Of a stretch of DNA of 64,000 nt, positions 1-64,000 are shown piece by piece (the first letter of the stretch is position 1; every line of letters starts with the position of its first letter). The stretch lies in the NCBI RefSeq assembly GCF_011758765.1, contig NZ_JAANOU010000001.1, forward strand, positions 3,968,001-4,032,000, given 5' to 3'. The notes under the pieces were generated by a model that searched no databases, had not been told where the DNA came from, and worked only from the letters and a program-made list of their open reading frames with translations. The stretch is from Amycolatopsis viridis (GTDB lineage: Bacteria > Actinomycetota > Actinomycetes > Mycobacteriales > Pseudonocardiaceae). The translations under genes and the position numbers were made by a program.

Positions 1-30
1 GCAGCGTGTTGGCGGGTCAGGGGCCGGCGA

Positions 31-54
31 GGGCGGGGAGGGCGGGCCGGCGGG
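31..54 (+). other. G-quadruplex-forming motif
   Basis: Five runs of three or four G lie at 31-33, 35-38, 40-42, 44-46 and 52-54. The first four are separated by single bases, which fits the strictest G-quadruplex pattern. It lies directly beyond the stop codon of the STAS gene, so it would be on the non-template side of readthrough or of a rightward transcript. Folding is predicted from the pattern only. Confidence 0.45.
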
Positions 55-56
55 AG

Positions 57-419
57 TCAGTCCGCGGCCAGTGCCTCCTCCCGGGTGGTGCACAGGTGGA
101 CGATCTCCCCGGCTCCGGTGAGTTCCAGCGGACGCCGGGTGAAGCCGGAGCCGACCACCACACGCACCCGCCCCGGCGCCGCGGCTCCCGCCGCCAGCAC
201 GACCGCGATCCCGGCCGACGCCAGGAAACTCACGGCGCTGAGGTCGATCACCAGCCGGCCGGCGCACTGACGTGCGGCGGGCAGGGCGGCGGCCTCGAAC
301 GCCGGCGCGGTCAGATGGTCCAGCTCGCCGGCGACCCGCACCACCGTCGCCGCCGGAAGGTGCTCCACCGCCACGTCCACCTGGGCGACCGGCTCGTTCG
401 GCTCGAAGGACGGCACCAC
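57..419 (-). CDS. STAS-domain protein (anti-sigma factor antagonist type)
   Basis: A single STAS domain fills the protein. It shows the usual strand-helix layout: a beta strand ending in VAGELDHLTAP, a strand VIDLSAVSFLASAGIAVV around the site where SpoIIAA-type antagonists carry a phosphorylatable serine, and a C-terminal alpha/beta part. Family members bind anti-sigma kinases in partner-switching control of alternative sigma factors. No anti-sigma kinase gene is adjacent, so the partner is unknown. The start is uncertain. The frame is open to a TTG at 521, but that would place the start inside the mftD promoter and operator, so the tandem GTGs at 416 and 419 are preferred. They give about 120 residues, normal for the family, although no clear ribosome binding site precedes them. 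Confidence 0.75.
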   Translation of the reverse strand: MVPSFEPNEPVAQVDVAVEHLPAATVVRVAGELDHLTAPAFEAAALPAARQCAGRLVIDLSAVSFLASAGIAVVLAAGAAAPGRVRVVVGSGFTRRPLELTGAGEIVHLCTTREEALAAD

Positions 420-475
420 CAGATCTAACCGTGGCCGGGCTACGGGCGGAAAGCCCACCGGCCGGGGATCCGCTC

Positions 476-506
476 TTGCGCCCCGCGACGCACTGTGGCC
501 TAATAT
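476..506 (+). promoter_or_regulatory. Putative promoter of the MftD-type gene
   Basis: A -35-like TTGCGC at 476-481 and a -10-like TAATAT at 501-506 are separated by 19 bases, about 65 bases ahead of the ATG at 569. The -10 box abuts an inverted repeat that could be an operator. The assignment is by sequence pattern only. Confidence 0.35.
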
Positions 507-520
507 GGCATCAAGTGCCA
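506..520. promoter_or_regulatory. Inverted repeat TGGCA-N5-TGCCA, candidate operator
   Basis: Perfect 5-bp arms (506-510 and 516-520) overlap the -10 box and likely start site of the promoter reading into the mftD-like gene. That position suits a repressor site. The binding protein is not evident; no regulator gene is adjacent. Confidence 0.4.
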
Positions 521-568
521 AAATGGCGTGCCTCGCCGGCGAGGCGGAGCGACCCAGGAGAGACGACG

Positions 569-1750
569 ATGTCCAACGGTTGGTTCGAGACGGTGGCCGA
601 GGCGCAGCGGCGGGCCAGGAAACGCCTGCCGAAGTCGGTCTACGGCGCGCTGATCGCCGGGTCCGAGCGCGGGATCACGCTCGACGACAACGTCGCGGCC
701 TTCGCCGAACTCGGCTTCGCCCCGCACGTCGCGGGCCTGTCCGACAAGCGCGAGCTGAGCACCACCGTGCTGGGCCAGCCGATCGCGCTGCCGGTGATCA
801 TCTCCCCCACCGGGGTGCAGGCCGTGCACCCCGAGGGCGAGGTGGCGGTGGCCAGGGCGGCCGCCGCACGCGGCACCGCGATGAGCCTGAGCTCGTTCGC
901 CAGCAAGCCGATCGAGGAGGTGGCGGCGGCCAACCCGCAGACCTTCTTCCAGATGTACTGGGTGGGCAGCCGCGACGTGCTGGTGCAGCGCATGGAGCGC
1001 GCCCGCGCCGCCGGGGCGGTCGGGCTGATCATGACGCTGGACTGGTCGTTCTCCCACGGCCGCGACTGGGGCAGCCCGGTCATCCCGGAGAAACTGGACC
1101 TCAAGGCGATGGTGCGGTTCGCCCCGGAGGGCATCACCCGGCCGAAGTGGTTGTGGGAGTTCGCCAGGACGCGCCGGCTGCCCGACCTGACCACCCCGAA
1201 CCTCGCGCCGCCCGGCGGCACCGCCCCCACGTTCTTCGGCGCCTACGGCGAGTGGATGCAGACCGCCCTGCCCACCTGGGAGGACGTCGCGTGGCTGCGC
1301 GAGCAGTGGGACGGGCCGTTCCTGCTCAAGGGCGTCATGCGGGTGGACGACGCCAAACGCGCCGCCGACGCCGGGGTCACGGCGATCTCGGTCTCCAACC
1401 ACGGCGGCAACAACCTCGACGGCACACCGGCCCCGATCCGCGCACTGCCGGCGATCGCCGAGGCGGTCGGCAGCGACATCGAGGTGCTGCTCGACGGTGG
1501 CATCCGCCGCGGCAGTGACGTCGTGAAGGCGCTCGCCCTGGGCGCGAAGGCCGTGCTGATCGGGCGCGCGTACCTGTGGGGGCTGGCCGCGAACGGTCAG
1601 GCCGGGGTGGAGAACGTGCTGGACATCCTGCGCGGCGGCATCGACTCGGCCCTGCTGGGGCTGGGCAAGGCGTCGATCCACGACCTCACCCGCGACGACG
1701 TCGTGATCCCCCCGGGCTTCGAACGCGCCCTCGGCGTGCCGGGGAGCTGA
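569..1750 (+). CDS. mftD: MftD-type FMN-dependent oxidoreductase (pre-mycofactocin synthase family)
   Basis: This is a 393-residue member of the lactate oxidase/glycolate oxidase fold. Active-site landmarks are visible: SNHGGNNLDG with the catalytic histidine, and LLDGGIRRGSD followed by GRAYLWGLAANGQAGV for the flavin phosphate. The motifs NWFETVA-like at the N terminus, FSHGRDWGSP, and GVENVLDILRGGIDSALLGLG are those I associate with MftD (Rv0694-type), which oxidatively deaminates the peptide-derived AHDP to pre-mycofactocin. They are less typical of general L-lactate dehydrogenases. The ATG at 569 has AGGAG at 556-560 and the protein starts where the family does; the frame is open further upstream without meaning. 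No mftA, mftB, mftC, mftE or mftF lies next to it, which is unusual. A general alpha-hydroxy-acid oxidase remains possible. Confidence 0.8.
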   Translation: MSNGWFETVAEAQRRARKRLPKSVYGALIAGSERGITLDDNVAAFAELGFAPHVAGLSDKRELSTTVLGQPIALPVIISPTGVQAVHPEGEVAVARAAAARGTAMSLSSFASKPIEEVAAANPQTFFQMYWVGSRDVLVQRMERARAAGAVGLIMTLDWSFSHGRDWGSPVIPEKLDLKAMVRFAPEGITRPKWLWEFARTRRLPDLTTPNLAPPGGTAPTFFGAYGEWMQTALPTWEDVAWLREQWDGPFLLKGVMRVDDAKRAADAGVTAISVSNHGGNNLDGTPAPIRALPAIAEAVGSDIEVLLDGGIRRGSDVVKALALGAKAVLIGRAYLWGLAANGQAGVENVLDILRGGIDSALLGLGKASIHDLTRDDVVIPPGFERALGVPGS

Positions 1751-1756
1751 GCCACT

Positions 1757-1793
1757 CCGGCGGCGGGCCGCGCAGGGCCGTGCCCGCCGCCGG
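1757..1793 (+). terminator. Rho-independent-type hairpin after mftD
   Basis: A perfect 12-bp stem (1757-1768 with 1782-1793) and a 13-base loop begin 6 bases after the stop codon at 1750. There is no T run, as is common in actinobacterial terminators. The MFS gene converges from the right and could also use it. Confidence 0.6.
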
Positions 1794-1975
1794 GGTTTCC
1801 AGCCTGCATGGCCGGGCGGTCGCTGCGTCCCGGGCCGGGTACGCCCGGCGGAGACGCTCCTGCTCGGTGTGGTGCGCTCCGCACGGGGCGGGCCGGACGG
1901 CGCGGTGTGGAGCTGACCGGCAGGACCGGGGCCGCGGCTACCGTGCCGCCGTCCCGGTCACTGTCGGCGAGGGGT

Positions 1976-3148
1976 TCACGACCCGGCCGGGAAGCCGTGC
2001 CGCCGCGCGCCGGCCACGATGACCAGCACCGGCACGAGGAGCACCAGGACGCTCCACGGGAACACGCCCGGCCCGAACGCGTCGAGCAGGACGCCGCCCA
2101 CCACACCACCGCCGGCCATCGCGGCGTTCCACAACGTCACCAGCGCGGCCTGGGCGGTGTCGGCCGCCTCGCCGCCCGCGTTGCCGGCGGCGGTCTGCAG
2201 CAGCGTCGGCACCCCGCCCCAGCCCAGCCCCCACAACGCCACCGCGACGTAGACCAGCAGCGCGTTGCCGGCCTGCACCGCGAGGATCGCCGCGGCCACG
2301 CCGACCAGCACCGTCGCGCCGAGGGTCAGCGCCCGCAGCTCCCGGTCGATCCGGGCCCCGATGAACACGATGCTCAGCACGGACGCGATCCCGAACACGA
2401 GCAGCACCGCGTCGACCCGGGCACCCAGCCCGGCGCGCTGCAGGAACGTGGCCAGGTAGGTGTAGAGGATGTTGTGAGCCAGCACGAACAGCAGCGTGAC
2501 GGCCAGGACCGCGGCCACACCGGGAACGGTCACCGCGCGGCGCACCGGGATCCGGCCGCCGTCACGCTGCCCCGGGTGGTCGGGCACGGTCGCGACGATC
2601 CAGGCGATGAGCACGACGGCGATCGCGGACATCACGCCGAAGGTCACCCGCCACCCGGCCAGCTCGCCGAGGAAGGTGCCCGCCGGCACGCCCAGCGACA
2701 GCGCGAGCGGGATGCCGGCCATGACGACCGCGATCGCCTTGCCCTGCAGCGTCTCGGGCGCCATCCGGCGCGCGTATCCGGCCAGCAGCGCCCACACGAC
2801 GCCCGCGGCCACGCCGGCGGCGAACCGGCCGACCATGGTCAGCGCGTACACGCCGGAGACGGCGGTGATGGTGTTGGCGACGGCGAACCCGGCGACGCCG
2901 GCGAGCAGCAGGCGTTTGCGGCGCCAGCCCGCGGTCGCCGCCGAGAGCGGGATCGCCGCGAGCGCGGTGCCGATCGCGTAGATGGTGACCGCCTGTCCCA
3001 TCGCCGATTCGCCGACACCCAGGTCGGCGCTCATCGCGGGCAGCACACCCGCGGGCAGGGCCTCGGTGAGGACGGTGATGAAGGCGGCCGTGGTCAGGGC
3101 CAGCAACGGGAGCAGCGGAAGAGAGTTCCGCGTCGGTACTTCGATCAC
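1976..3148 (-). CDS. MFS drug/metabolite efflux transporter (DHA1-like)
   Basis: A protein of about 390 residues with twelve hydrophobic segments. The first helix is followed by the TEALPAGVLPAMSADLGV signature typical of the DHA1 group of 12-helix exporters. The loop between helices 2 and 3 has the basic WRRKRLLL version of MFS motif A. Family members expel drugs or small metabolites by proton antiport; the substrate cannot be told from sequence. The gene diverges from a merR gene with a palindrome between them, so MerR control is likely. A GTG start at 3148 is chosen because the palindrome and putative promoter region lie just upstream; a TTG five codons earlier (3163) is the alternative. 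Confidence 0.85.
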   Translation of the reverse strand: MIEVPTRNSLPLLPLLALTTAAFITVLTEALPAGVLPAMSADLGVGESAMGQAVTIYAIGTALAAIPLSAATAGWRRKRLLLAGVAGFAVANTITAVSGVYALTMVGRFAAGVAAGVVWALLAGYARRMAPETLQGKAIAVVMAGIPLALSLGVPAGTFLGELAGWRVTFGVMSAIAVVLIAWIVATVPDHPGQRDGGRIPVRRAVTVPGVAAVLAVTLLFVLAHNILYTYLATFLQRAGLGARVDAVLLVFGIASVLSIVFIGARIDRELRALTLGATVLVGVAAAILAVQAGNALLVYVAVALWGLGWGGVPTLLQTAAGNAGGEAADTAQAALVTLWNAAMAGGGVVGGVLLDAFGPGVFPWSVLVLLVPVLVIVAGARRHGFPAGS

Positions 3149-3167
3149 GCCAGCTATGCTCAAACCG

Positions 3168-3181
3168 TCACATCGATGTGA
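3168..3181. promoter_or_regulatory. 14-bp palindrome between MFS and merR, candidate MerR operator
   Basis: TCACATCGATGTGA is a perfect palindrome in the short space between the divergent MFS and merR genes. A TTGACC hexamer lies on its right flank on the minus strand (3191-3186). MerR proteins bind dyads between the -35 and -10 boxes of the genes they activate, which fits an inducible efflux system. Confidence 0.5.
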
Positions 3182-3208
3182 AGGTCAACCGGCAGTGAGG
3201 AGGAGCAC

Positions 3209-3586
3209 ATGCGCATCGGTGAGTTGTCGGAGCGCACCGAGACGCCCCGGCGCCTGCTGCGCTACTACGAGGAGCAGGGCCTGATCGTCTCCCGCCGGTT
3301 GCCGAACGGCTACCGCGACTACGAGGAGTACAACGTCGACCGGGTCCTGCAGATCCGCGGCCTCCTCGACGCGGGCCTGCCCACCCGCATCATCAAACAG
3401 ATCCTGCCGTGCCTGAACAAGCCCCGCACGATCTACTTCCCGGACGCCACGCCGGAGATGCTGGCGACGCTGGAGTGCGAGCTCGACCGGATGACCCGGC
3501 GGATCGACTGCCTGACCCGCAACCGGGATGCGATCGCCGAATACCTCGACATCGTGCGCCAGGGCGCTCAGCCGGACGTGGCCTGA
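3209..3586 (+). CDS. MerR-family transcriptional regulator
   Basis: 125 residues. The winged helix-turn-helix is at the very N terminus (MRIGELSERTETPRRLLRYYEEQGLI), followed by the RxYxxYxxxxVxxLxxIxxL-like helix and a dimerisation coiled coil (TLECELDRMTRRIDCL). The C terminus is short and has no dedicated cysteine metal-binding loop, so it probably senses an organic compound or acts through another partner. An AGGAGG box lies a few bases ahead of the ATG. It is divergent from the MFS exporter, its likely target. The last 19 bases overlap the end of the convergent DinB-like gene. Confidence 0.9.
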   Translation: MRIGELSERTETPRRLLRYYEEQGLIVSRRLPNGYRDYEEYNVDRVLQIRGLLDAGLPTRIIKQILPCLNKPRTIYFPDATPEMLATLECELDRMTRRIDCLTRNRDAIAEYLDIVRQGAQPDVA

Positions 3587-4086
3587 GCGGCGCGCAACAG
3601 GCGCAACTGCCCGATCTCGGCGGCGTTCTTCATCAGTTCCGCGTTGACCCAGGCGGCCTGGTGGGCCACCGTGAGCCCGGCGTCCGCGGGCCACGGGTAC
3701 GCGGCTGGAGCGTCCGGATCGGACAGTGCGCCGAGGACGCCCGCCCACTCGGCGGCGAGCTCGCGCAACCAGGCCCCGGCGTGCTCGTCGCCGGGCCAGC
3801 CGACCGCCTCACGCTCGCGGGGTGGCCGGCCGTGCGCGTGGTCCAGGACGGCGGTCCACCACCAGCCGACGTGCCAGGTGAGCCACGCCATGGTCGGCAC
3901 CGGCACCGGGTCGGGTTCGGTGTCCGCCCAGTCGATGGTCCAGGTGTCCCCGGCCCGCCGCACGTGCCAGGTCAGCGGGCCGGGCTCCCAGCGGAAGTCC
4001 TCGGGCGTGAGCAGGTTCAGGTGCAGGTCGGCGAGCGACCAGGTGAGGTCGAATTGCCAGCGCAGGAGGGACACCCGGCCGATCAT
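3568..4086 (-). CDS. DinB-like (YfiT/maleylpyruvate isomerase fold) protein
   Basis: 172 residues forming a predicted four-helix bundle. The first helix begins LLRWQFDLTWSLADLHL and the second half has the TWHVGWWWTAVLDH motif with a histidine in the usual metal-binding place. The C-terminal histidine helix reads TVAHQAAWVNAELMKNAAEIGQL. DinB-superfamily proteins are metal-dependent and often act with bacillithiol, mycothiol or glutathione, but the specific reaction is unknown. The ATG at 4086 is chosen because upstream residues are not family-like. It converges with merR, overlapping it by 19 bp, and is divergent from the sirtuin gene. Confidence 0.75.
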   Translation of the reverse strand: MIGRVSLLRWQFDLTWSLADLHLNLLTPEDFRWEPGPLTWHVRRAGDTWTIDWADTEPDPVPVPTMAWLTWHVGWWWTAVLDHAHGRPPREREAVGWPGDEHAGAWLRELAAEWAGVLGALSDPDAPAAYPWPADAGLTVAHQAAWVNAELMKNAAEIGQLRLLRAAQATSG

Positions 4087-4126
4087 GCCGGTGGACGCGC
4101 GGGCCGCCAACGGGATTTTCCGCACG

Positions 4127-4132
4127 TACACT
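4127..4132 (+). promoter_or_regulatory. -10 box for a probable leaderless sirtuin transcript
   Basis: TACACT ends 7 bases before the GTG at 4140 and no ribosome binding site is present. That spacing puts the transcription start at or next to the start codon, a common actinobacterial leaderless arrangement. Confidence 0.35.
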
Positions 4133-4139
4133 CGCGGGG

Positions 4140-5033
4140 GTGCGGACACGACCGACCCTGAGCTGGACGCCGGCGGGCGAGCCACTGCCACGCACCACCA
4201 GCCTGGACGACGTGGTCCGCCTCACCGGGGCGGGCGGGGTCGTCGTGCTCAGCGGCGCCGGGTTGTCCACCGAATCGGGGATCCCGGATTACCGCGGCGC
4301 GACCGGCAGTCTGCGCCGGCACACGCCGATGACCTACCAGGAGTTCGTCGCCGCCGAGCACGCCCGGCGCCGGTACTGGGCGCGCAGCCACCTCGGCTGG
4401 CGCACCATCGCGCGGGCACGCCCCAACGAGGGGCACCGCGCGGTGGCGGCGCTGCAGGCCGCGGGGCTGGTCGCGGGCGTGATCACGCAGAACGTGGACG
4501 GCCTGCACCAGGCGGGCGGAACTCCGGACGTGGTCGAGCTGCACGGCAGCCTCGACCGCGTGGTGTGCCTGTCCTGCGGCGCGCGGTCGCCCCGGGAGGA
4601 GCTGGACCGCCGCCTGCACGAGGCGAACCCGGATTTCACCGCGACCGCCGGCCGGATCAACCCGGACGGGGACGTCGAGCTGCCGGAGACGGCCGTGCAC
4701 GGTTTCCGGGTGGTGCCGTGCCTGCGGTGCGGGGGCGTGCTGAAGCCGGACGTGGTGTTCTTCGGGGAGAACGTCGAACCGTCCCGTGTGGACCGTTGCT
4801 ACCGCCTGGTGGACACGGCGTCCGCGCTGCTGGTGCTCGGCTCGTCCCTGACCGTCATGTCGGGCCTGCGGTTCGTCCGCCGCGCCGCCGAAGCCGGCAC
4901 ACCCGTCGCGATCGTGAACCAGGGGCCGACCCGCGGCGACAAGTACGCCGCCGTCCGTGTCGACCTGCCGCTGGGGCGGGCGCTCACGGCACTGGTGGAC
5001 CGGCTCGGCGCCCGCCCGTCGCGCTACAGGTAG
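4140..5033 (+). CDS. SIR2-family NAD-dependent protein deacylase (sirtuin)
   Basis: 297 residues with all sirtuin landmarks: GAGLSTESGIPDYRG (about 39-53) for NAD binding, TQNVDGLHQ (116-124), the catalytic histidine in ELHGS (135), and a zinc knot made of C143, C146, C194 and C197. Sirtuins remove acyl groups from lysine using NAD. The motif set and the insertion before the second zinc pair resemble SIRT4-like class II enzymes, so the preferred acyl group is open. The gene appears leaderless, with a -10 box just ahead of the GTG. Its end overlaps the convergent VOC gene by 10 bp. Confidence 0.93.
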   Translation: MRTRPTLSWTPAGEPLPRTTSLDDVVRLTGAGGVVVLSGAGLSTESGIPDYRGATGSLRRHTPMTYQEFVAAEHARRRYWARSHLGWRTIARARPNEGHRAVAALQAAGLVAGVITQNVDGLHQAGGTPDVVELHGSLDRVVCLSCGARSPREELDRRLHEANPDFTATAGRINPDGDVELPETAVHGFRVVPCLRCGGVLKPDVVFFGENVEPSRVDRCYRLVDTASALLVLGSSLTVMSGLRFVRRAAEAGTPVAIVNQGPTRGDKYAAVRVDLPLGRALTALVDRLGARPSRYR

Positions 5034-5398
5034 GGCCGGGTGATGATCTCGATCGCGTGCCCGGCGGGGTCCTTGAAGTAGACGCCCCGCCCGCCGTGTT
5101 CGGTGTTGGTCTCACCGGGCCGCCGCATCTGCGGGTCGGCCCAGTGCTCGATGCCCTGCTCGACGAGGCGGCCGTAGGCGCGGTCGAACAGGTCGTCGTC
5201 GACCAGGAAGGCGTAGTGCTGCATCTGGATGTCCACCGGCGGTTCGGCGAACTGGAGGATCACGCCTTCGTCGAGCAGGACGTTGACGAACGGCCCCCAC
5301 GACGGGGCCTCCGGGAGTTCGAACAGCTCCCGGAAGAAGCGCGCCGACGCGTGCCGGTCCTTGCTGGCGATGATGGTGTGGTTGAAGGTGACGGTCAT
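5024..5398 (-). CDS. VOC-superfamily (glyoxalase/dioxygenase fold) protein
   Basis: 124 residues with two beta-alpha-beta-beta-beta modules. It begins TFNHTIIASKDRHASARFF and ends RGVYFKDPAGHAIEIITRPY. The first histidine, the Q/H pair in the centre and the C-terminal glutamate fit a metal site. Members include glyoxalases, ring-cleaving dioxygenases and antibiotic-binding proteins; this one cannot be assigned further. The ATG at 5398 is preceded by AGGAAA at good spacing. It overlaps the sirtuin end by 10 bp in convergent orientation. Confidence 0.8.
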   Translation of the reverse strand: MTVTFNHTIIASKDRHASARFFRELFELPEAPSWGPFVNVLLDEGVILQFAEPPVDIQMQHYAFLVDDDLFDRAYGRLVEQGIEHWADPQMRRPGETNTEHGGRGVYFKDPAGHAIEIITRPYL

Positions 5399-5591
5399 GG
5401 ATTTCCTCGCGGACGATGGTGTGGACGGGGGGCTGGGAGCACTCCGCTCCCGGCGGTCCACGCGTCGCGATCAGCCCGCCACCGGGTCGCCTTCCCGTGT
5501 GTGGCGCGCGGCCGTCCCGGTGATCACGGGCCCAGTCTAGGCATCGACGAGCGAGCGGCGCAACGAGGATGCGCTACCGCGGTCCGGGGGT

Positions 5592-5752
5592 GGCAAACAC
5601 GACGCCCGGAGCGGCAAACACGACGCGCGGGGCGGCAAACACGACGCGCGGAGCGGCGAACACGCCATCCGGAGCGGCGAACACGACGCGCGGGGCGGCG
5701 AACACAGCGCGCGGAGCGGCGAACACGACGCCCGGAGCGGCGAACACGGGTC
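5592..5752 (+). repeat. 21-bp direct repeat array I (8 copies)
   Basis: The core GGCRAACACG recurs at 5592, 5613, 5634, 5655, 5676, 5697, 5718 and 5739, exactly every 21 bases, with consensus GGCGAACACGACGCGCGGAG plus one base. The period is two turns of B-DNA, so each core faces the same side. It fills most of the 5399-5755 gap and ends at the stop codon of the NDH-2 gene. Because 21 is divisible by three, it also reads as a GAANTTR peptide repeat, which I take as incidental. The same repeat occurs in the opposite orientation at 7983-8180. Confidence 0.9.
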
Positions 5753-5755
5753 CGC

Positions 5756-7054
5756 TTAGGACTGTCGGGGCGCCGTTTCCAGCGGCACCGCGGCCGAGCG
5801 CACCAGGCCCAGCTGCACCGTCTGGCGACCGAGCGTCGCGTCCAGGGCCCAGTCCACCGCCGTGCGCACCCGGTTCCCCGGCATCGCCATCAGGTGGTAC
5901 CCCCGGGTCACGGCCTTCGCCGGCAGGCCCGACATCGGGATGTGCAACGGATTGGCCGCGGCCTGCGCGCCGCCGAGGTCGACCACGAACCCCAGATCGT
6001 GGTGCCGGTACTCGCGCATCTCACCGTGCCCGAGCGTGGCCGCCAGGTTGTGCCCGGCCAGCGTGCCCTGGCGCGTGGCGTGCTGGGCCGTCATCGCCGT
6101 CACCTCGCCGGGCCGGGTCAGGTCCGGCACGGCCGCGGCGTCCCCGCAGGCGAACACCTCGGAGTGGCCCGGCACGACCAGGGTGGGCTCGACGCACAGC
6201 CGCCCGCGCTGGGTGGCCACCCCCGCGGACTCCACCAGCGGGTCGGGACGCACGCCGACGCACCACACCAGGGTCCGGGACGGCACGAACTCACCGGTCG
6301 TCAGCAGCACACCCCCGGTCGCCGCCTCCTTGACCGACGTCCCGGTCATGATCTCGACACCGCGGCGCCGGAGCACGCGGTCAGCGGCGCGCGACAGCCG
6401 CCGGTCGAGTTCGGGCAGCACCTTCGGCGCCAGGTCGAGCAACAACCAGCGCATGCGCTGTCCCGCCAGCTCCCGGTGGTGCCGGGCGATCGCGGCGGTG
6501 AACAGCGGGCCCTGCGCAGCCACCTCGGTGCCGGTGTACCCGGCGCCGACCACGACGAAGGTGCAGCGCGCGTCCCGCTCGACCGGGTCGTCCGCGGCCG
6601 CCGCCAGCTCGACCTGGCGGATCACGTGATCGCGCAGGTACAGCGCCTCCGGCACGCTGCGGAACCCGTGCGCGTGCTCCGCGATGCCCGGGATGGGCAG
6701 CAGCTTGTTGACGCTGCCGACCGCGACGATCAGCCGGTCGTAGTCGAGCGCCCGGGAGGTGCCCTCGGGGTCCACGTACGTCAGCTTGCGTTCGTCCAGC
6801 ATCAGCGCGGTCACCTCGCCGAGGGCGAGACGGACCCCGGGCAGCGCCGCGGGCAGCGATACCGTGACACGCCGCGGGTCGATCACCGCGGCAGACACCT
6901 CGGGCAGCAGCGGCAGGTACAGGAAGTAGTCGGTCCGGTTGACCAGCACGATCTCCGCGCCGGAGTCCGGCGGGAGCGTCTTGAGCAGCGCCCGGGCCGC
7001 GGAGAACCCGGCGAACCCGCCGCCGACGATCACGATGCGGGTGCGTTCGGACAT
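5756..7054 (-). CDS. ndh: Type II NADH dehydrogenase (NDH-2), FAD-dependent
   Basis: 432 residues with two dinucleotide-binding folds: IVIVGGGFAGFSAA at the N terminus for FAD and FVVVGAGYTGTEVAAQ near residue 170 for NADH. The FAD-contacting VFACGDAAAV motif is near residue 310. The C-terminal part (AKAVTRGYHLMAMPGNRVRTAVDWALDATLGR) matches the membrane-associated amphipathic end of NDH-2 enzymes. These oxidise NADH and reduce menaquinone without pumping protons. GGGAGG lies 5 bases before the ATG. It follows the SDR gene by 15 bp and is probably co-transcribed with it; the stop sits at the edge of repeat array I. A related carotenoid- or ferredoxin-type reductase is less likely. Confidence 0.88.
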   Translation of the reverse strand: MSERTRIVIVGGGFAGFSAARALLKTLPPDSGAEIVLVNRTDYFLYLPLLPEVSAAVIDPRRVTVSLPAALPGVRLALGEVTALMLDERKLTYVDPEGTSRALDYDRLIVAVGSVNKLLPIPGIAEHAHGFRSVPEALYLRDHVIRQVELAAAADDPVERDARCTFVVVGAGYTGTEVAAQGPLFTAAIARHHRELAGQRMRWLLLDLAPKVLPELDRRLSRAADRVLRRRGVEIMTGTSVKEAATGGVLLTTGEFVPSRTLVWCVGVRPDPLVESAGVATQRGRLCVEPTLVVPGHSEVFACGDAAAVPDLTRPGEVTAMTAQHATRQGTLAGHNLAATLGHGEMREYRHHDLGFVVDLGGAQAAANPLHIPMSGLPAKAVTRGYHLMAMPGNRVRTAVDWALDATLGRQTVQLGLVRSAAVPLETAPRQS

Positions 7055-7069
7055 GACGCCTCCCCGGGG

Positions 7070-7864
7070 TCAGGGCACGATCGAATCCACGTATCCGCCG
7101 TCCACCCGCACCGCGGCGCCCGTGGTCGCCGACGCCTGCGGCGAGCTGAGGTAGACGACCATGTTCGCGATCTCCTCCGGCTCGATCAGGCGCTGCAGCA
7201 GCGACTGCGGCCGGTGCGTGCGCATGAACTCCCGCTGCGCCTCGTCCCAGGGCAGGCCGCGGTCGACCAGTTCGTAGACGAAGTCCTCGACGCCGCCGGT
7301 GTGCGTGGGCCCGGCGATCACCGCGTTCACGGTCACGCCGGTGCCTGCCGCGGCCTTGGCGAACCCGCGGGAGACGCCCAGCAGAGCCGTTTTCGACATG
7401 CCGTAGTGGATCATCTCGGCGGGGATGACGATCGCCGAATCGCTCGCGATGTACTGGATGCGGCCCCAGCCCTGCTCGGTCATGCGCGGCAGGTAGGCGC
7501 GCGTCAGCCGGACCGCGGCGAGCACGTTCACTTCGAAGTACCGGCGCCACTCGTCGTCGCTGATCTCCAACGGGTCCGCGGCGCCGAACACCCCCAGGTT
7601 GTTGACCAGGATGTCGGTGCGCGGCAGCTGCTCCACCACTTCGCGCCCGCCCTGCTCGCTCACGATGTCCGCGACCACCGGCACCACCTGCGCATCCGGC
7701 ACCTCGGCCGTGAGCTGCTCGACGGCCTTCGCCACCGTGTCGGCGCGGCGGCCGTTGACGGCGACCCGCGCCCCCGCCCGCGCCAGCCCGAGCGCGATCG
7801 CCGCACCGATCCCCTGCGTGGAACCGGTGACCAGGGCCGTTTTCCCGGTGAGGTCGAGCTGCAT
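7070..7864 (-). CDS. Short-chain dehydrogenase/reductase (classical SDR)
   Basis: 264 residues. The TGSTQGIG cofactor loop is near the N terminus, NNLGVFG replaces the usual NNAG, a catalytic serine lies in YIASDSAIVIP, and YGMSK carries the catalytic Tyr and Lys. The ARVAVNGRRAD segment after the second strand, with arginines, suggests NADP(H). The substrate is unknown. It is the first gene of a two-gene unit with ndh (15-bp gap). The upstream intergenic stretch holds repeat array II. Confidence 0.88.
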   Translation of the reverse strand: MQLDLTGKTALVTGSTQGIGAAIALGLARAGARVAVNGRRADTVAKAVEQLTAEVPDAQVVPVVADIVSEQGGREVVEQLPRTDILVNNLGVFGAADPLEISDDEWRRYFEVNVLAAVRLTRAYLPRMTEQGWGRIQYIASDSAIVIPAEMIHYGMSKTALLGVSRGFAKAAAGTGVTVNAVIAGPTHTGGVEDFVYELVDRGLPWDEAQREFMRTHRPQSLLQRLIEPEEIANMVVYLSSPQASATTGAAVRVDGGYVDSIVP

Positions 7865-7982
7865 CGGTCACCCCCTACCTCCGCGATGGTAGGGGCGCTC
7901 GCGCAGCGTCGCAGGGTCACCGCCGCCCAGTCGGGCACGCATCCGGCCCGCCGAGCCGGCGGATCCGCTCACCCCGGTACGC

Positions 7983-8180
7983 CGTGTTCACCACTCCGGT
8001 CGCCGTGTTCACCGCTCGGGGCAGCGTGTTCGCCACTCCCGTCGCCGTGTTCACCACTCCCGTCGCCGTGTTCGCCGCTCCGGTCGTCGTGTTCGCCGCC
8101 CCCGGCCGTGTGTTCACCGCTGGGGGCAGCGTGTTCACCGTCGCGTGCAGTGGGTTGGCCGCCCGGGCGGCGTGTTCACC
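7983..8180 (-). repeat. 21-bp direct repeat array II, inverted relative to array I
   Basis: The core CGTGTTCRCC (reverse complement of the array I core) starts at 7983, 8004, 8025, 8046, 8067, 8088, 8109 and 8130, again at exactly 21 bases. A decayed ninth copy is at 8151 and a tenth, one base out of phase, at 8171. On the minus strand the unit reads about GGTGAACACGGCGACCGGAG plus one base. The array occupies most of the 7865-8306 gap, between the SDR start and the lutC end. I see no gene in that gap. Confidence 0.88.
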
Positions 8181-8283
8181 GCACCGGGTGACGTGTCCGA
8201 CCCGGCGGGTCGAGCGCGGCGCCCGGGGTCGTCCGGCGCCGTTACGCCGGCGCGCAGTTCCAGCAGGCCGGGGTTCGCGGCAC

Positions 8284-8300
8284 CGCGGCGGGCCGCCGCG
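8284..8300 (-). terminator. GC hairpin after lutC, probable end of the rhamnose operon
   Basis: CGCGGCGG (8284-8291) and CCGCCGCG (8293-8300) form a perfect inverted repeat that starts 6 bases beyond the lutC stop. It has no T tract. It would mark the 3' end of the long minus-strand operon. Confidence 0.4.
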
Positions 8301-8306
8301 CCGGCG

Positions 8307-8903
8307 TCAGGGCGACACCAGCAGCACGTGCAGCGTCCGCGGCCCGTGCACGCCCTCGACGCGGTCCAGCTCGATGTCGCTCGTCGCGCTGGGGCCGCTG
8401 ATCCAGGTCTGCGGGCGGTCCGGCGACAACGCGGCCACGGCCTGCGGCACGCCGGGCACGATCTGGTCGGTGCGCAGCACGCACACGTGCAGGTCGGGCA
8501 CCAGGCTCACCGCCCGCCGCCCCTGGCCGGGCCCGTGGTCCAGCACGATCGTGCCGGTGGTGGCGATCGCCAGTGCCGCCAGCGTCACCACGGCGTCCAG
8601 CCGGTCCAGCTCGACCGGTGTCTGCCCGGTGTCGGCCACCGCACCCGGCACCTGCCACGGGAACCCGTCCGGCACCAGCACCGCCGACGCCGGGCCCAGC
8701 GCGGCCGCCAGGGCCGCCGGCACCGAGTCCGGGGTGCAGCGGGTCAGCTCGGCCCGGTAGTCCACCAGCCGCTCGGCGAACAGCGCCACGATGTCCCCGG
8801 GCGGCACCGCGGTGCGGTAGTCCCGGGGAACCGGCGATTCGGTGCGGTCGGCCGAAGCCAGCGCGGACCGCACCCGGCCGAGGATCTCCTCGCGCGCGCT
8901 CAT
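8307..8903 (-). CDS. lutC: LutC-type LUD-domain subunit of L-lactate oxidation complex
   Basis: 198 residues of LUD fold (YkgG type). It begins with a helical SAREEILGRVRSAL segment and has the typical core ATTGTIVLDHGPGQGRRAVSLVPDLHVCVL, ending ISGPSATSDIELDRVEGVHGPRTLHVLLV. In Bacillus LutC acts with LutA and LutB to oxidise L-lactate to pyruvate. The ATG at 8903 overlaps the lutB stop in ATGA, showing translational coupling. It is the last gene of the rhamnose operon, where it would consume the lactate made from lactaldehyde. Confidence 0.88.
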   Translation of the reverse strand: MSAREEILGRVRSALASADRTESPVPRDYRTAVPPGDIVALFAERLVDYRAELTRCTPDSVPAALAAALGPASAVLVPDGFPWQVPGAVADTGQTPVELDRLDAVVTLAALAIATTGTIVLDHGPGQGRRAVSLVPDLHVCVLRTDQIVPGVPQAVAALSPDRPQTWISGPSATSDIELDRVEGVHGPRTLHVLLVSP

Positions 8904-10363
8904 CGCCGGCCCTCCCGCCGCCACCGGGCGCGGAACGACTCCGCCGGTGGCGCCGGCACGTCCCGCGCGTTGCTCCACAGCGAACCCGGCCACGGCAGCC
9001 GGCCCAGGGCACGGCGCCCACCCGGCATCACCTTGCGGCCCAGGCGGTTCAGCACCCGCCCGGCCACGCCCATACCGCGCTCGGCCCAGCTCAGGCGACG
9101 CGCGCCGGACAGCACCCAGGCCGCCGACTTCATCGCGACCGCCTCACCCTTCGGCGGGCCCGCGCGGTGCGCATCGACCACTTGGGACCGCAGGTGCACG
9201 AGCACCTCCGGGATGTCGATGCGCACCGGGCACACTTCGAAACACGCGCCGCACAGGCTGGAGGCGTAGGGCAGCGAGTCGGTCTGCTCGTCCACGCCGA
9301 CCCCGCGCAGCAGCGGGTTCAGGATCGCCCCGATCGGGCCCGGGTACACCGAGCCGTAGGCGTGCCCGCCGGTGCGCTCGTAGACCGGGCACACGTTCAG
9401 GCAGGCCGAGCACCGGATGCAGCGCAGCGCCTGCCGCCCCACCTCGTCGGCCAGGGCGCGGGTGCGGCCGTTGTCCAGCAGCACCACGTGCGCCTCCTGG
9501 CCTTCGGTGCCGCCCGACCACATCGAGGTGTAGGGGTTCATCCGCTCCCCGGTGCTCGACCGCGGCAGCAGTTGCAGGAACACGTCCAGATCGGACCAGG
9601 CAGGCAGGATCTTCTCGATCCCGACCACCGACACCAGCACCTCGGGCAGCGTCAGGCACATCCGCCCGTTGCCCTCGGACTCGACCACGACGAGCGTCCC
9701 GGTCTCGGCGATCGCGAAGTTCGCCCCGGACACCGCCACCTTCGCGCGGAGGAACTTCTCCCGCAGGTGCAGCCGCGCCGCCGCGGCCAGTTCCCGCGGC
9801 ACGTCGGACAGGTTCTCCGGCGCCGGACGCCCGGCCGCGGCCATCCGCTCGCGGAAGATCTCCCGGATCTCCGCGCGGTTGCGGTGGATCGCCGGCACCA
9901 GGATGTGCGACGGCAGGTCGTCGCCGAGCTGCACGATCAGCTCGGCCAGGTCGGTCTCCCACGCGGTGATGCCGTGCGCGGCGAGTGCCTCGTTGAGCCC
10001 GATCTCCTGCGTCGCCATCGACTTGACCTTGACGACCTCGTCGGCGTCGTGCTGCCGGGCGATCGAGGCGACGATCTCGCACGCCTCGGCCGCGTCGCGC
10101 GCCCAGTGCACCGTGGCGCCCCGCTCGGTCAGCGACCTCTCCAGCCGCAGCAGGTGCTCGTCGAGGTGGTGCAGCACGTTGTCCTTGATCGCCGCGCCCG
10201 CCAGGCGCAGCTCCTCCCACTCGTCCACCTCGCCGACCACCGCGGCCCGCTTCGCGCGGATCGTGCTGGTGGCGTGCGCGAGGTTGCGGCGCAGCTGGGC
10301 GTCCGACAACGCCTCCCGCGCCGCGGCCGGGAAGGCCGGCATCCCCACGAAAGTCCCGCTCAT
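8900..10363 (-). CDS. lutB: LutB-type iron-sulfur subunit of L-lactate oxidation complex
   Basis: 487 residues. The N-terminal two thirds is a LUD domain (VVKVKSMATQEIGLNE, ISGAN-like AVSGANFAIAETGT). Two 4Fe-4S ligand sets follow: CIRCSACLNVCPVY at about 313-326 and CGACFEVCPVRID at about 370-382. A basic C-terminal tail follows. The family (YkgF/LutB) passes electrons from lactate toward the respiratory chain. The ATG at 10363 overlaps lutA by 4 bp and the end overlaps lutC by 4 bp. The reading frame is open far upstream but only this start fits family length. Confidence 0.9.
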   Translation of the reverse strand: MSGTFVGMPAFPAAAREALSDAQLRRNLAHATSTIRAKRAAVVGEVDEWEELRLAGAAIKDNVLHHLDEHLLRLERSLTERGATVHWARDAAEACEIVASIARQHDADEVVKVKSMATQEIGLNEALAAHGITAWETDLAELIVQLGDDLPSHILVPAIHRNRAEIREIFRERMAAAGRPAPENLSDVPRELAAAARLHLREKFLRAKVAVSGANFAIAETGTLVVVESEGNGRMCLTLPEVLVSVVGIEKILPAWSDLDVFLQLLPRSSTGERMNPYTSMWSGGTEGQEAHVVLLDNGRTRALADEVGRQALRCIRCSACLNVCPVYERTGGHAYGSVYPGPIGAILNPLLRGVGVDEQTDSLPYASSLCGACFEVCPVRIDIPEVLVHLRSQVVDAHRAGPPKGEAVAMKSAAWVLSGARRLSWAERGMGVAGRVLNRLGRKVMPGGRRALGRLPWPGSLWSNARDVPAPPAESFRARWRREGRR

Positions 10364-11094
10364 GCGTCCTCCGTCCGGGCCAGAACCTCGGCCAGGTGCA
10401 TCACGCGCACCCCGGTGCGCTGCCGCGACAGCAGCCCGCCGATGTGCAGCAGGCACGAGTTGTCCCCGGCGACCAGCACCTCGGCGCCGGTGCCGAGCAC
10501 GTGCCGCGCCTTGTCCGCGCCCATCGCGGTCGAGGTTTCCGCGTTCTTCACCGCGAACGTGCCGCCGAACCCGCAGCACTCGTTCGCGGCGGGCAGCTCC
10601 ACCAGGTCGATCCCGCGCACCGCGCGCAACAGCCGCAGCGGCCGGTCGCCGACCCCGAGCATCCGCAGCGAGTGGCAGGTCGGGTGGTAGGTGACGCGGT
10701 GCGGGAAGTAGGCGCCCACGTCGGTCACACCGAGCACGTCGACCAGGAACTCGGTCAGCTCGTACACCTTCGGCGACGTTTGCGCCACCGCCTCGGCCAG
10801 CCGGTCGTCCCCGCTGCGCCGCGCGACCATCGCGTGCTGGTGCCGCACCGACCCGGCGCACGAACCGGACGGGGTGACGATCGCGTCGTACCCGGCGAAG
10901 GCGTCGACGAAGTTGCGGACCACCGGCACGGCCTCGTCGAGGTAACCGGTGTTGACCATCGGCTGCGCGCAGCAGGTCTGCGCCGCCGGGAAGTCCGCCG
11001 CCACCCCGAGCCGCCGCAACAGCGTGAACACCGCTTCGCCGGTGTCCGGGAACATCGCGTCGTTGATGCAGGTGACCTGCACGGCGACCCTCAT
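10360..11094 (-). CDS. lutA: LutA-type cysteine-rich (CCG) subunit of L-lactate oxidation complex
   Basis: 244 residues with two CCG-type cluster-binding modules: TCCAQPMVNTGY near residue 41 and ECCGFGGTFAVKN near residue 180, plus CHS and SGSCAGSVRHQH segments. The family (YkgE/LutA, related to glycolate oxidase GlcF and heterodisulfide reductase subunits) forms part of the LutABC complex. Start ATG 11094 overlaps the rhaB stop by 4 bp and its own stop overlaps lutB by 4 bp. This tight coupling ties lactate oxidation to rhamnose use. Confidence 0.9.
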   Translation of the reverse strand: MRVAVQVTCINDAMFPDTGEAVFTLLRRLGVAADFPAAQTCCAQPMVNTGYLDEAVPVVRNFVDAFAGYDAIVTPSGSCAGSVRHQHAMVARRSGDDRLAEAVAQTSPKVYELTEFLVDVLGVTDVGAYFPHRVTYHPTCHSLRMLGVGDRPLRLLRAVRGIDLVELPAANECCGFGGTFAVKNAETSTAMGADKARHVLGTGAEVLVAGDNSCLLHIGGLLSRQRTGVRVMHLAEVLARTEDA

Positions 11095-12560
11095 GCCACC
11101 ACCCCCGGATCGATCCGTGCCGCCGCCCCGGCCCAGTCCGCCGCGTCGCCGGCCGGTTCGTAGCGGCGCAGTTCGTGCGTCGCCCGGATCAGGGCCCGCA
11201 TCGCCGCCAGGTCCGGCAGGTCCGCGCCCAGTGCCCGGGCCTGGACGAGCACGTTGCCCAGCGCGGCGGCCTCGACCGGCCCGGCCAGCACCGGCACGCC
11301 ACAGGCGTCGGCGGTCAGCTGGCACAGCAGCTCGTTACGTGCGCCGCCGCCGACGACGTGCACGACGTCGACCGGCCGCCCGGTCAGCTCGGACGCCTGG
11401 CGCACGGTCCGGCGATAGGCGAGCGCGAGGCTGTCGAGCACGCACCGGGCGATCTCCCCCGGCGTCTCCGGCACGCGCTGACCGGTGTCCGCGCACACCT
11501 GCCGGATCCGCGCGGGCATGTCCCCGGGCGGTAAGAACACCGGCGCGTCGATGTCCACGACCGCGGACAACGCCGGCACCCCGGCGGCCTGCGCCAGCAC
11601 CTCCGACAGCGGCACCGGTGTGCCCCGCGCCTGCCACGTGCGCAACGACTCCGACAGCACCCACAGGCCCGTCACGTTGCGCAGGAACCGGATCGTGCCG
11701 TCGACTCCGGCCTCGTTGGTGAAGTTCGCGGCCCGCGCCGCATCGCCCAGCTCGGGGGCCTCCAGCTCCAGGCCGACCAGCGACCAGGTGCCGGAGGAGA
11801 TGTAGGCGAAGTTCGTGCCCGGCTCGGCCGGCACCCCCACCACGGCCGACGCCGTGTCGTGCGAGCCGACCGCGACCACCGGCAGCTCCGGCAGCGCCAG
11901 TTCGGCGGCCAGGTCGGGCCGCAGCGTGCCGACCACGGTGCCGGGGTCGTGCAGCGGCGGCAGCAACCGGTGCGGGATGCCGAGCCGCTCGGCCAGCCCG
12001 GTCGCCCAGTCCCGCGACCGCACGTCGTAGAGCTGGGTGGTGGAGGCGTTGGTGCGCTCGGCCCCGCGCGCCCCGGTCAGCCAGTAGTTCAGCAGGTCCG
12101 GGATCAGCAGCATCGTCTCGGCGGATCGCAGGTCGTGCTCGGCCAGCAGCTGGTACAGCGTGTTGAACGGCAGCTGCTGCAAACCGGTGATGCCGAACAG
12201 CTCGCGTGCCGGGACGGTCTCCAGCACCCGCTCGGGAATGCCCGCGGTACGGGAGTCGCGGTAGTTCACGGGGTTGCCCAGCAGCGCGCCCGAGGCGTCG
12301 AGCAACCCGTAGTCCACAGCCCAGGAGTCTATGCCGATACCGGCCAGTTCACCGTCCCGATGCGCGGCCCGGATGCCGGTCAGCACCTCCCGGTACAGGC
12401 CGAGGACGTCCCAGTGCAGGGTCGAGCCCCCGGCGCGAGCGACCCGGACGCCGCCGTTGGGAAACCGGTGCACCTCCGCCACCGACAGCACCCCGGGGCC
12501 GACCGTGCCGGCCATGACCCGCCCGCTGGAGGCCCCCAGGTCGGCAGCCGCCAGCCGCAT
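11091..12560 (-). CDS. rhaB: L-rhamnulokinase
   Basis: 489 residues of the FGGY/hexokinase-type sugar kinase fold. The phosphate-1 motif is DLGASSGRVMAG near the N terminus. The substrate region is GIDSWAVDYGLLD, the phosphate-2 region is VAVGSHDTASAVVGVP, and the adenosine-binding motif is VHVVGGGARNELLCQLTADA near residue 400. It phosphorylates L-rhamnulose to L-rhamnulose 1-phosphate with ATP. The ATG overlaps the preceding isomerase stop by one base (TGATG), and the end overlaps lutA by 4 bp. The neighbours rhaI and rhaD support rhamnulose over other ketoses. Confidence 0.92.
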   Translation of the reverse strand: MRLAAADLGASSGRVMAGTVGPGVLSVAEVHRFPNGGVRVARAGGSTLHWDVLGLYREVLTGIRAAHRDGELAGIGIDSWAVDYGLLDASGALLGNPVNYRDSRTAGIPERVLETVPARELFGITGLQQLPFNTLYQLLAEHDLRSAETMLLIPDLLNYWLTGARGAERTNASTTQLYDVRSRDWATGLAERLGIPHRLLPPLHDPGTVVGTLRPDLAAELALPELPVVAVGSHDTASAVVGVPAEPGTNFAYISSGTWSLVGLELEAPELGDAARAANFTNEAGVDGTIRFLRNVTGLWVLSESLRTWQARGTPVPLSEVLAQAAGVPALSAVVDIDAPVFLPPGDMPARIRQVCADTGQRVPETPGEIARCVLDSLALAYRRTVRQASELTGRPVDVVHVVGGGARNELLCQLTADACGVPVLAGPVEAAALGNVLVQARALGADLPDLAAMRALIRATHELRRYEPAGDAADWAGAAARIDPGVVA

Positions 12561-13981
12561 CACACCCGCACCACGCGCAGCTCGAGGCCGAGCAGGTCGG
12601 CCACCGCCGTCAGCTCCGGCACCCGGTGCCCGACGCCCAGCGCCCAGTGGTGGTCGACGCCGGTGCCCGACCAGGCGTCGGTCCACTCCCCCGGGTCGCA
12701 CCCGAAGTCCACCCGGGAGGTGGTGTTGCCGATCTCCAGCAGCGGGCCGGGCACGACCGCACCCTCGGACGCGACCAGCGAGAACGTGCCGTCCCGGTCC
12801 TGCCCGAGGCCGAGCAGGGTGACCGGGCCGTGCCGGACGTCGAACTCGACCGACACGCCCCAGCCGCGCTTGCCGTGGTAGACGCCCAGGCCGCGCAGCA
12901 ACGGCTTGCGGGCGCTGATCGCCAGGTGCGCCGGGCCGTCGTGACCCATTTCGACCACGTTGTCCCGGAAGTTGAGCGCCTGCAGCTCGGTGAACGAGCC
13001 ACCCGCACCGAGCCGGTCCATGATCAGCATCGCCAGGGAGTTGCGCAGCTCGTACTCGCCCGCCGCCGGGATGCCGCGCGCGGTGAGCAGCGACGCGCCG
13101 AGGATGAACCCGGCGCCGACGCGCTCGTGGGTCTCGCCGTCCAGCCCGCGGTGGTAGTAGGCCAGGGAGTCCAGCGCGAAGTCCTCGACGAGCCGGTCCA
13201 GCGCCACCGACACCTTCGCGCCCCAGGCGAAGTCGTCCTCGACGACCGAGTCGTCCACGTCGAAGATCTCCCGCGCCAGGTCCATCCGCGCGCGGGTTTC
13301 GGCGTCGGTGACCTGCTCCACCCGCACCCGCAGGTCGTCGATCTCCAGGATCTCCACGTGCCCGCCGAGCTGCGCGGACACCAGGGTCGGGTCGGTGGCG
13401 ACGTCCATCATGCCCGGGTAGAGGTGGCCGAGCAGGCCGTGCCGCCCGTGCCGCAGCGCCGCACGCACCCCGGCCGCGGCGATCCACCGCTCGATGCGGG
13501 TCCACGCCCGCTCGTCCTCCAGGTACCCGGACACCGACCGGAACTCGACGCCGGCGCGGCGGAAGGCGTTGGCCATCTCCGGCAGCGGGCAGGCGCCGCA
13601 GTAGGCCAGCCACGCGCCGGTGTCGAAGGTCGCGTGGTCCATCGCCTCGGTCGGCTGCAGGTTGAGCAGCAGCACGGGTGCGCCGCTGCGCTGCGCGACC
13701 GGCACCAGAATGCTGGACGTGAGGTACGTGGTGAGGAAGCCGATGATCACGTCGCAGTCGGCGACCCGCAGCTCCTCCGCCGCGGCCGCGCCCTCCCGAG
13801 CGTCCGACACGAATCCGGCGTCCACCACCTCGCAGTCCAAACCGGACAGACGCTCGGCCACGCGCCGTGCCGACGCCTGCAACTGCGGCAACAGCTGGGG
13901 GAACTGCGGCCAGTACGCGCCGAGGCCACCGGCGACGAGGCCGACGCGGGTGCGCCGCGGCGTGATCCGCTCCAGGGTCAT
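12560..13981 (-). CDS. L-fucose/L-arabinose isomerase-family protein
   Basis: 473 residues that resemble the L-arabinose/L-fucose isomerase family in order of segments: VGLVAGGLGAYWPQFPQLLPQL at the start, an ADCDVIIGFLTTYLTSS strand, LLLNLQPTEAMD, and acidic/histidine metal-ligand candidates in the C-terminal half (for example GHDGPAHLAIS and DHHWALGVGH). Such enzymes interconvert aldose and ketose with a divalent metal. The operon already has a rhamnose isomerase (rhaI), so this second isomerase may widen the substrate range to another aldose that yields a rhaB or rhaD substrate. It is preceded by GGGAAAGGA at suitable spacing and overlaps rhaB by one base. The exact sugar is not readable from sequence. 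Confidence 0.7.
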   Translation of the reverse strand: MTLERITPRRTRVGLVAGGLGAYWPQFPQLLPQLQASARRVAERLSGLDCEVVDAGFVSDAREGAAAAEELRVADCDVIIGFLTTYLTSSILVPVAQRSGAPVLLLNLQPTEAMDHATFDTGAWLAYCGACPLPEMANAFRRAGVEFRSVSGYLEDERAWTRIERWIAAAGVRAALRHGRHGLLGHLYPGMMDVATDPTLVSAQLGGHVEILEIDDLRVRVEQVTDAETRARMDLAREIFDVDDSVVEDDFAWGAKVSVALDRLVEDFALDSLAYYHRGLDGETHERVGAGFILGASLLTARGIPAAGEYELRNSLAMLIMDRLGAGGSFTELQALNFRDNVVEMGHDGPAHLAISARKPLLRGLGVYHGKRGWGVSVEFDVRHGPVTLLGLGQDRDGTFSLVASEGAVVPGPLLEIGNTTSRVDFGCDPGEWTDAWSGTGVDHHWALGVGHRVPELTAVADLLGLELRVVRV

Positions 13982-14002
13982 GTGTCCCAGTCCTTTCCCG
14001 CG

Positions 14003-16039
14003 TCAGCGGAGGAACGCGGCCGCGACACCCGCGTCGACGGGCACGTGCAGGCCGGTGGTGTGGGTCAGGTCGCCGCCGGTGAGCGCGAACACCGCCGCAG
14101 CGACGTGCTCGGGCAGCACCTCGCGCTTGAGGATGGTGCGCTGGGCGTAGAACTTGCCCAGGTCCTCCTCCGGCACACCGTAGACGGCGGCCCGCTGCGC
14201 GCCCCAGCCCCCGGCGAAGATCCCGGAGCCGCGCACCACCCCGTCGGGGTTGACGCCGTTGACGCGGATGCCGTGCTCGCCCAGCTCGGCCGCCAGCAGC
14301 CGCACCTGGTGCGCCTGGTCGGCCTTGGCCGCGCCGTAGGCGACGTTGTTCGGGCCGGCGAACACCGAGTTCTTCGACGAGATGTAGACGATGTCGCCGC
14401 CGAGACCCTGCGCGATCATCGCCTTCGCCGCGGCCCGCGACACCAGGAACGAGCCCTTGGCCATCACGTCGTGCTGGAAGTCCCAGTCCTTCTCGGTGGT
14501 CTCCAGCAGCGGCTTCGAAATGGACAGACCGGCGTTGTTGACCACCAGGTCGATACCGCCGAACGCGAGCACGGTCGCGTCGACCGCGGCGGACACCGCG
14601 TCGGCGTCGGTCACGTTCGCAACCACGGAGACCGCCCGGTCGGTGCCGCCGATGCTCCGCGCGACCTCCTCGGCCGCGTCGCCGTTGAGGTCGGCGATCG
14701 CGACGCACGCGCCCTCGGCGGCGAGCCGTTCGGCGATGGCGCGGCCGATGCCCGAGCCCGCGCCGGTGACCAGCGCGACCCGGCCCGCGAGCGGCTTCGG
14801 CTTGGGCATCCGCTGGAGCTTGGCCTCCTCCAGCGCCCAGTACTCGATGCGGAACTTCTCGCTCTCCGGGATCGGCGCGTAGCGGGACACCGCCTCGGCG
14901 CCGCGCATCACGTTGATCGCGTTGACGTAGAACTCGCCCGCGACGCGCGCGGTCTGCTTGTCCTTGCCGAAGGAGAACATGCCCACGCCGGGCACGAGCA
15001 CGATCGCCGGGTCGGCACCGCGCATCGCGGGACTGTCCGGCGTGGCGTGCCGCTCGTAGTAGGCGCGGTAGTCGGCGCGGTAGGCGGCGTGCAGCTCGGT
15101 CAGCCGTGCGACGACGTCCGCCAGCGGCGCGGTGCCCGGCAGGTCGACCACCAGCGGGCGGACCTTGGTGCGCAGGAAGTGGTCCGGGCACGAGGTGCCC
15201 AGCGCGGCGAGCGGTTGCAGCTTCTCCCGGGACAGGAAGTCCAGCACCACGTCGCTGTCGGTGTAGTGCCCGACCTGGCGCTGGTCGGTCGAGGCGAGGC
15301 CGCGGATCACCGGCGCGAGCGCGGCGGCCCGCGCACGGCGCTCCTCCGCCGGCAACGGCTCGAAGCCCGGCACCACCGGGCCGAACGGCTCGGCCCTGCC
15401 CCGCTCGGCGAGGAACTCCTCGGCGGTGCGGATGATCTCCAGGGAATTCTGCCGGCACTCTTCCGAGGTGGAGCCCCACGCGGTGATGCCGTGGCCACCG
15501 AGGATCACGCCGATCGCCTGCGGGTTGGCCTTCTTGACGGCCGCGATGTCCAGGCCGAGCTGGAACCCGGGGCGGCGCCAGTCGACCCACACCACGCGGT
15601 CGCCGAAGCACTCCTTGGTCAGCGCCGGACCGTCGGCGGCGGTGGCCAGCGCGATACCCGAGTCCGGGTGCAGGTGGTCCACGTGCGTGGCGTCGACCAG
15701 GCCGTGCATCGCCGTGTCGATCGACGGCGCGGCGCCACCGCGGCCGTGCAGGCAGTAGTCGAACGCGGCGACCATCTCGTCCTCGCGCTCGACACCGGGG
15801 TAGACGCCGGCCAGCGCGCGCAGGCGGTCCAGCCGCAGCACGGCCAGCCCGGCCTCGGTCAGCGTGCCCAGATCACCCCCGGATCCCTTGACCCACAGCA
15901 GTTCCGTGGGCTGCCCGGTGACCGGGTCGGTCTCGCTGCCCTTGGCGGAGGTGTTGCCCCCGGCGTAGTTGGTGTTGCGCGGGTCCGCACCCAGGGCGTT
16001 GCTGCGCCGGATGAGTTCGGCGGCGGGATTGTTCGTCAT
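14003..16039 (-). CDS. rhaD: Bifunctional rhamnulose-1-phosphate aldolase / lactaldehyde dehydrogenase (SDR)
   Basis: 678 residues made of two enzymes. Residues 1-400 are a class II aldolase: YAGGNTSAKG near the start, THVDHLHPDSG and ILGGHGITAWG with zinc-ligand histidines. Residues 420-678 are a short-chain dehydrogenase: VTGAGSGIGRAIAERL, NNAGLS, ISSKNSVFAG and YGAAK. In Bacillus and Chloroflexus-type pathways this fusion (RhaEW, YuxG type) splits rhamnulose 1-phosphate into DHAP and L-lactaldehyde and then oxidises the aldehyde to L-lactate. The location next to lutABC fits lactate as the product. It follows rhaI by 6 bp. Reduction to 1,2-propanediol by the SDR half is the less likely alternative. 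Confidence 0.92.
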   Translation of the reverse strand: MTNNPAAELIRRSNALGADPRNTNYAGGNTSAKGSETDPVTGQPTELLWVKGSGGDLGTLTEAGLAVLRLDRLRALAGVYPGVEREDEMVAAFDYCLHGRGGAAPSIDTAMHGLVDATHVDHLHPDSGIALATAADGPALTKECFGDRVVWVDWRRPGFQLGLDIAAVKKANPQAIGVILGGHGITAWGSTSEECRQNSLEIIRTAEEFLAERGRAEPFGPVVPGFEPLPAEERRARAAALAPVIRGLASTDQRQVGHYTDSDVVLDFLSREKLQPLAALGTSCPDHFLRTKVRPLVVDLPGTAPLADVVARLTELHAAYRADYRAYYERHATPDSPAMRGADPAIVLVPGVGMFSFGKDKQTARVAGEFYVNAINVMRGAEAVSRYAPIPESEKFRIEYWALEEAKLQRMPKPKPLAGRVALVTGAGSGIGRAIAERLAAEGACVAIADLNGDAAEEVARSIGGTDRAVSVVANVTDADAVSAAVDATVLAFGGIDLVVNNAGLSISKPLLETTEKDWDFQHDVMAKGSFLVSRAAAKAMIAQGLGGDIVYISSKNSVFAGPNNVAYGAAKADQAHQVRLLAAELGEHGIRVNGVNPDGVVRGSGIFAGGWGAQRAAVYGVPEEDLGKFYAQRTILKREVLPEHVAAAVFALTGGDLTHTTGLHVPVDAGVAAAFLR

Positions 16040-16045
16040 GGTGGT

Positions 16046-17221
16046 TCAGGCCCCCCAGCCGGCCTGCCGGCCGTCGGCTCGTTCGGCGACGATCTTGTCC
16101 TGGTACCCGCTGCGGTGGTAGGCCGCGATCGGGTCCGGGTCCAGCCCGGACTCCTCCCGCAGCTCGGCCAGCAGCGGCCGCACGTCGGTGTTGTAGGCGT
16201 CCATCAGCACCGCGTTGGCGCCGAGCACGTCACCCGCCTGCTGGGCGGCGAACAGGGCGTCCCGGTCGACCAGCAGGGCCTTCGCGGTGGCCTCCTGCAC
16301 GTTGAGCACCGAGCGGATGATGGCGGGGATCTTCGCCTCGATGTTGTGGCACTGGTCGAGCATGAAGTTGATACCGGCGGACGGGTCGAGCGCGTCCGCA
16401 CGCACGATCTCCCACATGATGCGGAACAGCTGGAACGGGTCGGCGGCGCCGGCCATCAGGTCGTCATCGGCGTAGAAGCGCGAGTTGAAGTCGAACGCAC
16501 CGAGCTTGCCCTGCCGCAGCAGGAACGCCACGATGAACTCGATGTTGGTGCCGGGCGCGTGGTGGCCGGTGTCGATGCAGACCGTGGCCTTCGGGCCGAG
16601 CTCGACGCAGTGCGCGTAGGAGGTGCCCCAGTCCGGGATGTCGGTGGCGTAGAAGGCCGGTTCGAACAGCTTGTACTCCAGCAGGATCCGCTGGTCCGCG
16701 CCGAGCCGGTCGTAGGCTTCGCGCAGCGCCGCGGCGAGCCGGTCCTGGCGGCTGCGCAGGTCGTCCTGGCCGGGGTAGTTGATGCCGTCGGAGAACCACA
16801 GCTTCAGGTCCCGCGAGCCCGTGACGTCCATGATGTCGATCGCCTCGAGCAGGTGATCGGTGGCCTTGCGGCGGATCGCCGGGTCCGGGTTGGTGACCGA
16901 GCCGAGCTTGTAGTCCTCGTCCTGGAAGACGTTGGTGTTGATCGCCCCGATGGCGATGCCGAGATCGTTGGCGTAGCGGGACAGCGCCCCGAAGTCGCCG
17001 ACCCGGTCCCACGGGATGTGCAGGGCCACGGTGGGCGCGATACCGGTCAGCTCGTGCACCTTCGCCGCGTCGGCGATCTTCTCCTCCGGGGTGCGGGGGA
17101 CGCCGGGCTGCGGGAACACCTTGAACCGGGTGCCGGAGTTGGCGAAGGCCCACGACGGCGTCTCGATCCGCTGTGCCCGCAGGGCTTCTTTCACGGCGGT
17201 CAGGTCGGACAACGGGATCAC
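16046..17221 (-). CDS. rhaI: L-rhamnose isomerase (Gram-positive type)
   Basis: 391 residues of TIM-barrel xylose-isomerase-like fold. Visible features are PSWAFANSGTRFKVFPQPG at the N terminus, VALHIPWD, LKLWFSDGINYPGQDD, ILLEYKLFEPAFYATDIPDWG, VCIDTGHHAPGTNIEFIVA and GAFDFNSRFYADDDLMAG, with the Glu, Asp and His ligands of the two-metal site. It converts L-rhamnose to L-rhamnulose. It belongs to the shorter isomerase type (RhaI) rather than the E. coli RhaA type. The GTG start overlaps the rhaM stop by 4 bp (GTGA). Confidence 0.93.
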   Translation of the reverse strand: MIPLSDLTAVKEALRAQRIETPSWAFANSGTRFKVFPQPGVPRTPEEKIADAAKVHELTGIAPTVALHIPWDRVGDFGALSRYANDLGIAIGAINTNVFQDEDYKLGSVTNPDPAIRRKATDHLLEAIDIMDVTGSRDLKLWFSDGINYPGQDDLRSRQDRLAAALREAYDRLGADQRILLEYKLFEPAFYATDIPDWGTSYAHCVELGPKATVCIDTGHHAPGTNIEFIVAFLLRQGKLGAFDFNSRFYADDDLMAGAADPFQLFRIMWEIVRADALDPSAGINFMLDQCHNIEAKIPAIIRSVLNVQEATAKALLVDRDALFAAQQAGDVLGANAVLMDAYNTDVRPLLAELREESGLDPDPIAAYHRSGYQDKIVAERADGRQAGWGA

Positions 17222-17544
17222 TTTCCTTCCAGGTGGAAGACCTCGGTGAGCAGCTGGAACCCCTCGTCGGGACCGCGGCCGCCGAGGCCGGTGAAGAACT
17301 CGGCCATCTCGGCCTGCCAGCGGGCGTTGACGTCGGTGCGCGCCATCGCCGCCTGCGCGGCTTCGAGATCATCGGCCTCGACGTAGCCGATCAGCAGGCC
17401 GTCGTCGCGCAGGAACAGCGAATAGTTGCGCCACCCGCTGTCGGTCAGCGCCTGCCGCATCTCCGGCCACACCGCGCGGTGCCGCTCGGTGTACTCGGCC
17501 GTCCGCTCGGGTTTGACCTGCAGGCAGAAGCAGTATCGGGCCAT
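17218..17544 (-). CDS. rhaM: L-rhamnose mutarotase
   Basis: 108 residues of dimeric alpha/beta ferredoxin-like fold. Start MARYCFCLQVKPERTAEYTE, the TERHRAVWPEMRQAL helix with the catalytic histidine, and the YSLFLRDDGLLIGYVEADD strands match the RhaM/RhaU family. It interconverts alpha and beta L-rhamnopyranose, supplying the anomer used by the isomerase. It lies between the binding protein (58 bp downstream of rhaS) and rhaI (4-bp overlap). ATG at 17544 gives the family length; the frame is open further upstream. Confidence 0.92.
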   Translation of the reverse strand: MARYCFCLQVKPERTAEYTERHRAVWPEMRQALTDSGWRNYSLFLRDDGLLIGYVEADDLEAAQAAMARTDVNARWQAEMAEFFTGLGGRGPDEGFQLLTEVFHLEGK

Positions 17545-17602
17545 GGGTTCGTCCCTCGGTGGAAACCCGGCCGGGCCGCCGGCGCGGCCCGGCCGGGGAG
17601 CA

Positions 17603-18667
17603 TCAGAAGTTGTACTGGTCGATGTTGCTCGCGTCGAACACCGTCGGCGGGCCGAGGACGATCTCGCCGTCCTTGCCGATGGTGTACTCACCGAGCTTGC
17701 CCGCCTTGAACTTCTGGCCCTCGGCACCGGTGATCTGGCCGGAAGCCAGCGCGACACCGGCGTAGGCGGCCAGGTAGCCGATGTCGGCCGGGTTCCACAG
17801 CGCGAACTTGGTGACCGTGCCGTCCTTGACGTACTCACGCATCTGGTTCGGCGTGCCCAGGCCGGTCACCGCGACCTTGCCCTTGTAGGCCGAGGAGCTG
17901 ATGTAGCGGGCGGCCGCGGCGATGCCGACGGTGGTGGGCGCGACGATCGCCTTCAGATTCGGGTACGACTGGAGCAGGCCCTGCGCCTCCTGGAACGACT
18001 TCTGGTCGTCGTCGTTGCCGTAGGCGACCTTCACCAGCTTCAGGTTCGCGTACTCGGGCTTGGCCAGCTGCTGCTTGAACACCTCGATCCAGGCGTTCTG
18101 GTTCGTGGCGTTCGGGGTCGCCGACAGGATCGCGATCTCGCCGGATCCGCCGGCCAGCTCGCCGGCCATCTTCGCCAGCTGCTCGCCGATGCCCTCGGTG
18201 GTGGCCTGGTTGATGAACACGTCGCGGCAGTCCTTGGCCGCGTCGGAGTCGAACGCCACGACCTTCATGCCGGACCCGCGGGCCTGGTTGAGCGACGGGC
18301 ACACCGCGTTCGGGTCGTTCGCGGCGATGCCGATGACGTCCTGCTGCTGCTGGATCAGCGTGTTGATGTAGCTGACCTGCGAGGAGGCGCTGGCGTCGTT
18401 CGGACCGACCAGCTTGTACCGGCCCTTGAGCTCGTCCAGCGCGGTCTTGCCGCCGCCCACCTCGATGTCCGAGTACGGGTTGTTGAGCTGCTTGGGCAGG
18501 AAGGCCATCTTGACGTCTTCCTTGGTGGCCGCGTTCGGGTTCGCCTGCGCGGTGGACTGCGCCCCGCCGCCGGCGGAGCTGCTGTCGTTCTTGGTGGTGC
18601 CACCGCACGCGGCGACCGTCAGCACGAGGGCTGCCGACACCGCACCGGCGAGGAGTCGTCTCTTCAT
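17603..18667 (-). CDS. rhaS: Rhamnose ABC transporter substrate-binding lipoprotein
   Basis: 354 residues. A lipoprotein signal peptide (MKRR, hydrophobic core, lipobox VAAC with Cys about residue 21) is followed by a Ser/Ala/Asn-rich linker and a ribose-binding-protein-like domain (VKMAFLPKQLNNPYSDIEVGG, DVIGIAANDPNAVCP, VVAFDSDAAKDCRDVFINQA). This fits the RhaS family of rhamnose-binding proteins. It would be anchored on the outer face of the membrane and deliver sugar to RhaP/RhaQ. GAAAGG precedes the ATG. It follows rhaQ after 15 bp. Confidence 0.92.
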   Translation of the reverse strand: MKRRLLAGAVSAALVLTVAACGGTTKNDSSSAGGGAQSTAQANPNAATKEDVKMAFLPKQLNNPYSDIEVGGGKTALDELKGRYKLVGPNDASASSQVSYINTLIQQQQDVIGIAANDPNAVCPSLNQARGSGMKVVAFDSDAAKDCRDVFINQATTEGIGEQLAKMAGELAGGSGEIAILSATPNATNQNAWIEVFKQQLAKPEYANLKLVKVAYGNDDDQKSFQEAQGLLQSYPNLKAIVAPTTVGIAAAARYISSSAYKGKVAVTGLGTPNQMREYVKDGTVTKFALWNPADIGYLAAYAGVALASGQITGAEGQKFKAGKLGEYTIGKDGEIVLGPPTVFDASNIDQYNF

Positions 18668-18682
18668 GGGCGTTTCGCCTTT

Positions 18683-19675
18683 CTACGTGGTCGCCCGGCG
18701 CCGCAGCGCAGCCCGGAACCTGATGACGATGTTGGGCAGGAGCACCGAGATGATCAGCAGCACCCCGGTGACGACGTTGAGCGCTTCGTTCGACACGTCC
18801 TGCAGGCGCAGGGCGTTCTGCAGCGTGGCCAGCAGGACGACCCCGGCGAGCACGCCCGGCAGGGTGCCCTTGCCGCCGAAGATGGACACACCGCCGAGCA
18901 GGACCGCCGCCACCACGGCCAGCTCCATGCCCAGGCCGTTGTCGGCACGGGCGCTGGAGTAGCGCAGCGTCCACAGCACCCCGGCGAGACCGGCGACCAG
19001 CCCGCTGACCACGTACAGCCAGAACTTCAGCGGCGCCACGCGGATGCCCGCGAACCGGGCGGCCTGCTCGCTCGCGCCGGCCGCGAACACCGACCGCCCG
19101 ATCGGGGTCGCGTGCAGCACCAGGCCGAACACCAGCGCCAGCACGACGAGCGGGATCAGCACGTTCGGGATCGCACCGCCGCCGATCGTGCCGGTCACCC
19201 AGGAGGTGTAGTCGCGTGGGAAGTCGGCCACCGCGGAGTCGCCCAGCACCACGAACGCCAGCCCGCGGTACAGCGCCAGGGTGCCGATGGTGACGGCCAG
19301 CGACGGCAGTTTCAGCACGGTCACGAAGAACCCGTTCAGCGCGCCCAGCACCGCCCCGAGCACCAGGCACAGCGGGATGATCGTCTCGATGGGCAGGCCG
19401 CGGTTCCACAGATCACCCATCACCGCCGAGGTGAGGCCGAGCGTGCTCGCCACCGACAGATCGATCTCGCCGGTCACGATCACGAACGTCATCGGCAGCG
19501 CGATCAGCGCGATCGGCAGCAGGTCCAGCAGCAGGAAGGTGAAGTTGCGGCTGCTGCCGAAGTTCTCGACCGCGCCGGACGCGATCACCAGCACCAGCAC
19601 CGTGATCACGATGACCGCCGCGTCCCAGCTCGCCAGGCGGGACAGCCACGCCGGCCGCGTCCCCTTGTCAGACAT
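18683..19675 (-). CDS. rhaQ: Rhamnose ABC transporter permease
   Basis: 330 residues, mostly hydrophobic, of the RbsC/BPD_transp_2 type with 8-10 membrane segments. The typical phrases are MTFVIVTGEIDLSVASTLGLTSAV and VVAAVLLGGVSIFGGKGTLPGVLAGV. It forms the channel with RhaP. The reading frames overlap by 8 bp (19668-19675), which implies coupled translation. GAGGGA lies ahead of the ATG. P and Q are named by order; which matches which in other genomes is not certain. Confidence 0.9.
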   Translation of the reverse strand: MSDKGTRPAWLSRLASWDAAVIVITVLVLVIASGAVENFGSSRNFTFLLLDLLPIALIALPMTFVIVTGEIDLSVASTLGLTSAVMGDLWNRGLPIETIIPLCLVLGAVLGALNGFFVTVLKLPSLAVTIGTLALYRGLAFVVLGDSAVADFPRDYTSWVTGTIGGGAIPNVLIPLVVLALVFGLVLHATPIGRSVFAAGASEQAARFAGIRVAPLKFWLYVVSGLVAGLAGVLWTLRYSSARADNGLGMELAVVAAVLLGGVSIFGGKGTLPGVLAGVVLLATLQNALRLQDVSNEALNVVTGVLLIISVLLPNIVIRFRAALRRRATT

Positions 19676-20714
19676 GGGAATCCCTCTTCTTCAGTGACTT
19701 GGCGACCCGCACGGCGACCAGCCGGTCCGCCCCGATCGCGAGCAGGATCAGCGCGCCGACGATGGCCTGCTGCCAGAACTGGTTGATGTCGAGGACGGCC
19801 AGCGAGCTGCCGATGACGGTGAGCAGCAGCGCACCCAGGCCCGCGCCCCACACGGTGCCGCTGCCGCCGAACACCGCGACCCCGCCGACCACCGCGGCGG
19901 CGACCACGTTCAGCTCGTAGCCGTTGCCGGCGGCGGCGTCGATCGTGCCGAAGCGCGCGGCGAACAGCACCCCGGCGACCCCGGCGAGCGCACCGGAGAC
20001 CACGAAGGCGGCGATGGTGTTGCGGCCGACCTTGATCCCGGCCAGCTCCGCGGCCTGCGGGCTGGACCCCATCGCGTACAGCTCGCGGCCGGCGCGGTAG
20101 CTGCGCAGCACGATCCCCGCGACCACCAGCACGATCGCGGCGATCAGCACCAGCCACGGGATGCCCAGGATGGCGGAATTGCCGAAGCGCAGGAAGTGCC
20201 CGGGCAGCTCGTCGGCGTTGATCTGCTCGCCGCCGGCCCAGAAGTAGGCCGCGCCGCGGAAGGCGTAGAGCGTGCCGAGGGTGACCACCAGCGCGGGCAC
20301 CTTGCCGAACCGGACCACGGCACCGTTGAGCGCCCCGCACGCCGCGCCGACCGCGACGCCGGTGATCAGCGCCACGATCACCGGCAGGCCCTGGTTGGCC
20401 TGCAGCAGCGAGCCGGTCGCGAACGCGGACAGGCCGAGCACCGAGCCGACCGACAGGTCGATGTTGCGGGTGATCATCACGGTCGCCTGCCCGACCGCGA
20501 GCACCGCAAGGATCGCGGTGTTCAGCAGGATGTCGCGGACGCTCTGCGCGGACAGGAACCGCGCGTTCTGCGTCGCGGTGAACGCGACCAGCACGACCAG
20601 GGCGAGCACGATGCCCGCCTCACGCGCCCGGAACAACCCGCCGAGCCGGAACCGGCCACCTGCCGCGGTCCGCCCCGGGTTCATCTTGGGTGCTACCGCT
20701 TTCGTCGCGTTCAC
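19668..20714 (-). CDS. rhaP: Rhamnose ABC transporter permease
   Basis: 348 residues, RbsC-type permease. A basic cytoplasmic N-terminal stretch (MNPGRTAAGGRFRLGGLFRAREAG) is followed by hydrophobic helices and the family phrases VMITRNIDLSVGSVLGLSAFATG and NVVAAAVVGGVAVFGGSGTVWGAGLGAL. It pairs with RhaQ. A strong AGGAGG box 4 bases ahead of the GTG at 20714 supports this start; an ATG ten codons later is the alternative. An 88-bp gap separates it from the ATPase gene upstream. Confidence 0.9.
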   Translation of the reverse strand: MNATKAVAPKMNPGRTAAGGRFRLGGLFRAREAGIVLALVVLVAFTATQNARFLSAQSVRDILLNTAILAVLAVGQATVMITRNIDLSVGSVLGLSAFATGSLLQANQGLPVIVALITGVAVGAACGALNGAVVRFGKVPALVVTLGTLYAFRGAAYFWAGGEQINADELPGHFLRFGNSAILGIPWLVLIAAIVLVVAGIVLRSYRAGRELYAMGSSPQAAELAGIKVGRNTIAAFVVSGALAGVAGVLFAARFGTIDAAAGNGYELNVVAAAVVGGVAVFGGSGTVWGAGLGALLLTVIGSSLAVLDINQFWQQAIVGALILLAIGADRLVAVRVAKSLKKRDSHV

Positions 20715-20802
20715 GCCGCCTCCTTTCCGGACGCGCCGAGGCGCGACAGCATCATCACGTCGGCGAGCGTGGTGCTCGATGATCCGGACCTGCCCGCAGT
20801 CC

Positions 20803-22320
<1,518 letters not shown>

Positions 22321-22334
22321 CGCGACCTCCGAAA

Positions 22335-22346
22335 TGAAAGGTTTCA
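22335..22346. promoter_or_regulatory. Candidate operator for the LacI-type regulator
   Basis: TGAAA-GG-TTTCA has perfect 5-bp arms around a 2-bp centre, the size and symmetry usual for LacI-family sites. It lies just downstream of the putative rhamnose-operon promoter and ahead of the rhaT ribosome binding site, a position suited to repression. A looser relative (TTGTTA-GACG-TTTCAA) lies just before the regulator gene, around 22456-22471. Confidence 0.45.
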
Positions 22347-22362
22347 CAAACCTGGCGCGCTG

Positions 22363-22392
22363 ACGCTACTATGCGCTTCATCACGAAGTCAA
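22363..22392 (-). promoter_or_regulatory. Putative promoter of the rhamnose operon
   Basis: On the minus strand, TTGACT (22392-22387) and TAGCGT (22368-22363) are spaced by 18 bases. TAGTAG at 22371-22366 is an alternative -10. Transcription would start near 22356, upstream of the candidate operator and about 36 bases before the rhaT start. Confidence 0.4.
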
Positions 22393-22481
22393 CGACAAGT
22401 TTTTTGTGCAGTTCAGCTGCGGTTCTACCGTCGCGATCCGATAACATCGACGCTTGTTAGACGTTTCAAGGGGAGGCTCAC

Positions 22482-23537
22482 GTGACGCGCACCAGCACGG
22501 GCGGGACCGCGGTTCCCGAGCCCCGCGCCGCGGGGATCAAGGACGTCGCGGCGGCGGCCGGCGTGTCACTGGGGACCGTGTCGAACGTCCTCAACCGGCC
22601 GGACCGGGTCAGCCCGCGCACCCGCGCGAAGGTCGAAGCGGCGATGGCCGAACTGAAGTTCGTGCGCAACGAGACCGCCCGGCAATTGCGTGCCGGGCGC
22701 AGCCGGATCCTGGCCTACGTGATGCTCGACGGCAGCAACCCGTTCTTCGCCGACGTGGCCGCAGGGGTGGAGGACGCGGCCGACGAGGCGGACCTGTCGT
22801 TGTTCCTGTGCAACAGCGCCAACCGCGCCGAGCGCGAGCGTGACTACCTCAGCCGCCTGGAACAGCAGCGGGTGCAGGGGATCCTGATCACCCCGGTCGA
22901 TCCGGACTCACCGGTGCTGGCGGAGACCGCGGCGCACGGCATCCCGGTGGTGATCGTGGACCGCACCGGACAGTCCGGCGACCACTGCTCGGTCGCGGTG
23001 GACGACGTGCTGGGCGGGCACCTCGCGGTGCAGCACCTGCTGGAGCTCGGGCACGAGCGGGTGGCGTTCATCGGCGGCCCGGACACCCTCGGCCAGGTGC
23101 GCGACCGGCGCGAGGGCGCGGTGCGGGCGTTGCAGGAGGCCGGGCGGGGGCCGGAGAACCTGGTCGACCTGACGACGTCCGCGCTGACCGTCGCGGAGGG
23201 ACGGACCGCTGGGCAGCGGCTGGCCGGGCTGCCGGCCTCGACACGGCCGACCGCCGCGTTCTGCGCCAACGACCTGCTGGCGCTCGGCCTGCTGCAGACG
23301 TGCGTGAGCCTGCGGCTGCAGGTGCCCGGCGACCTCGCGATCGTCGGTTACGACGACATCGACTTCGCGGCGGCCGCCGCCGTGCCGCTGACCTCGGTGC
23401 GGCAGCCGCGGCGGCAACTGGGCCGCACGGCCGCGGAACTGCTCCTGCAGGAGACGGCGGATCCGCGGCACCGGCACCAGCAGGTGGTGTTCACGCCGGA
23501 GCTGGTGGTCCGGGCGTCCACCCGGTACGGCGCCTGA
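22482..23537 (+). CDS. LacI-family regulator of the rhamnose operon
   Basis: 351 residues. The N-terminal helix-turn-helix GIKDVAAAAGVSLGTVSNVLN (about 13-33) and hinge helix region ETARQLRAGRSRILAYVMLD are followed by a periplasmic-binding-protein-like effector domain (GILITPVDPDSPVL, VIVDRTGQSGDHCSVAVDD, AIVGYDDIDFAAAAAVPLTSVRQP). LacI regulators release DNA, or bind it, in response to a sugar or sugar phosphate. It is divergent from rhaT with 161 bp between, so control of the rhamnose operon is the natural inference. GGGGAGG precedes the GTG start. Confidence 0.92.
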   Translation: MTRTSTGGTAVPEPRAAGIKDVAAAAGVSLGTVSNVLNRPDRVSPRTRAKVEAAMAELKFVRNETARQLRAGRSRILAYVMLDGSNPFFADVAAGVEDAADEADLSLFLCNSANRAERERDYLSRLEQQRVQGILITPVDPDSPVLAETAAHGIPVVIVDRTGQSGDHCSVAVDDVLGGHLAVQHLLELGHERVAFIGGPDTLGQVRDRREGAVRALQEAGRGPENLVDLTTSALTVAEGRTAGQRLAGLPASTRPTAAFCANDLLALGLLQTCVSLRLQVPGDLAIVGYDDIDFAAAAAVPLTSVRQPRRQLGRTAAELLLQETADPRHRHQQVVFTPELVVRASTRYGA

Positions 23538-23547
23538 CGCTCAGGCG
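23531..23547. terminator. Bidirectional hairpin over two convergent stop codons
   Basis: CGCCTGA (23531-23537) and TCAGGCG (23541-23547) form a perfect 7-bp stem with a 3-base loop. The lacI stop (TGA 23535-23537) and the stop of the small minus-strand gene (23541-23543) both lie inside the stem. It has no T tract. Confidence 0.45.
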
Positions 23548-23657
23548 TTCGCCGGCGCGAACGACGACGCGAACAGCGACTGCGCGAGCCGCAGGATCAA
23601 CGATTCGAGCAGGTTCGCACCGATCTTGGCAAGCACGGTGGCGACAAACTCGGCCAT
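23541..23657 (-). CDS. 38-residue amphipathic peptide
   Basis: This short frame starts at ATG 23657 with GAGGAG at ideal distance (6 bases) and ends inside the terminator-like hairpin. The peptide runs MAEFVATVLAKIGANLLES, then LILRLAQSLFASSFAPANA. It is one predicted amphipathic helix with small residues, two acidic and two basic side chains on one face, and Leu/Ile/Val/Phe on the other. I do not recognise a family. The strong ribosome binding site and helix pattern argue for a real gene, perhaps a membrane-associated or toxin-like peptide. It has no co-directional close neighbour; the P-type ATPase gene ends 120 bp upstream on the same strand. Confidence 0.6.
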   Translation of the reverse strand: MAEFVATVLAKIGANLLESLILRLAQSLFASSFAPANA

Positions 23658-23777
23658 CGGGAACTCCTCGTCTTCGGGTCTACCCCGGCACCGTCGCTCG
23701 CGCGGATGAGGCCACGGCGGCGGGCGCGTGTCGCGCGGGTGAACCCGTCCGGAACACCCCGTGCCGGGTACGCGCGT

Positions 23778-26700
23778 TCAGTGCCCGGTGCGCAGCCGCT
23801 GCACCGCGAGCTGCGCCACCGTCGCCACGGCCGCCGCACCCAGCGCGATGCCCCACTGGTGCGGCAGCAGCGGGCTGCAGCCGAAGAACCCGCTCACCCC
23901 GGGGATCTGCACGATGGCCGCCAGCGCGAGCAGCGAGCCGGCCCCGGCGGCCACCACCAGCGGTGTCCGCCCGCGCACCGCCATCGTCTGCCCGAGCTGG
24001 GCGGCCACCAGCGCGACCAGGCCGGCCGTGCTCGCCTGCGACGGCGTGCCGACCGGGCGGGCGAGCATCCACCCACCGAGCGCCGCGCCCGCGGTGGTCG
24101 CCGCGCGGGCGATCAGGTCGCGCGTCAGGACGGCGCCCAGCGACGTCTCCGGCCCCTCGGACAGCAGGTGCGCGGGATCGGCGTCCGGCGGCGGGCGCAC
24201 CGCGACGGCCATCGCGGGCAGCACGTCGGTCAGCAGGTTGACCAGCAGCAGCTGCCGCGCGTTCAGCGCGGCCCGGTTGCTGAGCACCCCGGCGCCAACG
24301 GTGAACGCGACCTCGCCCAGGTTCCCGCCGAGCAGGATCGACAAGGCGTCGCGCACCGACGCCCACATCGCGCGGCCCTCGACGATCGCGTCGGTGATCG
24401 TCTCGATGCGGTCGTCGGTGACGACCAGGTCGGCGGCCTCCCGGGTGGCCGGGGTCGCCGTCGCACCGAGCGCGATACCGACGTGCGCGAGACGGATGGC
24501 GGGCACGTCGTTGGCGCCGTCGCCGGTCATCGCCACCACCCGTCCGGCACGGTTGAGCTGCCGCACGATCCGCGCCTTCTGCGCCGGGCTGACCCGGGCG
24601 AACACCGACACGTCCGGCGCCCGCGCGGCCAGCTCGTCGTCGCTCGCGGCGTCGATCTCGGCTCCGGTCATCACGGCCGGCCCGGTGTCCAGACCGAGGT
24701 CGGCGGCGATGGCGGCGGCGGTGCCCGGGTGGTCACCGGTGATCATCACGACCCGCACCCCCGCGCGCCGCAGGTCCGCCACCGCGCCCGCGGCAGTGGG
24801 CCGGACCGGATCGGCCAGCGCGAGCAGGCCGCGGAACGTCAGGCCGCGAATGCGGCTCTCCGCCAGGTCGCCGCGCCCGGACGCCCGGCGTTCGGCGACC
24901 GCGAGCATCCGGAACCCCTGCCGCGCCAGCCGGTCGGCGGCGGGCAGCCGGTCCGGCCCGTCGCAGCGCGCGAGCACCGCCTCCGGTGCGCCCTTGACGC
25001 TGAGCAGCGGGCCGTCCGGGGTGTCGGCGAGCACCGCGTGGTAGCCGCGGGACGGCTCGAACCCCAGCTCCGACAACCAGGTCACGTCCCCGGGGCCAAT
25101 GCCGTGCGCCGCGGCCGCGTCGAGCACCGCGCGGTCGGTCGGGTGCGGCAGCGTCTCCCCGGTCAGGTGCCACGGGCTCGCCCGCACCGCGGCGGCCAGC
25201 ACCCCGGCCAGCTCCGGGGTCAGTTCGCCGACCGGCCGCGTGCGGTGCCCGTCGGACACCTCCTGCAACCGGATCCGGCCCTCGGTGAGGGTGCCGGTCT
25301 TGTCGAAGCACAGCACGTCGACGCGGCCCAGCGCCTCGATGGTGGACGGGCTGCGCGCCAGCACCCCGCGCCGCGCCAGCCGCCGGGCGGACGCCAGCTC
25401 GGCGACCGTGGCGACGAACGGCAGCCCCTCCGGTACCGCAGCCACCGACAACCCGACGGCGCGGCCGAGCGCCTGGCTGATCCCGTTGCCCCGGGCCAGG
25501 TCCGCGAGCAGCAGGGCCACGCCGGCGCCGAGCGTCACCGGCAGCGTGAGGCGGGTCAGCTCGGCCAGCCGCGCCGCCACGCCGGTCACCGGGGGCGCCT
25601 CCCCGTCCAGCCGGGCGGTGCGGCCGGCCTCGGTGCGCTCGCCGGTGGCGACGACCACGCCGGTGCCGCGCCCGGCGGCGACGACGGTGCCGCGGTAGAG
25701 CATCGACGACCGGTCGGCGACGGCGGCCGCGGCGGTCGGTGGCTCGCTCTTGGTCACCAGCTGCGACTCGCCGGTCAGGCTCGACTCGTCCACCTCGAGG
25801 CCGAACGCCTCCAGCACACGGCAGTCGGCCGGCACGGCGTCCCCGGCGCGCAGTTCGATCACGTCCCCGGGCACGAGCACCTCCGCCCGCGCGGTCAGCG
25901 CGGTGCCGACCCGGCGCAGCCGCACCTGCAGCGCGCTGGTGTCGAGCAGGTGGTGCAGTTCGCGGTCGGCGCCCAGCCGTTGCAGGCCGCCGATCAGCGC
26001 GTTCAGCCCGAGGACCCCGATGATGAGCACGGCGTCGGTGATCGATCCCAGGCTCGCGCTCACCCCGGCCCCCGCGGCGAGCGCCGGGGTGAGCGGCCCG
26101 CCGAGTTCCTCGGCCGACGCGCGCGCGAGCGTCATCGCCTCCGGCTCGCGGTACTCGGCGCGGCGGCGTTCCGCGGACTCCTCGGCGGCCAGCCCGGTGT
26201 GGCGGCTCTCCAGCCGGGCCAGCACGGCGTCCGGGGACATCGCGTGCCAGGGCGTGCGGTCCAGCGGGATCGGCACCGGCTTGCGCCCGGCCTCCGACCC
26301 GGTCCACAACCCGGTGCCCAGGGCGAGCAGGGTGGCGAAGCTGACCGGGAACCCGGCACGGGACCCCGCGGTCCCGGCGGGGCCGAAGCCGCCGAACACC
26401 GCGCCGAGCGTGGATCCGGCCGCCGACAGCCCGGCGGCGTAGCGGCTGGCGCGGCGCGCGGGTTCGACGGCTTCCAGCACCCCGCACGCCTGCTCCAGGC
26501 CGGGGCAGAGGACATCGGCGTGCCACGGCAGGTCCCCGTCGCGGCCCGGTACGCCGATGCCGACGTCGGCGACGGCGGTGGCGAGCGGGTCCGGTGAGAT
26601 CACCGCGACCATGTGCCCGCCGGCCTGGAGTTCGCGGACCCGGCCGGGCAGCCCGGCCGGTTCGGCGCGGACCACGGTGCCCGCGCGCCGCGCCGCGGCT

Positions 26701-27896
26701 AGCACCGCCTCGGCGAGCGGGTGCGGCTCGTCCTCCATCGCGGCGAGCCCGACCACCACGTCCCGGTGCGACACCTCGATCGTGTCCCCGCGGCGCCGCA
26801 CCGACCAGTCCCCCCAGCGGGTCTGCGTGCCGTCCCACTCGAGGACGGCACCGACCACGTCGTCCGGATCCGCGTCGCCCGTGACCACGACCTGCCCGGG
26901 CACCCGGCGCCCGGTGCGCAACAGCTCCGCGTCCACGACGACGTGGCCGACGCGATCCAGGCGGCGGATCGCCGCCGGTTCCAGGACCAGCGTGCCGGCC
27001 GCGGCGAGATCCCGGACCACCTGCGCGGCGAACGCCTCGCGGCCGGCCTTCGCCGGGCGCGGCACCGCGGCCGGCAGGATGCCGCCGGCGCGCCGGCCGT
27101 CGCGCGTGGCGAGGAGCGTGCCGAGCGCGCCCGCGACGCCGAGACCGGCGGTGGCGTGCGCGACCCGTTCGACCGGCCCGTCCGGGCGGGGCCGCGGGCG
27201 CTGCGGCGCGGGCAGCGGTTCGGCCCGGTGCCGGTCGATCCGGTCGCTTGTGCGGCGTTCCCAGTGCTCCCACGCCTGCCGTCGCGCGGTGATCTCGCGC
27301 CGCACGCACCAGCGGTAGGCGGCGTCGGTGACCAGTCCGACCGGTCGTTGCGCGAGCGACTGGCTGACCGCCCCGCCGAGGGCGAGGACGGCCTCGGTGG
27401 CGGGACGGCCGAGAACCCGTTCCAGCCCGCCGCGCAGGCCGGGCGTGGAGTCCACCAGGGACACCAGTGTGGGTACGACGGCGGGCACCGGGGGCGCGGG
27501 CAGGACGCGGCCGAGCGCGGTGTAGGTGAGCCCGGCGAGGTGCGTGCCCAGGGCGACCAGTTCACGCACGGCCGGTGCGGGGTTGGCCGGGTGGATCTCG
27601 CTCGCGGGCGCGGTGCCGGTGAGGTTCCAGTCGCGTTCGGCCTGGCTGACGACCCCCTCCAGGGCGCTGCCCGGCACGTCCGGATCGTGGTGCACCGCGA
27701 CCCGGCCGAGTGCGGCGTTCACCGCGGCGGCGTGCACGCCGTCGAGATCGGTCAGGCGCCGTTCGAGGTCGCCGGCCGCGCTCGCGGTGCCGGTTTCGTG
27801 CAGCCCACGGACCTCCAGGTGGGTGCGGTGCCCGGAGGTCCAGCAGCGGCGCCCGGTGAGGGCGCGCACGACGCCGGCCGGGGAGGGCAGGCGCAT
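23778..27896 (-). CDS. Large cation-transporting P-type ATPase (CtpI/CtpH-like)
   Basis: 1372 residues, roughly twice a minimal P-type ATPase. The C-terminal 800 residues hold the engine: SSLTGES (about 705), phosphorylation site CFDKTGTLTEG (about 863), MITGDHPGTA and MTGDGANDVPAIRLAHVGIALG (about 1125), then several membrane helices. The N-terminal 550 residues start with a heavy-metal-associated-like fold without its CxxC pair. They then contain a stretch that looks like a decayed HAD P-domain (HMVAVISPDPLATAVADVGIGVPG). This layout recalls mycobacterial CtpI/CtpH, whose ion is not firmly known. It is coupled to an upstream small membrane-protein gene with a 3-bp gap. The substrate ion is not predictable. 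Confidence 0.88.
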   Translation of the reverse strand: MRLPSPAGVVRALTGRRCWTSGHRTHLEVRGLHETGTASAAGDLERRLTDLDGVHAAAVNAALGRVAVHHDPDVPGSALEGVVSQAERDWNLTGTAPASEIHPANPAPAVRELVALGTHLAGLTYTALGRVLPAPPVPAVVPTLVSLVDSTPGLRGGLERVLGRPATEAVLALGGAVSQSLAQRPVGLVTDAAYRWCVRREITARRQAWEHWERRTSDRIDRHRAEPLPAPQRPRPRPDGPVERVAHATAGLGVAGALGTLLATRDGRRAGGILPAAVPRPAKAGREAFAAQVVRDLAAAGTLVLEPAAIRRLDRVGHVVVDAELLRTGRRVPGQVVVTGDADPDDVVGAVLEWDGTQTRWGDWSVRRRGDTIEVSHRDVVVGLAAMEDEPHPLAEAVLAAARRAGTVVRAEPAGLPGRVRELQAGGHMVAVISPDPLATAVADVGIGVPGRDGDLPWHADVLCPGLEQACGVLEAVEPARRASRYAAGLSAAGSTLGAVFGGFGPAGTAGSRAGFPVSFATLLALGTGLWTGSEAGRKPVPIPLDRTPWHAMSPDAVLARLESRHTGLAAEESAERRRAEYREPEAMTLARASAEELGGPLTPALAAGAGVSASLGSITDAVLIIGVLGLNALIGGLQRLGADRELHHLLDTSALQVRLRRVGTALTARAEVLVPGDVIELRAGDAVPADCRVLEAFGLEVDESSLTGESQLVTKSEPPTAAAAVADRSSMLYRGTVVAAGRGTGVVVATGERTEAGRTARLDGEAPPVTGVAARLAELTRLTLPVTLGAGVALLLADLARGNGISQALGRAVGLSVAAVPEGLPFVATVAELASARRLARRGVLARSPSTIEALGRVDVLCFDKTGTLTEGRIRLQEVSDGHRTRPVGELTPELAGVLAAAVRASPWHLTGETLPHPTDRAVLDAAAAHGIGPGDVTWLSELGFEPSRGYHAVLADTPDGPLLSVKGAPEAVLARCDGPDRLPAADRLARQGFRMLAVAERRASGRGDLAESRIRGLTFRGLLALADPVRPTAAGAVADLRRAGVRVVMITGDHPGTAAAIAADLGLDTGPAVMTGAEIDAASDDELAARAPDVSVFARVSPAQKARIVRQLNRAGRVVAMTGDGANDVPAIRLAHVGIALGATATPATREAADLVVTDDRIETITDAIVEGRAMWASVRDALSILLGGNLGEVAFTVGAGVLSNRAALNARQLLLVNLLTDVLPAMAVAVRPPPDADPAHLLSEGPETSLGAVLTRDLIARAATTAGAALGGWMLARPVGTPSQASTAGLVALVAAQLGQTMAVRGRTPLVVAAGAGSLLALAAIVQIPGVSGFFGCSPLLPHQWGIALGAAAVATVAQLAVQRLRTGH

Positions 27897-27899
27897 GGG

Positions 27900-28355
27900 C
27901 TAGGTGTCCGCGCCGCCACTCCGCTTCTGCGTCCCGGAGCGCGCCCGGGCGGGCTTGGTCTGCGCCGCCTGGGCCGCGGGCGAGGTCGGCCCGGACTCGC
28001 CGCCCTGCTGCGCCTGCCCGGGCTCGCCCGCCGGCTGCGCCGCGGGCGGCCGCGGCTCCGCACCGCGGGCGCGGCTCGCGACGGCCGTGCCGACGCCGAT
28101 CGCGACGGCCACCGGCCACTCGATCAGCTCGACCGCGGCGAGCACTCCGAGCCCGCCCCAGTACGCGAGCTGCCGGGGCGGCGGCAGGAACGACCGGGCG
28201 GCGCCGAGGGCGGCGGTCACCTCGTCGCGGTCCGGCACTCGCGGTTTCGGCAGGCGCAGGTCCGGTGCGCGGAACTCGGCCTTGACGAAGGGCAGGTTGA
28301 CCGTGGCCGTGCGAGGTTTGGGTTCGTTCTCCTGCCCGGGCGTGCTGCTGGTCAT
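27900..28355 (-). CDS. Small membrane protein partnered with the P-type ATPase
   Basis: 151 residues. The N-terminal 60 residues are soluble and proline-rich (ATVNLPFVKAEFRAPDLRLP, KPRVPDRDEVT). One or two membrane helices follow (LAYWGGLGVLAAVELIEWPVAVAIGVGTAVAS). The C terminus is a disordered Ala/Pro/Gln-rich tail ending in basic residues. I do not recognise a named family. The 3-bp gap to the ATPase gene and shared strand suggest an accessory subunit or regulator of that pump. A GGGAGGAG box precedes the ATG. Confidence 0.7.
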   Translation of the reverse strand: MTSSTPGQENEPKPRTATVNLPFVKAEFRAPDLRLPKPRVPDRDEVTAALGAARSFLPPPRQLAYWGGLGVLAAVELIEWPVAVAIGVGTAVASRARGAEPRPPAAQPAGEPGQAQQGGESGPTSPAAQAAQTKPARARSGTQKRSGGADT

Positions 28356-28387
28356 GGCGCTCCTCCCTGCCCCCAGCGACCCGGCTC

Positions 28388-28416
28388 ATGCTACGGCCGA
28401 ATGAAGATCGACTGAA
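28388..28416 (-). promoter_or_regulatory. Putative promoter of the P-type ATPase operon
   Basis: On the minus strand TTCAGT (28416-28411) and TAGCAT (28393-28388) are separated by 17 bases, about 33 bases before the ATG at 28355. It sits in the 94-bp gap after the EEP-family gene, so the ATPase unit may have its own transcript. Confidence 0.35.
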
Positions 28417-28449
28417 CCCTTGGTGAACGCGGCCGATCCGAATTGCGCG

Positions 28450-29307
28450 CTACCGGGTGAACCGGGCGATCACCGGGCGGTGGTCGGACGCCGTGCTCGC
28501 GATCGTGCGGGCGTCCCGGACGGTCAGCGGCTGGGAGGCGGTCACGAAATCGATGCGTTTCAACGGTTCCGCGGCCGGGTAGGTGCCGCCGTGCGGATCG
28601 GCGTCCGCCAGCCTTGTCCACAGTGGAGCGAGCTCGGGCGCGGCGGGTTCGGCGTTGAAGTCGCCGGTGAGGATTTCCGGTCCGGGCCGGGCATCGAGGA
28701 CGGCGAGCATGTCGGCGATCTGGGCCCGGCGCACGGCCGGGTCGGCCCGGTAGTCGAGGTGCGTGGTGTAGACCCGCAGCGGGCCGCCGGGCGCGGCGAC
28801 GGTCACCTCGGCGAAACCGGGCGCGGGCGCCGGCGGAGCGCCCGGGGTGACCGTGGACAACCGGGTGATCTCGAGGTTGCGCGCGGCGATGACCGGGTAA
28901 CGGCTCAGCACCGCGACGCCGAACCGGCGGCGCGGCGCACCGGGCGCGGGCGGATCGAGGTCGTAGATCGGCGCGAAGAACACGTGCATCCGCAGGGCAC
29001 GGGCCAGCTCGGCGGCCTCGTCGCGGTAACCGCTGCGGACGTCCCAGTGGACGTCGACCTCCTGCAACCCGACGACGTCCGCGTGCAGGTCCCGGATCGC
29101 CGCCGCGGTGCGGCCGAGGTCGAACACGCCGTCCTCGCCCGCGCCGGCGTGGATGTTGTAGGTGGCGACCGTGATTCCCGGCCGTGCCGCAGTGGCCGCA
29201 GCGGCCTCAGTGGTCGCAGTGGCCGTTGGGGTCGCGGTGGCCGCGGTGGTCCCAGTGGCCGCGCCGAGAGCCAGAACCACCGCCATGACCGCCGCCGCGA
29301 GCCGCAT
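28450..29307 (-). CDS. Secreted endonuclease/exonuclease/phosphatase (EEP) family hydrolase
   Basis: About 285 residues. An N-terminal signal peptide (MRLAAAVMAVVLALGAATG) and an Ala/Thr-rich linker of simple repeats precede an EEP catalytic domain. Its metal and catalytic motifs are ATYNIHAG, VVGLQEVD, THLDYR, LTGDFNAEP, RIDFV and the final SDHRPVIARF. Relatives are secreted DNases, sphingomyelinase-like phosphodiesterases and inositol phosphatases, and the substrate is unknown. An ATG four codons upstream (29319) is an alternative start; neither has a clear ribosome binding site. Confidence 0.85.
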   Translation of the reverse strand: MRLAAAVMAVVLALGAATGTTAATATPTATATTEAAAATAARPGITVATYNIHAGAGEDGVFDLGRTAAAIRDLHADVVGLQEVDVHWDVRSGYRDEAAELARALRMHVFFAPIYDLDPPAPGAPRRRFGVAVLSRYPVIAARNLEITRLSTVTPGAPPAPAPGFAEVTVAAPGGPLRVYTTHLDYRADPAVRRAQIADMLAVLDARPGPEILTGDFNAEPAAPELAPLWTRLADADPHGGTYPAAEPLKRIDFVTASQPLTVRDARTIASTASDHRPVIARFTR

Positions 29308-29372
29308 GATGATCACCATAGCCGGGTGGGCAACCCCCGGCGGGTTTCCCGGCACGCGCGCCGCAGGGGCGG

Positions 29373-29534
29373 TCAGTGCGTCGGTGTGCCCGGCCGCATT
29401 CCGGCCAGCAGGCCCAGCCCCGCCATCACGCCGGCCAGGAAGTACCATGCGTCACCCAGGGCGGCGGACGCGATGATGGCCAGGACGAGCACGCCGCCGG
29501 CCGCGGCCCATCCCGACACGTTCGGATCCGCCAT
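29373..29534 (-). CDS. 53-residue two-helix membrane protein
   Basis: The peptide begins MADPNVSGWAAAGGVLVLAI and has two hydrophobic stretches (VLVLAIIASAALGD and YFLAGVMAGLGLLAG) ending in a short polar tail, MRPGTPTH. GGAGGGC lies directly before the ATG at 29534; an earlier GTG (29573) in the same frame has no such support. It is about 50 bp upstream of the secreted EEP gene on the same strand. The function is unknown. Confidence 0.65.
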   Translation of the reverse strand: MADPNVSGWAAAGGVLVLAIIASAALGDAWYFLAGVMAGLGLLAGMRPGTPTH

Positions 29535-29708
29535 GCCCTCCACGATCCTCCTCGGCGCGCGGGGCCGCACCACGGAGACGCGGAATCACCCGCGAAGCGG
29601 TGCCACCGGAGTCAGGACCGATCACGGCGCGCAGGCACCGGACAGCTTCCGCGGACGATTCGACGGCGCACGGCTAGCACATCCGGAGGATCGAAGGCAA
29701 ATCCATAC

Positions 29709-29727
29709 CACATCCGGTCACCATGTG
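29709..29727. promoter_or_regulatory. Inverted repeat CACAT-N9-ATGTG ahead of metQ
   Basis: Perfect 5-bp arms lie 45-63 bases before the metQ start in a gene-free stretch of about 240 bp. It could be an operator for a methionine or sulfur regulator. I looked for SAM-riboswitch sequence cores there and saw none. Confidence 0.25.
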
Positions 29728-29771
29728 AGACAGTCGTCCTCCATTCCGGTGACTGGCGGCAGGATGTCGCC

Positions 29772-30719
29772 ATGTCCGACAACACCTCCGACGACGCCCT
29801 CCTCCCGCACAAGCCGCGCCGCCGGCGCGGTCCGCTGATCGGCGTCACCCTCGCCGTGGTCGTCGTCCTCGTCGCCGTGGTCCTGATCGTCGTGAACGCG
29901 ACCTCGGACTCCGGCACGGCCGCCGGCCGCACCACCGTGAAGATCGGGGTCACCGACGCGAGCGCCGACTACTGGAAGAACTTCCGGCAGATCGCCGCCG
30001 ACAACGGCATCGACCTGGAGCTGGTGAACTTCTCCGACTACACGCAGGCCAACCCGGCGCTCGCCCAGGGCCAGCTGGATCTCAACCTGTTCCAGCACCT
30101 GCTGTTCCTCGCCAACTACAACGTGTCGGCGAACCAGAACCTCACCCCGATCGGCTCGACCTACGTGGTGCCGCTGAGCCTGTATTCGCGCAAGCACGCG
30201 GCCCTCGCCGAGATCCCGCAGGGCGGCCGCGTCGCGATCCCGAACGACCCGACGAACCAGGCACGCGCCCTGCTGGTGCTCCAGTCGGCCGGGCTGATCA
30301 CGCTGCGCGGCGGCGGGACCGTGCTGTCCACCCCGGCCGAGATCGACCAGGCCGCGTCGAAGGTCACCGTCACCCCGGTCGACGCGTCGCAGACCGTGGC
30401 CGCGCTGCCGTCGGTCGACGGTGCCGTCGTCAACAACAACTTCGCCCTGGACGCGAACCTGGACCCGTCGAAGGCGCTGTTCAACGACGACCCGGCGAAC
30501 CCGTCCGCCGAGCCCTACATCAACACCTTCGTCACCCGTGCGCAGGACAAGGACAACCCGACCTACCTGAAGCTGGCCCAGCTCTACCGGGACCCGCGGG
30601 TGGCCGGTGAGGTGAAGGCCGAGTCGAAGAACACCGCCGTGCTGGTGGAGCGTCCCAACAGCGACCTGCAGGCCATCCTGGCCCGCCTCGAGCAGACCGT
30701 GCGGGCCGCGAAGAAGTGA
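29772..30719 (+). CDS. metQ: MetQ-like (NLPA-family) ABC transporter substrate-binding protein
   Basis: 315 residues. The mature part matches NLPA-type methionine-binding proteins (VKIGVTDASADYWKNFRQIA, ELVNFSDYTQANPALAQGQLDLNLFQHLLFL, VAIPNDPTNQARALLVLQ). The N terminus is odd: a charged leader (HKPRRRRGP) and one long hydrophobic helix (LIGVTLAVVVVLVAVVLIVV) with no lipobox cysteine, so it is probably held by a signal anchor rather than a lipid. The ATG at 29772 is chosen because the upstream frame is not protein-like. Its stop overlaps metN by 4 bp (GTGA). The substrate is methionine by family; other amino acids cannot be excluded. Confidence 0.85.
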   Translation: MSDNTSDDALLPHKPRRRRGPLIGVTLAVVVVLVAVVLIVVNATSDSGTAAGRTTVKIGVTDASADYWKNFRQIAADNGIDLELVNFSDYTQANPALAQGQLDLNLFQHLLFLANYNVSANQNLTPIGSTYVVPLSLYSRKHAALAEIPQGGRVAIPNDPTNQARALLVLQSAGLITLRGGGTVLSTPAEIDQAASKVTVTPVDASQTVAALPSVDGAVVNNNFALDANLDPSKALFNDDPANPSAEPYINTFVTRAQDKDNPTYLKLAQLYRDPRVAGEVKAESKNTAVLVERPNSDLQAILARLEQTVRAAKK

Positions 30720-31729
30720 GCGCACTGATCGAATTCCAGGGCGTCACCAAGCGGTTCGGTGACGTCACGGCGCTGGCGGACGTCGACCTGACCATCGCCG
30801 CCGGCGAGGTGTTCGGGATCATCGGCTACTCCGGCGCCGGCAAGAGCACGCTGGTCCGGCTGATCAACGCGCTCGAACCGGTCACCTCCGGCCGGGTGCT
30901 CGTCGACGGCGTGGACCTGACCGCGCTGGGTGAGCGCGAACTGCGGTCGGTGCGGGCCGGGATCGGCATGATCTTCCAGCAGTTCAACCTGTTCCGGTCG
31001 CGCACGGTGTTCGGCAACGTCGCCTATCCGCTGAAGGTGGCGGGCTGGGACAAGGCGCGGCGCCGGGAACGGGTGGCCGAGCTGCTGAAGTTCGTGGGGA
31101 TCACGGACAAGGCGTGGCACTACCCGGACCAGCTCTCCGGCGGCCAGAAGCAGCGCGTGGGCATCGCCCGCGCGCTGGCGACGAACCCGAAGATCCTGCT
31201 CGCCGACGAGTCCACCAGTGCGCTCGACCCGGAGACCACCGGCGAGGTGCTGCGGCTGCTCAAGCGGGTCAACACCGAGCTGGGCGTGACGATCGTGGTG
31301 ATCACGCACGAGATGGAGGTGGTGCGCGAGATCGCCGACCGGGTCGCGGTCCTCGACTCGGGCCGGGTCATCGAGCAGGGCAGCGTGTTCGACGTGTTCT
31401 CCGCGCCGAAGACCGGGACGGCGAAGCGGTTCGTCGGCTCGGTGGTGCGGGACACGCCGGGCGGCGCGGACCTGGAGCGCATCCGTTCCCGGCACGGCGG
31501 ACGGCTGGTGTCGGCGCGCATCCACGACGCGGGCCGGCTGGGCGCGGTGCTGTCGGACGCGGTGGGCAAGCACAACGTGCGGTTCGAAATCGTCTACGGC
31601 GGTATCACCGCGTTGTCCGGGCGCTCGTTCGGCGGGCTGACGCTGGAGCTGCTCGGCGCCGACGACGACGTGGACGCGCTCATCGACGATCTGCGCACGA
31701 CCACCGAGATCGAGGAGATCCCGGCATGA
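30716..31729 (+). CDS. metN: MetN-like methionine ABC transporter ATPase
   Basis: 337 residues. The ABC domain has Walker A GYSGAGKSTLVR (about 37-48), the Q-loop FQQFNLF, signature LSGGQKQRVGIARAL, Walker B ILLADESTSALD and H-loop ITHEM. The C-terminal 90 residues (RLVSARIHDAGRLGAVLSDA onward) form a NIL-type regulatory domain, which in MetN binds methionine and inhibits transport from inside. The GTG start overlaps metQ and the stop overlaps metI, both by 4 bp. Confidence 0.92.
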   Translation: MSALIEFQGVTKRFGDVTALADVDLTIAAGEVFGIIGYSGAGKSTLVRLINALEPVTSGRVLVDGVDLTALGERELRSVRAGIGMIFQQFNLFRSRTVFGNVAYPLKVAGWDKARRRERVAELLKFVGITDKAWHYPDQLSGGQKQRVGIARALATNPKILLADESTSALDPETTGEVLRLLKRVNTELGVTIVVITHEMEVVREIADRVAVLDSGRVIEQGSVFDVFSAPKTGTAKRFVGSVVRDTPGGADLERIRSRHGGRLVSARIHDAGRLGAVLSDAVGKHNVRFEIVYGGITALSGRSFGGLTLELLGADDDVDALIDDLRTTTEIEEIPA

Positions 31730-32388
31730 GCCTCGACTGGGAGACGCTCGGCCCGGTGTTCTGGGACGCGATCGCGCAGACGCTGGGCATGGCCGTGGTC
31801 ACGCTGCTGGTCGGCGGCGCGCTCGGGCTGGTGCTGGGCATCCTGCTCTACACCACCCGCGCGGGCGGGCTGCTGGCGAACCGGTTCGTGTTCACCGTGC
31901 TCAACGTGCTGGTCAACATCATCCGGCCGATCCCGTTCATCATCTTCATCACGGCGATCGGCCCGGTGACGATCCTCGCGGTGGGCACCCAGCTGGGCAC
32001 CGTGGCGGCGACGTTCGCGCTGGTGTTCGCGGCCACGTTCGGGATCTCCCGGATCGTGGAGCAGAACCTGGTCACGATCGACCCGGGCGTGATCGAGGCG
32101 GCGCGGGCGATGGGCGCGAGCCCGATGCGGATCATCCTGACGCTGCTGGTGCCCGAGGCGCTCGGGCCGCTGGTGCTGGGCTACACCTTCGTGTTCGTCG
32201 CGATCGTCGACATGACGGCCGTGGCGGGCGCGGTCGGCGGTGGCGGGCTCGGCGACTTCGCCATCACCTACGGCTACCACCGTTTCAACTGGGCGGTGAC
32301 CTGGCTCGCGGTGATCACGATCATCGTGCTGGTGCAGGGCGCGCAGTTCCTCGGCAACTGGCTGGCGCGCAAGGCGCTGCGTCGTTGA
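31726..32388 (+). CDS. metI: MetI-like methionine ABC transporter permease
   Basis: 220 residues with five predicted membrane helices. The coupling helix carries the EAA-type motif EAARAMGASPMRIILTLLVPEAL, which contacts the ATPase. The phrase DMTAVAGAVGGGGLGDFAITYGYHRFN is characteristic of MetI. The ATG overlaps the metN stop (ATGA). It completes the metQNI importer. No clear hairpin terminator follows; the DUF427 gene starts 46 bp later. Confidence 0.92.
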   Translation: MSLDWETLGPVFWDAIAQTLGMAVVTLLVGGALGLVLGILLYTTRAGGLLANRFVFTVLNVLVNIIRPIPFIIFITAIGPVTILAVGTQLGTVAATFALVFAATFGISRIVEQNLVTIDPGVIEAARAMGASPMRIILTLLVPEALGPLVLGYTFVFVAIVDMTAVAGAVGGGGLGDFAITYGYHRFNWAVTWLAVITIIVLVQGAQFLGNWLARKALRR

Positions 32389-32434
32389 GGTCCAGGCCGT
32401 TGACGCGGCGCCGGACAGGGCGGACAGTGGGCGG

Positions 32435-33262
32435 ATGGCGCTGCAACTGAGCCTGCGTCAGGCTCGGGAGCTGTCCGAGCTGCGGTTCGAACCGACGCAC
32501 AAGCGGGTCCGGGCGTTCGCGGGCGGGACGGTGTTCGCCGACTCCCGGCACGCGGCCCTGGTGTGGGAGCCGCGGCGAGTGGTGCCGCAGTACGCCTTCC
32601 CGGAGCCGGACATCCGTGCCGCGCTGACGCCCGCCGAGCCCGGCGAGGCCGCGTGGCACCCGGTGTCGCTCGGGGCCGGCACGAACGTGCTGACCCCGGG
32701 CACCGGGTTCGGCGCGCACACCGCCGCGGGCACGTCACTGACGCTGACCCTGGGCGGCGTGGCCCTCGAGGGCGCCGGGTTCCGCCCGGACGATCCGGAC
32801 CTCGCGGGTTACGTCATCGTCGACTTCGCTGCGTTCGACCAGTGGCGCGAGGAGGACGAGCCGATCGTGGCCCATCCACGCGACCCGTTCCACCGCGTCG
32901 ACGTGCGGCGCAGTTCACGGCACGTGCTGGTCGAGGTCGGCGGGGTCACGCTGGCCGAAACCGGGTCACCACTGCTGGTGTTCGAGACGTCGCTGCCGCC
33001 GCGGTCGTACCTGCCGCCGTCCGATGTGGACTTCTCCCGGCTGCGGGTGTCCACCCGCCAAACGGCCTGCGCCTACAAGGGCCGGGCGCGGTACTTCTCG
33101 GCCGAAGCCGCTGGAACGACGTACCCGGACCTCGCCTGGGCGTACGAGGACCCGTTGCCGGACGCGGCGCAGCTCGCCGGATACGTGGCCTTCTTCGACG
33201 AGCACGTGGACGTCACGGTCGACGGGGAGCGAGTACCGCGGCCGGTCACCCCGTGGTCGTAG
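32435..33262 (+). CDS. DUF427-family protein with two repeated domains
   Basis: 275 residues with two copies of the compact DUF427 beta fold. The second copy is the better preserved: VEVGGVTLAETGSPLLVFET, SYLPPSDVDFSRL, STRQTACAYKGRARYFS and DLAWAYEDPLPDAAQLAGYVAFFDEHVDV. The first (RAFAGGTVFADSRHAALVWE, VVPQYAFPEPDI) is diverged. No biochemical function is established for the family to my knowledge. It lies 46 bp after metI on the same strand and ends 3 bp from the convergent hydrolase gene. Confidence 0.82.
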   Translation: MALQLSLRQARELSELRFEPTHKRVRAFAGGTVFADSRHAALVWEPRRVVPQYAFPEPDIRAALTPAEPGEAAWHPVSLGAGTNVLTPGTGFGAHTAAGTSLTLTLGGVALEGAGFRPDDPDLAGYVIVDFAAFDQWREEDEPIVAHPRDPFHRVDVRRSSRHVLVEVGGVTLAETGSPLLVFETSLPPRSYLPPSDVDFSRLRVSTRQTACAYKGRARYFSAEAAGTTYPDLAWAYEDPLPDAAQLAGYVAFFDEHVDVTVDGERVPRPVTPWS

Positions 33263-33265
33263 CGG

Positions 33266-34117
33266 CTACGCGGCCGAGGACGCCCAGAATTCCGTCACCA
33301 GGTCGTGGAACTCCTCGGCCCGTTCGATCTGCGGCATGTGCCCGGTGCCGGTGAACAGCCGGGTCTGCGCGTGCGGCAGGGCCTGCCGGGCGGCGGCCAG
33401 GTGGGTGGCGGGCAGGATCAGATCGCGGTCACCCCAGACGACGAGTGCGGGGAGCCGCCGGGCGGCCACCGCCTCCAGCAGCGGGCGGCGCCACTCCTCT
33501 GCCACGCCCCGGAACCCGCCCAGACCGCGCGCGGTCTCCAGCATCACCCGCGCCGCGTGCGGCTGCCGCGCGAGGTCCAGCGCGTACTCCACCCGGTCCG
33601 CGGTCGCCAGCGCGTGGTCGGCGAACAACGCGCGTTCCGCACGCAGCGCCCCGGCCCGGCTCGGGCGCAGCAGGAGCTTTCCCAGCGGCCGCAACGCCAG
33701 CAGCCGCAGCGCGATCGTCACCTCGCGGCCGAATCCCGCGCTGTTCACCAGCACCAGGCTGCGCACCCGCTCCGGGAAGTCGAGCGACAGCCGCATCGCG
33801 ACGGCCCCGCCGAGCGAGTTCCCGGCGACGTGCACCGGCCGGGACTCCCCCACCGCGTCGAGAAAATCCGCGGCGAACCGCGCCAGCGCCTCGAGCGTGT
33901 GCCGGCCCGGCAACGGCTCGGACATCCCGGAACCAGCCAGGTCGACGCTGTAGGTGCGGTACTCGCCGGCCAGCAGGTCCTGCTGCTCGGCCCAGTCGTG
34001 CAGGCTGCGGCCGATGCCGTGCAGCAGCAGGACCGGCGGCCCGTCGCCGGCCACCCGGTAGCGGGCCCGCCGTCCGCGCACGTCCGTGTAGTCCGTCTCG
34101 CCCAGGTGCGCGGCCAC
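33266..34117 (-). CDS. Alpha/beta hydrolase
   Basis: 283 residues. The oxyanion region is LLLHGIGRSLHDW, the nucleophile elbow is VAGNSLGGAVAMRL with the catalytic serine, the acid is in VVWGDRDLILP, and the catalytic histidine is in FTGTGHMPQIERAEEF near the end. It is the third gene of a unit with an SDR and a Baeyer-Villiger-type monooxygenase. An ester made by the monooxygenase could therefore be cut by this hydrolase, which is an inference from context. The GTG start is one base after the SDR stop. Confidence 0.88.
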   Translation of the reverse strand: MAAHLGETDYTDVRGRRARYRVAGDGPPVLLLHGIGRSLHDWAEQQDLLAGEYRTYSVDLAGSGMSEPLPGRHTLEALARFAADFLDAVGESRPVHVAGNSLGGAVAMRLSLDFPERVRSLVLVNSAGFGREVTIALRLLALRPLGKLLLRPSRAGALRAERALFADHALATADRVEYALDLARQPHAARVMLETARGLGGFRGVAEEWRRPLLEAVAARRLPALVVWGDRDLILPATHLAAARQALPHAQTRLFTGTGHMPQIERAEEFHDLVTEFWASSAA

Positions 34118-34118
34118 G

Positions 34119-34916
34119 TCAGCCCATCCGGCCCAGGATCCGGCTCTGCGCGCCGGGCAACAGCCGCGCCAGCAGGTCGGGGATCTTCGCGCTCGCCCCG
34201 ATCAGCACGCGCGGCCTGCGGTGCTCGATCGCGTCCACGATGGCCGCCGCTGCCTTCGCCGGGGCGATCCGCAGCACCCGCTCCCACTGCCGGGTGTCCA
34301 TCCCGCCCGGTACGCCGCTGCCCACCCGTGCCGACTCCGCGATGCGGGTCCGGATGCCACCCGGGTGCACCGAGGTCACGCCGACCTGCCCGGCCAGTTC
34401 GTGCCGGATCGACTCGGTGAACCCGCGCAGCGCGAACTTGCTCGCCGAGTACGCGGACTGCCCGGGCGGCGCGATGAGGCCGAACACGCTGGACACGTTG
34501 GCGATGTGCGAGCCGGGCGTGGCCTTGAGCGCGGGCAGCAGCGCGTGCGTCAGCTGCACCGGGGCGCGGAAGTTGACGTCGAGGACCCAGCCGAACTCCG
34601 CCAGCGTCAGCTGGTCGAAGCGGCCGCCCAGCGCGACCCCGGCGTTGTTGATCAGCAGCGTCGGCCGTGGGTGGTCCGCCAGCACGCGCTCGGCCGCCGC
34701 GGCGGTCTCCGCCGCCGAGGCGAGGTCCACCACGTGCACCGAGGTATCCACTGTGGACTCAACCGCGCTGGCGACCGCCGTGAGCCGCTCGGCGTCGCGG
34801 TCCAGCAGCACCAGGTTCGAGCCGCGGGCGGCCAGCGCGTGCGCCAGCGCTTCGCCGATCCCGCTCGCCGCCCCGGTGAGGACCGCGGTCCCGCCGGCGA
34901 AGGTGTAGTCGCGCAT
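34119..34916 (-). CDS. Short-chain dehydrogenase/reductase
   Basis: 265 residues. Cofactor loop TGAASGIGEALAHAL, then LINNAGVALGGRF, catalytic serine in NVSSVFGLIAPPG, and YSASKFALRGFTESIRHEL with the Tyr-Lys pair. The aspartate-bearing LLDRDAERL after the second strand favours NAD(H). The substrate is unknown, but the position between a monooxygenase and a hydrolase suggests alcohol-to-ketone oxidation feeding Baeyer-Villiger oxidation. The ATG overlaps the monooxygenase stop by one base (TGATG). Confidence 0.9.
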   Translation of the reverse strand: MRDYTFAGGTAVLTGAASGIGEALAHALAARGSNLVLLDRDAERLTAVASAVESTVDTSVHVVDLASAAETAAAAERVLADHPRPTLLINNAGVALGGRFDQLTLAEFGWVLDVNFRAPVQLTHALLPALKATPGSHIANVSSVFGLIAPPGQSAYSASKFALRGFTESIRHELAGQVGVTSVHPGGIRTRIAESARVGSGVPGGMDTRQWERVLRIAPAKAAAAIVDAIEHRRPRVLIGASAKIPDLLARLLPGAQSRILGRMG

Positions 34917-36400
34917 CAGGCCACCCGTTCCGCGGACGTCCGGGGCGCCCGGGAGAACCGCATGGCCTCGTCGTCCAGGGACCCGCGCCGCATCAGCAGC
35001 ACGTCGCGCGGGTAGTTCTGGAACAACCGCCACGGCGCGGCCGCGCCCTGCTTCGGCAGCTTCGCGATGCTGCGCAGCACATACCCGGACTTGAGGTCGA
35101 TCAGCGGCTCGGCGGGTGTCACCGACGGCGGCGGCACGGGTGTGCAGGTGGTGTAGCCGTGCGCGTCGAGGTGGCCGAGCAGCCGGCACACGTACCCCGC
35201 GACGAGATCGGCCTTCAGCGTCCAGGACGCGTTGGTGTAGCCGATGGTGAACGCGTAGTTCGGCACACCGGAGAGCATCATGCCCTTGTACGCCAGGCGC
35301 TGCCCGACGTCCACCGGCTCGCCGTCGACCACGAGGTCGATGCCGCCGAGCGGCAGCAGGTTCAGTCCGGTCGCGGTGACGATGACGTCGGCGGCGAGCT
35401 CCCGCCCCGAGGACAGCCGGATGCCGCGCGCGGTGAACGTCTCGATCGTGTCGGTGACGATGTCCGCCTTGCCGCTGCGCAGCGCCCGGAACAGGTCGCC
35501 GTCGGGCACGAAGCACACCCGCTGGTCCCACGGGTCGTAGCGGGGGGTGAAGTGCCGGTCGACGTCGAAGTCCGGCGGCAGTTGCGCGGTCACACCCTTG
35601 CGCAGCAACTTGCGCACCAGGCGCGGGCTGCGGCGGCTGAGCTGGAAGAACAACAGCGCGGCCAGCACGTTCTTCCACCGCACGATCGGGTAGGCGACCT
35701 TGGCCGGCAGCACCCCGCGCAGCCGGTCCGCCACCGGATCGGTGGCCGAGAGCGACAGCACGTAACTCGGCGAGCGCTGCACCATCGTCACGTGCGCCGC
35801 GTCGCCGGTCATCGCGGGCACCAGCGTCACCGCCGTGGCCCCGCTGCCGATCACGACCACACGTTGGCCGGAGTAGTCCAGGTCCTCCGGCCAGTGCTGC
35901 GGGTGCACGACCGTGCCGGTGAACTCGTCCTGCCCGGGGAACTCCGGCGCGTAACCCTGGTCGTAGCGGTAGTAGCCGGAGTTGACGAAGAGGAAGCCGC
36001 ACGTGATCCGGACGCGTTCCCCCGTGTCGGTGCGGTCCGCCTCGACCGTCCACCGCGCCTCCTCAGACGACCACTCCGCCCGCACCACCCGGTGGTGGAA
36101 CCGGATGTGGCGGTCGATTCCCCGTGCGCGCGCGGTGGTCCGCACGTACTCGCGGATCGACTCGCCGTCGGCGATCGCCTTGGCGTCGGTCCACGGCTCG
36201 AACGAATAGCCGAGGGTGAACATGTCCGAGTCCGAGCGGACGCCCGGGTAGCGGAAGAGGTCCCAGGTGCCACCGATGGCCCCGCGCGCCTCGAGGATCG
36301 CGTACGTCTTCCCCGGGCACTGCGCCCGCAGGTGGGCGGCGGCGCCGATCCCGGACAGGCCGGCACCGACGATCAGGACGTCGACGTGATCGCGCGTCAT
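34916..36400 (-). CDS. ethA: EthA-like FAD-dependent Baeyer-Villiger monooxygenase
   Basis: 494 residues. FAD-binding VLIVGAGLSGIGAAAHL (8-24) and RGAIGGTWDLFRYPGVRSDSD are followed by the Baeyer-Villiger fingerprint FTGTVVHPQHWP (160-171) and an NADPH-binding VVVIGSGATAVTL (181-193). These enzymes insert oxygen next to a ketone; in mycobacteria EthA also activates ethionamide-type thioamides. The gene is divergent from an EthR-like repressor, the arrangement seen in Mycobacterium tuberculosis, and leads an operon with an SDR and a hydrolase. The ATG at 36400 has GGGGAAG upstream. Confidence 0.9.
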   Translation of the reverse strand: MTRDHVDVLIVGAGLSGIGAAAHLRAQCPGKTYAILEARGAIGGTWDLFRYPGVRSDSDMFTLGYSFEPWTDAKAIADGESIREYVRTTARARGIDRHIRFHHRVVRAEWSSEEARWTVEADRTDTGERVRITCGFLFVNSGYYRYDQGYAPEFPGQDEFTGTVVHPQHWPEDLDYSGQRVVVIGSGATAVTLVPAMTGDAAHVTMVQRSPSYVLSLSATDPVADRLRGVLPAKVAYPIVRWKNVLAALLFFQLSRRSPRLVRKLLRKGVTAQLPPDFDVDRHFTPRYDPWDQRVCFVPDGDLFRALRSGKADIVTDTIETFTARGIRLSSGRELAADVIVTATGLNLLPLGGIDLVVDGEPVDVGQRLAYKGMMLSGVPNYAFTIGYTNASWTLKADLVAGYVCRLLGHLDAHGYTTCTPVPPPSVTPAEPLIDLKSGYVLRSIAKLPKQGAAAPWRLFQNYPRDVLLMRRGSLDDEAMRFSRAPRTSAERVA

Positions 36401-36432
36401 CGCTTCCCCGTTTCTCCCGTCGTCTCGACCGC

Positions 36433-36462
36433 AACGTACCAACGGGGTGTCGAACGGGTCAA
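36433..36462 (-). promoter_or_regulatory. Putative ethA promoter
   Basis: On the minus strand TTGACC (36462-36457) and TACGTT (36438-36433) are separated by 18 bases. The -35 box is one arm of an inverted repeat in the EthR operator region, so repressor binding would block it. The leader would be about 25 bases. Confidence 0.5.
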
Positions 36463-36495
36463 CACCCTGTCGAGAGCGCCGACACCGCGTTGACC
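36446..36495. promoter_or_regulatory. EthR-type operator region
   Basis: The ethA-ethR intergenic space has repeated elements: GTGTCGA at 36447-36453, TGTCGA 36468-36473, and inverted GGTCAAC (36457-36463) and GTTGACC (36489-36495). The overall order of GTGTCGA, TGTCGA and GTTGACNGCC elements resembles, from memory, the multi-site EthR operator of M. tuberculosis, where several repressor dimers bind together. Confidence 0.55.
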
Positions 36496-36513
36496 GCCTG
36501 ATACGGTGGGGCC

Positions 36514-37170
36514 ATGGCCACCGATCCCGCCGTCCGCAGCCGCCCGGCCCGCGGCCGCCGCGCGCCGCGGCCCAGCGGGGACGAGCGGGAGCTGGCGATC
36601 CTCGCCACCGCCGAGCGGCTGCTGGCGGAGCGCCCGCTGAGCGAGATCTCCACCGATGACCTGGCCCGGGGTGCCGGCATCTCCCGGCCGACGTTCTACT
36701 TCTACTTCCGCTCCAAGGACGCGGTGCTGCTCACGCTGCTCGACCGGGTCACCGAAGAGGCCGAGCGGGCGTCCGCGGTGGTGTTCGACCGCCCCGCGCC
36801 CACCGCGGCACAGCGGTGGCGGCAGTGCCTGGACGCCATCTTCAGCACGTTCCGCGCCCACCGCGCCGTCGCGCTCGCCGCCGCCGAGGCCCGCCACACC
36901 AACGCCGAGGTGCGGCAGCTGTGGGCGGGCATGATGGAGACCTGGGTCAGCCGGACCGCGGACGCGATCGAGGCCGAGCGAGCCCGCGGCGCCGCCCCAC
37001 CCGGACGGCCGGCGCGCGACCTGGCGATCGCGCTGAACTCGATGAACGAGCGGGTCCTGTACGCGACCTTCGGCGGCGACGGCCCGGCCGTGCCCGAACC
37101 GGAGGTGGTCGGCGTGCTGCTCGACGTGTGGCTGAGTGCGATCTACCGCACCACCGAACCACCGGCCTGA
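36514..37170 (+). CDS. ethR: EthR-like TetR-family repressor
   Basis: 218 residues. The N terminus is RGRRAPRPSGDERELAILAT followed by a helix-turn-helix ISTDDLARGAGISRPTFYFYF and SKDAVLLTLLDRVTEEAE. The C-terminal MNERVLYATFGGDGPAVPE matches the ligand-tunnel end of EthR. These features and the divergent monooxygenase gene make EthR orthology likely; in mycobacteria it represses ethA and itself and responds to small hydrophobic ligands. The ATG lies just after the operator region with no clear ribosome binding site. Confidence 0.9.
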   Translation: MATDPAVRSRPARGRRAPRPSGDERELAILATAERLLAERPLSEISTDDLARGAGISRPTFYFYFRSKDAVLLTLLDRVTEEAERASAVVFDRPAPTAAQRWRQCLDAIFSTFRAHRAVALAAAEARHTNAEVRQLWAGMMETWVSRTADAIEAERARGAAPPGRPARDLAIALNSMNERVLYATFGGDGPAVPEPEVVGVLLDVWLSAIYRTTEPPA

Positions 37171-37207
37171 TCCGTTTCGGCGTGCCGGCGCCGGGTAGCC
37201 CCGGGCC

Positions 37208-37360
37208 ATGGAACGCAAGAGCGGGCAGGACGAGGACGCTCGCGACGAGCTGCCCAGCGCCGGGGACTCGTCGCAGGAGGAACAGCAGCTCCTCCGGGGT
37301 GAACAGGGCACCTCCTCCGGGGACGAGCACGACGATTTCGACCCGCAGCAGGGCGAGTAA
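37208..37360 (+). CDS. 50-residue acidic, disordered protein
   Basis: An ATG frame of 50 codons sits between ethR and the sigma factor gene. It begins MERKSGQDEDARDELPSAGD and ends DEHDDFDPQQGE. It is rich in Asp, Glu, Gln and Ser and has no predicted fold. Codon third positions are almost all G or C, as in real genes here. No good ribosome binding site is visible. It is 16 bp ahead of the sigma factor start and could be co-transcribed with it. I do not recognise a family. Confidence 0.5.
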   Translation: MERKSGQDEDARDELPSAGDSSQEEQQLLRGEQGTSSGDEHDDFDPQQGE

Positions 37361-37376
37361 CCGGCACCCTGGGGGC

Positions 37377-38237
37377 GTGGATCCGCTCACCCGGTTCGAA
37401 GCCAACCGCCCGCGCCTGCTCGGGCTGGCCTACCGCCTGCTCGGCGAGGCCACCGAGGCCGAGGACGTCGTCCAGGAGGCTTACCTCAGGTGGGACGCGG
37501 CCAGTGGTGTCGAGGTGCCGGAGGCGTGGCTGACCAAGGTCGTCACGAACCTGTGCTTGAACCGGCTGACGTCCGCGCGTGCCCGGCGGGAGGTCTACCC
37601 CGGCCCGTGGCTGCCCGAGCCGGTGTTCACCGACCGCGGCCCGCTGGAGATCGCCGAACAGCGGGATTCGCTGTCGCTGGGGCTGCTCGTGCTGCTGGAA
37701 CGCCTGACCCCGCCGGAGCGGGCGGCCTTCGTGCTGCGGGAGGCGTTCGGCCACAGCCACCGCGAGATCGGCGAGGTGCTCGACCTGGACGAGGCCCACG
37801 TCCGCCAGCTCTACCGCCGGGCGCGGCAGCGCGTCACCGAGGGCCGCGCACGCTTCACCGCCACCGCCGAGCAGCGCCGGGCCCTCGTGGAGCAGTTCCT
37901 CGCGGCGATCGTGGCCGGCGACGTGGCCGGACTGGAGCGTCTGCTCGCCGAGGACGTGGTGGCCTGGGCCGACGGTGGCGGCAAGGTCGGCACGGCCCGC
38001 CGCCCGGTGACCGGCCGCAACCGGGTCGCGCGTTACTTCGCCGGTCTGGCCCGCGACCCGCGGGCGGCGGGCGCCGAGTTCGCGCTGCGCTGGATCAACG
38101 GTGAGCCGGGCCTGGCGGTGTACCTGGGCGGGACGCTGTTCGCGGTGCTGGTGCCCGAGCCGGGTGCGGACGGGCTGGCCGCGGTGCGCACAATCGCCAA
38201 CCCGGACAAGCTCGCCTTCGCCGCCGCCCAGACCTGA
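37377..38237 (+). CDS. ECF sigma factor of the SigJ/ECF41 type
   Basis: 286 residues. Sigma region 2 (RFEANRPRLLGLAYRLLGEATEAEDVVQEAYLRW) and region 4 (LTPPERAAFVLREAFGHSHREIGEVL, AHVRQLYRRARQRV) are joined by a linker with YPGPWLPEPV. A SnoaL-like C-terminal extension carries DGGGKVG and the final NPDKL motif. The WLP, DGGGK and NPDKL motifs mark ECF41 factors, in which the extension both aids and restrains activity instead of a separate anti-sigma factor. ECF41 genes usually sit beside a COE-type oxidoreductase or decarboxylase gene; none is adjacent here. GTG at 37377 gives the family start. Confidence 0.9.
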   Translation: MDPLTRFEANRPRLLGLAYRLLGEATEAEDVVQEAYLRWDAASGVEVPEAWLTKVVTNLCLNRLTSARARREVYPGPWLPEPVFTDRGPLEIAEQRDSLSLGLLVLLERLTPPERAAFVLREAFGHSHREIGEVLDLDEAHVRQLYRRARQRVTEGRARFTATAEQRRALVEQFLAAIVAGDVAGLERLLAEDVVAWADGGGKVGTARRPVTGRNRVARYFAGLARDPRAAGAEFALRWINGEPGLAVYLGGTLFAVLVPEPGADGLAAVRTIANPDKLAFAAAQT

Positions 38238-38296
38238 ACCGGCGCGCCACTGCGCGGCGAGGTCACCCTCGCACAGAGCGTCCGAAATGGACTGAG

Positions 38297-38311
38297 ATCT
38301 GACGGTCAGAT
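38297..38311. promoter_or_regulatory. Inverted repeat ATCTGA-CGG-TCAGAT
   Basis: Perfect 6-bp arms around a 3-base centre lie in the 186-bp space between convergent genes. It is AT-richer than its surroundings and is followed by a -10-like TACATT. It could be an operator, a weak terminator, or the promoter of a small RNA. No gene starts nearby that it would obviously control. Confidence 0.3.
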
Positions 38312-38423
38312 ACATTGTGGACTGCCACGGCACCTCGTCTCGCGACGATGGGTGCTGGCGGATCGGCTGCACTAGTGGTCTGAACCATCGCTGCCGGATC
38401 TCGCGCGACCGCGTTATGGGCGA

Positions 38424-38720
38424 TCAGCCGCGGCGCGGGTGCGGAATCGATTCGGCGCCGGCCCGGCGGGCCGCGATCACCAGACAGCGCTCGCAGGGCA
38501 TGCCCGCCGGGCGATCCAGCAGATCCAGCTCCCCGGGCCGCCCGGAGTACCCGCAGTAGGCCACCAGCAGCCCGGGCTGCTGCCCGGCCGGCAAGGGGAA
38601 GACGTGCGCAACGCGGTGGGTCTCCCCCACGAGGCCCGATCGCGGTCGCGCGAGCAGGAACGCTCCACCCGGCCCGCCCGGTTCGTCGCGCGCCTCGGGT
38701 ACCCGCACCCGTTCAGTCAC
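38424..38720 (-). CDS. Conserved hypothetical protein with cysteine motif
   Basis: 98 residues. The N terminus is a Gly/Pro-rich stretch (RVPEARDEPGGPGGAFLLAR), the centre is beta-rich (THRVAHVFPLPAG, GLLVAYCGYSGRPGELDLL), and PCERCLVIA carries a CxxC near the end, with a third Cys at YCG. This suggests a small metal or redox site. I have the impression of similar short proteins in related actinomycetes but cannot name a function. GGAGGAGG lies at good distance from the GTG start. Confidence 0.65.
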   Translation of the reverse strand: MTERVRVPEARDEPGGPGGAFLLARPRSGLVGETHRVAHVFPLPAGQQPGLLVAYCGYSGRPGELDLLDRPAGMPCERCLVIAARRAGAESIPHPRRG

Positions 38721-38894
38721 GGTGAGCCTCCTCCCGGGATACTCGCCATGGTGGTTCCCCTACCCGGCTCGCGCCAATCCCCGCGACCCGCTTTTCACCC
38801 GTCAGTGCCGGGGTTCGTCCACAATGGCTGATCCCGGCTGAGCTCCGGTACCGGGATTCCCCACGTTGCGGGTTCCCAGCGGGCTCGGCCGCGG

Positions 38895-39467
38895 TCAGGC
38901 GCGGGCGGCGTCCAGAACCGGCCCGAGTTCGGCCACCACGGCGTCCAGCGGGGCGGGGTCCTCCTGCACCCGGGCCATCACGATCGCACCCTCGAGTGCG
39001 CTGATCATCACCACCGCCAGCGACCGGGAGCGCTCCGGCGGCACCCCCATGTCCCGCAGGCTCTCCTCGACCGGCCGCAACCAGGTCTCGAACCCCTCCC
39101 GCACCGCGCGGCGCAGATCCTCGTTGCCCGCCACCACGTCGGCCGTCGTCGCGACCAGCGGGCAGCCTGCCGCGTAGCCTTCGTCGCGGAACTGGTCGCG
39201 CCACTGCGCCACCATCCCCGCGAAGAGGCCGCCCGGCGTGGGCGCGGCCGCGGCGTACCGTTTCACCCGCGACGCCGCGAACTGGCCGGACCAGGCAAGC
39301 GCTTCCCGGACGAGCTGGTCCTTGCCGCCGGGGAAGTAGTGCTGGAGGGAACCCCGCGGCGCCGACGCGTGCTCGACGACCTCCCGCATCCCGGTCCCGC
39401 TCACCCCCTGGGTACGGATGAGCTGTGCCGCGCTGTACACCATGCGATCACGCGGGTTGGCCTTCAT
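38895..39467 (-). CDS. TetR-family transcriptional regulator
   Basis: 190 residues. Helix-turn-helix region MVYSAAQLIRTQGVSGTGMREVVEHASAPRGSLQHYFPGGKDQL, then a helical ligand domain of the LmrA/YxaF-like group (YAAGCPLVATTADV, LRRAVREGFETWLRPVEESL). It probably represses a resistance or efflux gene, but no such target is adjacent. Its ATG overlaps the stop of the upstream GNAT gene by 4 bp, so the two are co-expressed. Confidence 0.88.
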   Translation of the reverse strand: MKANPRDRMVYSAAQLIRTQGVSGTGMREVVEHASAPRGSLQHYFPGGKDQLVREALAWSGQFAASRVKRYAAAAPTPGGLFAGMVAQWRDQFRDEGYAAGCPLVATTADVVAGNEDLRRAVREGFETWLRPVEESLRDMGVPPERSRSLAVVMISALEGAIVMARVQEDPAPLDAVVAELGPVLDAARA

Positions 39468-39952
39468 GCCACCTCCGGCCCCGGCATCGTCAGTTCGTAT
39501 TCGTACTCACCGTGCTGCGGGCCGTGCCGGACACGGAAACCCTGCCGCCGCAACAACGCCCTGGCCGCCGCATTGTCCACTTGCGTCACCGCCCGCACCG
39601 TCCACCCCGCCCAGCGCCCGGAGGCACGCAGCCATCCGGCCAGCCCCGTCGCGATGCCCTGCCGCTGCCACGGGTCGGCCACCATGATGCCGAGCTCCGC
39701 GACGCGCGCTTCACCGGCCACCAGGTTCAGCAGTCCCACCGTCGTCCGGCCGTCGATCGCGGCGAGTGCCACGCCGTCCGGCGGCCCGGCGAGGAGATAG
39801 CGCCGGTACCGCCCGAGCACGTCCGCCGGATCCGGCCGGCCCGGCAGGAAGAACCGGCGCCGCAAGGTACCCGGCGAGCAGGCGAGGACCACGCTCCGCA
39901 CGTCTTCGGCGGCGGTGCCGTCCAGCTCCCGGAGGGTTATGACGGTTGTCAT
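39464..39952 (-). CDS. GNAT-family N-acetyltransferase
   Basis: 162 residues. The GNAT core is clear: motif A in VAELGIMVADPWQRQGIATGLAGWLRASGR, with the QRQGIA pyrophosphate loop, and motif B in VTQVDNAAARALLRRQGFRVRHG. It transfers an acetyl group from acetyl-CoA to an unknown amine. The ATG at 39952 is preferred to a GTG seven codons earlier. It is translationally coupled to the TetR gene (4-bp overlap), which may regulate or be modified in the same response. Confidence 0.85.
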   Translation of the reverse strand: MTTVITLRELDGTAAEDVRSVVLACSPGTLRRRFFLPGRPDPADVLGRYRRYLLAGPPDGVALAAIDGRTTVGLLNLVAGEARVAELGIMVADPWQRQGIATGLAGWLRASGRWAGWTVRAVTQVDNAAARALLRRQGFRVRHGPQHGEYEYELTMPGPEVA

Positions 39953-40049
39953 AGTCCCGGTGTACTCCGCCACGGCGCCGCAGGCAAGGGCTGCGCCAGG
40001 ATGAGCTGGGCGATCGCGGCGATTCCCTGCCCGCTACCCACGCTCCGCT

Positions 40050-40055
40050 TAGACT
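40050..40055 (+). promoter_or_regulatory. -10 box for a probable leaderless PAP2/kinase transcript
   Basis: TAGACT ends 7 bases before the ATG at 40063 and there is no ribosome binding site. The geometry places the transcript start at the initiation codon. Confidence 0.4.
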
Positions 40056-40062
40056 GGCGCCC

Positions 40063-41490
40063 ATGCGCCGATGGGTGTCCCGTGCGGACCGACGACTGTT
40101 CGCCCGCGTAGCGGCGACCGATTCCGTTCTCCTGGACCGGGTGCTGCCGCGCCTGGGCCGGGCAGCCAACTACGGCGGGCTGTGGTGGGCGGTCAGCGGC
40201 ACCCTCGCCGCGACGCGGAACCGCCGGGCGCGGCGCGCCGCGCTGCGCGGGATGCTCGCGCTGGGCATCGCCAGTGCGACCGCCAACGGGCTGAGCAAAC
40301 GTGTCGTTCGCCGCACCCGCCCGTCGACCGGGTCCATCCCGCCGATCCGGCAACTGCGGCGGGCGCCGTGGACCACGTCTTTCCCGTCCGGGCATTCCGC
40401 CTCCGCCGCGGCGTTCGCCACGGGCGTCGCGCTCGAGTGGCCCGCTCTCGCCGCACCGGTGGGCGCCCTGGCCGCCGGAGTAGCGGCCTCGCGCGTCGTC
40501 ACCGGCGCCCACTACCCGTCCGACGTGCTCGGCGGCCTGGGCCTCGGGCTGACCGCGGCCGCGGTCACGCTGTCCTGGTGGCCGCGCACCCCCGCCGGCC
40601 CCGCGCGGGCCGAAGCGCATCCGGCACCCGCGCTGCCCACCGGCGACGGCCTCGTCCTGGTCGTCAACCCGTCCGCGGGAAGCGCCAACGCCGCCGTTCT
40701 CGACCGCGTCCGGGCCGAACTCCCGCAGGCGAAGATCGTGGAACTCGGCGACGGCGAGGACCTGGCCGACGCGCTCACCGAAGCGGCCCGCACCTGCCGT
40801 GTCCTGGGTGTCGCCGGCGGCGACGGCACCATCAACGTCGCCGCGCGCACCGCCGCCGACCACGACGTCCCGCTCCTCGTCCTCCCGGCGGGCACCCTCA
40901 ACCACTTCGCCCGCGACCTCGGCGTGGAGACGCCGGACGACGCGATCACGGCCGTGCGCCGGGGCAGCGCGGTGCGCATCGACCTCGGCAGCGTCGACGG
41001 CGAGGTCTTCGTCAACACCTGCAGCACCGGGCTCTACACCGACCTCGTGCGGTACCGCGAGAAGTGGGAGAAGCGGATCGGCAAGTGGCCCGCGATGCTG
41101 GTCGGCCTGGTGCACGTGCTGCGCCGCGCGAACCCCCAGGACCTCGTGGTGAACGGCGAACCACGCAGCGTGTGGATGATCTTCGCGGGCAACGGGGCGT
41201 ACCGTCCGCGCGGGTTCGCCCCGACCTACCGCCGCAGCCTGGACGACGGCCTGCTCGACATCCGCACCGTCGACGCGGAGCGTCCGTGGGCCCGCACGCG
41301 GGTCGTCCTCGCCGCGCTCACCGGCACCCTGCGCTGGTGCACGCCCTACCAGGACCGGCCCGCCGCGCCCCAGCTGACCGTCCGCGCCCCCGCCGGCCGG
41401 CTCCACCTCGCGCTGGACGGTGAGCTGCGGAGCGTTCCGCCGGACATCACGCTGCGCAAACGCCGGGGCGCGCTGGTGGTTTACCGCTGA
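40063..41490 (+). CDS. Fused PAP2 phosphatase and diacylglycerol-kinase-type lipid kinase
   Basis: 475 residues with two domains. The N-terminal half is a membrane PAP2 phosphatase with all three signature blocks: KRVVRRTRP (79-87), SFPSGH (106-111) and SRVVTGAHYPSD (143-154). The C-terminal half is a YegS/diacylglycerol-kinase-type domain: VVNPSAGSANA (200-210), GVAGGDGTINVAA (249-261) and LPAGTLNHFARDLG (274-287). One half would remove phosphate from a lipid and the other phosphorylate diacylglycerol or a related lipid, so the protein may recycle lipid headgroups at the membrane. The substrate is not known. Confidence 0.9.
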   Translation: MRRWVSRADRRLFARVAATDSVLLDRVLPRLGRAANYGGLWWAVSGTLAATRNRRARRAALRGMLALGIASATANGLSKRVVRRTRPSTGSIPPIRQLRRAPWTTSFPSGHSASAAAFATGVALEWPALAAPVGALAAGVAASRVVTGAHYPSDVLGGLGLGLTAAAVTLSWWPRTPAGPARAEAHPAPALPTGDGLVLVVNPSAGSANAAVLDRVRAELPQAKIVELGDGEDLADALTEAARTCRVLGVAGGDGTINVAARTAADHDVPLLVLPAGTLNHFARDLGVETPDDAITAVRRGSAVRIDLGSVDGEVFVNTCSTGLYTDLVRYREKWEKRIGKWPAMLVGLVHVLRRANPQDLVVNGEPRSVWMIFAGNGAYRPRGFAPTYRRSLDDGLLDIRTVDAERPWARTRVVLAALTGTLRWCTPYQDRPAAPQLTVRAPAGRLHLALDGELRSVPPDITLRKRRGALVVYR

Positions 41491-41561
41491 ATCCCGCGCG
41501 GTGCACCGGCGCCGCCGGATCGACCTGCCACCGACACCAGGAGGAAGGCCGCCGCGCGCCG

Positions 41562-44500
41562 CTAGGCGACGTGGACAGCCCGGCCGCGGTCACCGGTGAC
41601 GTCGCGCAACTCGGCCGCCTCCGGCGTACCCAGCTCGGCGAACAGCGCGTAGGCGCGGCGCCAGTAGTCCTGGGCGAGGGCCGCGCGCGCGGCGCAGCGG
41701 TGCAGTTCGGCCAGTTCGTTGAGCGCCCGCGCCTGCTGGTACCGCTCGCCGCGGTTGATCGCCGCCCGCAGTCCCGCCTCGGCGAGGTCGGCGGCGGTGA
41801 GCAGGTCACCGATGTCGCGGTGCACCCCGCCGAAGTCGACGAGCACCTCGCTCTCGGTGGCCGGCCCGCTGACGGCGCGGACGAGGCACAACGCCTCGTT
41901 GAGGTTGCTCAGCGCGTCGTCGAACCGCCCGGTCTGCCGGTAGATGTTGCCGAGCCGGTGGCGGGCGTAGGCGACGCGCGGCACCAGTCCGTGCGCCTCG
42001 GCCAGGCTGACGGCGTCCCGGATGTGCTCGAGCGCCTCACGATGCCGGCCCAGCCGCCGCCAGATGTCGCCGAGGTCGGCCAGCGCGCCGATCTCCGCGT
42101 CCGGATCGCCGGCCTGGCGGGACAGCACCAGCGCGCGCCGGTGCTGATCGACGGCCTCATCGAGCCGGCCGAGGGTGGTCAGCGTGGCGCCGAGATTGGC
42201 CGCGAGGGCGCCTTCCAGCCTCTGGTCCCCCGCGCAGAGCGGGTGGGCCGTGCGGAACAGCCGCAGCGCTTCGGAGAATTCGCCAAGGCGGTGGTACAGC
42301 ACACCCAGCTCGGACAGGGACGTGGCTTCCAATTCGCGTTCGCCGTTCCGGCGGTGCAGGTCGATCGCGCGCAGGAACTGCTCACGCGCGTCGGCCGCGC
42401 GGCCGTGGTGCAGGTAGGCGCGCGCGAGGTCGGAGCGGGTGTGCGCCTCGCCGAACTTGTCCTGCGCGGCGCTCGCGGCGGCCAGCGCGGCCTCGTGCGT
42501 GTGGACCCAGTCGTGGTCGTGGCTGTAGCCGTACAGGCACAGGTATGCGCGCAGGCACCGGGTCAGCTGCCACGCGTGGGTGGGCCAGCCCTGCTCGGCG
42601 GCCAGGCTCACCGCCGCGATGAGGCACGGCCGCTCGGCTTCCAGCCAGCGCTTCGCGGACTCGCGGTCGGGCAGCGCGGGGCCGTGCGCCGGGGCGACGC
42701 CGGCGAGCCGGAGGCCCTTGACCGGGTAGATCAGCTGCGTCGCGCGGGCGGCGGTGTGCAGGTAGAAGTCGAGGACGCGGGTGATCGCGGCACGACGGCC
42801 CGCCTCCGGCTCGTGATCACGGGCCAAGCCCCGTGCGTACTCCGCAAGCAGGTTGTGCAGCCCGTACCGGTCGCGGGTGACGACGGTGACGAGGTTCTCG
42901 TCGACGAGCCGGTCGAGCAGCCAGCGCGCCCGCGGCGGGGTCATCCCGGCGAGCGCACCGACCGATTCAGGGGTGAAGTCCGCGCCGGGATGCAGGCCCA
43001 GCAACCGGAACAGGCGCTGCGCCTCCGGCGCGAGGGCCTGGTAGGACAGTTCGAACACCGCCCCCAGCCGGCGGCTGCCCGCGGCCAGCTCGTCAATGCG
43101 GTCACCGGCTTCGGCCAGCCGCGCGGCGAGATCACTGAGTGTCCACATGGGACGGGACTGCAGGCGGCGGGCCGCGAGCGCAACCGCCATCGGCAGCCAG
43201 CCGCACAACTCGCCGACCCGGTACGCGGCCTCCGGTTCGCACTCCACCCGCTTCGCGCCGACGACGCGCACCAGCAGTTCCCGTGCCTCGGCCGGGGTGA
43301 ACACGTCCAACGGCAGCGTGCGGGCACCATCGAGGGCGAGCGCACGGCGGCTGGTGACGAGAACGAGGTTCGTCGGGCCGGCCGGCAGCAGAGGCAGGAT
43401 CTGGTCCTCGCTGGCCGCGTTGTCCAGCAGTACCAGCACGTTCCGCCCGTAGACGCGGTCGCGGTAGAGCGAGGCGCGCTCGTCCAGGCTCGGCGGGACC
43501 TGGTCGCCCGGCACACCGAGCAGGCGCAGGAACGACGCGAGCACCGCGGCCGGATCGGCCGGCGGCTGGTCGGAGTGCCCGCGCAGGTCGACGTAGAGCT
43601 GGCAGTCGCCATACCGCCCCTCCGCGAGCAGCCGGTGCGCGACGTGCACGGCGAGCCGGGTCTTGCCGACACCCGCCATACCCTCGATCAGCGCGATGCC
43701 GACCGCGGTGCCGCCGTCGATCGCGCGCAGGCCGTCGCGCAACGTGGCCAGTTCACGCTCGCGGCCGCTGAAGTCGGCGGTGTCGAGCGGGAGCTGGCGG
43801 TGGGCGCTGACCGGTGCGAACTCGGGGCGCGCGACCTCCTGGCGCAGCACACGCTGGTAAGCCGTGGCGAGCTCGGGCCCTGGGTCGGCGCCGAGTTCGG
43901 CGGCCAGCCGGCGGCGCAGGGTATCGAACACGTCGAGCGCGGCGGCCTGCTGCCCGCTGCCGGCGAGGGCGATCATGAGCCGCGCGTGCACGGCTTCGTG
44001 CAGCGGGTCGGCTTCGGCAACGCGCTGGAGGAGTGGCAGAACCTCCTGGTAGCGCCCGAGATCACTGGCGGCACCGGCGTACTCGACGACGACCGCGCGG
44101 TACTCCCGCACGAGCGCGACGACGATCGGATGCGACTCCAGCGCGCTCAGGCCCTCCAGCGGTTCGCCCCGCCACAGGCCCACCGCTTCCGCGAACAGCC
44201 CGCACGACTCGGCGAGTTCGCCCTCCTCGCGGGCGCTCCGGGCGCGCGCGACGAGCTGACGGAAGAGGAGCAGGTCGTGCTGCCCGTCGGCGACCTTGAG
44301 CTGGTAGCCGCCGCGGGTGGAGATGATGAAACCGTTTTCGGAATCTCCGTGCAGGCGCCGGCGCAGGCGCGAGATCCGGGACTGGAGGAGGTCGACCGTG
44401 CCGTGCTCGGACTGGTCGCCCCAGACGGCCTCAACGAGCGTATCCCGGCCGACGGGCACGTTCGGGGACAGCGCCAGGAGCGCGAGGAGGGTGCGCTGGG

Positions 44501-44822
44501 TCTCCGAACCCGGGTCGACGAGGTCCCCCTCGGCCAGGACGCGCAGCGGCCCGAGCACCTCGACCCGCAGGCCGGCGGCGGCCGGATTCTCGCTGCCGGC
44601 GGCGCCGAGCAAATTCCCGAGTTCCACCCGGGAGAGACCGAGCACCTCGCCCAGTTTTCGCAACGTGGACGCACGCGGCCGTGTGACACGTCCCTGCTCG
44701 ACGTCACGCAAGCCGGCCACGCTCAACCCCGCCAGGTCGGCAACCTCGCGCTGAGTGAGACCCGCACGTCGCCGGAAACCCTGAACCAGCACCCCCAAGC
44801 GGCTCCGCGAACCGTCGCTCAT
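41562..44822 (-). CDS. XRE-SARP-NB-ARC-TPR regulator (AfsR-like)
   Basis: 1086 residues in five parts. An XRE helix-turn-helix (about 10-65: LGVLVQGFRRRAGLTQREVADLAG) precedes an OmpR-type winged helix (about 85-175), a bacterial transcriptional activation domain (about 180-330) and an NB-ARC ATPase with Walker A EGMAGVGKTRLAVH near 388 and VLVLLDNAASEDQ. A C-terminal array of tetratricopeptide repeats runs from about 700 to the end. AfsR/SARP proteins switch on secondary metabolism or development in actinomycetes. The additional XRE domain is less common. ATG at 44822 starts the XRE fold; 14 upstream codons look noncoding. No biosynthetic cluster is adjacent, so the target is unknown. Confidence 0.88.
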   Translation of the reverse strand: MSDGSRSRLGVLVQGFRRRAGLTQREVADLAGLSVAGLRDVEQGRVTRPRASTLRKLGEVLGLSRVELGNLLGAAGSENPAAAGLRVEVLGPLRVLAEGDLVDPGSETQRTLLALLALSPNVPVGRDTLVEAVWGDQSEHGTVDLLQSRISRLRRRLHGDSENGFIISTRGGYQLKVADGQHDLLLFRQLVARARSAREEGELAESCGLFAEAVGLWRGEPLEGLSALESHPIVVALVREYRAVVVEYAGAASDLGRYQEVLPLLQRVAEADPLHEAVHARLMIALAGSGQQAAALDVFDTLRRRLAAELGADPGPELATAYQRVLRQEVARPEFAPVSAHRQLPLDTADFSGRERELATLRDGLRAIDGGTAVGIALIEGMAGVGKTRLAVHVAHRLLAEGRYGDCQLYVDLRGHSDQPPADPAAVLASFLRLLGVPGDQVPPSLDERASLYRDRVYGRNVLVLLDNAASEDQILPLLPAGPTNLVLVTSRRALALDGARTLPLDVFTPAEARELLVRVVGAKRVECEPEAAYRVGELCGWLPMAVALAARRLQSRPMWTLSDLAARLAEAGDRIDELAAGSRRLGAVFELSYQALAPEAQRLFRLLGLHPGADFTPESVGALAGMTPPRARWLLDRLVDENLVTVVTRDRYGLHNLLAEYARGLARDHEPEAGRRAAITRVLDFYLHTAARATQLIYPVKGLRLAGVAPAHGPALPDRESAKRWLEAERPCLIAAVSLAAEQGWPTHAWQLTRCLRAYLCLYGYSHDHDWVHTHEAALAAASAAQDKFGEAHTRSDLARAYLHHGRAADAREQFLRAIDLHRRNGERELEATSLSELGVLYHRLGEFSEALRLFRTAHPLCAGDQRLEGALAANLGATLTTLGRLDEAVDQHRRALVLSRQAGDPDAEIGALADLGDIWRRLGRHREALEHIRDAVSLAEAHGLVPRVAYARHRLGNIYRQTGRFDDALSNLNEALCLVRAVSGPATESEVLVDFGGVHRDIGDLLTAADLAEAGLRAAINRGERYQQARALNELAELHRCAARAALAQDYWRRAYALFAELGTPEAAELRDVTGDRGRAVHVA

Positions 44823-45479
44823 CCGTTCACCGCCCCGATCTCGTCGTTCGCAGCTAGGACGCACCGACGCGCCCAGCCGTTCCCGCGGTACCTCGACAGA
44901 GTTACAGACTTCGCTTTGAAAACGCTTCGAAGGAGCGGGGTCGCTGCGCCGCTGGCCGGAATCAGTTCCAGGAGAAGGCGATCACTCCACGCACTGGGTG
45001 ACGAGCGATTACCCTGAGTGCTTGCGGGGGCAGTGGTCCACTGCGAGGTTACCGGGAGATGGCGGCCCTGGTGGCCGCACCGCGGAGCTGATGGCGCGGC
45101 GGTGCCGTGCGGACCGCACGCGGGCGGGCCGGCGGCGCGTTCACCGGTGGGCCAATGGTGCACCGCCGGCGGGCCGTGGTGCGATCGCGAGAGTGCCGGT
45201 GACGTGGCGCTGAACGGATTGCGCACCGTGGTCCAAGCCAGTGGTCTCCTGCCGTGGAGGGGCCGGTCGTGCGGCTCAGCACCAGTGGTCCAGTCATCGG
45301 CAGATGAGAGAACCGCTCGCGCACAAGGTGCAGGGCGCCACCGCACAACCACGTGATCACGGCCCCGCGGACAGGACGGGCACCTGGCGGTCACCGGATC
45401 CAGGACAGGCCCACCGGCGGACCCAGCTCCGCCGACGGGCCGGCAGGCATCGTGCCCTCGACCGGTCTCGGGCGGCCGC
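44823..45479. other. Gene-free stretch between the two SARP genes
   Basis: About 660 bases hold no convincing gene. It has a perfect 15-bp palindrome (45030-45044, GCAGTGG-T-CCACTGC) and GTGGTCCA in three places (45033, 45228, 45285), plus a near copy at about 45240. The segment just upstream of SARP 1 (44880-44950) is AT-richer and probably holds its promoter, although I cannot pick boxes with confidence. Confidence 0.5.
45030..45044. promoter_or_regulatory. 15-bp palindrome GCAGTGG-T-CCACTGC
   Basis: Seven-base perfect arms around one base, about 210 bp upstream of the first SARP gene and 435 bp downstream of the second. The GTGGTCCA half recurs at 45228 and 45285. It may be a regulator binding site; the binding protein is unknown. 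Confidence 0.35.
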
Positions 45480-48266
45480 CTACGAACGCCGCTCCGGCAC
45501 CACGCCATCCAGCTTCGCGCGGATCTCGCCGGCGTCGGGGGACCCGAGCTCCTCCAGCAATTCCACCGCGGCCCGCCACGCGCGCCGCGCCGCCGCCACG
45601 TCGCCGCGCGCCCGCTCCACATCGCCAAGGCGGTTCAGCGATCGGCTCTCGTAGTAGCGGCTGCCGTGCCTGCGGTACATCCCCACGGCCTTGTCATAAC
45701 AGTGCGCCGCCTCGTCGAGGTTGCCCAGCGACTGCTGCGCATACCCCACGCTGTCCCAGGCGTTCGCCTCGCCGACCAGGTTCCCCAGCTCCGCCTGCCG
45801 CGCGATGGACTCCTTGCAGTACGCCAGGGCCTGTTCGTGATCACCCAGCCGCACGCAGCTCCACCCCAGGTTGTTCAACGCGAGGGCTTCACCGAACCGG
45901 TTCCCGGCCGCCTGGAACAACTCCAGTGCCCGCCACGCGTGCTGGTACGTCTCCGCGTAGTCGCCGAGCCGGTCACACACCCAGGTCAGCCCCTGCCGCA
46001 CATCCGCCTGGTTGCCGAGATCCCCGAGCTCCTCGAACAACCGCAGCGCACGGTCCAGCTGCGTCCGGGCCTCCGCGTCCCGCCCGAGCGCCGTCAGGAT
46101 GACCGCCAGGCCGCGGTGACTGTGCGCCAGCGCAACCGGATCCCCCAGCCGCGTGGCCGCTTCCAGCGCCACCTCGTACGTCCGTGGCTCGCCCAGCCAA
46201 TGCCGGCCCTGCCGGATCAACGTGTGACTCAGGGCACATGCCAGCTGCCAGGCCTGCGTGTCGAACCCCGTCGCGGCTGCCTGGTCGATCACCGCCACCA
46301 GAACCGGGTGCTCGGCGGCGAACCACGCCGCCGCGTCCGTGGGCGCCTCGGCCGTGACCCCGGGGGAAACCGGCTCCAGGGCGAGCGGATCGCGCTGCGG
46401 GCTCAGCGCCCCGACCGCGAGGTGCGCGGTGTGCACGTAATGATCGAGCATCCGCCGCACCGCCGCGATCCGCTCCGGCTCCGGATCCTCCTCTTGCGTC
46501 AGCTCGATGGCGTACGCGCGCAGCAGGTCGTGGAAGGCGTAGCAACCCGGCGCCCGCTCGGTGACCAGGTGGGCGCGGATCAGCTCGGCCAGCAGCGGCT
46601 TCACCCGCGGCACCCCGAGCAGGCTGGCCGCCGCCTCGACCGTCACGTGCGGCCCCGGATGCAATCCCAGGAACCGGAACAGCCGCGCCGCGTCGTCGCT
46701 GATCGCGTGGTACGACCAGGAGAACACGGCACGCACGTCCGAGGACGCGTCGTCGCCTTCGAACGCGTCGAGCCCGCCGCGCGCCGCGGACAACTCGGCA
46801 GCCACCTCCCCCAGTGTGAACCCCGGGTTGGTCGCCGCCCGTGCCGCGACGATCGCCAGCGCCAGCGGCAACCGCGCGCACAACGCGTTGATCTGCGCGA
46901 CGGCCTCCGGCTCCGCCGCGACCCGGTCCCCGCCGAGCCGCCGCGCGAGGAGATCGCGGGCCTCCGCGCCGGACAGCAGATCCAGGCTCACCGGCGCGGC
47001 ACCCTCGACCGCGACCAGGCTCGCGAGCTGGTTCCGGCTGGTCACCACCGTGAAGCTGCCGGGCGCGCCGGGCAGCAGCGGCCGCACCTGGTCGGCGTCG
47101 CGGGCATTGTCCAGCACCACGAGCACCCGCTTGTCGGCCAGCAGGCTGCGATAGAGGCTGACCTGCGCCTCCACGCTCACCGGAATCCGTTGCGCGGGAA
47201 CCGAAAGCGCGTCCAGGAACCTCCGCACCGCCTCGGCCGCGCTCATCGCACACCCGCCCGGATCGAAGCCACGCAGGTTGACGTACAACTGCCCGTCCGG
47301 GAACCGGTCCCGCACCCGGTGCGCCCAGTGGACCGCGAAGGCCGACTTGCCGACACCGGCACCGCCGCTGACCACCGCCACCGACGCCGACGGCCGGCCA
47401 CCACCACCGCCCAGCGGCAGCAGGGCGTCCAGCCGCGCGAGGTCCCGCATCCGCCCGGCGAACTGCGGCACGTCACCCGGCAGCTGACGCGGCACCGGCC
47501 CGTCCGCGGGCTCGTCCCGCAACAGCCGCACCTGCGTCTCACGCAACAACGGTCCGGGCTCCACGCCGAGTTCCTCGACGAGCCGGGACCGGACCGCGGT
47601 GTAGACCTCCAGCGCCTCCGGTGTCCGGCCGCAGCGGTGCAGCGCCCGCATCAGCAGCGCCTGCAGGCGTTCCCGGAACGGGTTGTCCTCGGCCTCCTGC
47701 CGCAGCGCGGTGACCACCGACCGGTGCCGCCCGGCAGCGAGCTCGGCGTCGAAGTAGTCCTCCAGCGCGCTCAGCCGCTTCTCGGCGAGCGCCGGGCCTT
47801 CCCGCTCCAGCAACGACTGGGCGACCCCGCCCAGCACCGGACCCTGCCACAGGTCCAGCGCCGCCCGCAGCCGCCGTGCCGCGTCCTCGACCCGGCCCGC
47901 GTCGAGGTCGTCGCGCGCCCGGCCCACGGCCTCGTCGAACTCGTGCAGGTCCAGCTCACCCGGCCCGACCTCGATCACGTAACCCGGCGAACGCCGGGTG
48001 ATCACCGGGGCGCCGATCAGCTTGCGCAGCTCGGAAATGTAAACCTGCACCTGACCGCGGACGGTCGCGGGCGGCGCGGCACCCCACACCTGAGCGACCA
48101 GCTGCTCGTCCGGAACCACGCGCCCGGCGTTGAGCAGCAGCACCGCGAGCACGGACCGCTGCTTCGGCCCGCCGAGCCGCACCGGCCCATCCGGACCCGA
48201 CACCTCGATCGGGCCCAGCAGCCGGTACCGCACCAGGCGGGGCGAGGTCTCGGACACGCTCGTCAT
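45480..48266 (-). CDS. SARP-NB-ARC-TPR regulator (AfsR/DnrI/RedD type)
   Basis: 928 residues. An OmpR-type DNA-binding domain (about 12-95: YRLLGPIEVSGPDGPVRLGG, GPKQRSVLAVLLLNAGRVV) is followed by the activation domain (100-250), an NB-ARC ATPase with Walker A SGGAGVGKSAFAVHWAHR near 300 and RVLVVLDNARDADQV, and a winged-helix/TPR region. The repeats near the end (FGEALALNNLGWSCVRLGDH, GEANAWDSVGYAQQSLGN) are textbook TPRs. It has the canonical AfsR layout without the XRE domain of its neighbour. Both lie on the same strand 657 bp apart. The start is ATG 48266, with a GTG directly before it. Confidence 0.9.
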   Translation of the reverse strand: MTSVSETSPRLVRYRLLGPIEVSGPDGPVRLGGPKQRSVLAVLLLNAGRVVPDEQLVAQVWGAAPPATVRGQVQVYISELRKLIGAPVITRRSPGYVIEVGPGELDLHEFDEAVGRARDDLDAGRVEDAARRLRAALDLWQGPVLGGVAQSLLEREGPALAEKRLSALEDYFDAELAAGRHRSVVTALRQEAEDNPFRERLQALLMRALHRCGRTPEALEVYTAVRSRLVEELGVEPGPLLRETQVRLLRDEPADGPVPRQLPGDVPQFAGRMRDLARLDALLPLGGGGGRPSASVAVVSGGAGVGKSAFAVHWAHRVRDRFPDGQLYVNLRGFDPGGCAMSAAEAVRRFLDALSVPAQRIPVSVEAQVSLYRSLLADKRVLVVLDNARDADQVRPLLPGAPGSFTVVTSRNQLASLVAVEGAAPVSLDLLSGAEARDLLARRLGGDRVAAEPEAVAQINALCARLPLALAIVAARAATNPGFTLGEVAAELSAARGGLDAFEGDDASSDVRAVFSWSYHAISDDAARLFRFLGLHPGPHVTVEAAASLLGVPRVKPLLAELIRAHLVTERAPGCYAFHDLLRAYAIELTQEEDPEPERIAAVRRMLDHYVHTAHLAVGALSPQRDPLALEPVSPGVTAEAPTDAAAWFAAEHPVLVAVIDQAAATGFDTQAWQLACALSHTLIRQGRHWLGEPRTYEVALEAATRLGDPVALAHSHRGLAVILTALGRDAEARTQLDRALRLFEELGDLGNQADVRQGLTWVCDRLGDYAETYQHAWRALELFQAAGNRFGEALALNNLGWSCVRLGDHEQALAYCKESIARQAELGNLVGEANAWDSVGYAQQSLGNLDEAAHCYDKAVGMYRRHGSRYYESRSLNRLGDVERARGDVAAARRAWRAAVELLEELGSPDAGEIRAKLDGVVPERRS

Positions 48267-48335
48267 CACCTTTCACACCGCACGGTCATCGCCGCGCCAC
48301 GGCTGGAGAAACAACCAGAAATCTGGCCGGGCGCG

Positions 48336-49223
48336 CTAGGGAGTCCCCCCATCGGATGACAGGTCCGCCACGATCAGATCGACCAGCTCGAGCACCGCAC
48401 GGCCGGTCAGGACCACCTCGGTGGCCGCCCCCGGGTTGAAGCAGAGGACGTGCCGTTCGTCCGGCCAGCGGATGAACAGGTTGAACATCAGATCGGTGGT
48501 GTGATGGTGGTCCTTGCCCATGACCTCCTCGCACATCGCCACCGACGAGAACGCGGTGATCACCGGGAGCTCGTCGGTACCGGCGAGCCGCCACGGCAGC
48601 GGCGGGATTCCAGGCCGGTCGTTGACCGGCACCGGTCCCGTCGTCGGGACCACCACCTCAGCGGGCACCAGAGCCTCCAGAAATGCCTTGTCGTCAGCGG
48701 TGGCGACAGCCTCCGCGAGTGCGTTCTCCAGCGTGTTGGACGGCGGCAGATCCGTCCGCGGTTCCCGCTCCCCCGCGAATTCGTCGAGCACCAGCAGCGG
48801 GACCAGCGTGCGCAGCTCGTCCTGCACCGCCTCCTGGAACACAGACGACGGCACGCTGGTCAGTTCACCCCCGGCCAGTTCCCTGACCGCCGGAACCGGC
48901 AGGTCCGCGCCGATCGGCAGACCCGGGTTGATGAGGAGCCGGTCGGCGTCCAGGTCGGCGAACGCGGCCCGGGTGTGCCCGCGCGCGTACGGCCCGAGGA
49001 ACCGGCCGAGTGCCTCGGCGGAGGTGAAGACCATCAGGTCCCGCTCACCCAGCCCGAGTGGACGCGTCACCTGCTCGTGTTCGGCCGTCCCGGGAGCGGG
49101 CAGGACCGGGACGTAGAAAGACCCGTCCAGAACCAGTTGGGCGTACCGCCGCGTGTCACCCGCGTCGATCGCCGCCTGCAGTGCGTGCTCCAAGTCATTG
49201 CTCGGCTGCCACGAAGGTTCCAC
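48336..49223 (-). CDS. SseB-like protein, paralogue 1
   Basis: 295 residues with two SseB-type alpha/beta modules. The first has ALQAAIDAGDTRRYAQLVLD, GSFYVPVLPAPG and LMVFTSAEALGRFL. The second has ALAEAVATADDKAFLEALVP and AEVVVPTTGPVP, ending RWPDERHVLCFNPGAATEVV. SseB-fold domains in actinomycetes often sit near type VII secretion genes, but their role there is not settled. It is divergent from the beta-helix/AAA+ gene (64 bp) and is a paralogue of the protein encoded at 51132-52058. GTG at 49223 after AAGGGC is the chosen start. Confidence 0.75.
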   Translation of the reverse strand: MEPSWQPSNDLEHALQAAIDAGDTRRYAQLVLDGSFYVPVLPAPGTAEHEQVTRPLGLGERDLMVFTSAEALGRFLGPYARGHTRAAFADLDADRLLINPGLPIGADLPVPAVRELAGGELTSVPSSVFQEAVQDELRTLVPLLVLDEFAGEREPRTDLPPSNTLENALAEAVATADDKAFLEALVPAEVVVPTTGPVPVNDRPGIPPLPWRLAGTDELPVITAFSSVAMCEEVMGKDHHHTTDLMFNLFIRWPDERHVLCFNPGAATEVVLTGRAVLELVDLIVADLSSDGGTP

Positions 49224-49287
49224 GCGCCCTTGCCTTTCTGCGGTACCTTTTGTCCAGCAGACCCTAGTCGTCCGAACCACGGAAGCC

Positions 49288-50970
49288 ATGCCACGCACCC
49301 TCTTCGTCGCCCCCGATCAGCGCGGCGCCCTGCCCACCATCCGCGACGCGCTCGAAGCCGCCGACGAGGGTTCGGTCATCTCGATCGCCCCGGGTGACTA
49401 CCCCGAGCCGATCACGATCACACGGCAGCACGTGACGCTGTCCGCCCGCGAAGCCGGCACCGTCACGATCAGCTCGCCGTTCCCGGACCAGCCGGTCGTG
49501 TCCGTCACCGACGCCCGCGTCGAGCTGATCGGGCTCACCTTCACCGCCGAGGAGCGCGCTGCCGTCCGCGTGCGCGGCGGTCAGGTGAAGATCGTGGAGT
49601 GCACGGCGACGGCCCGGTTCGCACCGGGGATCGACGTCGCGGGCGCACAGCAGATCGAGGTGCGCAACACCCACGTCACCGGTGGGCAGTACGGGATCGT
49701 CGTCGAGGAGTCCGACGGCGTCATCGACCGGTGCGAGATCCGCGAGATCGCGGACGACGGCCTGATCGTCCGGCTCGGTTCCCGGGTGAAGGTGCGGCAC
49801 TGCACCATCGCCGGGTGCGGGTTCCGCGGCGTGTACATGTACCAGGCCGGCGATTCCACGCTCGACCGGTGCGACATCTCCCAGACCGGCGACGCCGGGA
49901 TCGCCGTGGCCGACCAGAGCTCACCCACCATCAGCACCTGCTGGGTGCACGACACGCAGGGCGTGGGGATCAGCGTCGGCCGCGGGTGCGGCGGCGTGAT
50001 CGAGGACTGCCGGGTGGAGAACACCGCCGTGCCGGGCATCCACCTCGCCGACGGTGCCCGCACCGAGGTCCGCGAGGGCGACCCGTCCCGTGCCCAGGTG
50101 CCGGTGGGTGCGGTCGCGACCAGCGGCAACCACCAGGACCTGGACAGCGTCGACAAGCTGCTCGGCGAGCTGGACCGGATGATCGGGCTGCGCGGTGTCA
50201 AATCCGAGGTGCGCGGCCTGATCGACGAGATCCAGGTAAACGAATGGCGCCGCAGTGAGGGCCTGTCCGTCGGCACGGTCAGCAACCACCTGGTGTTCGC
50301 GGGCGCGCCCGGTACCGGTAAGACGACGGTGGCGCGGATCTACGGTCAGCTCCTCAAGGCGCTGGGGATCCTGCCGAACGGCCGGTTCAAGGAGGTGTCC
50401 CGGCGCGACCTGGTCGGCCAGTACATCGGGCACACCGCGGAAAAGGCCGCATCGGTGTTCGAGGAGGCGCGCGGTGGCGTCCTCTTCATCGACGAGGCGT
50501 ACACCCTGTCCCGCTCCAGCGGCAGCGGCGCCGACTTCGGTCAGGAAGCCATCGACACGCTGGTGAAACTGATGGAGGACCACCGTGACGAGGTCGCGGT
50601 GATCGTCGCCGGCTACACCGACGAGATGGGGAAGTTCCTCGACGCCAACCCCGGTCTCGCATCACGGTTCGGCAAGACGCTGGAGTTCGAGAACTACAGC
50701 CCCGAAGAGCTCGTCTCGATCAGCCTGCACATGACGCGCAACGACGACTACCTCCTCGGCGAGGACCTCGACCTGGCGCTGCTGGAGTGGTTCACGCAGA
50801 TGGAGCGCGACCAGAACTTCGGCAACGCGCGCGAGGCTCGCAAGCTGCTGGAGCGGATGCGCAAGGCCCAGTCCACGCGGCTGCGGTCGCTGGGTCACCG
50901 GCCCTCGCGGGACGACCTGCGCACGCTGACACTGGACGACCTGCTGGAGGCCGTGCGCGGCACCGGCTGA
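49288..50970 (+). CDS. Right-handed beta-helix / AAA+ ATPase fusion (EccA/CbxX-like)
   Basis: 560 residues. Residues 1-275 are a right-handed parallel beta-helix built of short repeats (VEVRNTHVTGGQYGIVVEES, DRCEIREIADDGLIVRLGS, RHCTIAGCGFRGVYMYQAGD, TLDRCDISQTGDAGIAV). Residues 300-555 are a CbxX/CfqX-type AAA+ domain with pore and nucleotide motifs: MIGLRGVKSEVRGLIDEIQV, Walker A FAGAPGTGKTTVARIYG (about 336-352), GQYIGHTAEKAASVFEEA, Walker B GGVLFIDEAYTL, sensor IVAGYTDEM and arginine finger PGLASRFGKTLEF. The AAA+ part is the type found in EccA of type VII secretion. Here the usual EccA TPR half is replaced by a beta-helix that could bind a protein or glycan client. Confidence 0.88.
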   Translation: MPRTLFVAPDQRGALPTIRDALEAADEGSVISIAPGDYPEPITITRQHVTLSAREAGTVTISSPFPDQPVVSVTDARVELIGLTFTAEERAAVRVRGGQVKIVECTATARFAPGIDVAGAQQIEVRNTHVTGGQYGIVVEESDGVIDRCEIREIADDGLIVRLGSRVKVRHCTIAGCGFRGVYMYQAGDSTLDRCDISQTGDAGIAVADQSSPTISTCWVHDTQGVGISVGRGCGGVIEDCRVENTAVPGIHLADGARTEVREGDPSRAQVPVGAVATSGNHQDLDSVDKLLGELDRMIGLRGVKSEVRGLIDEIQVNEWRRSEGLSVGTVSNHLVFAGAPGTGKTTVARIYGQLLKALGILPNGRFKEVSRRDLVGQYIGHTAEKAASVFEEARGGVLFIDEAYTLSRSSGSGADFGQEAIDTLVKLMEDHRDEVAVIVAGYTDEMGKFLDANPGLASRFGKTLEFENYSPEELVSISLHMTRNDDYLLGEDLDLALLEWFTQMERDQNFGNAREARKLLERMRKAQSTRLRSLGHRPSRDDLRTLTLDDLLEAVRGTG

Positions 50971-51017
50971 GCCGTCATGCCGGATGCGGCTACGTGCGCC
51001 ACCGGCATCACCGGGCC

Positions 51018-51042
51018 GGTGCACCTGCATTCCAGGTGCACC
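51018..51042. terminator. Bidirectional hairpin terminator
   Basis: GGTGCACCTG (51018-51027) and CAGGTGCACC (51033-51042) form a perfect 10-bp stem with a 5-base loop. It lies between the convergent AAA+ fusion gene (ends 50970) and the second SseB-like gene (ends 51132). Confidence 0.65.
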
Positions 51043-51131
51043 GCGCAGGCCGCCTCGATCGCCCGCGGAGAACTGTCGGCCGTGGGCGCGACCTCAGGGC
51101 TGGGCCCACGGCCGGCGTCCCGTGTGCGGCG

Positions 51132-52058
51132 TCAGGCCTCCGGCGCGTTGCTGTCGCCGGTCTGCCCGCTGATGAGACCACCGGCGGCCGAGGCTTCGGC
51201 GATCGCCGTCACCAGTTCCGGCACACTGCTGCCAGGCAGGGTCAGCTCGATGCTCGTGCCCGGGTTGAAGCACAGCACGTGGTCCTCGGTCGGCCAGTTC
51301 AGCAGAACGTCCAGAAAGGACACGGTGACACGGGGACCGTCGCCGGGGGCGACGGTGTCCAGCACCCGCTCGGAGCTGAACAACGGCACCACGGGTATTT
51401 CGTCGTCGCCGACAGTCCGCCAGGGGAAGCCGTCGTCCTCGATCAGCGAGGGGTCGCCGACCGGTTCGGTGACGGGCAGCACCACATCCGATCCGATCAG
51501 GGCGAGCAGGAACGCGTCGAAGTCCAGCTCGGTCACCGCCTCGCGCAGCCGCTCCTCCAGCTCGTTGGCCGGCTGGAGCGCGGCGACGGCCTCCGCATCG
51601 CCGCCCAGATCCGCCAGCGCCAGCCGGCGAACCTCGGACAGCACCTCGTCGACCATCGCGTTCTGGACCTCCTCGACCGGGAGCAGTTCCTGCCGACCCT
51701 CGGCCAGGTCCTCGACCTCCCCGAGCACCAGGTACACGCCGATCGGCGCGCCCGGGTTCACCACGAGCTGGGCATCGCCGGGATGGACCTCCTGCAGGGC
51801 AGCGATGCCGGTCTCCCGCCAGCTGTCCACCACCCCGCCGAGAGCCCAGTCCAGCGACTCCTCGGAGGTGAAGACGAGAACGTGGTTGCCCTCAGGCAAG
51901 GGCAGGCTCTGCGGCCACGGGCCGCCGGGCTCCGGCGCGGCCGGCACGTACAGCGGGGCCTCGCGCAGCAGCTGGGCGTAGCGCCGGCTGTCGCCCTCCT
52001 CCAGCGCGGCCAGCATGCCGGTCTCGACCTCGTTGGCCGGGCGCCACTGCAAGTCCAC
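51132..52058 (-). CDS. SseB-like protein, paralogue 2
   Basis: 308 residues, same two-module layout as the protein at 48336-49223. It begins DLQWRPANEVETGMLAALEE, with SRRYAQLLREAPLYVPAAPEP, HVLVFTSEESLDWAL, the second-module start ELEERLREAVTELDFDAFLL, and LNWPTEDHVLCFNPGTSIEL near the end. It is very acidic. It lies 135 bp downstream of the giant gene on the same strand, so the two may be co-transcribed. The role could be as partner, chaperone or immunity-like factor of the giant protein; this is inference only. GTG at 52058 aligns with the paralogue start. Confidence 0.75.
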   Translation of the reverse strand: MDLQWRPANEVETGMLAALEEGDSRRYAQLLREAPLYVPAAPEPGGPWPQSLPLPEGNHVLVFTSEESLDWALGGVVDSWRETGIAALQEVHPGDAQLVVNPGAPIGVYLVLGEVEDLAEGRQELLPVEEVQNAMVDEVLSEVRRLALADLGGDAEAVAALQPANELEERLREAVTELDFDAFLLALIGSDVVLPVTEPVGDPSLIEDDGFPWRTVGDDEIPVVPLFSSERVLDTVAPGDGPRVTVSFLDVLLNWPTEDHVLCFNPGTSIELTLPGSSVPELVTAIAEASAAGGLISGQTGDSNAPEA

Positions 52059-52193
52059 TCCAGACACTTCCTTCTGCTCGTCGCTCCGTCGTGTGACCTC
52101 GTCGGGTTCCACGGTAACCGGGGTGTGACCGGGCCGGCGGCCGGGTCGTGGTGACGCGTCTGCCGAACTCCCCGGAGGCAGCCGGCGTAACGG

Positions 52194-55100
52194 TCACTGG
52201 GAATCCACCGCAACCCCCTTCGCGAGTTCTCGGGGGACGCCCAACACCAGGGGATCGTCGGGGGAGAGCAGCTCTGCGAACTCCGCGATGGTCGGTTTGG
52301 TCGGCCACCCCGGGATGTCCAGCCGGACCTCGCCGTTCTCCCGGACCGGGGTCGCCGGGACGAAAACACCGTCCTGGACTGACGGCATCGAGGCCAACAT
52401 CGGCATCCGCGCGTCGGCGACTGCCGGCAGTAGCCGCTCCAGTGCTGCGACAACGCGGTCGGGCTCCGGGATCGTGAACTGCTCGACCGGCAGTCCGGAC
52501 ACCGCGGCCAGGACCCGCTGGACGTGGTCGGCGTCGCCGCGGCGATCCGCGGACATCAAGTCGCGGTTGATGAGCGCGTTCTCCACCGCCAGCATCCACC
52601 GCGGGGCGGTGACTTCGGACGGCAACAGGAACTCGTTCGGCACCGCGACCTCCTGGACTCGTCCCCCCACGTGCAGCCGGACCAGGTGATCCCCGGACTC
52701 CGGCAGCTCGGTGACGAGCTCGTCCCGGATGATCTGCGGTCGAGTGGCGGCCAGGGCACGCAGAACCTGGTAGGTCACGCCGGTCCGGGTGCCCCCGGGT
52801 TCGAGCCGGTGCGGATCGAGAGTCTCCATGAACGGCCGGTCGTCGGGGCGCCACGACCATCCGGCGGTGTCGACCCCATCCATGACGGGGCGGCGCACCC
52901 GCGGCCACGGGTTGGCCGGGTGGCGCGCGTCCCGCCGGGAGAACGCGGAATCCATCAGGTCACCGAACGCGCGATGCACGAGCACCATGCGTGTCTTGCC
53001 TGCGGAGTAGAAGAACTCGTGATCCTCCAGCAGGGCCAGCAACTGGGGCTTGTCCTGGTGGACGCGGATGAATTCGGCTCGCACCACGGCCCGGTCCTCG
53101 GCGAACCTGGTCGCGGGATTCGTGGCCGCGCTCAGCTCGATCTTCGGGACCTTGTGTTCCACGGCGGATGGCTGGAAGGAGGTCAGATCGGCCGCAGCAT
53201 AGTCCTCGCTGAGGCGCACCTCGCGCTTGCGCACGAGTGCGGCGAGTACCGGAGTCTGCCGGGCGAACGCGTGCAGTGCCTCGTCGGAGAAGGCGATCGG
53301 CGTACCCACCGACGTGACGTACCTGATGTCGGCGTGCCTGTCGGCCCCGGGCGCCAGGTCGGCGGGCACCAGCGCACCCGGGCCGCGGTCCCACTCCCGC
53401 GCCAGCGCCTGGTCGACGGCCAGCTCCGCGGGCAGATCCGGGTGCGCGTGCACCGCGCGGGCCTGGAACGTCTCGAACCCGCGCCGGAACAGGGCGAGAT
53501 CACCATCCACGTGCTGGTACCACGCAGTGAACTGACGGCGTGCCCGGGGATCGGCCAGGGCGTGGTAGGCGTCAGCCAGGTCGCCGAACCGGACAGGGTC
53601 CGGTTCGGTTGTGGCCAGGAGGACGGCTTGGTGCACCCACTGCTCCAGCTCGCGGTCATCCCCAGCAAGAACGTAGGCCGCCGTCGGCGGAAGCTGGCTG
53701 ATCCTGCTCGGTTTCGACTTCTCGGGAACGACCGGTTTCCTCTCACCGTCTGTGATCAAGACGATGCTGCCTGCATATTCTGGCGGGCGAGTACTCAGTT
53801 TTAGCCGATCCAGTCCTAGGTTGCTGGAATGTTCAGGGTCGCCGCTCACTTCGTGAGAGATCCAGTAGACGGTGCCCTGGTAATTCACCACGACAACCGC
53901 CGCGGGCCCCGCATTCCCGGTGTCCCGGAGCATCATTCCCATCGCACCCGGGGATTTGCGGACGGCATCCTTGACGATTTCCACGCGAACGCGCGAAACA
54001 CCGTCAACCTTGCGGAACCGAGCGCCGGTGATCTGCTCGACCCGGCCCGCTGCGCCCAGCTCGGCGCCGAACGGCTTGCCGTCGCGGATGCCCTTGGTAG
54101 CCGGCCTTGCCGGAAGCTTGGGCACGCCGTCGTGGATGATCGAGCGGAGCGCCAGGAACACCTCAAACGGCTCGACGCCCGGCCGATCCAGCAAGTGCAC
54201 GTACTTCTTCAGATCCTTTCCTGCGACGATCATCTCCGCCAGAGGGGCTACCTCCCGGTGGTCCGGCGCAACCAGACCATCCGGCTTGTCGTAATGCGCC
54301 CCGACCTCGGCGCTGGTGTCAGTCTCACCGCGGGTGGAGTCGAGCAACGCCGCCAGCTCCGGACGGCTGTCGCGGAGGTTGAGCAACTGGTCGGGCGTGA
54401 GCCGCTCGCCGTCGATCCGCTTCAGGACATGCTGAATCCGCTCCTGATCCGACACGCTGTCGGCGGGGTAGTGGGTCGGCAGCGCAGCTTCGGATGCGGG
54501 CACCAGGCTGCCCAGTTCGGCACGCCACTGCTCGGCCAGCAACGTGCTGGGCAGCTGGCCCAGCCAGGCGGCGGTGTGCTCCAGCCGTCGCACCGCTGCG
54601 GCGAACGCGTCCGGGCCCCGGGTGGTTTCGGCCAGCGCCCGCAGCTCGAGGCGTGCCGCACGATCCTTGGTGAGCGAGTAGTACAGGGACGCAACCTCCG
54701 ACGGGAAGTGCGACACCTCCTCGTTCGCCAGCTCCGCCGCCATGATGCGCTCGGCGAGCCGTTGCCAGTCCGCCCTTGTCCGGGGGCGTGGTGCACCCTC
54801 CGCCGAGGCGGTCGGCGCGTCAGTCACGGAGAGCGGCAGGGCGTCGAGATACGCCTTGGTGGGCGGCCGGGTGCTGATCTCGGACAGCGGGGCTCCCTTG
54901 ATCGGCACGGGTTTTCCATAGGATTCGTGCAGGAGGACGTCGATCGCGTACACGCCGTCGGTGTAGCCGTACAGCGGCCGGGAGGCGCTCCGTCCGAGGT
55001 GGATGAACAAGGGTTCCACGTTCGGCTGGATGGCCACACCGGTCACCACCGGCTCTTCGGCGACCCCGTGCAGCACAACGTAAGCGAAGCCGTAGTCCCG

Positions 55101-58100
55101 GTTGTTGAGGATTTCCGGAATCCGCTGGTAGGCAGCGTCGATCGCCCTGGCCTTTTCCTCCTCCGTTGCGTCCGGGTCATCGCGGAGGTCGACCAGCCGC
55201 TGGGCCCGCCCGCCCCGGTCCTCCAGCCGGGCCACGCTCTCGCGGCCGGTCGGCTTGTCCGGATCCCCGTCGGCGAACCCGTCGAACGTGCGACGCGCCG
55301 CCACGTCGGCGCCGTAGCCCAGCCAGTAGTCGTGGACGACCATCGCCGCGTCGGTCTCGGCGAGTGCCCCGGCGGGATCGCCGCTCCACGGCGCGAGCAC
55401 CCGCACGGCGCGCTCCAGGTCCGCCGTAGTGGGTGACAAGGTGTACGGCAGGACCTCGCGGGCGACAGCCCGTTGCGCTTGCGTGGGCGGCACCAGAGTG
55501 CCGCGCTCCCCGTACACCCGGCTCGCGCGCGCCGGCGGGAACATCTGCTCGTATTTGCCTGACCACCGCCACGGCACCGGCACCGGCTCGGTCTGCTGCG
55601 GTACGACGTTGTGTACCTGCCACACCGGCTCCGGAAGACTGCGCTGTTCCTCCGGGGACAGCGGCACGGGCAGGTCGCGCAACTGCTCTCGGGCGACGAT
55701 GTCGAGAGCATCATCCGGCTCCGATATCAATGCCAGCGTCAACGGCCGCAGGTGCGCTCGGGCGACCGCGTCGAAGTCCTTGACGTCGATCGCGATGTCC
55801 AGGGCCTGCTCGGCCAGTTCTCCGATGCGAGCGGTCTGGCCCGCGGCCCGGGCGTCAGCCTCCTGCACCGCCAGCAGGTCGAGGACGAGCAGCCGGGCGG
55901 CTGTCCGAGCGTCGACCATCGCCGGGTCTGGGCCGGGCAACTTTCCCGACCACAGCCGTTGCAGGACGTTCTGTTGTTGATTCCGCTCGTGCCGGATCCG
56001 GCCGATCTGCTCCGCCAGCACGCGAGCAGCCTCGTCGCGGGACGTGCCGGCGTCGAGGTGGAGGCGGACGGCCGTCTTCTTCGACCGTGGCGCCATCAGC
56101 GCAGGTCCGCTCCGCGTCCCGGCGTCGGTGTAGTCCACCGCCACCGGAGTGCGGTTTAGCTTGACCTGGTCGTCTTCAACGGTCAACTCCGGCACCACAC
56201 GCCGCAGTGTGTCGAACGCCGCCAACAGCTCCTTCCGGTCGGTCAGGAGCTGTTGATCAGCACCGTCCCCACTCTCAGCGGGGGCTGTGTCGTCCGCTCC
56301 AGCGGCACGATCGTCCAGCGGTTCCTGCGGGCCAGTGGTGTCGGAAACTCGATCGACAGCACCGTCCAGGCGGCCGGCGAAGTCACGGAGTCGGTCAACG
56401 TCGTCCCCGGTTCGATCGGCTACTCCCGTTCCCGCCTCATCACCCGGATCCTCCGGAACGTCGTCAGGTCGTCCATCTTCGTCACCTGGAACTGCGTCGT
56501 GAGCGTGTCCTTCCCCGTGGAACGGGAACGAGACGGCGTCGCCTTCGGGTGCCGGCAGCTGCTCCGGCTCCACCACCGGGGGACGGGACCGGCCGCCGTG
56601 CAGGCGGTCCACCGCCGCATCAGCGTTGGCCTCCGCGTTGCCCTCGAGCAGAGGCAGGAACGGTACGGCGTCGCCCTCAGGTGCCGGCAGCTGCTCCGGC
56701 TCCACCACCGGGGGACGGGACCGGCCGCCGTGCAGGCGGTCCACCGCCGCATCAGCGTTGGCCTCCGCGTTGCCCTCGAGCAGAGGCAGGAACGGTACGG
56801 CGTCGCCCTCAGGTGCCGGCAGCTGCTCCGGCTCCACCACCGGGGGACGGGACCGGCCGCCGTGCAGGCGGTCCACCGCCGCATCAGCGTTGGCCTCCGC
56901 GTTGCCCTCGAGCAGAGGCAGGAGGTTCTCCGTCGGCCGCACGCCCACGCGCAGCTGACCAACGTAGGCCACCTGGTGCCCGAGCACGCGGGCCAGCGTG
57001 TCCGCCGACTCGAACGCCTCGGGAGCCAGCCAGATCTCGTCCTCGGTGAACGTCGGTGTCAGTCCGAGCGCGTCCTCACTGCGCATCATCGCGAGAACCT
57101 CGGCGTCAGTGACCACCTTGATCCGGATGCCGGTGACGTCCAGTCCGGCCAGGACCGCTACATGGCGCGCGGTGGCCTCCGAGGCGTCGAGCGGCCCGGT
57201 CGGCAGGACCGGCGCAACCGGAGCCGGGGCGGACCGGCGGCGGAGGTGCGCCTCCAGCGCGTCGCGCACCTCCGATGCGGTGAAGGTCAGCCCGGTGCGC
57301 CATACCGCGTGCGCACGGTTGAGCTTGCCAGCCAGGTCCGCGGCCCTGGCGGTGTCGTCCTCGAAGATCCGGGCCGGGTCGTCGAACTCCTGGGCAGCCC
57401 GATCGGATTCCTCGATGGCGGTCGTGATCCGCAAGTACGCGCGGTACCGCGGCAGGTCGGTCTGCCACCCCGCGATAGCCTCCGGGTTGGTGCGGGTCAT
57501 CACCTCCTCCCAGCGCTGGAGGAGCCGGGCCTCGTCATCCGCGTTGTAGTCCATGAGCTCCAGGTGCGCGGCCAGACTTGCGACGGGGTCGCCGAAGAGC
57601 GCGTGTTCCCAGTTCCGGAACCGGGCACCGCCCTCGCGGACCAGGATGCTGCCGCGGTCGAGCTTCATGTGCAGCAAGCCGAACGGGCGCCGGGTGAGCC
57701 CGGGCCAGCTTGACCGCGCGGCCGTGAAGGGATCCTCGGGTATCCGGAACGCCTGCATCAGGTCACCGCGTTCCGCTCGGACATGCTCGTGCACCTGGTC
57801 CGCCCGGTCCGACAACTGGTGCGCGAAACGCGCGGTGTCACCGGACTCGGCCCAGCCCCCCGGCAGCGGCGGCAGGTCGTCCTCGGTGATCCGGGACGTC
57901 TCGGCGAACAGCTGCACGATGTCGTCGAGCACGTGGTCCGGCACGGGCTCGTGCTCGGCGAGGGGCCGGCCGTCCTCGGCGCTGTGCACCTGGTGGTTGC
58001 CCACCGACTGCCACACCAACGGGACGTTCGCGAGCTTGGACGGCGCGAACTGGCCGGGACGGAGGCGGGCGAGCAGGTCCGCCTCGTGCCAGATCCGGAT

Positions 58101-61100
58101 GTCCTGGTAGGACGCGCCCTCGACCGGAAGGCGGACGCCGACCCGCCCGAAGCGGGTGTCCACGTGCACGTCGCGGTAGTAGTGGCTCTCGGTGCCCGCC
58201 TGGTGACGTGCCAGCGCGATCACCGTCTTGGTCCACCGCTCGCGCGACTCCTGGTGTTCGGGGTCGCGGCGCGCAGGGTGGACCCCCTGCGCATCCATCT
58301 TCGCTTCCAGCTGCGCCAGCACGTCGGCGGCCTCGGCGCGGGAGAGCGCCGGCACCTCGGCGTCCCGCACGTACCGGTCGAGGTCGGCCCAGGTCCACTC
58401 CGCGGGAAGCCGGTCGGTGCGGATGCCGTGGCGCACGAACACCTCGGCAGGCGACTGCGCGTCACCGGCGAGGACGTCCCGCAGGACCTCGACCGTCTTG
58501 GGCGCGTACCACTGGGCCACCTCGGCGAACTCGATCAGGTCGAGCATCTGGCGGCGGCTGTACTTGGCGGTCTTCAGCGCGATGTACTGCGCCACCGCGT
58601 TGCGGTCCTCGGACATGACGGCGCCGTCGTAGGCGTAGCGCCACCGGAACTGCTCGCCCTGGAGGAACTCGCCGCGGCGGAACCAGCTGTTCAGGATCGT
58701 GTTGAAGATGGTCGACAACACGCCCGAGCCTCCTTGTTCGCCGATGGCAACCAAGTCCGGATCCGAGCTGATCAGCTCGGGCGTGGTCCGGCTCACGAAA
58801 CTGCCGCCGTTGCCCGGGCCGAGCTCGTCGAGCAGGAGGTTCAGCGCCCCGGGCACGCCGGTCGGCCCGTGGTGGTACACCGCCACGATACGGGCGATGC
58901 GGTCCAGCGCCTCCTCGGCGTTCTCTCCGATGACGAGGAAGTGCGAGTCGATCACATTGGCCACGACCCGGGTGGGCTCACCCGGGATCCCGGTGACGAA
59001 CCGGATGATCAGGTGCTGCCGGTGTGCACCCCGGATCTTGGCTCGCCATTCCTTCCAACCCGCCTTGCGGACCTTGTCGATGTGCAGCACGTACTCGCCG
59101 TTGCCGTACCGCAGCACCTTCGCCAGGTGCTTGACGCGCTGCACCAGCTCCCCGCTCTCCCGCATGCGCTCCATGTTTTCGAAAAGCGTTCCGGGCCGCG
59201 GGAGCTCAGGTCCCCGGCGAGCGAGGATTTCCCGGGCCTTCTCACCCAGCACCGGGTGGTCGGCGTACCGGGACAGCATCTCCCGCAGGTTCCGCTCCGC
59301 GTGGTGGATCCGGGTGGCCACGACCAGTGCCTGGTCGTCCATCGCCCGTGCGGTGGCCGCGGTGGGGCTGAGCTCCTTCTGGATCCGCGCCGAGATCCGC
59401 TGGACGTTGTTCTGCACCGTGATGATCCGCATGGAGCCGTCGAGCGTCTGCTGGCTCGCCTCCGTCACGGACTGGCCGGCCGCGACGATGTTGCCCTGCT
59501 GAACGCTGACCGCCGCGTTCACCGCCCCGCTGCCGACCGCTCTGCCGAACGCGGCCGCGGCCAGCTGGCGGACCTCCCGGCCGTGCAGGAACTGCTCGCG
59601 CTCGATCAGATCGTCGACGTGCCGGTGCACCCACATCCGGAGGTCGGCGGCGGGCAGCCGGCTTTCCTGACCGGCCCAGTGCTCCGGCAGCAGCGTGACG
59701 AACTCACGGACGTCGGTGTTACCACGCCGGTGCACCCCGAGGCGGGTGGACATCGGCGCGCCGGCGCCCGGAAGGTCGCTGACCCCGATCCGGATCCGCA
59801 GCTCGGCCGGCACCTTGGGGGTACGCAGCTGCGGCTCGGCCGTGATCCGCACGGTCAGCCCGTTACCCGCTTCCAGGGCGCGGGTGATCTCCTCGGGGGT
59901 GAACGCTTCGCCGTCGTCCTTGCGTTGCGCCACCGGTTTCGCGGCGGCTTCGGCTTCGTCGGCTTTCCGCTTCGCGACGGGCACCCGCTCCCGGGCCTCG
60001 CGCAGCGCCGCGGCCGCCTGGTCGGCCGCGGCGGTCTTCGCGGCGATCTCCTCCTCGGACGCACCGTCGGACCGGGCCTGCTCGAGCTCCGCGGCCGCCT
60101 TCCCGGCCTTGGCCTCGGCCGCCACCACCGCCTTGCGCGCGGCCTCGTGCTCGGCCTTCGCCCCTGCCGCGACGACCTCTTCCGCGGTGAGCAACCGTGC
60201 CGAAGCGATTCCCGGCCTGGTCACGGCCCGGGCCAGCATCTCGTCGGCCGCCTGGGTCACCAGCTGGGCGGGATCGCCGGGCACGGTCTCCGGAGCCGGC
60301 TGCGCGGGCAGGTGCCGCGCGATCTCCGCGGCGATCCCCTGGCTCACCCCGTCCGCGGCGCTCAGCAAGCTCAGCGACGTCCGCGCCATCGCGATCCGGT
60401 CCGTCGCGCCGATCAGCGCCTGGAAGCCCTGGCGTTTGCGGACCGCGTCCTCCCACAGCCGCCGGGCCAGCACGTTGTACTTGAAGTTCACGTAGCGCGA
60501 CGTCGTGAACCCCAGCCGCGACCCAGCACTGCTCATCACGAGCGGGGCGATCAACTCCAGGCTGCCGGCACTCATGTTGAACGCCACCGTGGCGGTGGCC
60601 TCGAGCGGCAGCGTGATGAAGTTTTCGGTCGCCAGCGCCTTCAGCGTCGGTTGGATCCACAACTGCGTGCCCTTGATGACCACATCCACGAGTTGCTTCC
60701 GGATCGTCGCGCGGACGGCGTCCTCCCCGGCGAGGAAGGCGTTCGGTGACACGCCGATCCAGTACCGCTGCTCGTTGGCGGGCACGCGACCGCCGGTGAG
60801 CTGCTGGTACGACCGCCCTTCCGACGTCACCAGGGACACCTTGAGGTTCTCCCCGGTGGGCAGCCTGAAGTGGAGGGTTCCGGAATCACGCACCACCTCG
60901 TCACCCGCGTCGTGCGCGGCGATCTGCTCGTCCGACCACGACACCTCCGTCAGCCCCTGCAACGTGGTGCGCAACGTGGCGTTGTGGATCAGCTCCTCGG
61001 GGAAGGTGCCCGCAACCAGCTCATCGGCCACCTCGGCACCGATCCGCTGGATCTGCTGCTGCAGCTCGTTCAACTGCTCGCCGGTGAGCGTGGCAACCGG

Positions 61101-64000
61101 CTCCGGCGGTGCGGTGTGCAGCACCTCGGTGTGCGTGAGCGCGGCCGGCGGCCGCAACGCCTGGGCGCTGTCGTGCCGACCCTGCTTCAGCGTGTCGGCG
61201 GTGTGGCCCATACCGTTCCGCATGATGAACGCCCGGAGGCGGCGCATCTCGTTGGCCGCCTCGATCTGCTTGCCCAGCGAGACGTAGAAAGCGGACGGCG
61301 CGACCATCCCGGTCCAGGCGTAGTAGGTCCCGCGGGCGGCGGCGTAGCTGGTGCTCACCCCCAGGCCGACGCCCATTGAGGTGAGGGTGCCGAGCGTGGC
61401 GCCGGCCGCGCTCAACGCCTGCACCAGCAGTGTGGTGCGGGCCTCCACCCCGAGCGTGGGCAGCTGCGAGCGGTACCCGGCCACCTGATCCCTCAGCAGC
61501 TTCTTCCGGTCCTTGTGCACCTCGGTGCGCTCGCCGTCCGGTCGCACCACCACGACCAGCTGTCCGCCGTCGACCCACTCCGTCGGCACCACGGCCGGCA
61601 TCGTCAGCGCCACGCCCTCGGTCGGGTCGGAACCGTGCTTGGCGATGAACGCGTCCAGATCCGCCTGGGTCCCGATCCGCACCCCGTGGTGCTCCTTGAT
61701 CCAGGCGGCCTTGGCGCGCAGGCGGAACTCCGCCGCCAGCGGGTGGTCGCCCGACTCGATCTGCGCCAGCGACGGCCCCACCCGGCCCTGCAGGGTGAAC
61801 CCGGCCCGGAACACCCGGCCACCGGGGATGCGGTCCGTTCCGGACACCCAGGTGACCTTGAGAATGTTGTAGAACGACGGTTCGGCCGCGGCGACCGCGT
61901 CCGGCGGTTCCTGCTTCTCGATCGGCGTGGTCAGCGCCGTGATCGGGAACTCGGTCGACTGCCGGATCTTGATGTAGTAGAGGCGGTCGTCCAGCACGCC
62001 CTTGCGGGACTTGTCCCCGAATCCGCCTTCGTCGTCTTCTTCGAGGAAGTAGGCGAACCCGGGCGCCGGGTGCTCCTCCGCCGTGCGCAGCTCGGCGAGC
62101 AGCATGAGACTCTCCGGATCGCGGACTCTCCCGGCGAAGTTCTCGTGCGTCAGTATGGCGTTCTCGAGCAACCGCGCCGGCTCGTCGCTGCCTGTGATGA
62201 TCTTGCTCAGCCCAAGACCGTGGTGTGTGGCCTCGGCGTCACCGCTGAACAGTGTCCGCAGGGCGTTCTCGACCCCGGCCAACTCGGCGGCCGCCTGTCG
62301 CACGGCCGGTTCGGGTGAGCCGAGCAGGTGGGCGAAGTCCTTCGCGCGTCGTCCCCTATACCCCGCTTCACGCAAGACCTCGAGGAGCCGCTCGCGCGCC
62401 TCGAGCAGACCCACCACCTGCTCGACGTTCGCGAGGTCGCGCTGGGTCAGGTCCGACAGCGCGAGGCCACCCTTCCGCAGCGGGTTCGCCCGGAACACAC
62501 GTGAGCCGTCGGTGGCTGGGTCGATGCCCTCCGCCGGCGCCGCGAGCCGCTGGAACTGCGCGTGGACCTCGTTCAGGGAGGTGGCTTCGCGCGTCAGCTC
62601 GGCCAGCGCCACCTCCAGTGGCCGGCGTAGTTCCTCCGCACGGCCCACGGCCCGCACGAGATCCCGCCGAGTGCTGTCGAGGTACTGCTCGGCGGTGGCC
62701 GACGTAGTGGGATCGCCGCCCACGTCCGGCAGGATCGGCGTGGTGCCGTTGGCGCGCGCCTCAGCTTCGGCGGCGTGGGCCTGTTCCGCCGTCTCGGTCC
62801 AGAGCGCGAGCCGGGTCAGCTGGAAGTTCACCTCGGCCAGCCGGGTCTGGTGGTCCGCCCAGCGAGCCGCGACCAGCTCGAGCGTCCCGGCGAGCCTCCG
62901 GTAGCGGTGTGTCAGCGCCACTTCGACCTGGCTTTCCCCGGTTTCGTGCCGCTCGATCGCTTCGGTCACCAGCTGGGCCAGTTCCTCGGCCCGCGGGCCG
63001 ATCGCCTGGAGCATGCCGGTCAGCGGCTCGGCCAGTTCCGCGGCCCGGGCGATGGTCGCCGGGTCGTCCGGGCTGCCCTCGATCCCGGCCAGGGCGGCCC
63101 AGCCGCGCTGGTAGGCGTCGGCGAGCTTGGCCAGTTCGCGAACCTTCGCATGAACGTGGCGGTCGCCGCTGAAATCGGCTTCCGGCACCTGGTCCGCGGT
63201 GTCCGGAGCGTGCTGCGGGTTGTCCAGCGCGGCCAGCTCGGCGGCGATGTCGAGCTGGGCGAATCCGTCGGTGACCGCGGCGCCGGGAATCTGCCCGGCG
63301 AGCCACGCCGCGAACGCAGGACCGTAGGCGTGCAGCGCAGCGGCGAGCCGTTCGGTGGCGCCCGCCGGGACGTCCCGGACCGCGTCGCCGCCGTGGAAGA
63401 ACCGGTCGAGCAGGTGCTGGACGGACCGGCGGAGCCGGACCTGGTCGGCCTGCGGCAGCCGCTGGATCTCGGCGTGTACCGGCCGGGTGAAGTCGCTGTC
63501 GGAACCGGGCAGCAGCGCGGCCGCCCGCACGCCGTCCGGCAGGCTGTGGAAGGCGTCGCCGAGCACCACCGGCTCGGCTTCGGCGAACTCACGGCGTTGC
63601 GGCCCGGTCACCAGGTGGTCGCCGAGCACGAGGAGCGCGGCGACCTCGCGCAGCCGCAGCAGGTCCGAAGTGGACAGATCAGTTCCGATTCCTGCGCGCT
63701 CCAGCCACGAGGTGAACGCGTCCACCTCGCCAGGACCGAACCCGAACCACGGCGCGGCGTCGGACAGCGACCGCGGGGCGGGGATGTACGAAGGCGCTGC
63801 CAGCGCAGCTTGCAAGCCCTGCCCCAGATCGCCGTCCCAGCGTTCGGCGAGCCCCTCGAGGTAGGTGGTGCCGTGGACCGCCGCGACCTGCACCGCCTGG
63901 GGCAGGTACTTGCCGATCCGCTCGTGCAGGGCGGGCAGATCGACCTGGTGGGTGAGCAGGAGGTAGGCGTTGTCCTCCCAGGCCACGGCCGCGTGCAGCG
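52194..64000 (-). CDS. Giant cysteine-free multidomain protein (5' end beyond window)
   Basis: At least 3,930 residues are visible and the frame is open to the right edge, so the true N terminus is missing. Positions here count from a GTG at 63986. I find no cysteine in the visible sequence. Landmarks: helical N-terminal third; hydrophobic stretches at about 845-905 and 1120-1155; an Ala/Glu/Lys coiled coil at about 1265-1365; a kinase/aminoglycoside-phosphotransferase-like region at about 1950-2220 with altered catalytic residues (H2106 in HMKLD, then FRNWEH); a zinc-protease-like helix GHQVAY at 2337-2341 lacking the Glu; three 44-residue repeats at about 2353-2484; an acidic disordered linker after them; and several unassigned alpha/beta regions to the C terminus. 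Size and context recall giant actinomycete proteins thought to be type VII effectors, but the WXG100-like N terminus that would show this is outside the window. Confidence 0.85.
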   Translation of the reverse strand, partial: LHAAVAWEDNAYLLLTHQVDLPALHERIGKYLPQAVQVAAVHGTTYLEGLAERWDGDLGQGLQAALAAPSYIPAPRSLSDAAPWFGFGPGEVDAFTSWLERAGIGTDLSTSDLLRLREVAALLVLGDHLVTGPQRREFAEAEPVVLGDAFHSLPDGVRAAALLPGSDSDFTRPVHAEIQRLPQADQVRLRRSVQHLLDRFFHGGDAVRDVPAGATERLAAALHAYGPAFAAWLAGQIPGAAVTDGFAQLDIAAELAALDNPQHAPDTADQVPEADFSGDRHVHAKVRELAKLADAYQRGWAALAGIEGSPDDPATIARAAELAEPLTGMLQAIGPRAEELAQLVTEAIERHETGESQVEVALTHRYRRLAGTLELVAARWADHQTRLAEVNFQLTRLALWTETAEQAHAAEAEARANGTTPILPDVGGDPTTSATAEQYLDSTRRDLVRAVGRAEELRRPLEVALAELTREATSLNEVHAQFQRLAAPAEGIDPATDGSRVFRANPLRKGGLALSDLTQRDLANVEQVVGLLEARERLLEVLREAGYRGRRAKDFAHLLGSPEPAVRQAAAELAGVENALRTLFSGDAEATHHGLGLSKIITGSDEPARLLENAILTHENFAGRVRDPESLMLLAELRTAEEHPAPGFAYFLEEDDEGGFGDKSRKGVLDDRLYYIKIRQSTEFPITALTTPIEKQEPPDAVAAAEPSFYNILKVTWVSGTDRIPGGRVFRAGFTLQGRVGPSLAQIESGDHPLAAEFRLRAKAAWIKEHHGVRIGTQADLDAFIAKHGSDPTEGVALTMPAVVPTEWVDGGQLVVVVRPDGERTEVHKDRKKLLRDQVAGYRSQLPTLGVEARTTLLVQALSAAGATLGTLTSMGVGLGVSTSYAAARGTYYAWTGMVAPSAFYVSLGKQIEAANEMRRLRAFIMRNGMGHTADTLKQGRHDSAQALRPPAALTHTEVLHTAPPEPVATLTGEQLNELQQQIQRIGAEVADELVAGTFPEELIHNATLRTTLQGLTEVSWSDEQIAAHDAGDEVVRDSGTLHFRLPTGENLKVSLVTSEGRSYQQLTGGRVPANEQRYWIGVSPNAFLAGEDAVRATIRKQLVDVVIKGTQLWIQPTLKALATENFITLPLEATATVAFNMSAGSLELIAPLVMSSAGSRLGFTTSRYVNFKYNVLARRLWEDAVRKRQGFQALIGATDRIAMARTSLSLLSAADGVSQGIAAEIARHLPAQPAPETVPGDPAQLVTQAADEMLARAVTRPGIASARLLTAEEVVAAGAKAEHEAARKAVVAAEAKAGKAAAELEQARSDGASEEEIAAKTAAADQAAAALREARERVPVAKRKADEAEAAAKPVAQRKDDGEAFTPEEITRALEAGNGLTVRITAEPQLRTPKVPAELRIRIGVSDLPGAGAPMSTRLGVHRRGNTDVREFVTLLPEHWAGQESRLPAADLRMWVHRHVDDLIEREQFLHGREVRQLAAAAFGRAVGSGAVNAAVSVQQGNIVAAGQSVTEASQQTLDGSMRIITVQNNVQRISARIQKELSPTAATARAMDDQALVVATRIHHAERNLREMLSRYADHPVLGEKAREILARRGPELPRPGTLFENMERMRESGELVQRVKHLAKVLRYGNGEYVLHIDKVRKAGWKEWRAKIRGAHRQHLIIRFVTGIPGEPTRVVANVIDSHFLVIGENAEEALDRIARIVAVYHHGPTGVPGALNLLLDELGPGNGGSFVSRTTPELISSDPDLVAIGEQGGSGVLSTIFNTILNSWFRRGEFLQGEQFRWRYAYDGAVMSEDRNAVAQYIALKTAKYSRRQMLDLIEFAEVAQWYAPKTVEVLRDVLAGDAQSPAEVFVRHGIRTDRLPAEWTWADLDRYVRDAEVPALSRAEAADVLAQLEAKMDAQGVHPARRDPEHQESRERWTKTVIALARHQAGTESHYYRDVHVDTRFGRVGVRLPVEGASYQDIRIWHEADLLARLRPGQFAPSKLANVPLVWQSVGNHQVHSAEDGRPLAEHEPVPDHVLDDIVQLFAETSRITEDDLPPLPGGWAESGDTARFAHQLSDRADQVHEHVRAERGDLMQAFRIPEDPFTAARSSWPGLTRRPFGLLHMKLDRGSILVREGGARFRNWEHALFGDPVASLAAHLELMDYNADDEARLLQRWEEVMTRTNPEAIAGWQTDLPRYRAYLRITTAIEESDRAAQEFDDPARIFEDDTARAADLAGKLNRAHAVWRTGLTFTASEVRDALEAHLRRRSAPAPVAPVLPTGPLDASEATARHVAVLAGLDVTGIRIKVVTDAEVLAMMRSEDALGLTPTFTEDEIWLAPEAFESADTLARVLGHQVAYVGQLRVGVRPTENLLPLLEGNAEANADAAVDRLHGGRSRPPVVEPEQLPAPEGDAVPFLPLLEGNAEANADAAVDRLHGGRSRPPVVEPEQLPAPEGDAVPFLPLLEGNAEANADAAVDRLHGGRSRPPVVEPEQLPAPEGDAVSFPFHGEGHAHDAVPGDEDGRPDDVPEDPGDEAGTGVADRTGDDVDRLRDFAGRLDGAVDRVSDTTGPQEPLDDRAAGADDTAPAESGDGADQQLLTDRKELLAAFDTLRRVVPELTVEDDQVKLNRTPVAVDYTDAGTRSGPALMAPRSKKTAVRLHLDAGTSRDEAARVLAEQIGRIRHERNQQQNVLQRLWSGKLPGPDPAMVDARTAARLLVLDLLAVQEADARAAGQTARIGELAEQALDIAIDVKDFDAVARAHLRPLTLALISEPDDALDIVAREQLRDLPVPLSPEEQRSLPEPVWQVHNVVPQQTEPVPVPWRWSGKYEQMFPPARASRVYGERGTLVPPTQAQRAVAREVLPYTLSPTTADLERAVRVLAPWSGDPAGALAETDAAMVVHDYWLGYGADVAARRTFDGFADGDPDKPTGRESVARLEDRGGRAQRLVDLRDDPDATEEEKARAIDAAYQRIPEILNNRDYGFAYVVLHGVAEEPVVTGVAIQPNVEPLFIHLGRSASRPLYGYTDGVYAIDVLLHESYGKPVPIKGAPLSEISTRPPTKAYLDALPLSVTDAPTASAEGAPRPRTRADWQRLAERIMAAELANEEVSHFPSEVASLYYSLTKDRAARLELRALAETTRGPDAFAAAVRRLEHTAAWLGQLPSTLLAEQWRAELGSLVPASEAALPTHYPADSVSDQERIQHVLKRIDGERLTPDQLLNLRDSRPELAALLDSTRGETDTSAEVGAHYDKPDGLVAPDHREVAPLAEMIVAGKDLKKYVHLLDRPGVEPFEVFLALRSIIHDGVPKLPARPATKGIRDGKPFGAELGAAGRVEQITGARFRKVDGVSRVRVEIVKDAVRKSPGAMGMMLRDTGNAGPAAVVVVNYQGTVYWISHEVSGDPEHSSNLGLDRLKLSTRPPEYAGSIVLITDGERKPVVPEKSKPSRISQLPPTAAYVLAGDDRELEQWVHQAVLLATTEPDPVRFGDLADAYHALADPRARRQFTAWYQHVDGDLALFRRGFETFQARAVHAHPDLPAELAVDQALAREWDRGPGALVPADLAPGADRHADIRYVTSVGTPIAFSDEALHAFARQTPVLAALVRKREVRLSEDYAAADLTSFQPSAVEHKVPKIELSAATNPATRFAEDRAVVRAEFIRVHQDKPQLLALLEDHEFFYSAGKTRMVLVHRAFGDLMDSAFSRRDARHPANPWPRVRRPVMDGVDTAGWSWRPDDRPFMETLDPHRLEPGGTRTGVTYQVLRALAATRPQIIRDELVTELPESGDHLVRLHVGGRVQEVAVPNEFLLPSEVTAPRWMLAVENALINRDLMSADRRGDADHVQRVLAAVSGLPVEQFTIPEPDRVVAALERLLPAVADARMPMLASMPSVQDGVFVPATPVRENGEVRLDIPGWPTKPTIAEFAELLSPDDPLVLGVPRELAKGVAVDSQ
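56533..56928 (-). repeat. Triplicated 132-bp in-frame repeat inside the giant gene
   Basis: Three head-to-tail copies start at 56533, 56665 and 56797 with an exact 132-bp period (44 codons). The second and third copies look identical and the first differs at about two bases. Each encodes PLLEGNAEANADAAVDRLHG followed by a Pro-rich VVEPEQLPAPEGDAV segment. The near identity, including silent positions, means a recent duplication or ongoing gene conversion. Confidence 0.92.

Follow-up and report, generated by a model that had tools for sequence, protein, structure and literature searches.

A type VII secretion locus of Amycolatopsis viridis with a beta-helix/AAA+ ATPase and a giant protein devoid of cysteine

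Type VII secretion systems (T7SS) are generally regarded as exporting small helical pairs in folded form, and mycobacterial EccA carries a TPR region. Bacterial proteins larger than those reported here are known from Omnitrophota. CpnT, which we take to be a T7SS polymorphic toxin of the WXG100_2 type (PF25547), belongs to one of the known classes closest to our giant proteins: both have an N-terminal WXG100_2 domain and a T7SS neighbourhood, and relatives of our giants carry EndoU (P0005, A. thermoflava, where the precomputed Pfam list gives WXG100_2 + EndoU) or a YwqJ-deaminase (a 6,327-aa protein of G354). The giants differ from CpnT-type toxins in their length (9.8-29.7 kaa in 12 of 13, with one of 3.8 kaa), in their internally repeated modules, in their near lack of cysteine, and in having AAA+ and SseB-like partners. 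Actinobacterial giant multi-toxin proteins, likewise from Actinobacteria, exceed 10,000 aa and combine several toxin- or protease-like domains in each chain (PMC3482391, 2012). They carry lethal-factor-like, caspase, ART, OTU and MCF1-SHE domains, a difference drawn from the published description rather than from sequence, and the accessible part of that paper makes no mention, for its Streptomyces giants, of a beta-helix AAA+/SseB module or of cysteine loss. The ATPases of the EccA/SpoVK-CbbX clade are presented as dedicated chaperones, with N-terminal domains that might serve in substrate recruitment, in an excerpt that also names a beta-helix in EccA (PMC10659427); the accessible part of another paper calls the function of EccA unknown (PMC11217815). 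As far as these partial texts go, multi-toxin giants of Actinobacteria and EccA proteins with a beta-helix have thus both been noted before. Among the open-access PMC matches listed (title and start of abstract, with few subscription papers or preprints), there was no description of the linked module or of the cysteine purge reported below.

We analysed a 64,000-base stretch of the A. viridis genome (hereafter the window; bases 3,968,001-4,032,000 of a single 5,684,261-base contig), in which an initial annotation had singled out four adjacent genes: two SseB-like paralogues flanking a beta-helix/AAA+ fusion, with a giant gene beside them. Profile scores agree with this arrangement (Table 1). 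The open frame of the first SseB-like gene (48336-49298, minus strand) matches PF07179 (SseB) at 50.0 bits (E = 4.1e-13; cut-off 21). Both SseB-like proteins are matched by PF07179, the SseB N-terminal domain, and by NF033532, the NCBIfam model 'type VII secretion system-associated protein'; they differ from the latter in scoring below its cut-off of 85 (29.6 bits for SseB1, 42.8 for SseB2) and in being paired around a beta-helix AAA+ gene. A comparison of SseB2 with PDB sequences gave weak, unlikely matches only, the best (E = 0.0082) being a piece of myosin. The fusion scores 104.9 bits for Beta_helix, 69.9 for AAA and 58.7 for AAA_lid_6. In NCBIfam it is matched by SpoVK (261 bits) and EccA (253 bits; equivalog cut-off 466.65), both below their equivalog cut-offs, and the EccA model aligns with the AAA+ part only. 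The fusion shares its AAA+ core and, as shown below, its T7SS linkage with the EccA/SpoVK-CbbX chaperones, and is set apart from mycobacterial EccA by a beta-helix in place of the TPR region. The starts of SseB1 and of the fusion were judged by eye from homologues; with these starts the two genes do not overlap, and they would form a divergent pair.

Table 1. Features of the locus, in window numbering; genes beyond position 64000 lie outside the window
Feature	Position	Strand	Remarks
SseB-like gene 1 (SseB1)	48336..49223	-	Frame open to 49298; start 49223 taken from homologues
Beta-helix/AAA+ fusion (bhAAA)	49288..50970	+	EccA/SpoVK/CbbX clade, N-terminal right-handed beta-helix; frame open from 49153; start 49288 (MPRTLF...) taken from homologues
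Beta-helix domain of fusion	49627..50073	+	PF13229, residues 159-307
AAA+ core and lid of fusion	50293..50943	+	PF00004, residues 381-513; PF17866, residues 540-597
SseB-like gene 2 (SseB2)	51132..52112	-	PF07179, 53.3 bits (cut-off 21); 81 bases downstream of giant, same strand
Giant gene, C-terminal 40% inside window	52194..64000	-	Whole gene 52194..81698
Remnant papain-fold glutamine-deamidase-like domain	53859..54110	-	Without Cys nucleophile; PF15644 E 0.036, 15.6 bits, below cut-off 24.1
Degenerate zincin motif LGHQVAYVGQ	56955..56984	-	HExxH at same site in relatives
Small gene	81727-82125	-	28 bases from giant
YbaB-like gene	82122-82544	-	Its end overlaps start of small gene by 4 bases
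Mycosin-type gene	82511-83890	+	Call based on G003 orthologue
WXG100 gene	83995-84285	-	28.1 bits (cut-off 27.3)
Small gene beside WXG100	84306-84671	-	
eccB	84808-86208	-	TIGR03919, 285.5 bits, above cut-off
eccD	86227-87678	-	TIGR03920, 196.7 bits, above cut-off
eccC	87748-91701	+	TIGR03924 (EccCa) 965 bits, TIGR03925 (EccCb) 901 bits, above cut-off
Two further genes (393 aa, 693 aa)	after eccC, to 94989	+	

The window takes in the left part of a T7SS locus. The initial annotation had guessed at a link to secretion and had named eccB, eccC, eccD, mycP and esx as the genes to look for further to the right; just past the giant gene we found eccB, eccC, eccD, a WXG100 gene and a mycosin-type gene. 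EccC contains three FtsK_SpoIIIE stretches, and together with EccB and EccD it gives the locus components expected of a T7SSa (ESX) system. A pair of WXG100 proteins would also be expected there; the one identified scores 25.2 bits against the NCBIfam model, below the cut-off of 44.85, and the small gene next to it has no family match in Pfam or NCBIfam. The G003 orthologue of the mycosin-type gene matches Peptidase_S8 above cut-off (90.5 bits) and TIGR03921 below it (249 bits, E = 7.5e-74; cut-off 278.75); the first 163 aa of the window genome's own gene, the only part scored, gave 15.5 bits (cut-off 21.8). EccE was not recognised at the locus, where a candidate (95177-96535, minus strand) is without a match in Pfam or NCBIfam; EccE is reported, in the accessible part of one paper, to be absent from some ESX-4 variants (PMC11217815). 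Since the YbaB-like gene overlaps the small gene by 4 bases, and gaps of 28 and 81 bases separate the small gene from the giant and the giant from SseB2, the giant is probably co-transcribed with the two small upstream genes and the downstream SseB-like gene.

The giant gene runs on for 17.7 kb beyond the window and comprises 9,834 codons without an internal stop (minus strand, 81698 to 52194). It had been called cysteine-free on the 3,934 residues encoded inside the window; the count is still zero across all 9,834 codons. A WXG100-like N terminus had also been proposed as a feature to look for, and extension to the right revealed a WXG100_2 match of 29.9 bits (cut-off 27); the remaining focal giants can be aligned with the window's at their N termini. 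Six relatives were tested with the same model: G014 (51.9 bits) and G354 (83.8) score above the cut-off, G432 (25.9), G012 (23.5) and G015 (19.6) below it, and G048 gave no match. Homologue searches restricted by a protein length window returned P0004 and P0005 for residues 1-1500, P0004 only for residues 3900-5300, and nothing for the C terminus among 1,727 candidates. A domain search of the window's giant for NRPS/PKS domains found none, and we reject that identity. Motifs that we take to be kinase-like were applied to residues 2000-2700; the strict pattern occurred solely in the window's own giant, and we do not claim a kinase. Directly after the degenerate zincin motif, a 44-residue unit is present in three near-identical tandem copies (window 56526-56921, minus strand).

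Whether the four genes stay together elsewhere had been left as a check; they recur jointly in other genomes of the genus and the family. Across 61 genomes (the window's own and 60 relatives), the fusion (at least 70% identity) and SseB2 (E <= 1.2e-44) are found in the same 14, and two more genomes have weak SseB2 matches without the fusion. From joined loci we obtained 13 giants, of 3,776 (G015), 9,834 (window), 11,620, 12,146, 12,535, 13,214, 14,703, 17,638, 18,651, 19,259, 22,602, 27,216 and 29,662 aa; these lengths derive partly from draft assemblies, and the longest is from G009, a genome with a listed contamination of 7. Twelve other genomes thus have both the open frame and homologous modules; in one of them the frame is short (3,776 aa). 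The SseB1-fusion-SseB2-giant block is complete on one contig at 11 of the 13 loci; G432 has a BamB/PQQ-repeat gene at the position expected for SseB2, and the block of G009 is split across two contigs. G005, the fourteenth genome, is fragmented and, unlike the others, has 27 kb between its SseB2-like gene and the fusion (G005:C193, L059, L060). Not included in the 13 are G014 (at least 29,510 aa, 9 Cys), G048 (10,929 aa, 7 Cys), P0004 and P0005 (no Cys in either), the G005 fragments (one piece of 1,096 aa, no Cys), and shorter WXG100_2-type or large proteins of G354, G009b, G033 and G391. A contig scan for the central domain of the giants identified 8 loci, all in Amycolatopsis (A. tucumanensis, A. 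deserti, A. thermalba, A. taiwanensis and A. rhizosphaerae). The fusion is not specific to giants, since it is also present at T7SS loci with no giant in the 20 kb fetched (e.g. G605, G581, G368), and G036 has the fusion and an SseB-like gene with no giant within the 50 kb read.

At E <= 1e-110, the fusion is present in 48 of 298 genomes of the order. In a phylum-wide sample it was found in 1 of 296 genomes, the window's own, in a shallow first look that scored four candidates per genome. The best explanation is that this T7SS subtype occurs in the order of the window's organism. For 56 of 66 fusion genes, the contig also carries a listed EccC gene, in every case within 90 kb and in 43 within 25 kb, in a count into which not all weak EccC matches were entered; the remaining 10 lie on contigs without an EccC match, which we read as assembly fragmentation. 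Domain scores and EccC linkage together mark the fusion as a CbxX/SpoVK-clade AAA+ protein of T7SS loci. In a tree of 30 EccC sequences chosen from 17 genomes, 16 bhAAA-linked and 4 unlinked sequences fall on one side of a branch with support 100/99, and 10 unlinked sequences fall on the other. Linkage to bhAAA therefore seems to characterise a single T7SS lineage, in parts of which it has been lost or has gone unseen. Distant beta-helix/AAA+ proteins are also encoded by plasmids (37 records, of which 35 are from Streptomyces), with 36-43% identity in the best 20 (H1-H20).

The lack of cysteine extends to the giants of the other genomes. Together, the 13 giants, the window's included, have 12 cysteines in 212,856 residues, where about 1,499 would be expected from neighbouring genes and about 672 at the rate of EccC; the neighbour rate, 0.70% (766/108,803), comes from a simple gene-calling script with starts untrimmed. 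For the window's giant, about 69 are expected at the neighbour rate and none is observed, and its gene has no in-frame TGC or TGT codon, with 521 and 187 such triplets in the other two frames. We conclude that neither chance nor base composition accounts for the missing cysteines. The machinery retains them: EccC has 46 in 14,560 residues and bhAAA 109 in 6,816, and EccB, EccD, mycosin and the SseB-like proteins are likewise not cysteine-free. Within the same T7SS gene set (starts untrimmed throughout), the WXG protein (0/1,046) and the 693-aa protein (3/6,660) are nearly cysteine-free; not every small gene of the locus is (18/1,311 for a 121-aa protein, 12/3,594 for the 393-aa protein). T7SS-linked WXG100_2 proteins of 1.8-6.3 kaa have few cysteines, not zero (3 in G033, 2 in G391, 5 in G009b, 5 in G354).

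The cysteines that do remain in two giants outside the set of 13 are placed in a particular way. In G014, the frame (G014:C58:17393-105923; L095-L100) is still open where its contig ends and lies beside eccC, eccD and eccB, with no fusion gene seen in the stretch read. Six of its cysteines belong to an N-C motif, which in three cases coincides with the start of a PF15644 (papain-fold glutamine-deamidase) match; the other three belong to a similar G-C or A-C motif. The giant of G048, which lies beside a fusion gene, has six of its seven in the N-C of PF15644 matches. Since most of them sit at or near the papain-fold nucleophile, cysteine in these two proteins would seem to be tolerated almost solely as a nucleophile. 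No cysteine is present in the six PF15644-like stretches examined from the focal clade, and its 12 leftover cysteines, looked at in G012, G432, G001, G011, G013 and G009, are not at papain-fold sites.

Several modules of the giants resemble enzymes or toxins. Residues 4098-4609 of the window's giant are amidohydrolase-like: D61.H63.H65, H345, H391 and D457 do not vary across an alignment of 11 copies, which took in the window's genome but not G432, G009 or the second copy from G012, and HxH...H...H...D is what we take to be the metal-ligand pattern of the amidohydrolase superfamily. This part has no match among PDB sequences or in Pfam; its predicted model (pLDDT 56) gave a best Foldseek E of 0.14, and the eight best hits are presumably amidohydrolase-type enzymes. 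The zincin-like site reads HExxH in G001, G003, G011, G013, G002, G017 (two copies) and G012, and in 6 of 8 copies in G432, and is broken in the window's giant (HQVAY) and in G010 (HGLAR). HExxH alone is a weak sign (39 occurrences in the 13 giants, with about 9 expected by chance), and we therefore rely on the conserved site. PF15644 is matched above cut-off in G001, G011 and G012, and below it in G003 and the window's giant. A 27,216-aa giant, that of G012 (A. taiwanensis), has a SecA-like motor inside it (SecA_DEAD 73.8 bits, P-loop 46.3 bits; L034:35-2917, plus strand).

The C-terminal tips vary among relatives, being an EAK domain, a zincin or others. A 230-aa domain with the signature FDxVYxDGxGxYVIVEAKG...GGYEQG, invariant in the five proteins, is the last domain of the G001, G003, G011, G002 and G017 giants; in P0004 it is followed by a zincin tip, and in G010 and G013 a degenerate EAK domain lies ahead of such a tip. 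This domain has no credible match in Pfam (best E 0.1), none in NCBIfam (searched with one giant), and only matches of E >= 0.22 among PDB sequences. By its motifs it is nuclease-like, resembling Tox-REase-5, for which the signature 'Y, FDG, EAK, Y, Q,W' is tabled in the accessible part of PMC3482391. The window's giant ends before the EAK tip and so is without the variable C-terminal toxin domain that is a feature of polymorphic toxins; because its zincin site is broken as well, its own toxicity is doubtful.

We compared the rates of evolution of genes at the locus. For the giant, dN/dS is 0.44 in the comparison with G003 and 0.52 in that with G001; the G003 comparison gives 0.10 for EccC, 0.11 for the fusion, 0.21 for EccB and 0.31 for SseB2. 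These values suggest that the giant is constrained and yet evolving fast, as effectors often are.

Taking together the gene content, the recurrent synteny, the WXG100-like N terminus, the cysteine depletion and the domain signatures, we think it likely that this T7SS subtype exports toxin-like proteins of megadalton size from which cysteine has been purged, and that an EccA-type beta-helix ATPase loads them. The giant would be a dedicated multi-domain cargo of the T7SS, led by its WXG100-like export domain, and the beta-helix/AAA+ ATPase would be the EccA-equivalent of the subtype, most likely binding the giant via the beta-helix and holding it unfolded or remodelling it. EccC would then pull the giant through an EccB/C/D pore, and the SseB-like proteins would most likely assist the giant in the cytosol, as chaperones or adaptors. 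Under such a scheme, the chain would have to remain free of disulphides both while waiting for export and during its threading into an oxidising space, which may be why cysteine was purged. The giants would be effectors of interbacterial or environmental conflict whose toxin-like modules act outside or in other cells; the window's copy, having lost its C-terminal warhead, may be a carrier or partly disarmed. We put forward more tentatively, and with some doubt, a broader proposition: that chains of 1-3 MDa are threaded by a beta-helix EccA-type ATPase, that this route selects almost absolutely against every cysteine except catalytic nucleophiles, and that cysteine loss could therefore be read as a signature of T7SS threading.

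We considered whether the giants could be exported by the T7SS and yet be structural, adhesive or nutrient-capturing outside the cell, their toxin-like modules being domesticated, inactive scaffolds. The HQVAY and HGLAR sequences at the zincin site of the window's copy and of G010, the EAK tip that is missing from the former and degenerate in G010 and G013, and the absence of a nucleophile from the six focal-clade papain-fold stretches examined are all consistent with such a role, and a cysteine-free composition would fit surface proteins. Inactive scaffolds would not, however, be expected to keep HExxH at the same site in G001, G003, G011, G013, G002 and G017, an unvarying C-terminal EAK signature in five giants, and amidohydrolase-like ligands in 11 of 11 aligned copies, the window's genome included; hence, we regard this explanation as unlikely. 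Decay could also be confined to the window's giant, which would then be a disarmed or degenerating version of an effector that still works in sister species. It is the shortest of the 13 apart from G015, it stops before the tip seen in G001, G003, G011, G002 and G017, and its HExxH is broken. Nevertheless, 9,834 codons remain open, dN/dS against G003 is below 1 (0.44), the amidohydrolase ligands are intact and the partner genes have all been kept, so that we see decay as possible without favouring it.

Large actinobacterial genes frequently encode cytosolic NRPS/PKS enzymes, which raises the possibility of a cytosolic protein that merely adjoins a T7SS by chance. Huge bacterial proteins in general are likewise often NRPS/PKS, according to the accessible part of one survey (PMC11573180). 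The window's giant has no NRPS/PKS domain, its WXG100_2 N terminus and constant synteny argue for a connection with the T7SS, and its cysteine profile is like that of the WXG and 693-aa neighbours and unlike that of the machinery; a chance neighbour is therefore very improbable. The initial annotation had cast an SseB-like protein as chaperone or as immunity-like partner. SseB2 does follow immediately on the part of the giant gene that encodes the C-terminal end, where an immunity gene would usually be found, and the SseB-like genes might thus protect against the giant's toxin domains. However, SseB2 does not vary with the tip: it is retained in the window's genome without a tip and in G010 and G013 with a zincin tip instead. 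SseB-like genes are also present at bhAAA-T7SS loci with no giant in the 20 kb fetched (G605, G581, G368, and G363, whose stretch ends inside a large frame). Immunity thus strikes us as improbable, and we favour the chaperone or adaptor role.

If cargo of 10,000-30,000 residues is real, it bears on whether a T7SS can thread unfolded giants and on what the EccA-type ATPase does, and it raises the question of how a single chain of at least a million daltons passes through a narrow pore. The cysteine purge offers a sequence test for the export route.

Other genes in the window were recorded in passing. Directly to the left of the module are two large SARP/BTAD regulators with NB-ARC and TPR parts (41562-44864 and 45480-48269, both minus strand), which might control it. 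A fused class II aldolase/short-chain dehydrogenase (14003-16039, minus strand) probably belongs to ordinary sugar catabolism. A P-type cation ATPase of 1,372 aa with a long N-terminal half (23778-27896, minus strand) lies in the region of highest G+C content in the window (0.77-0.78).
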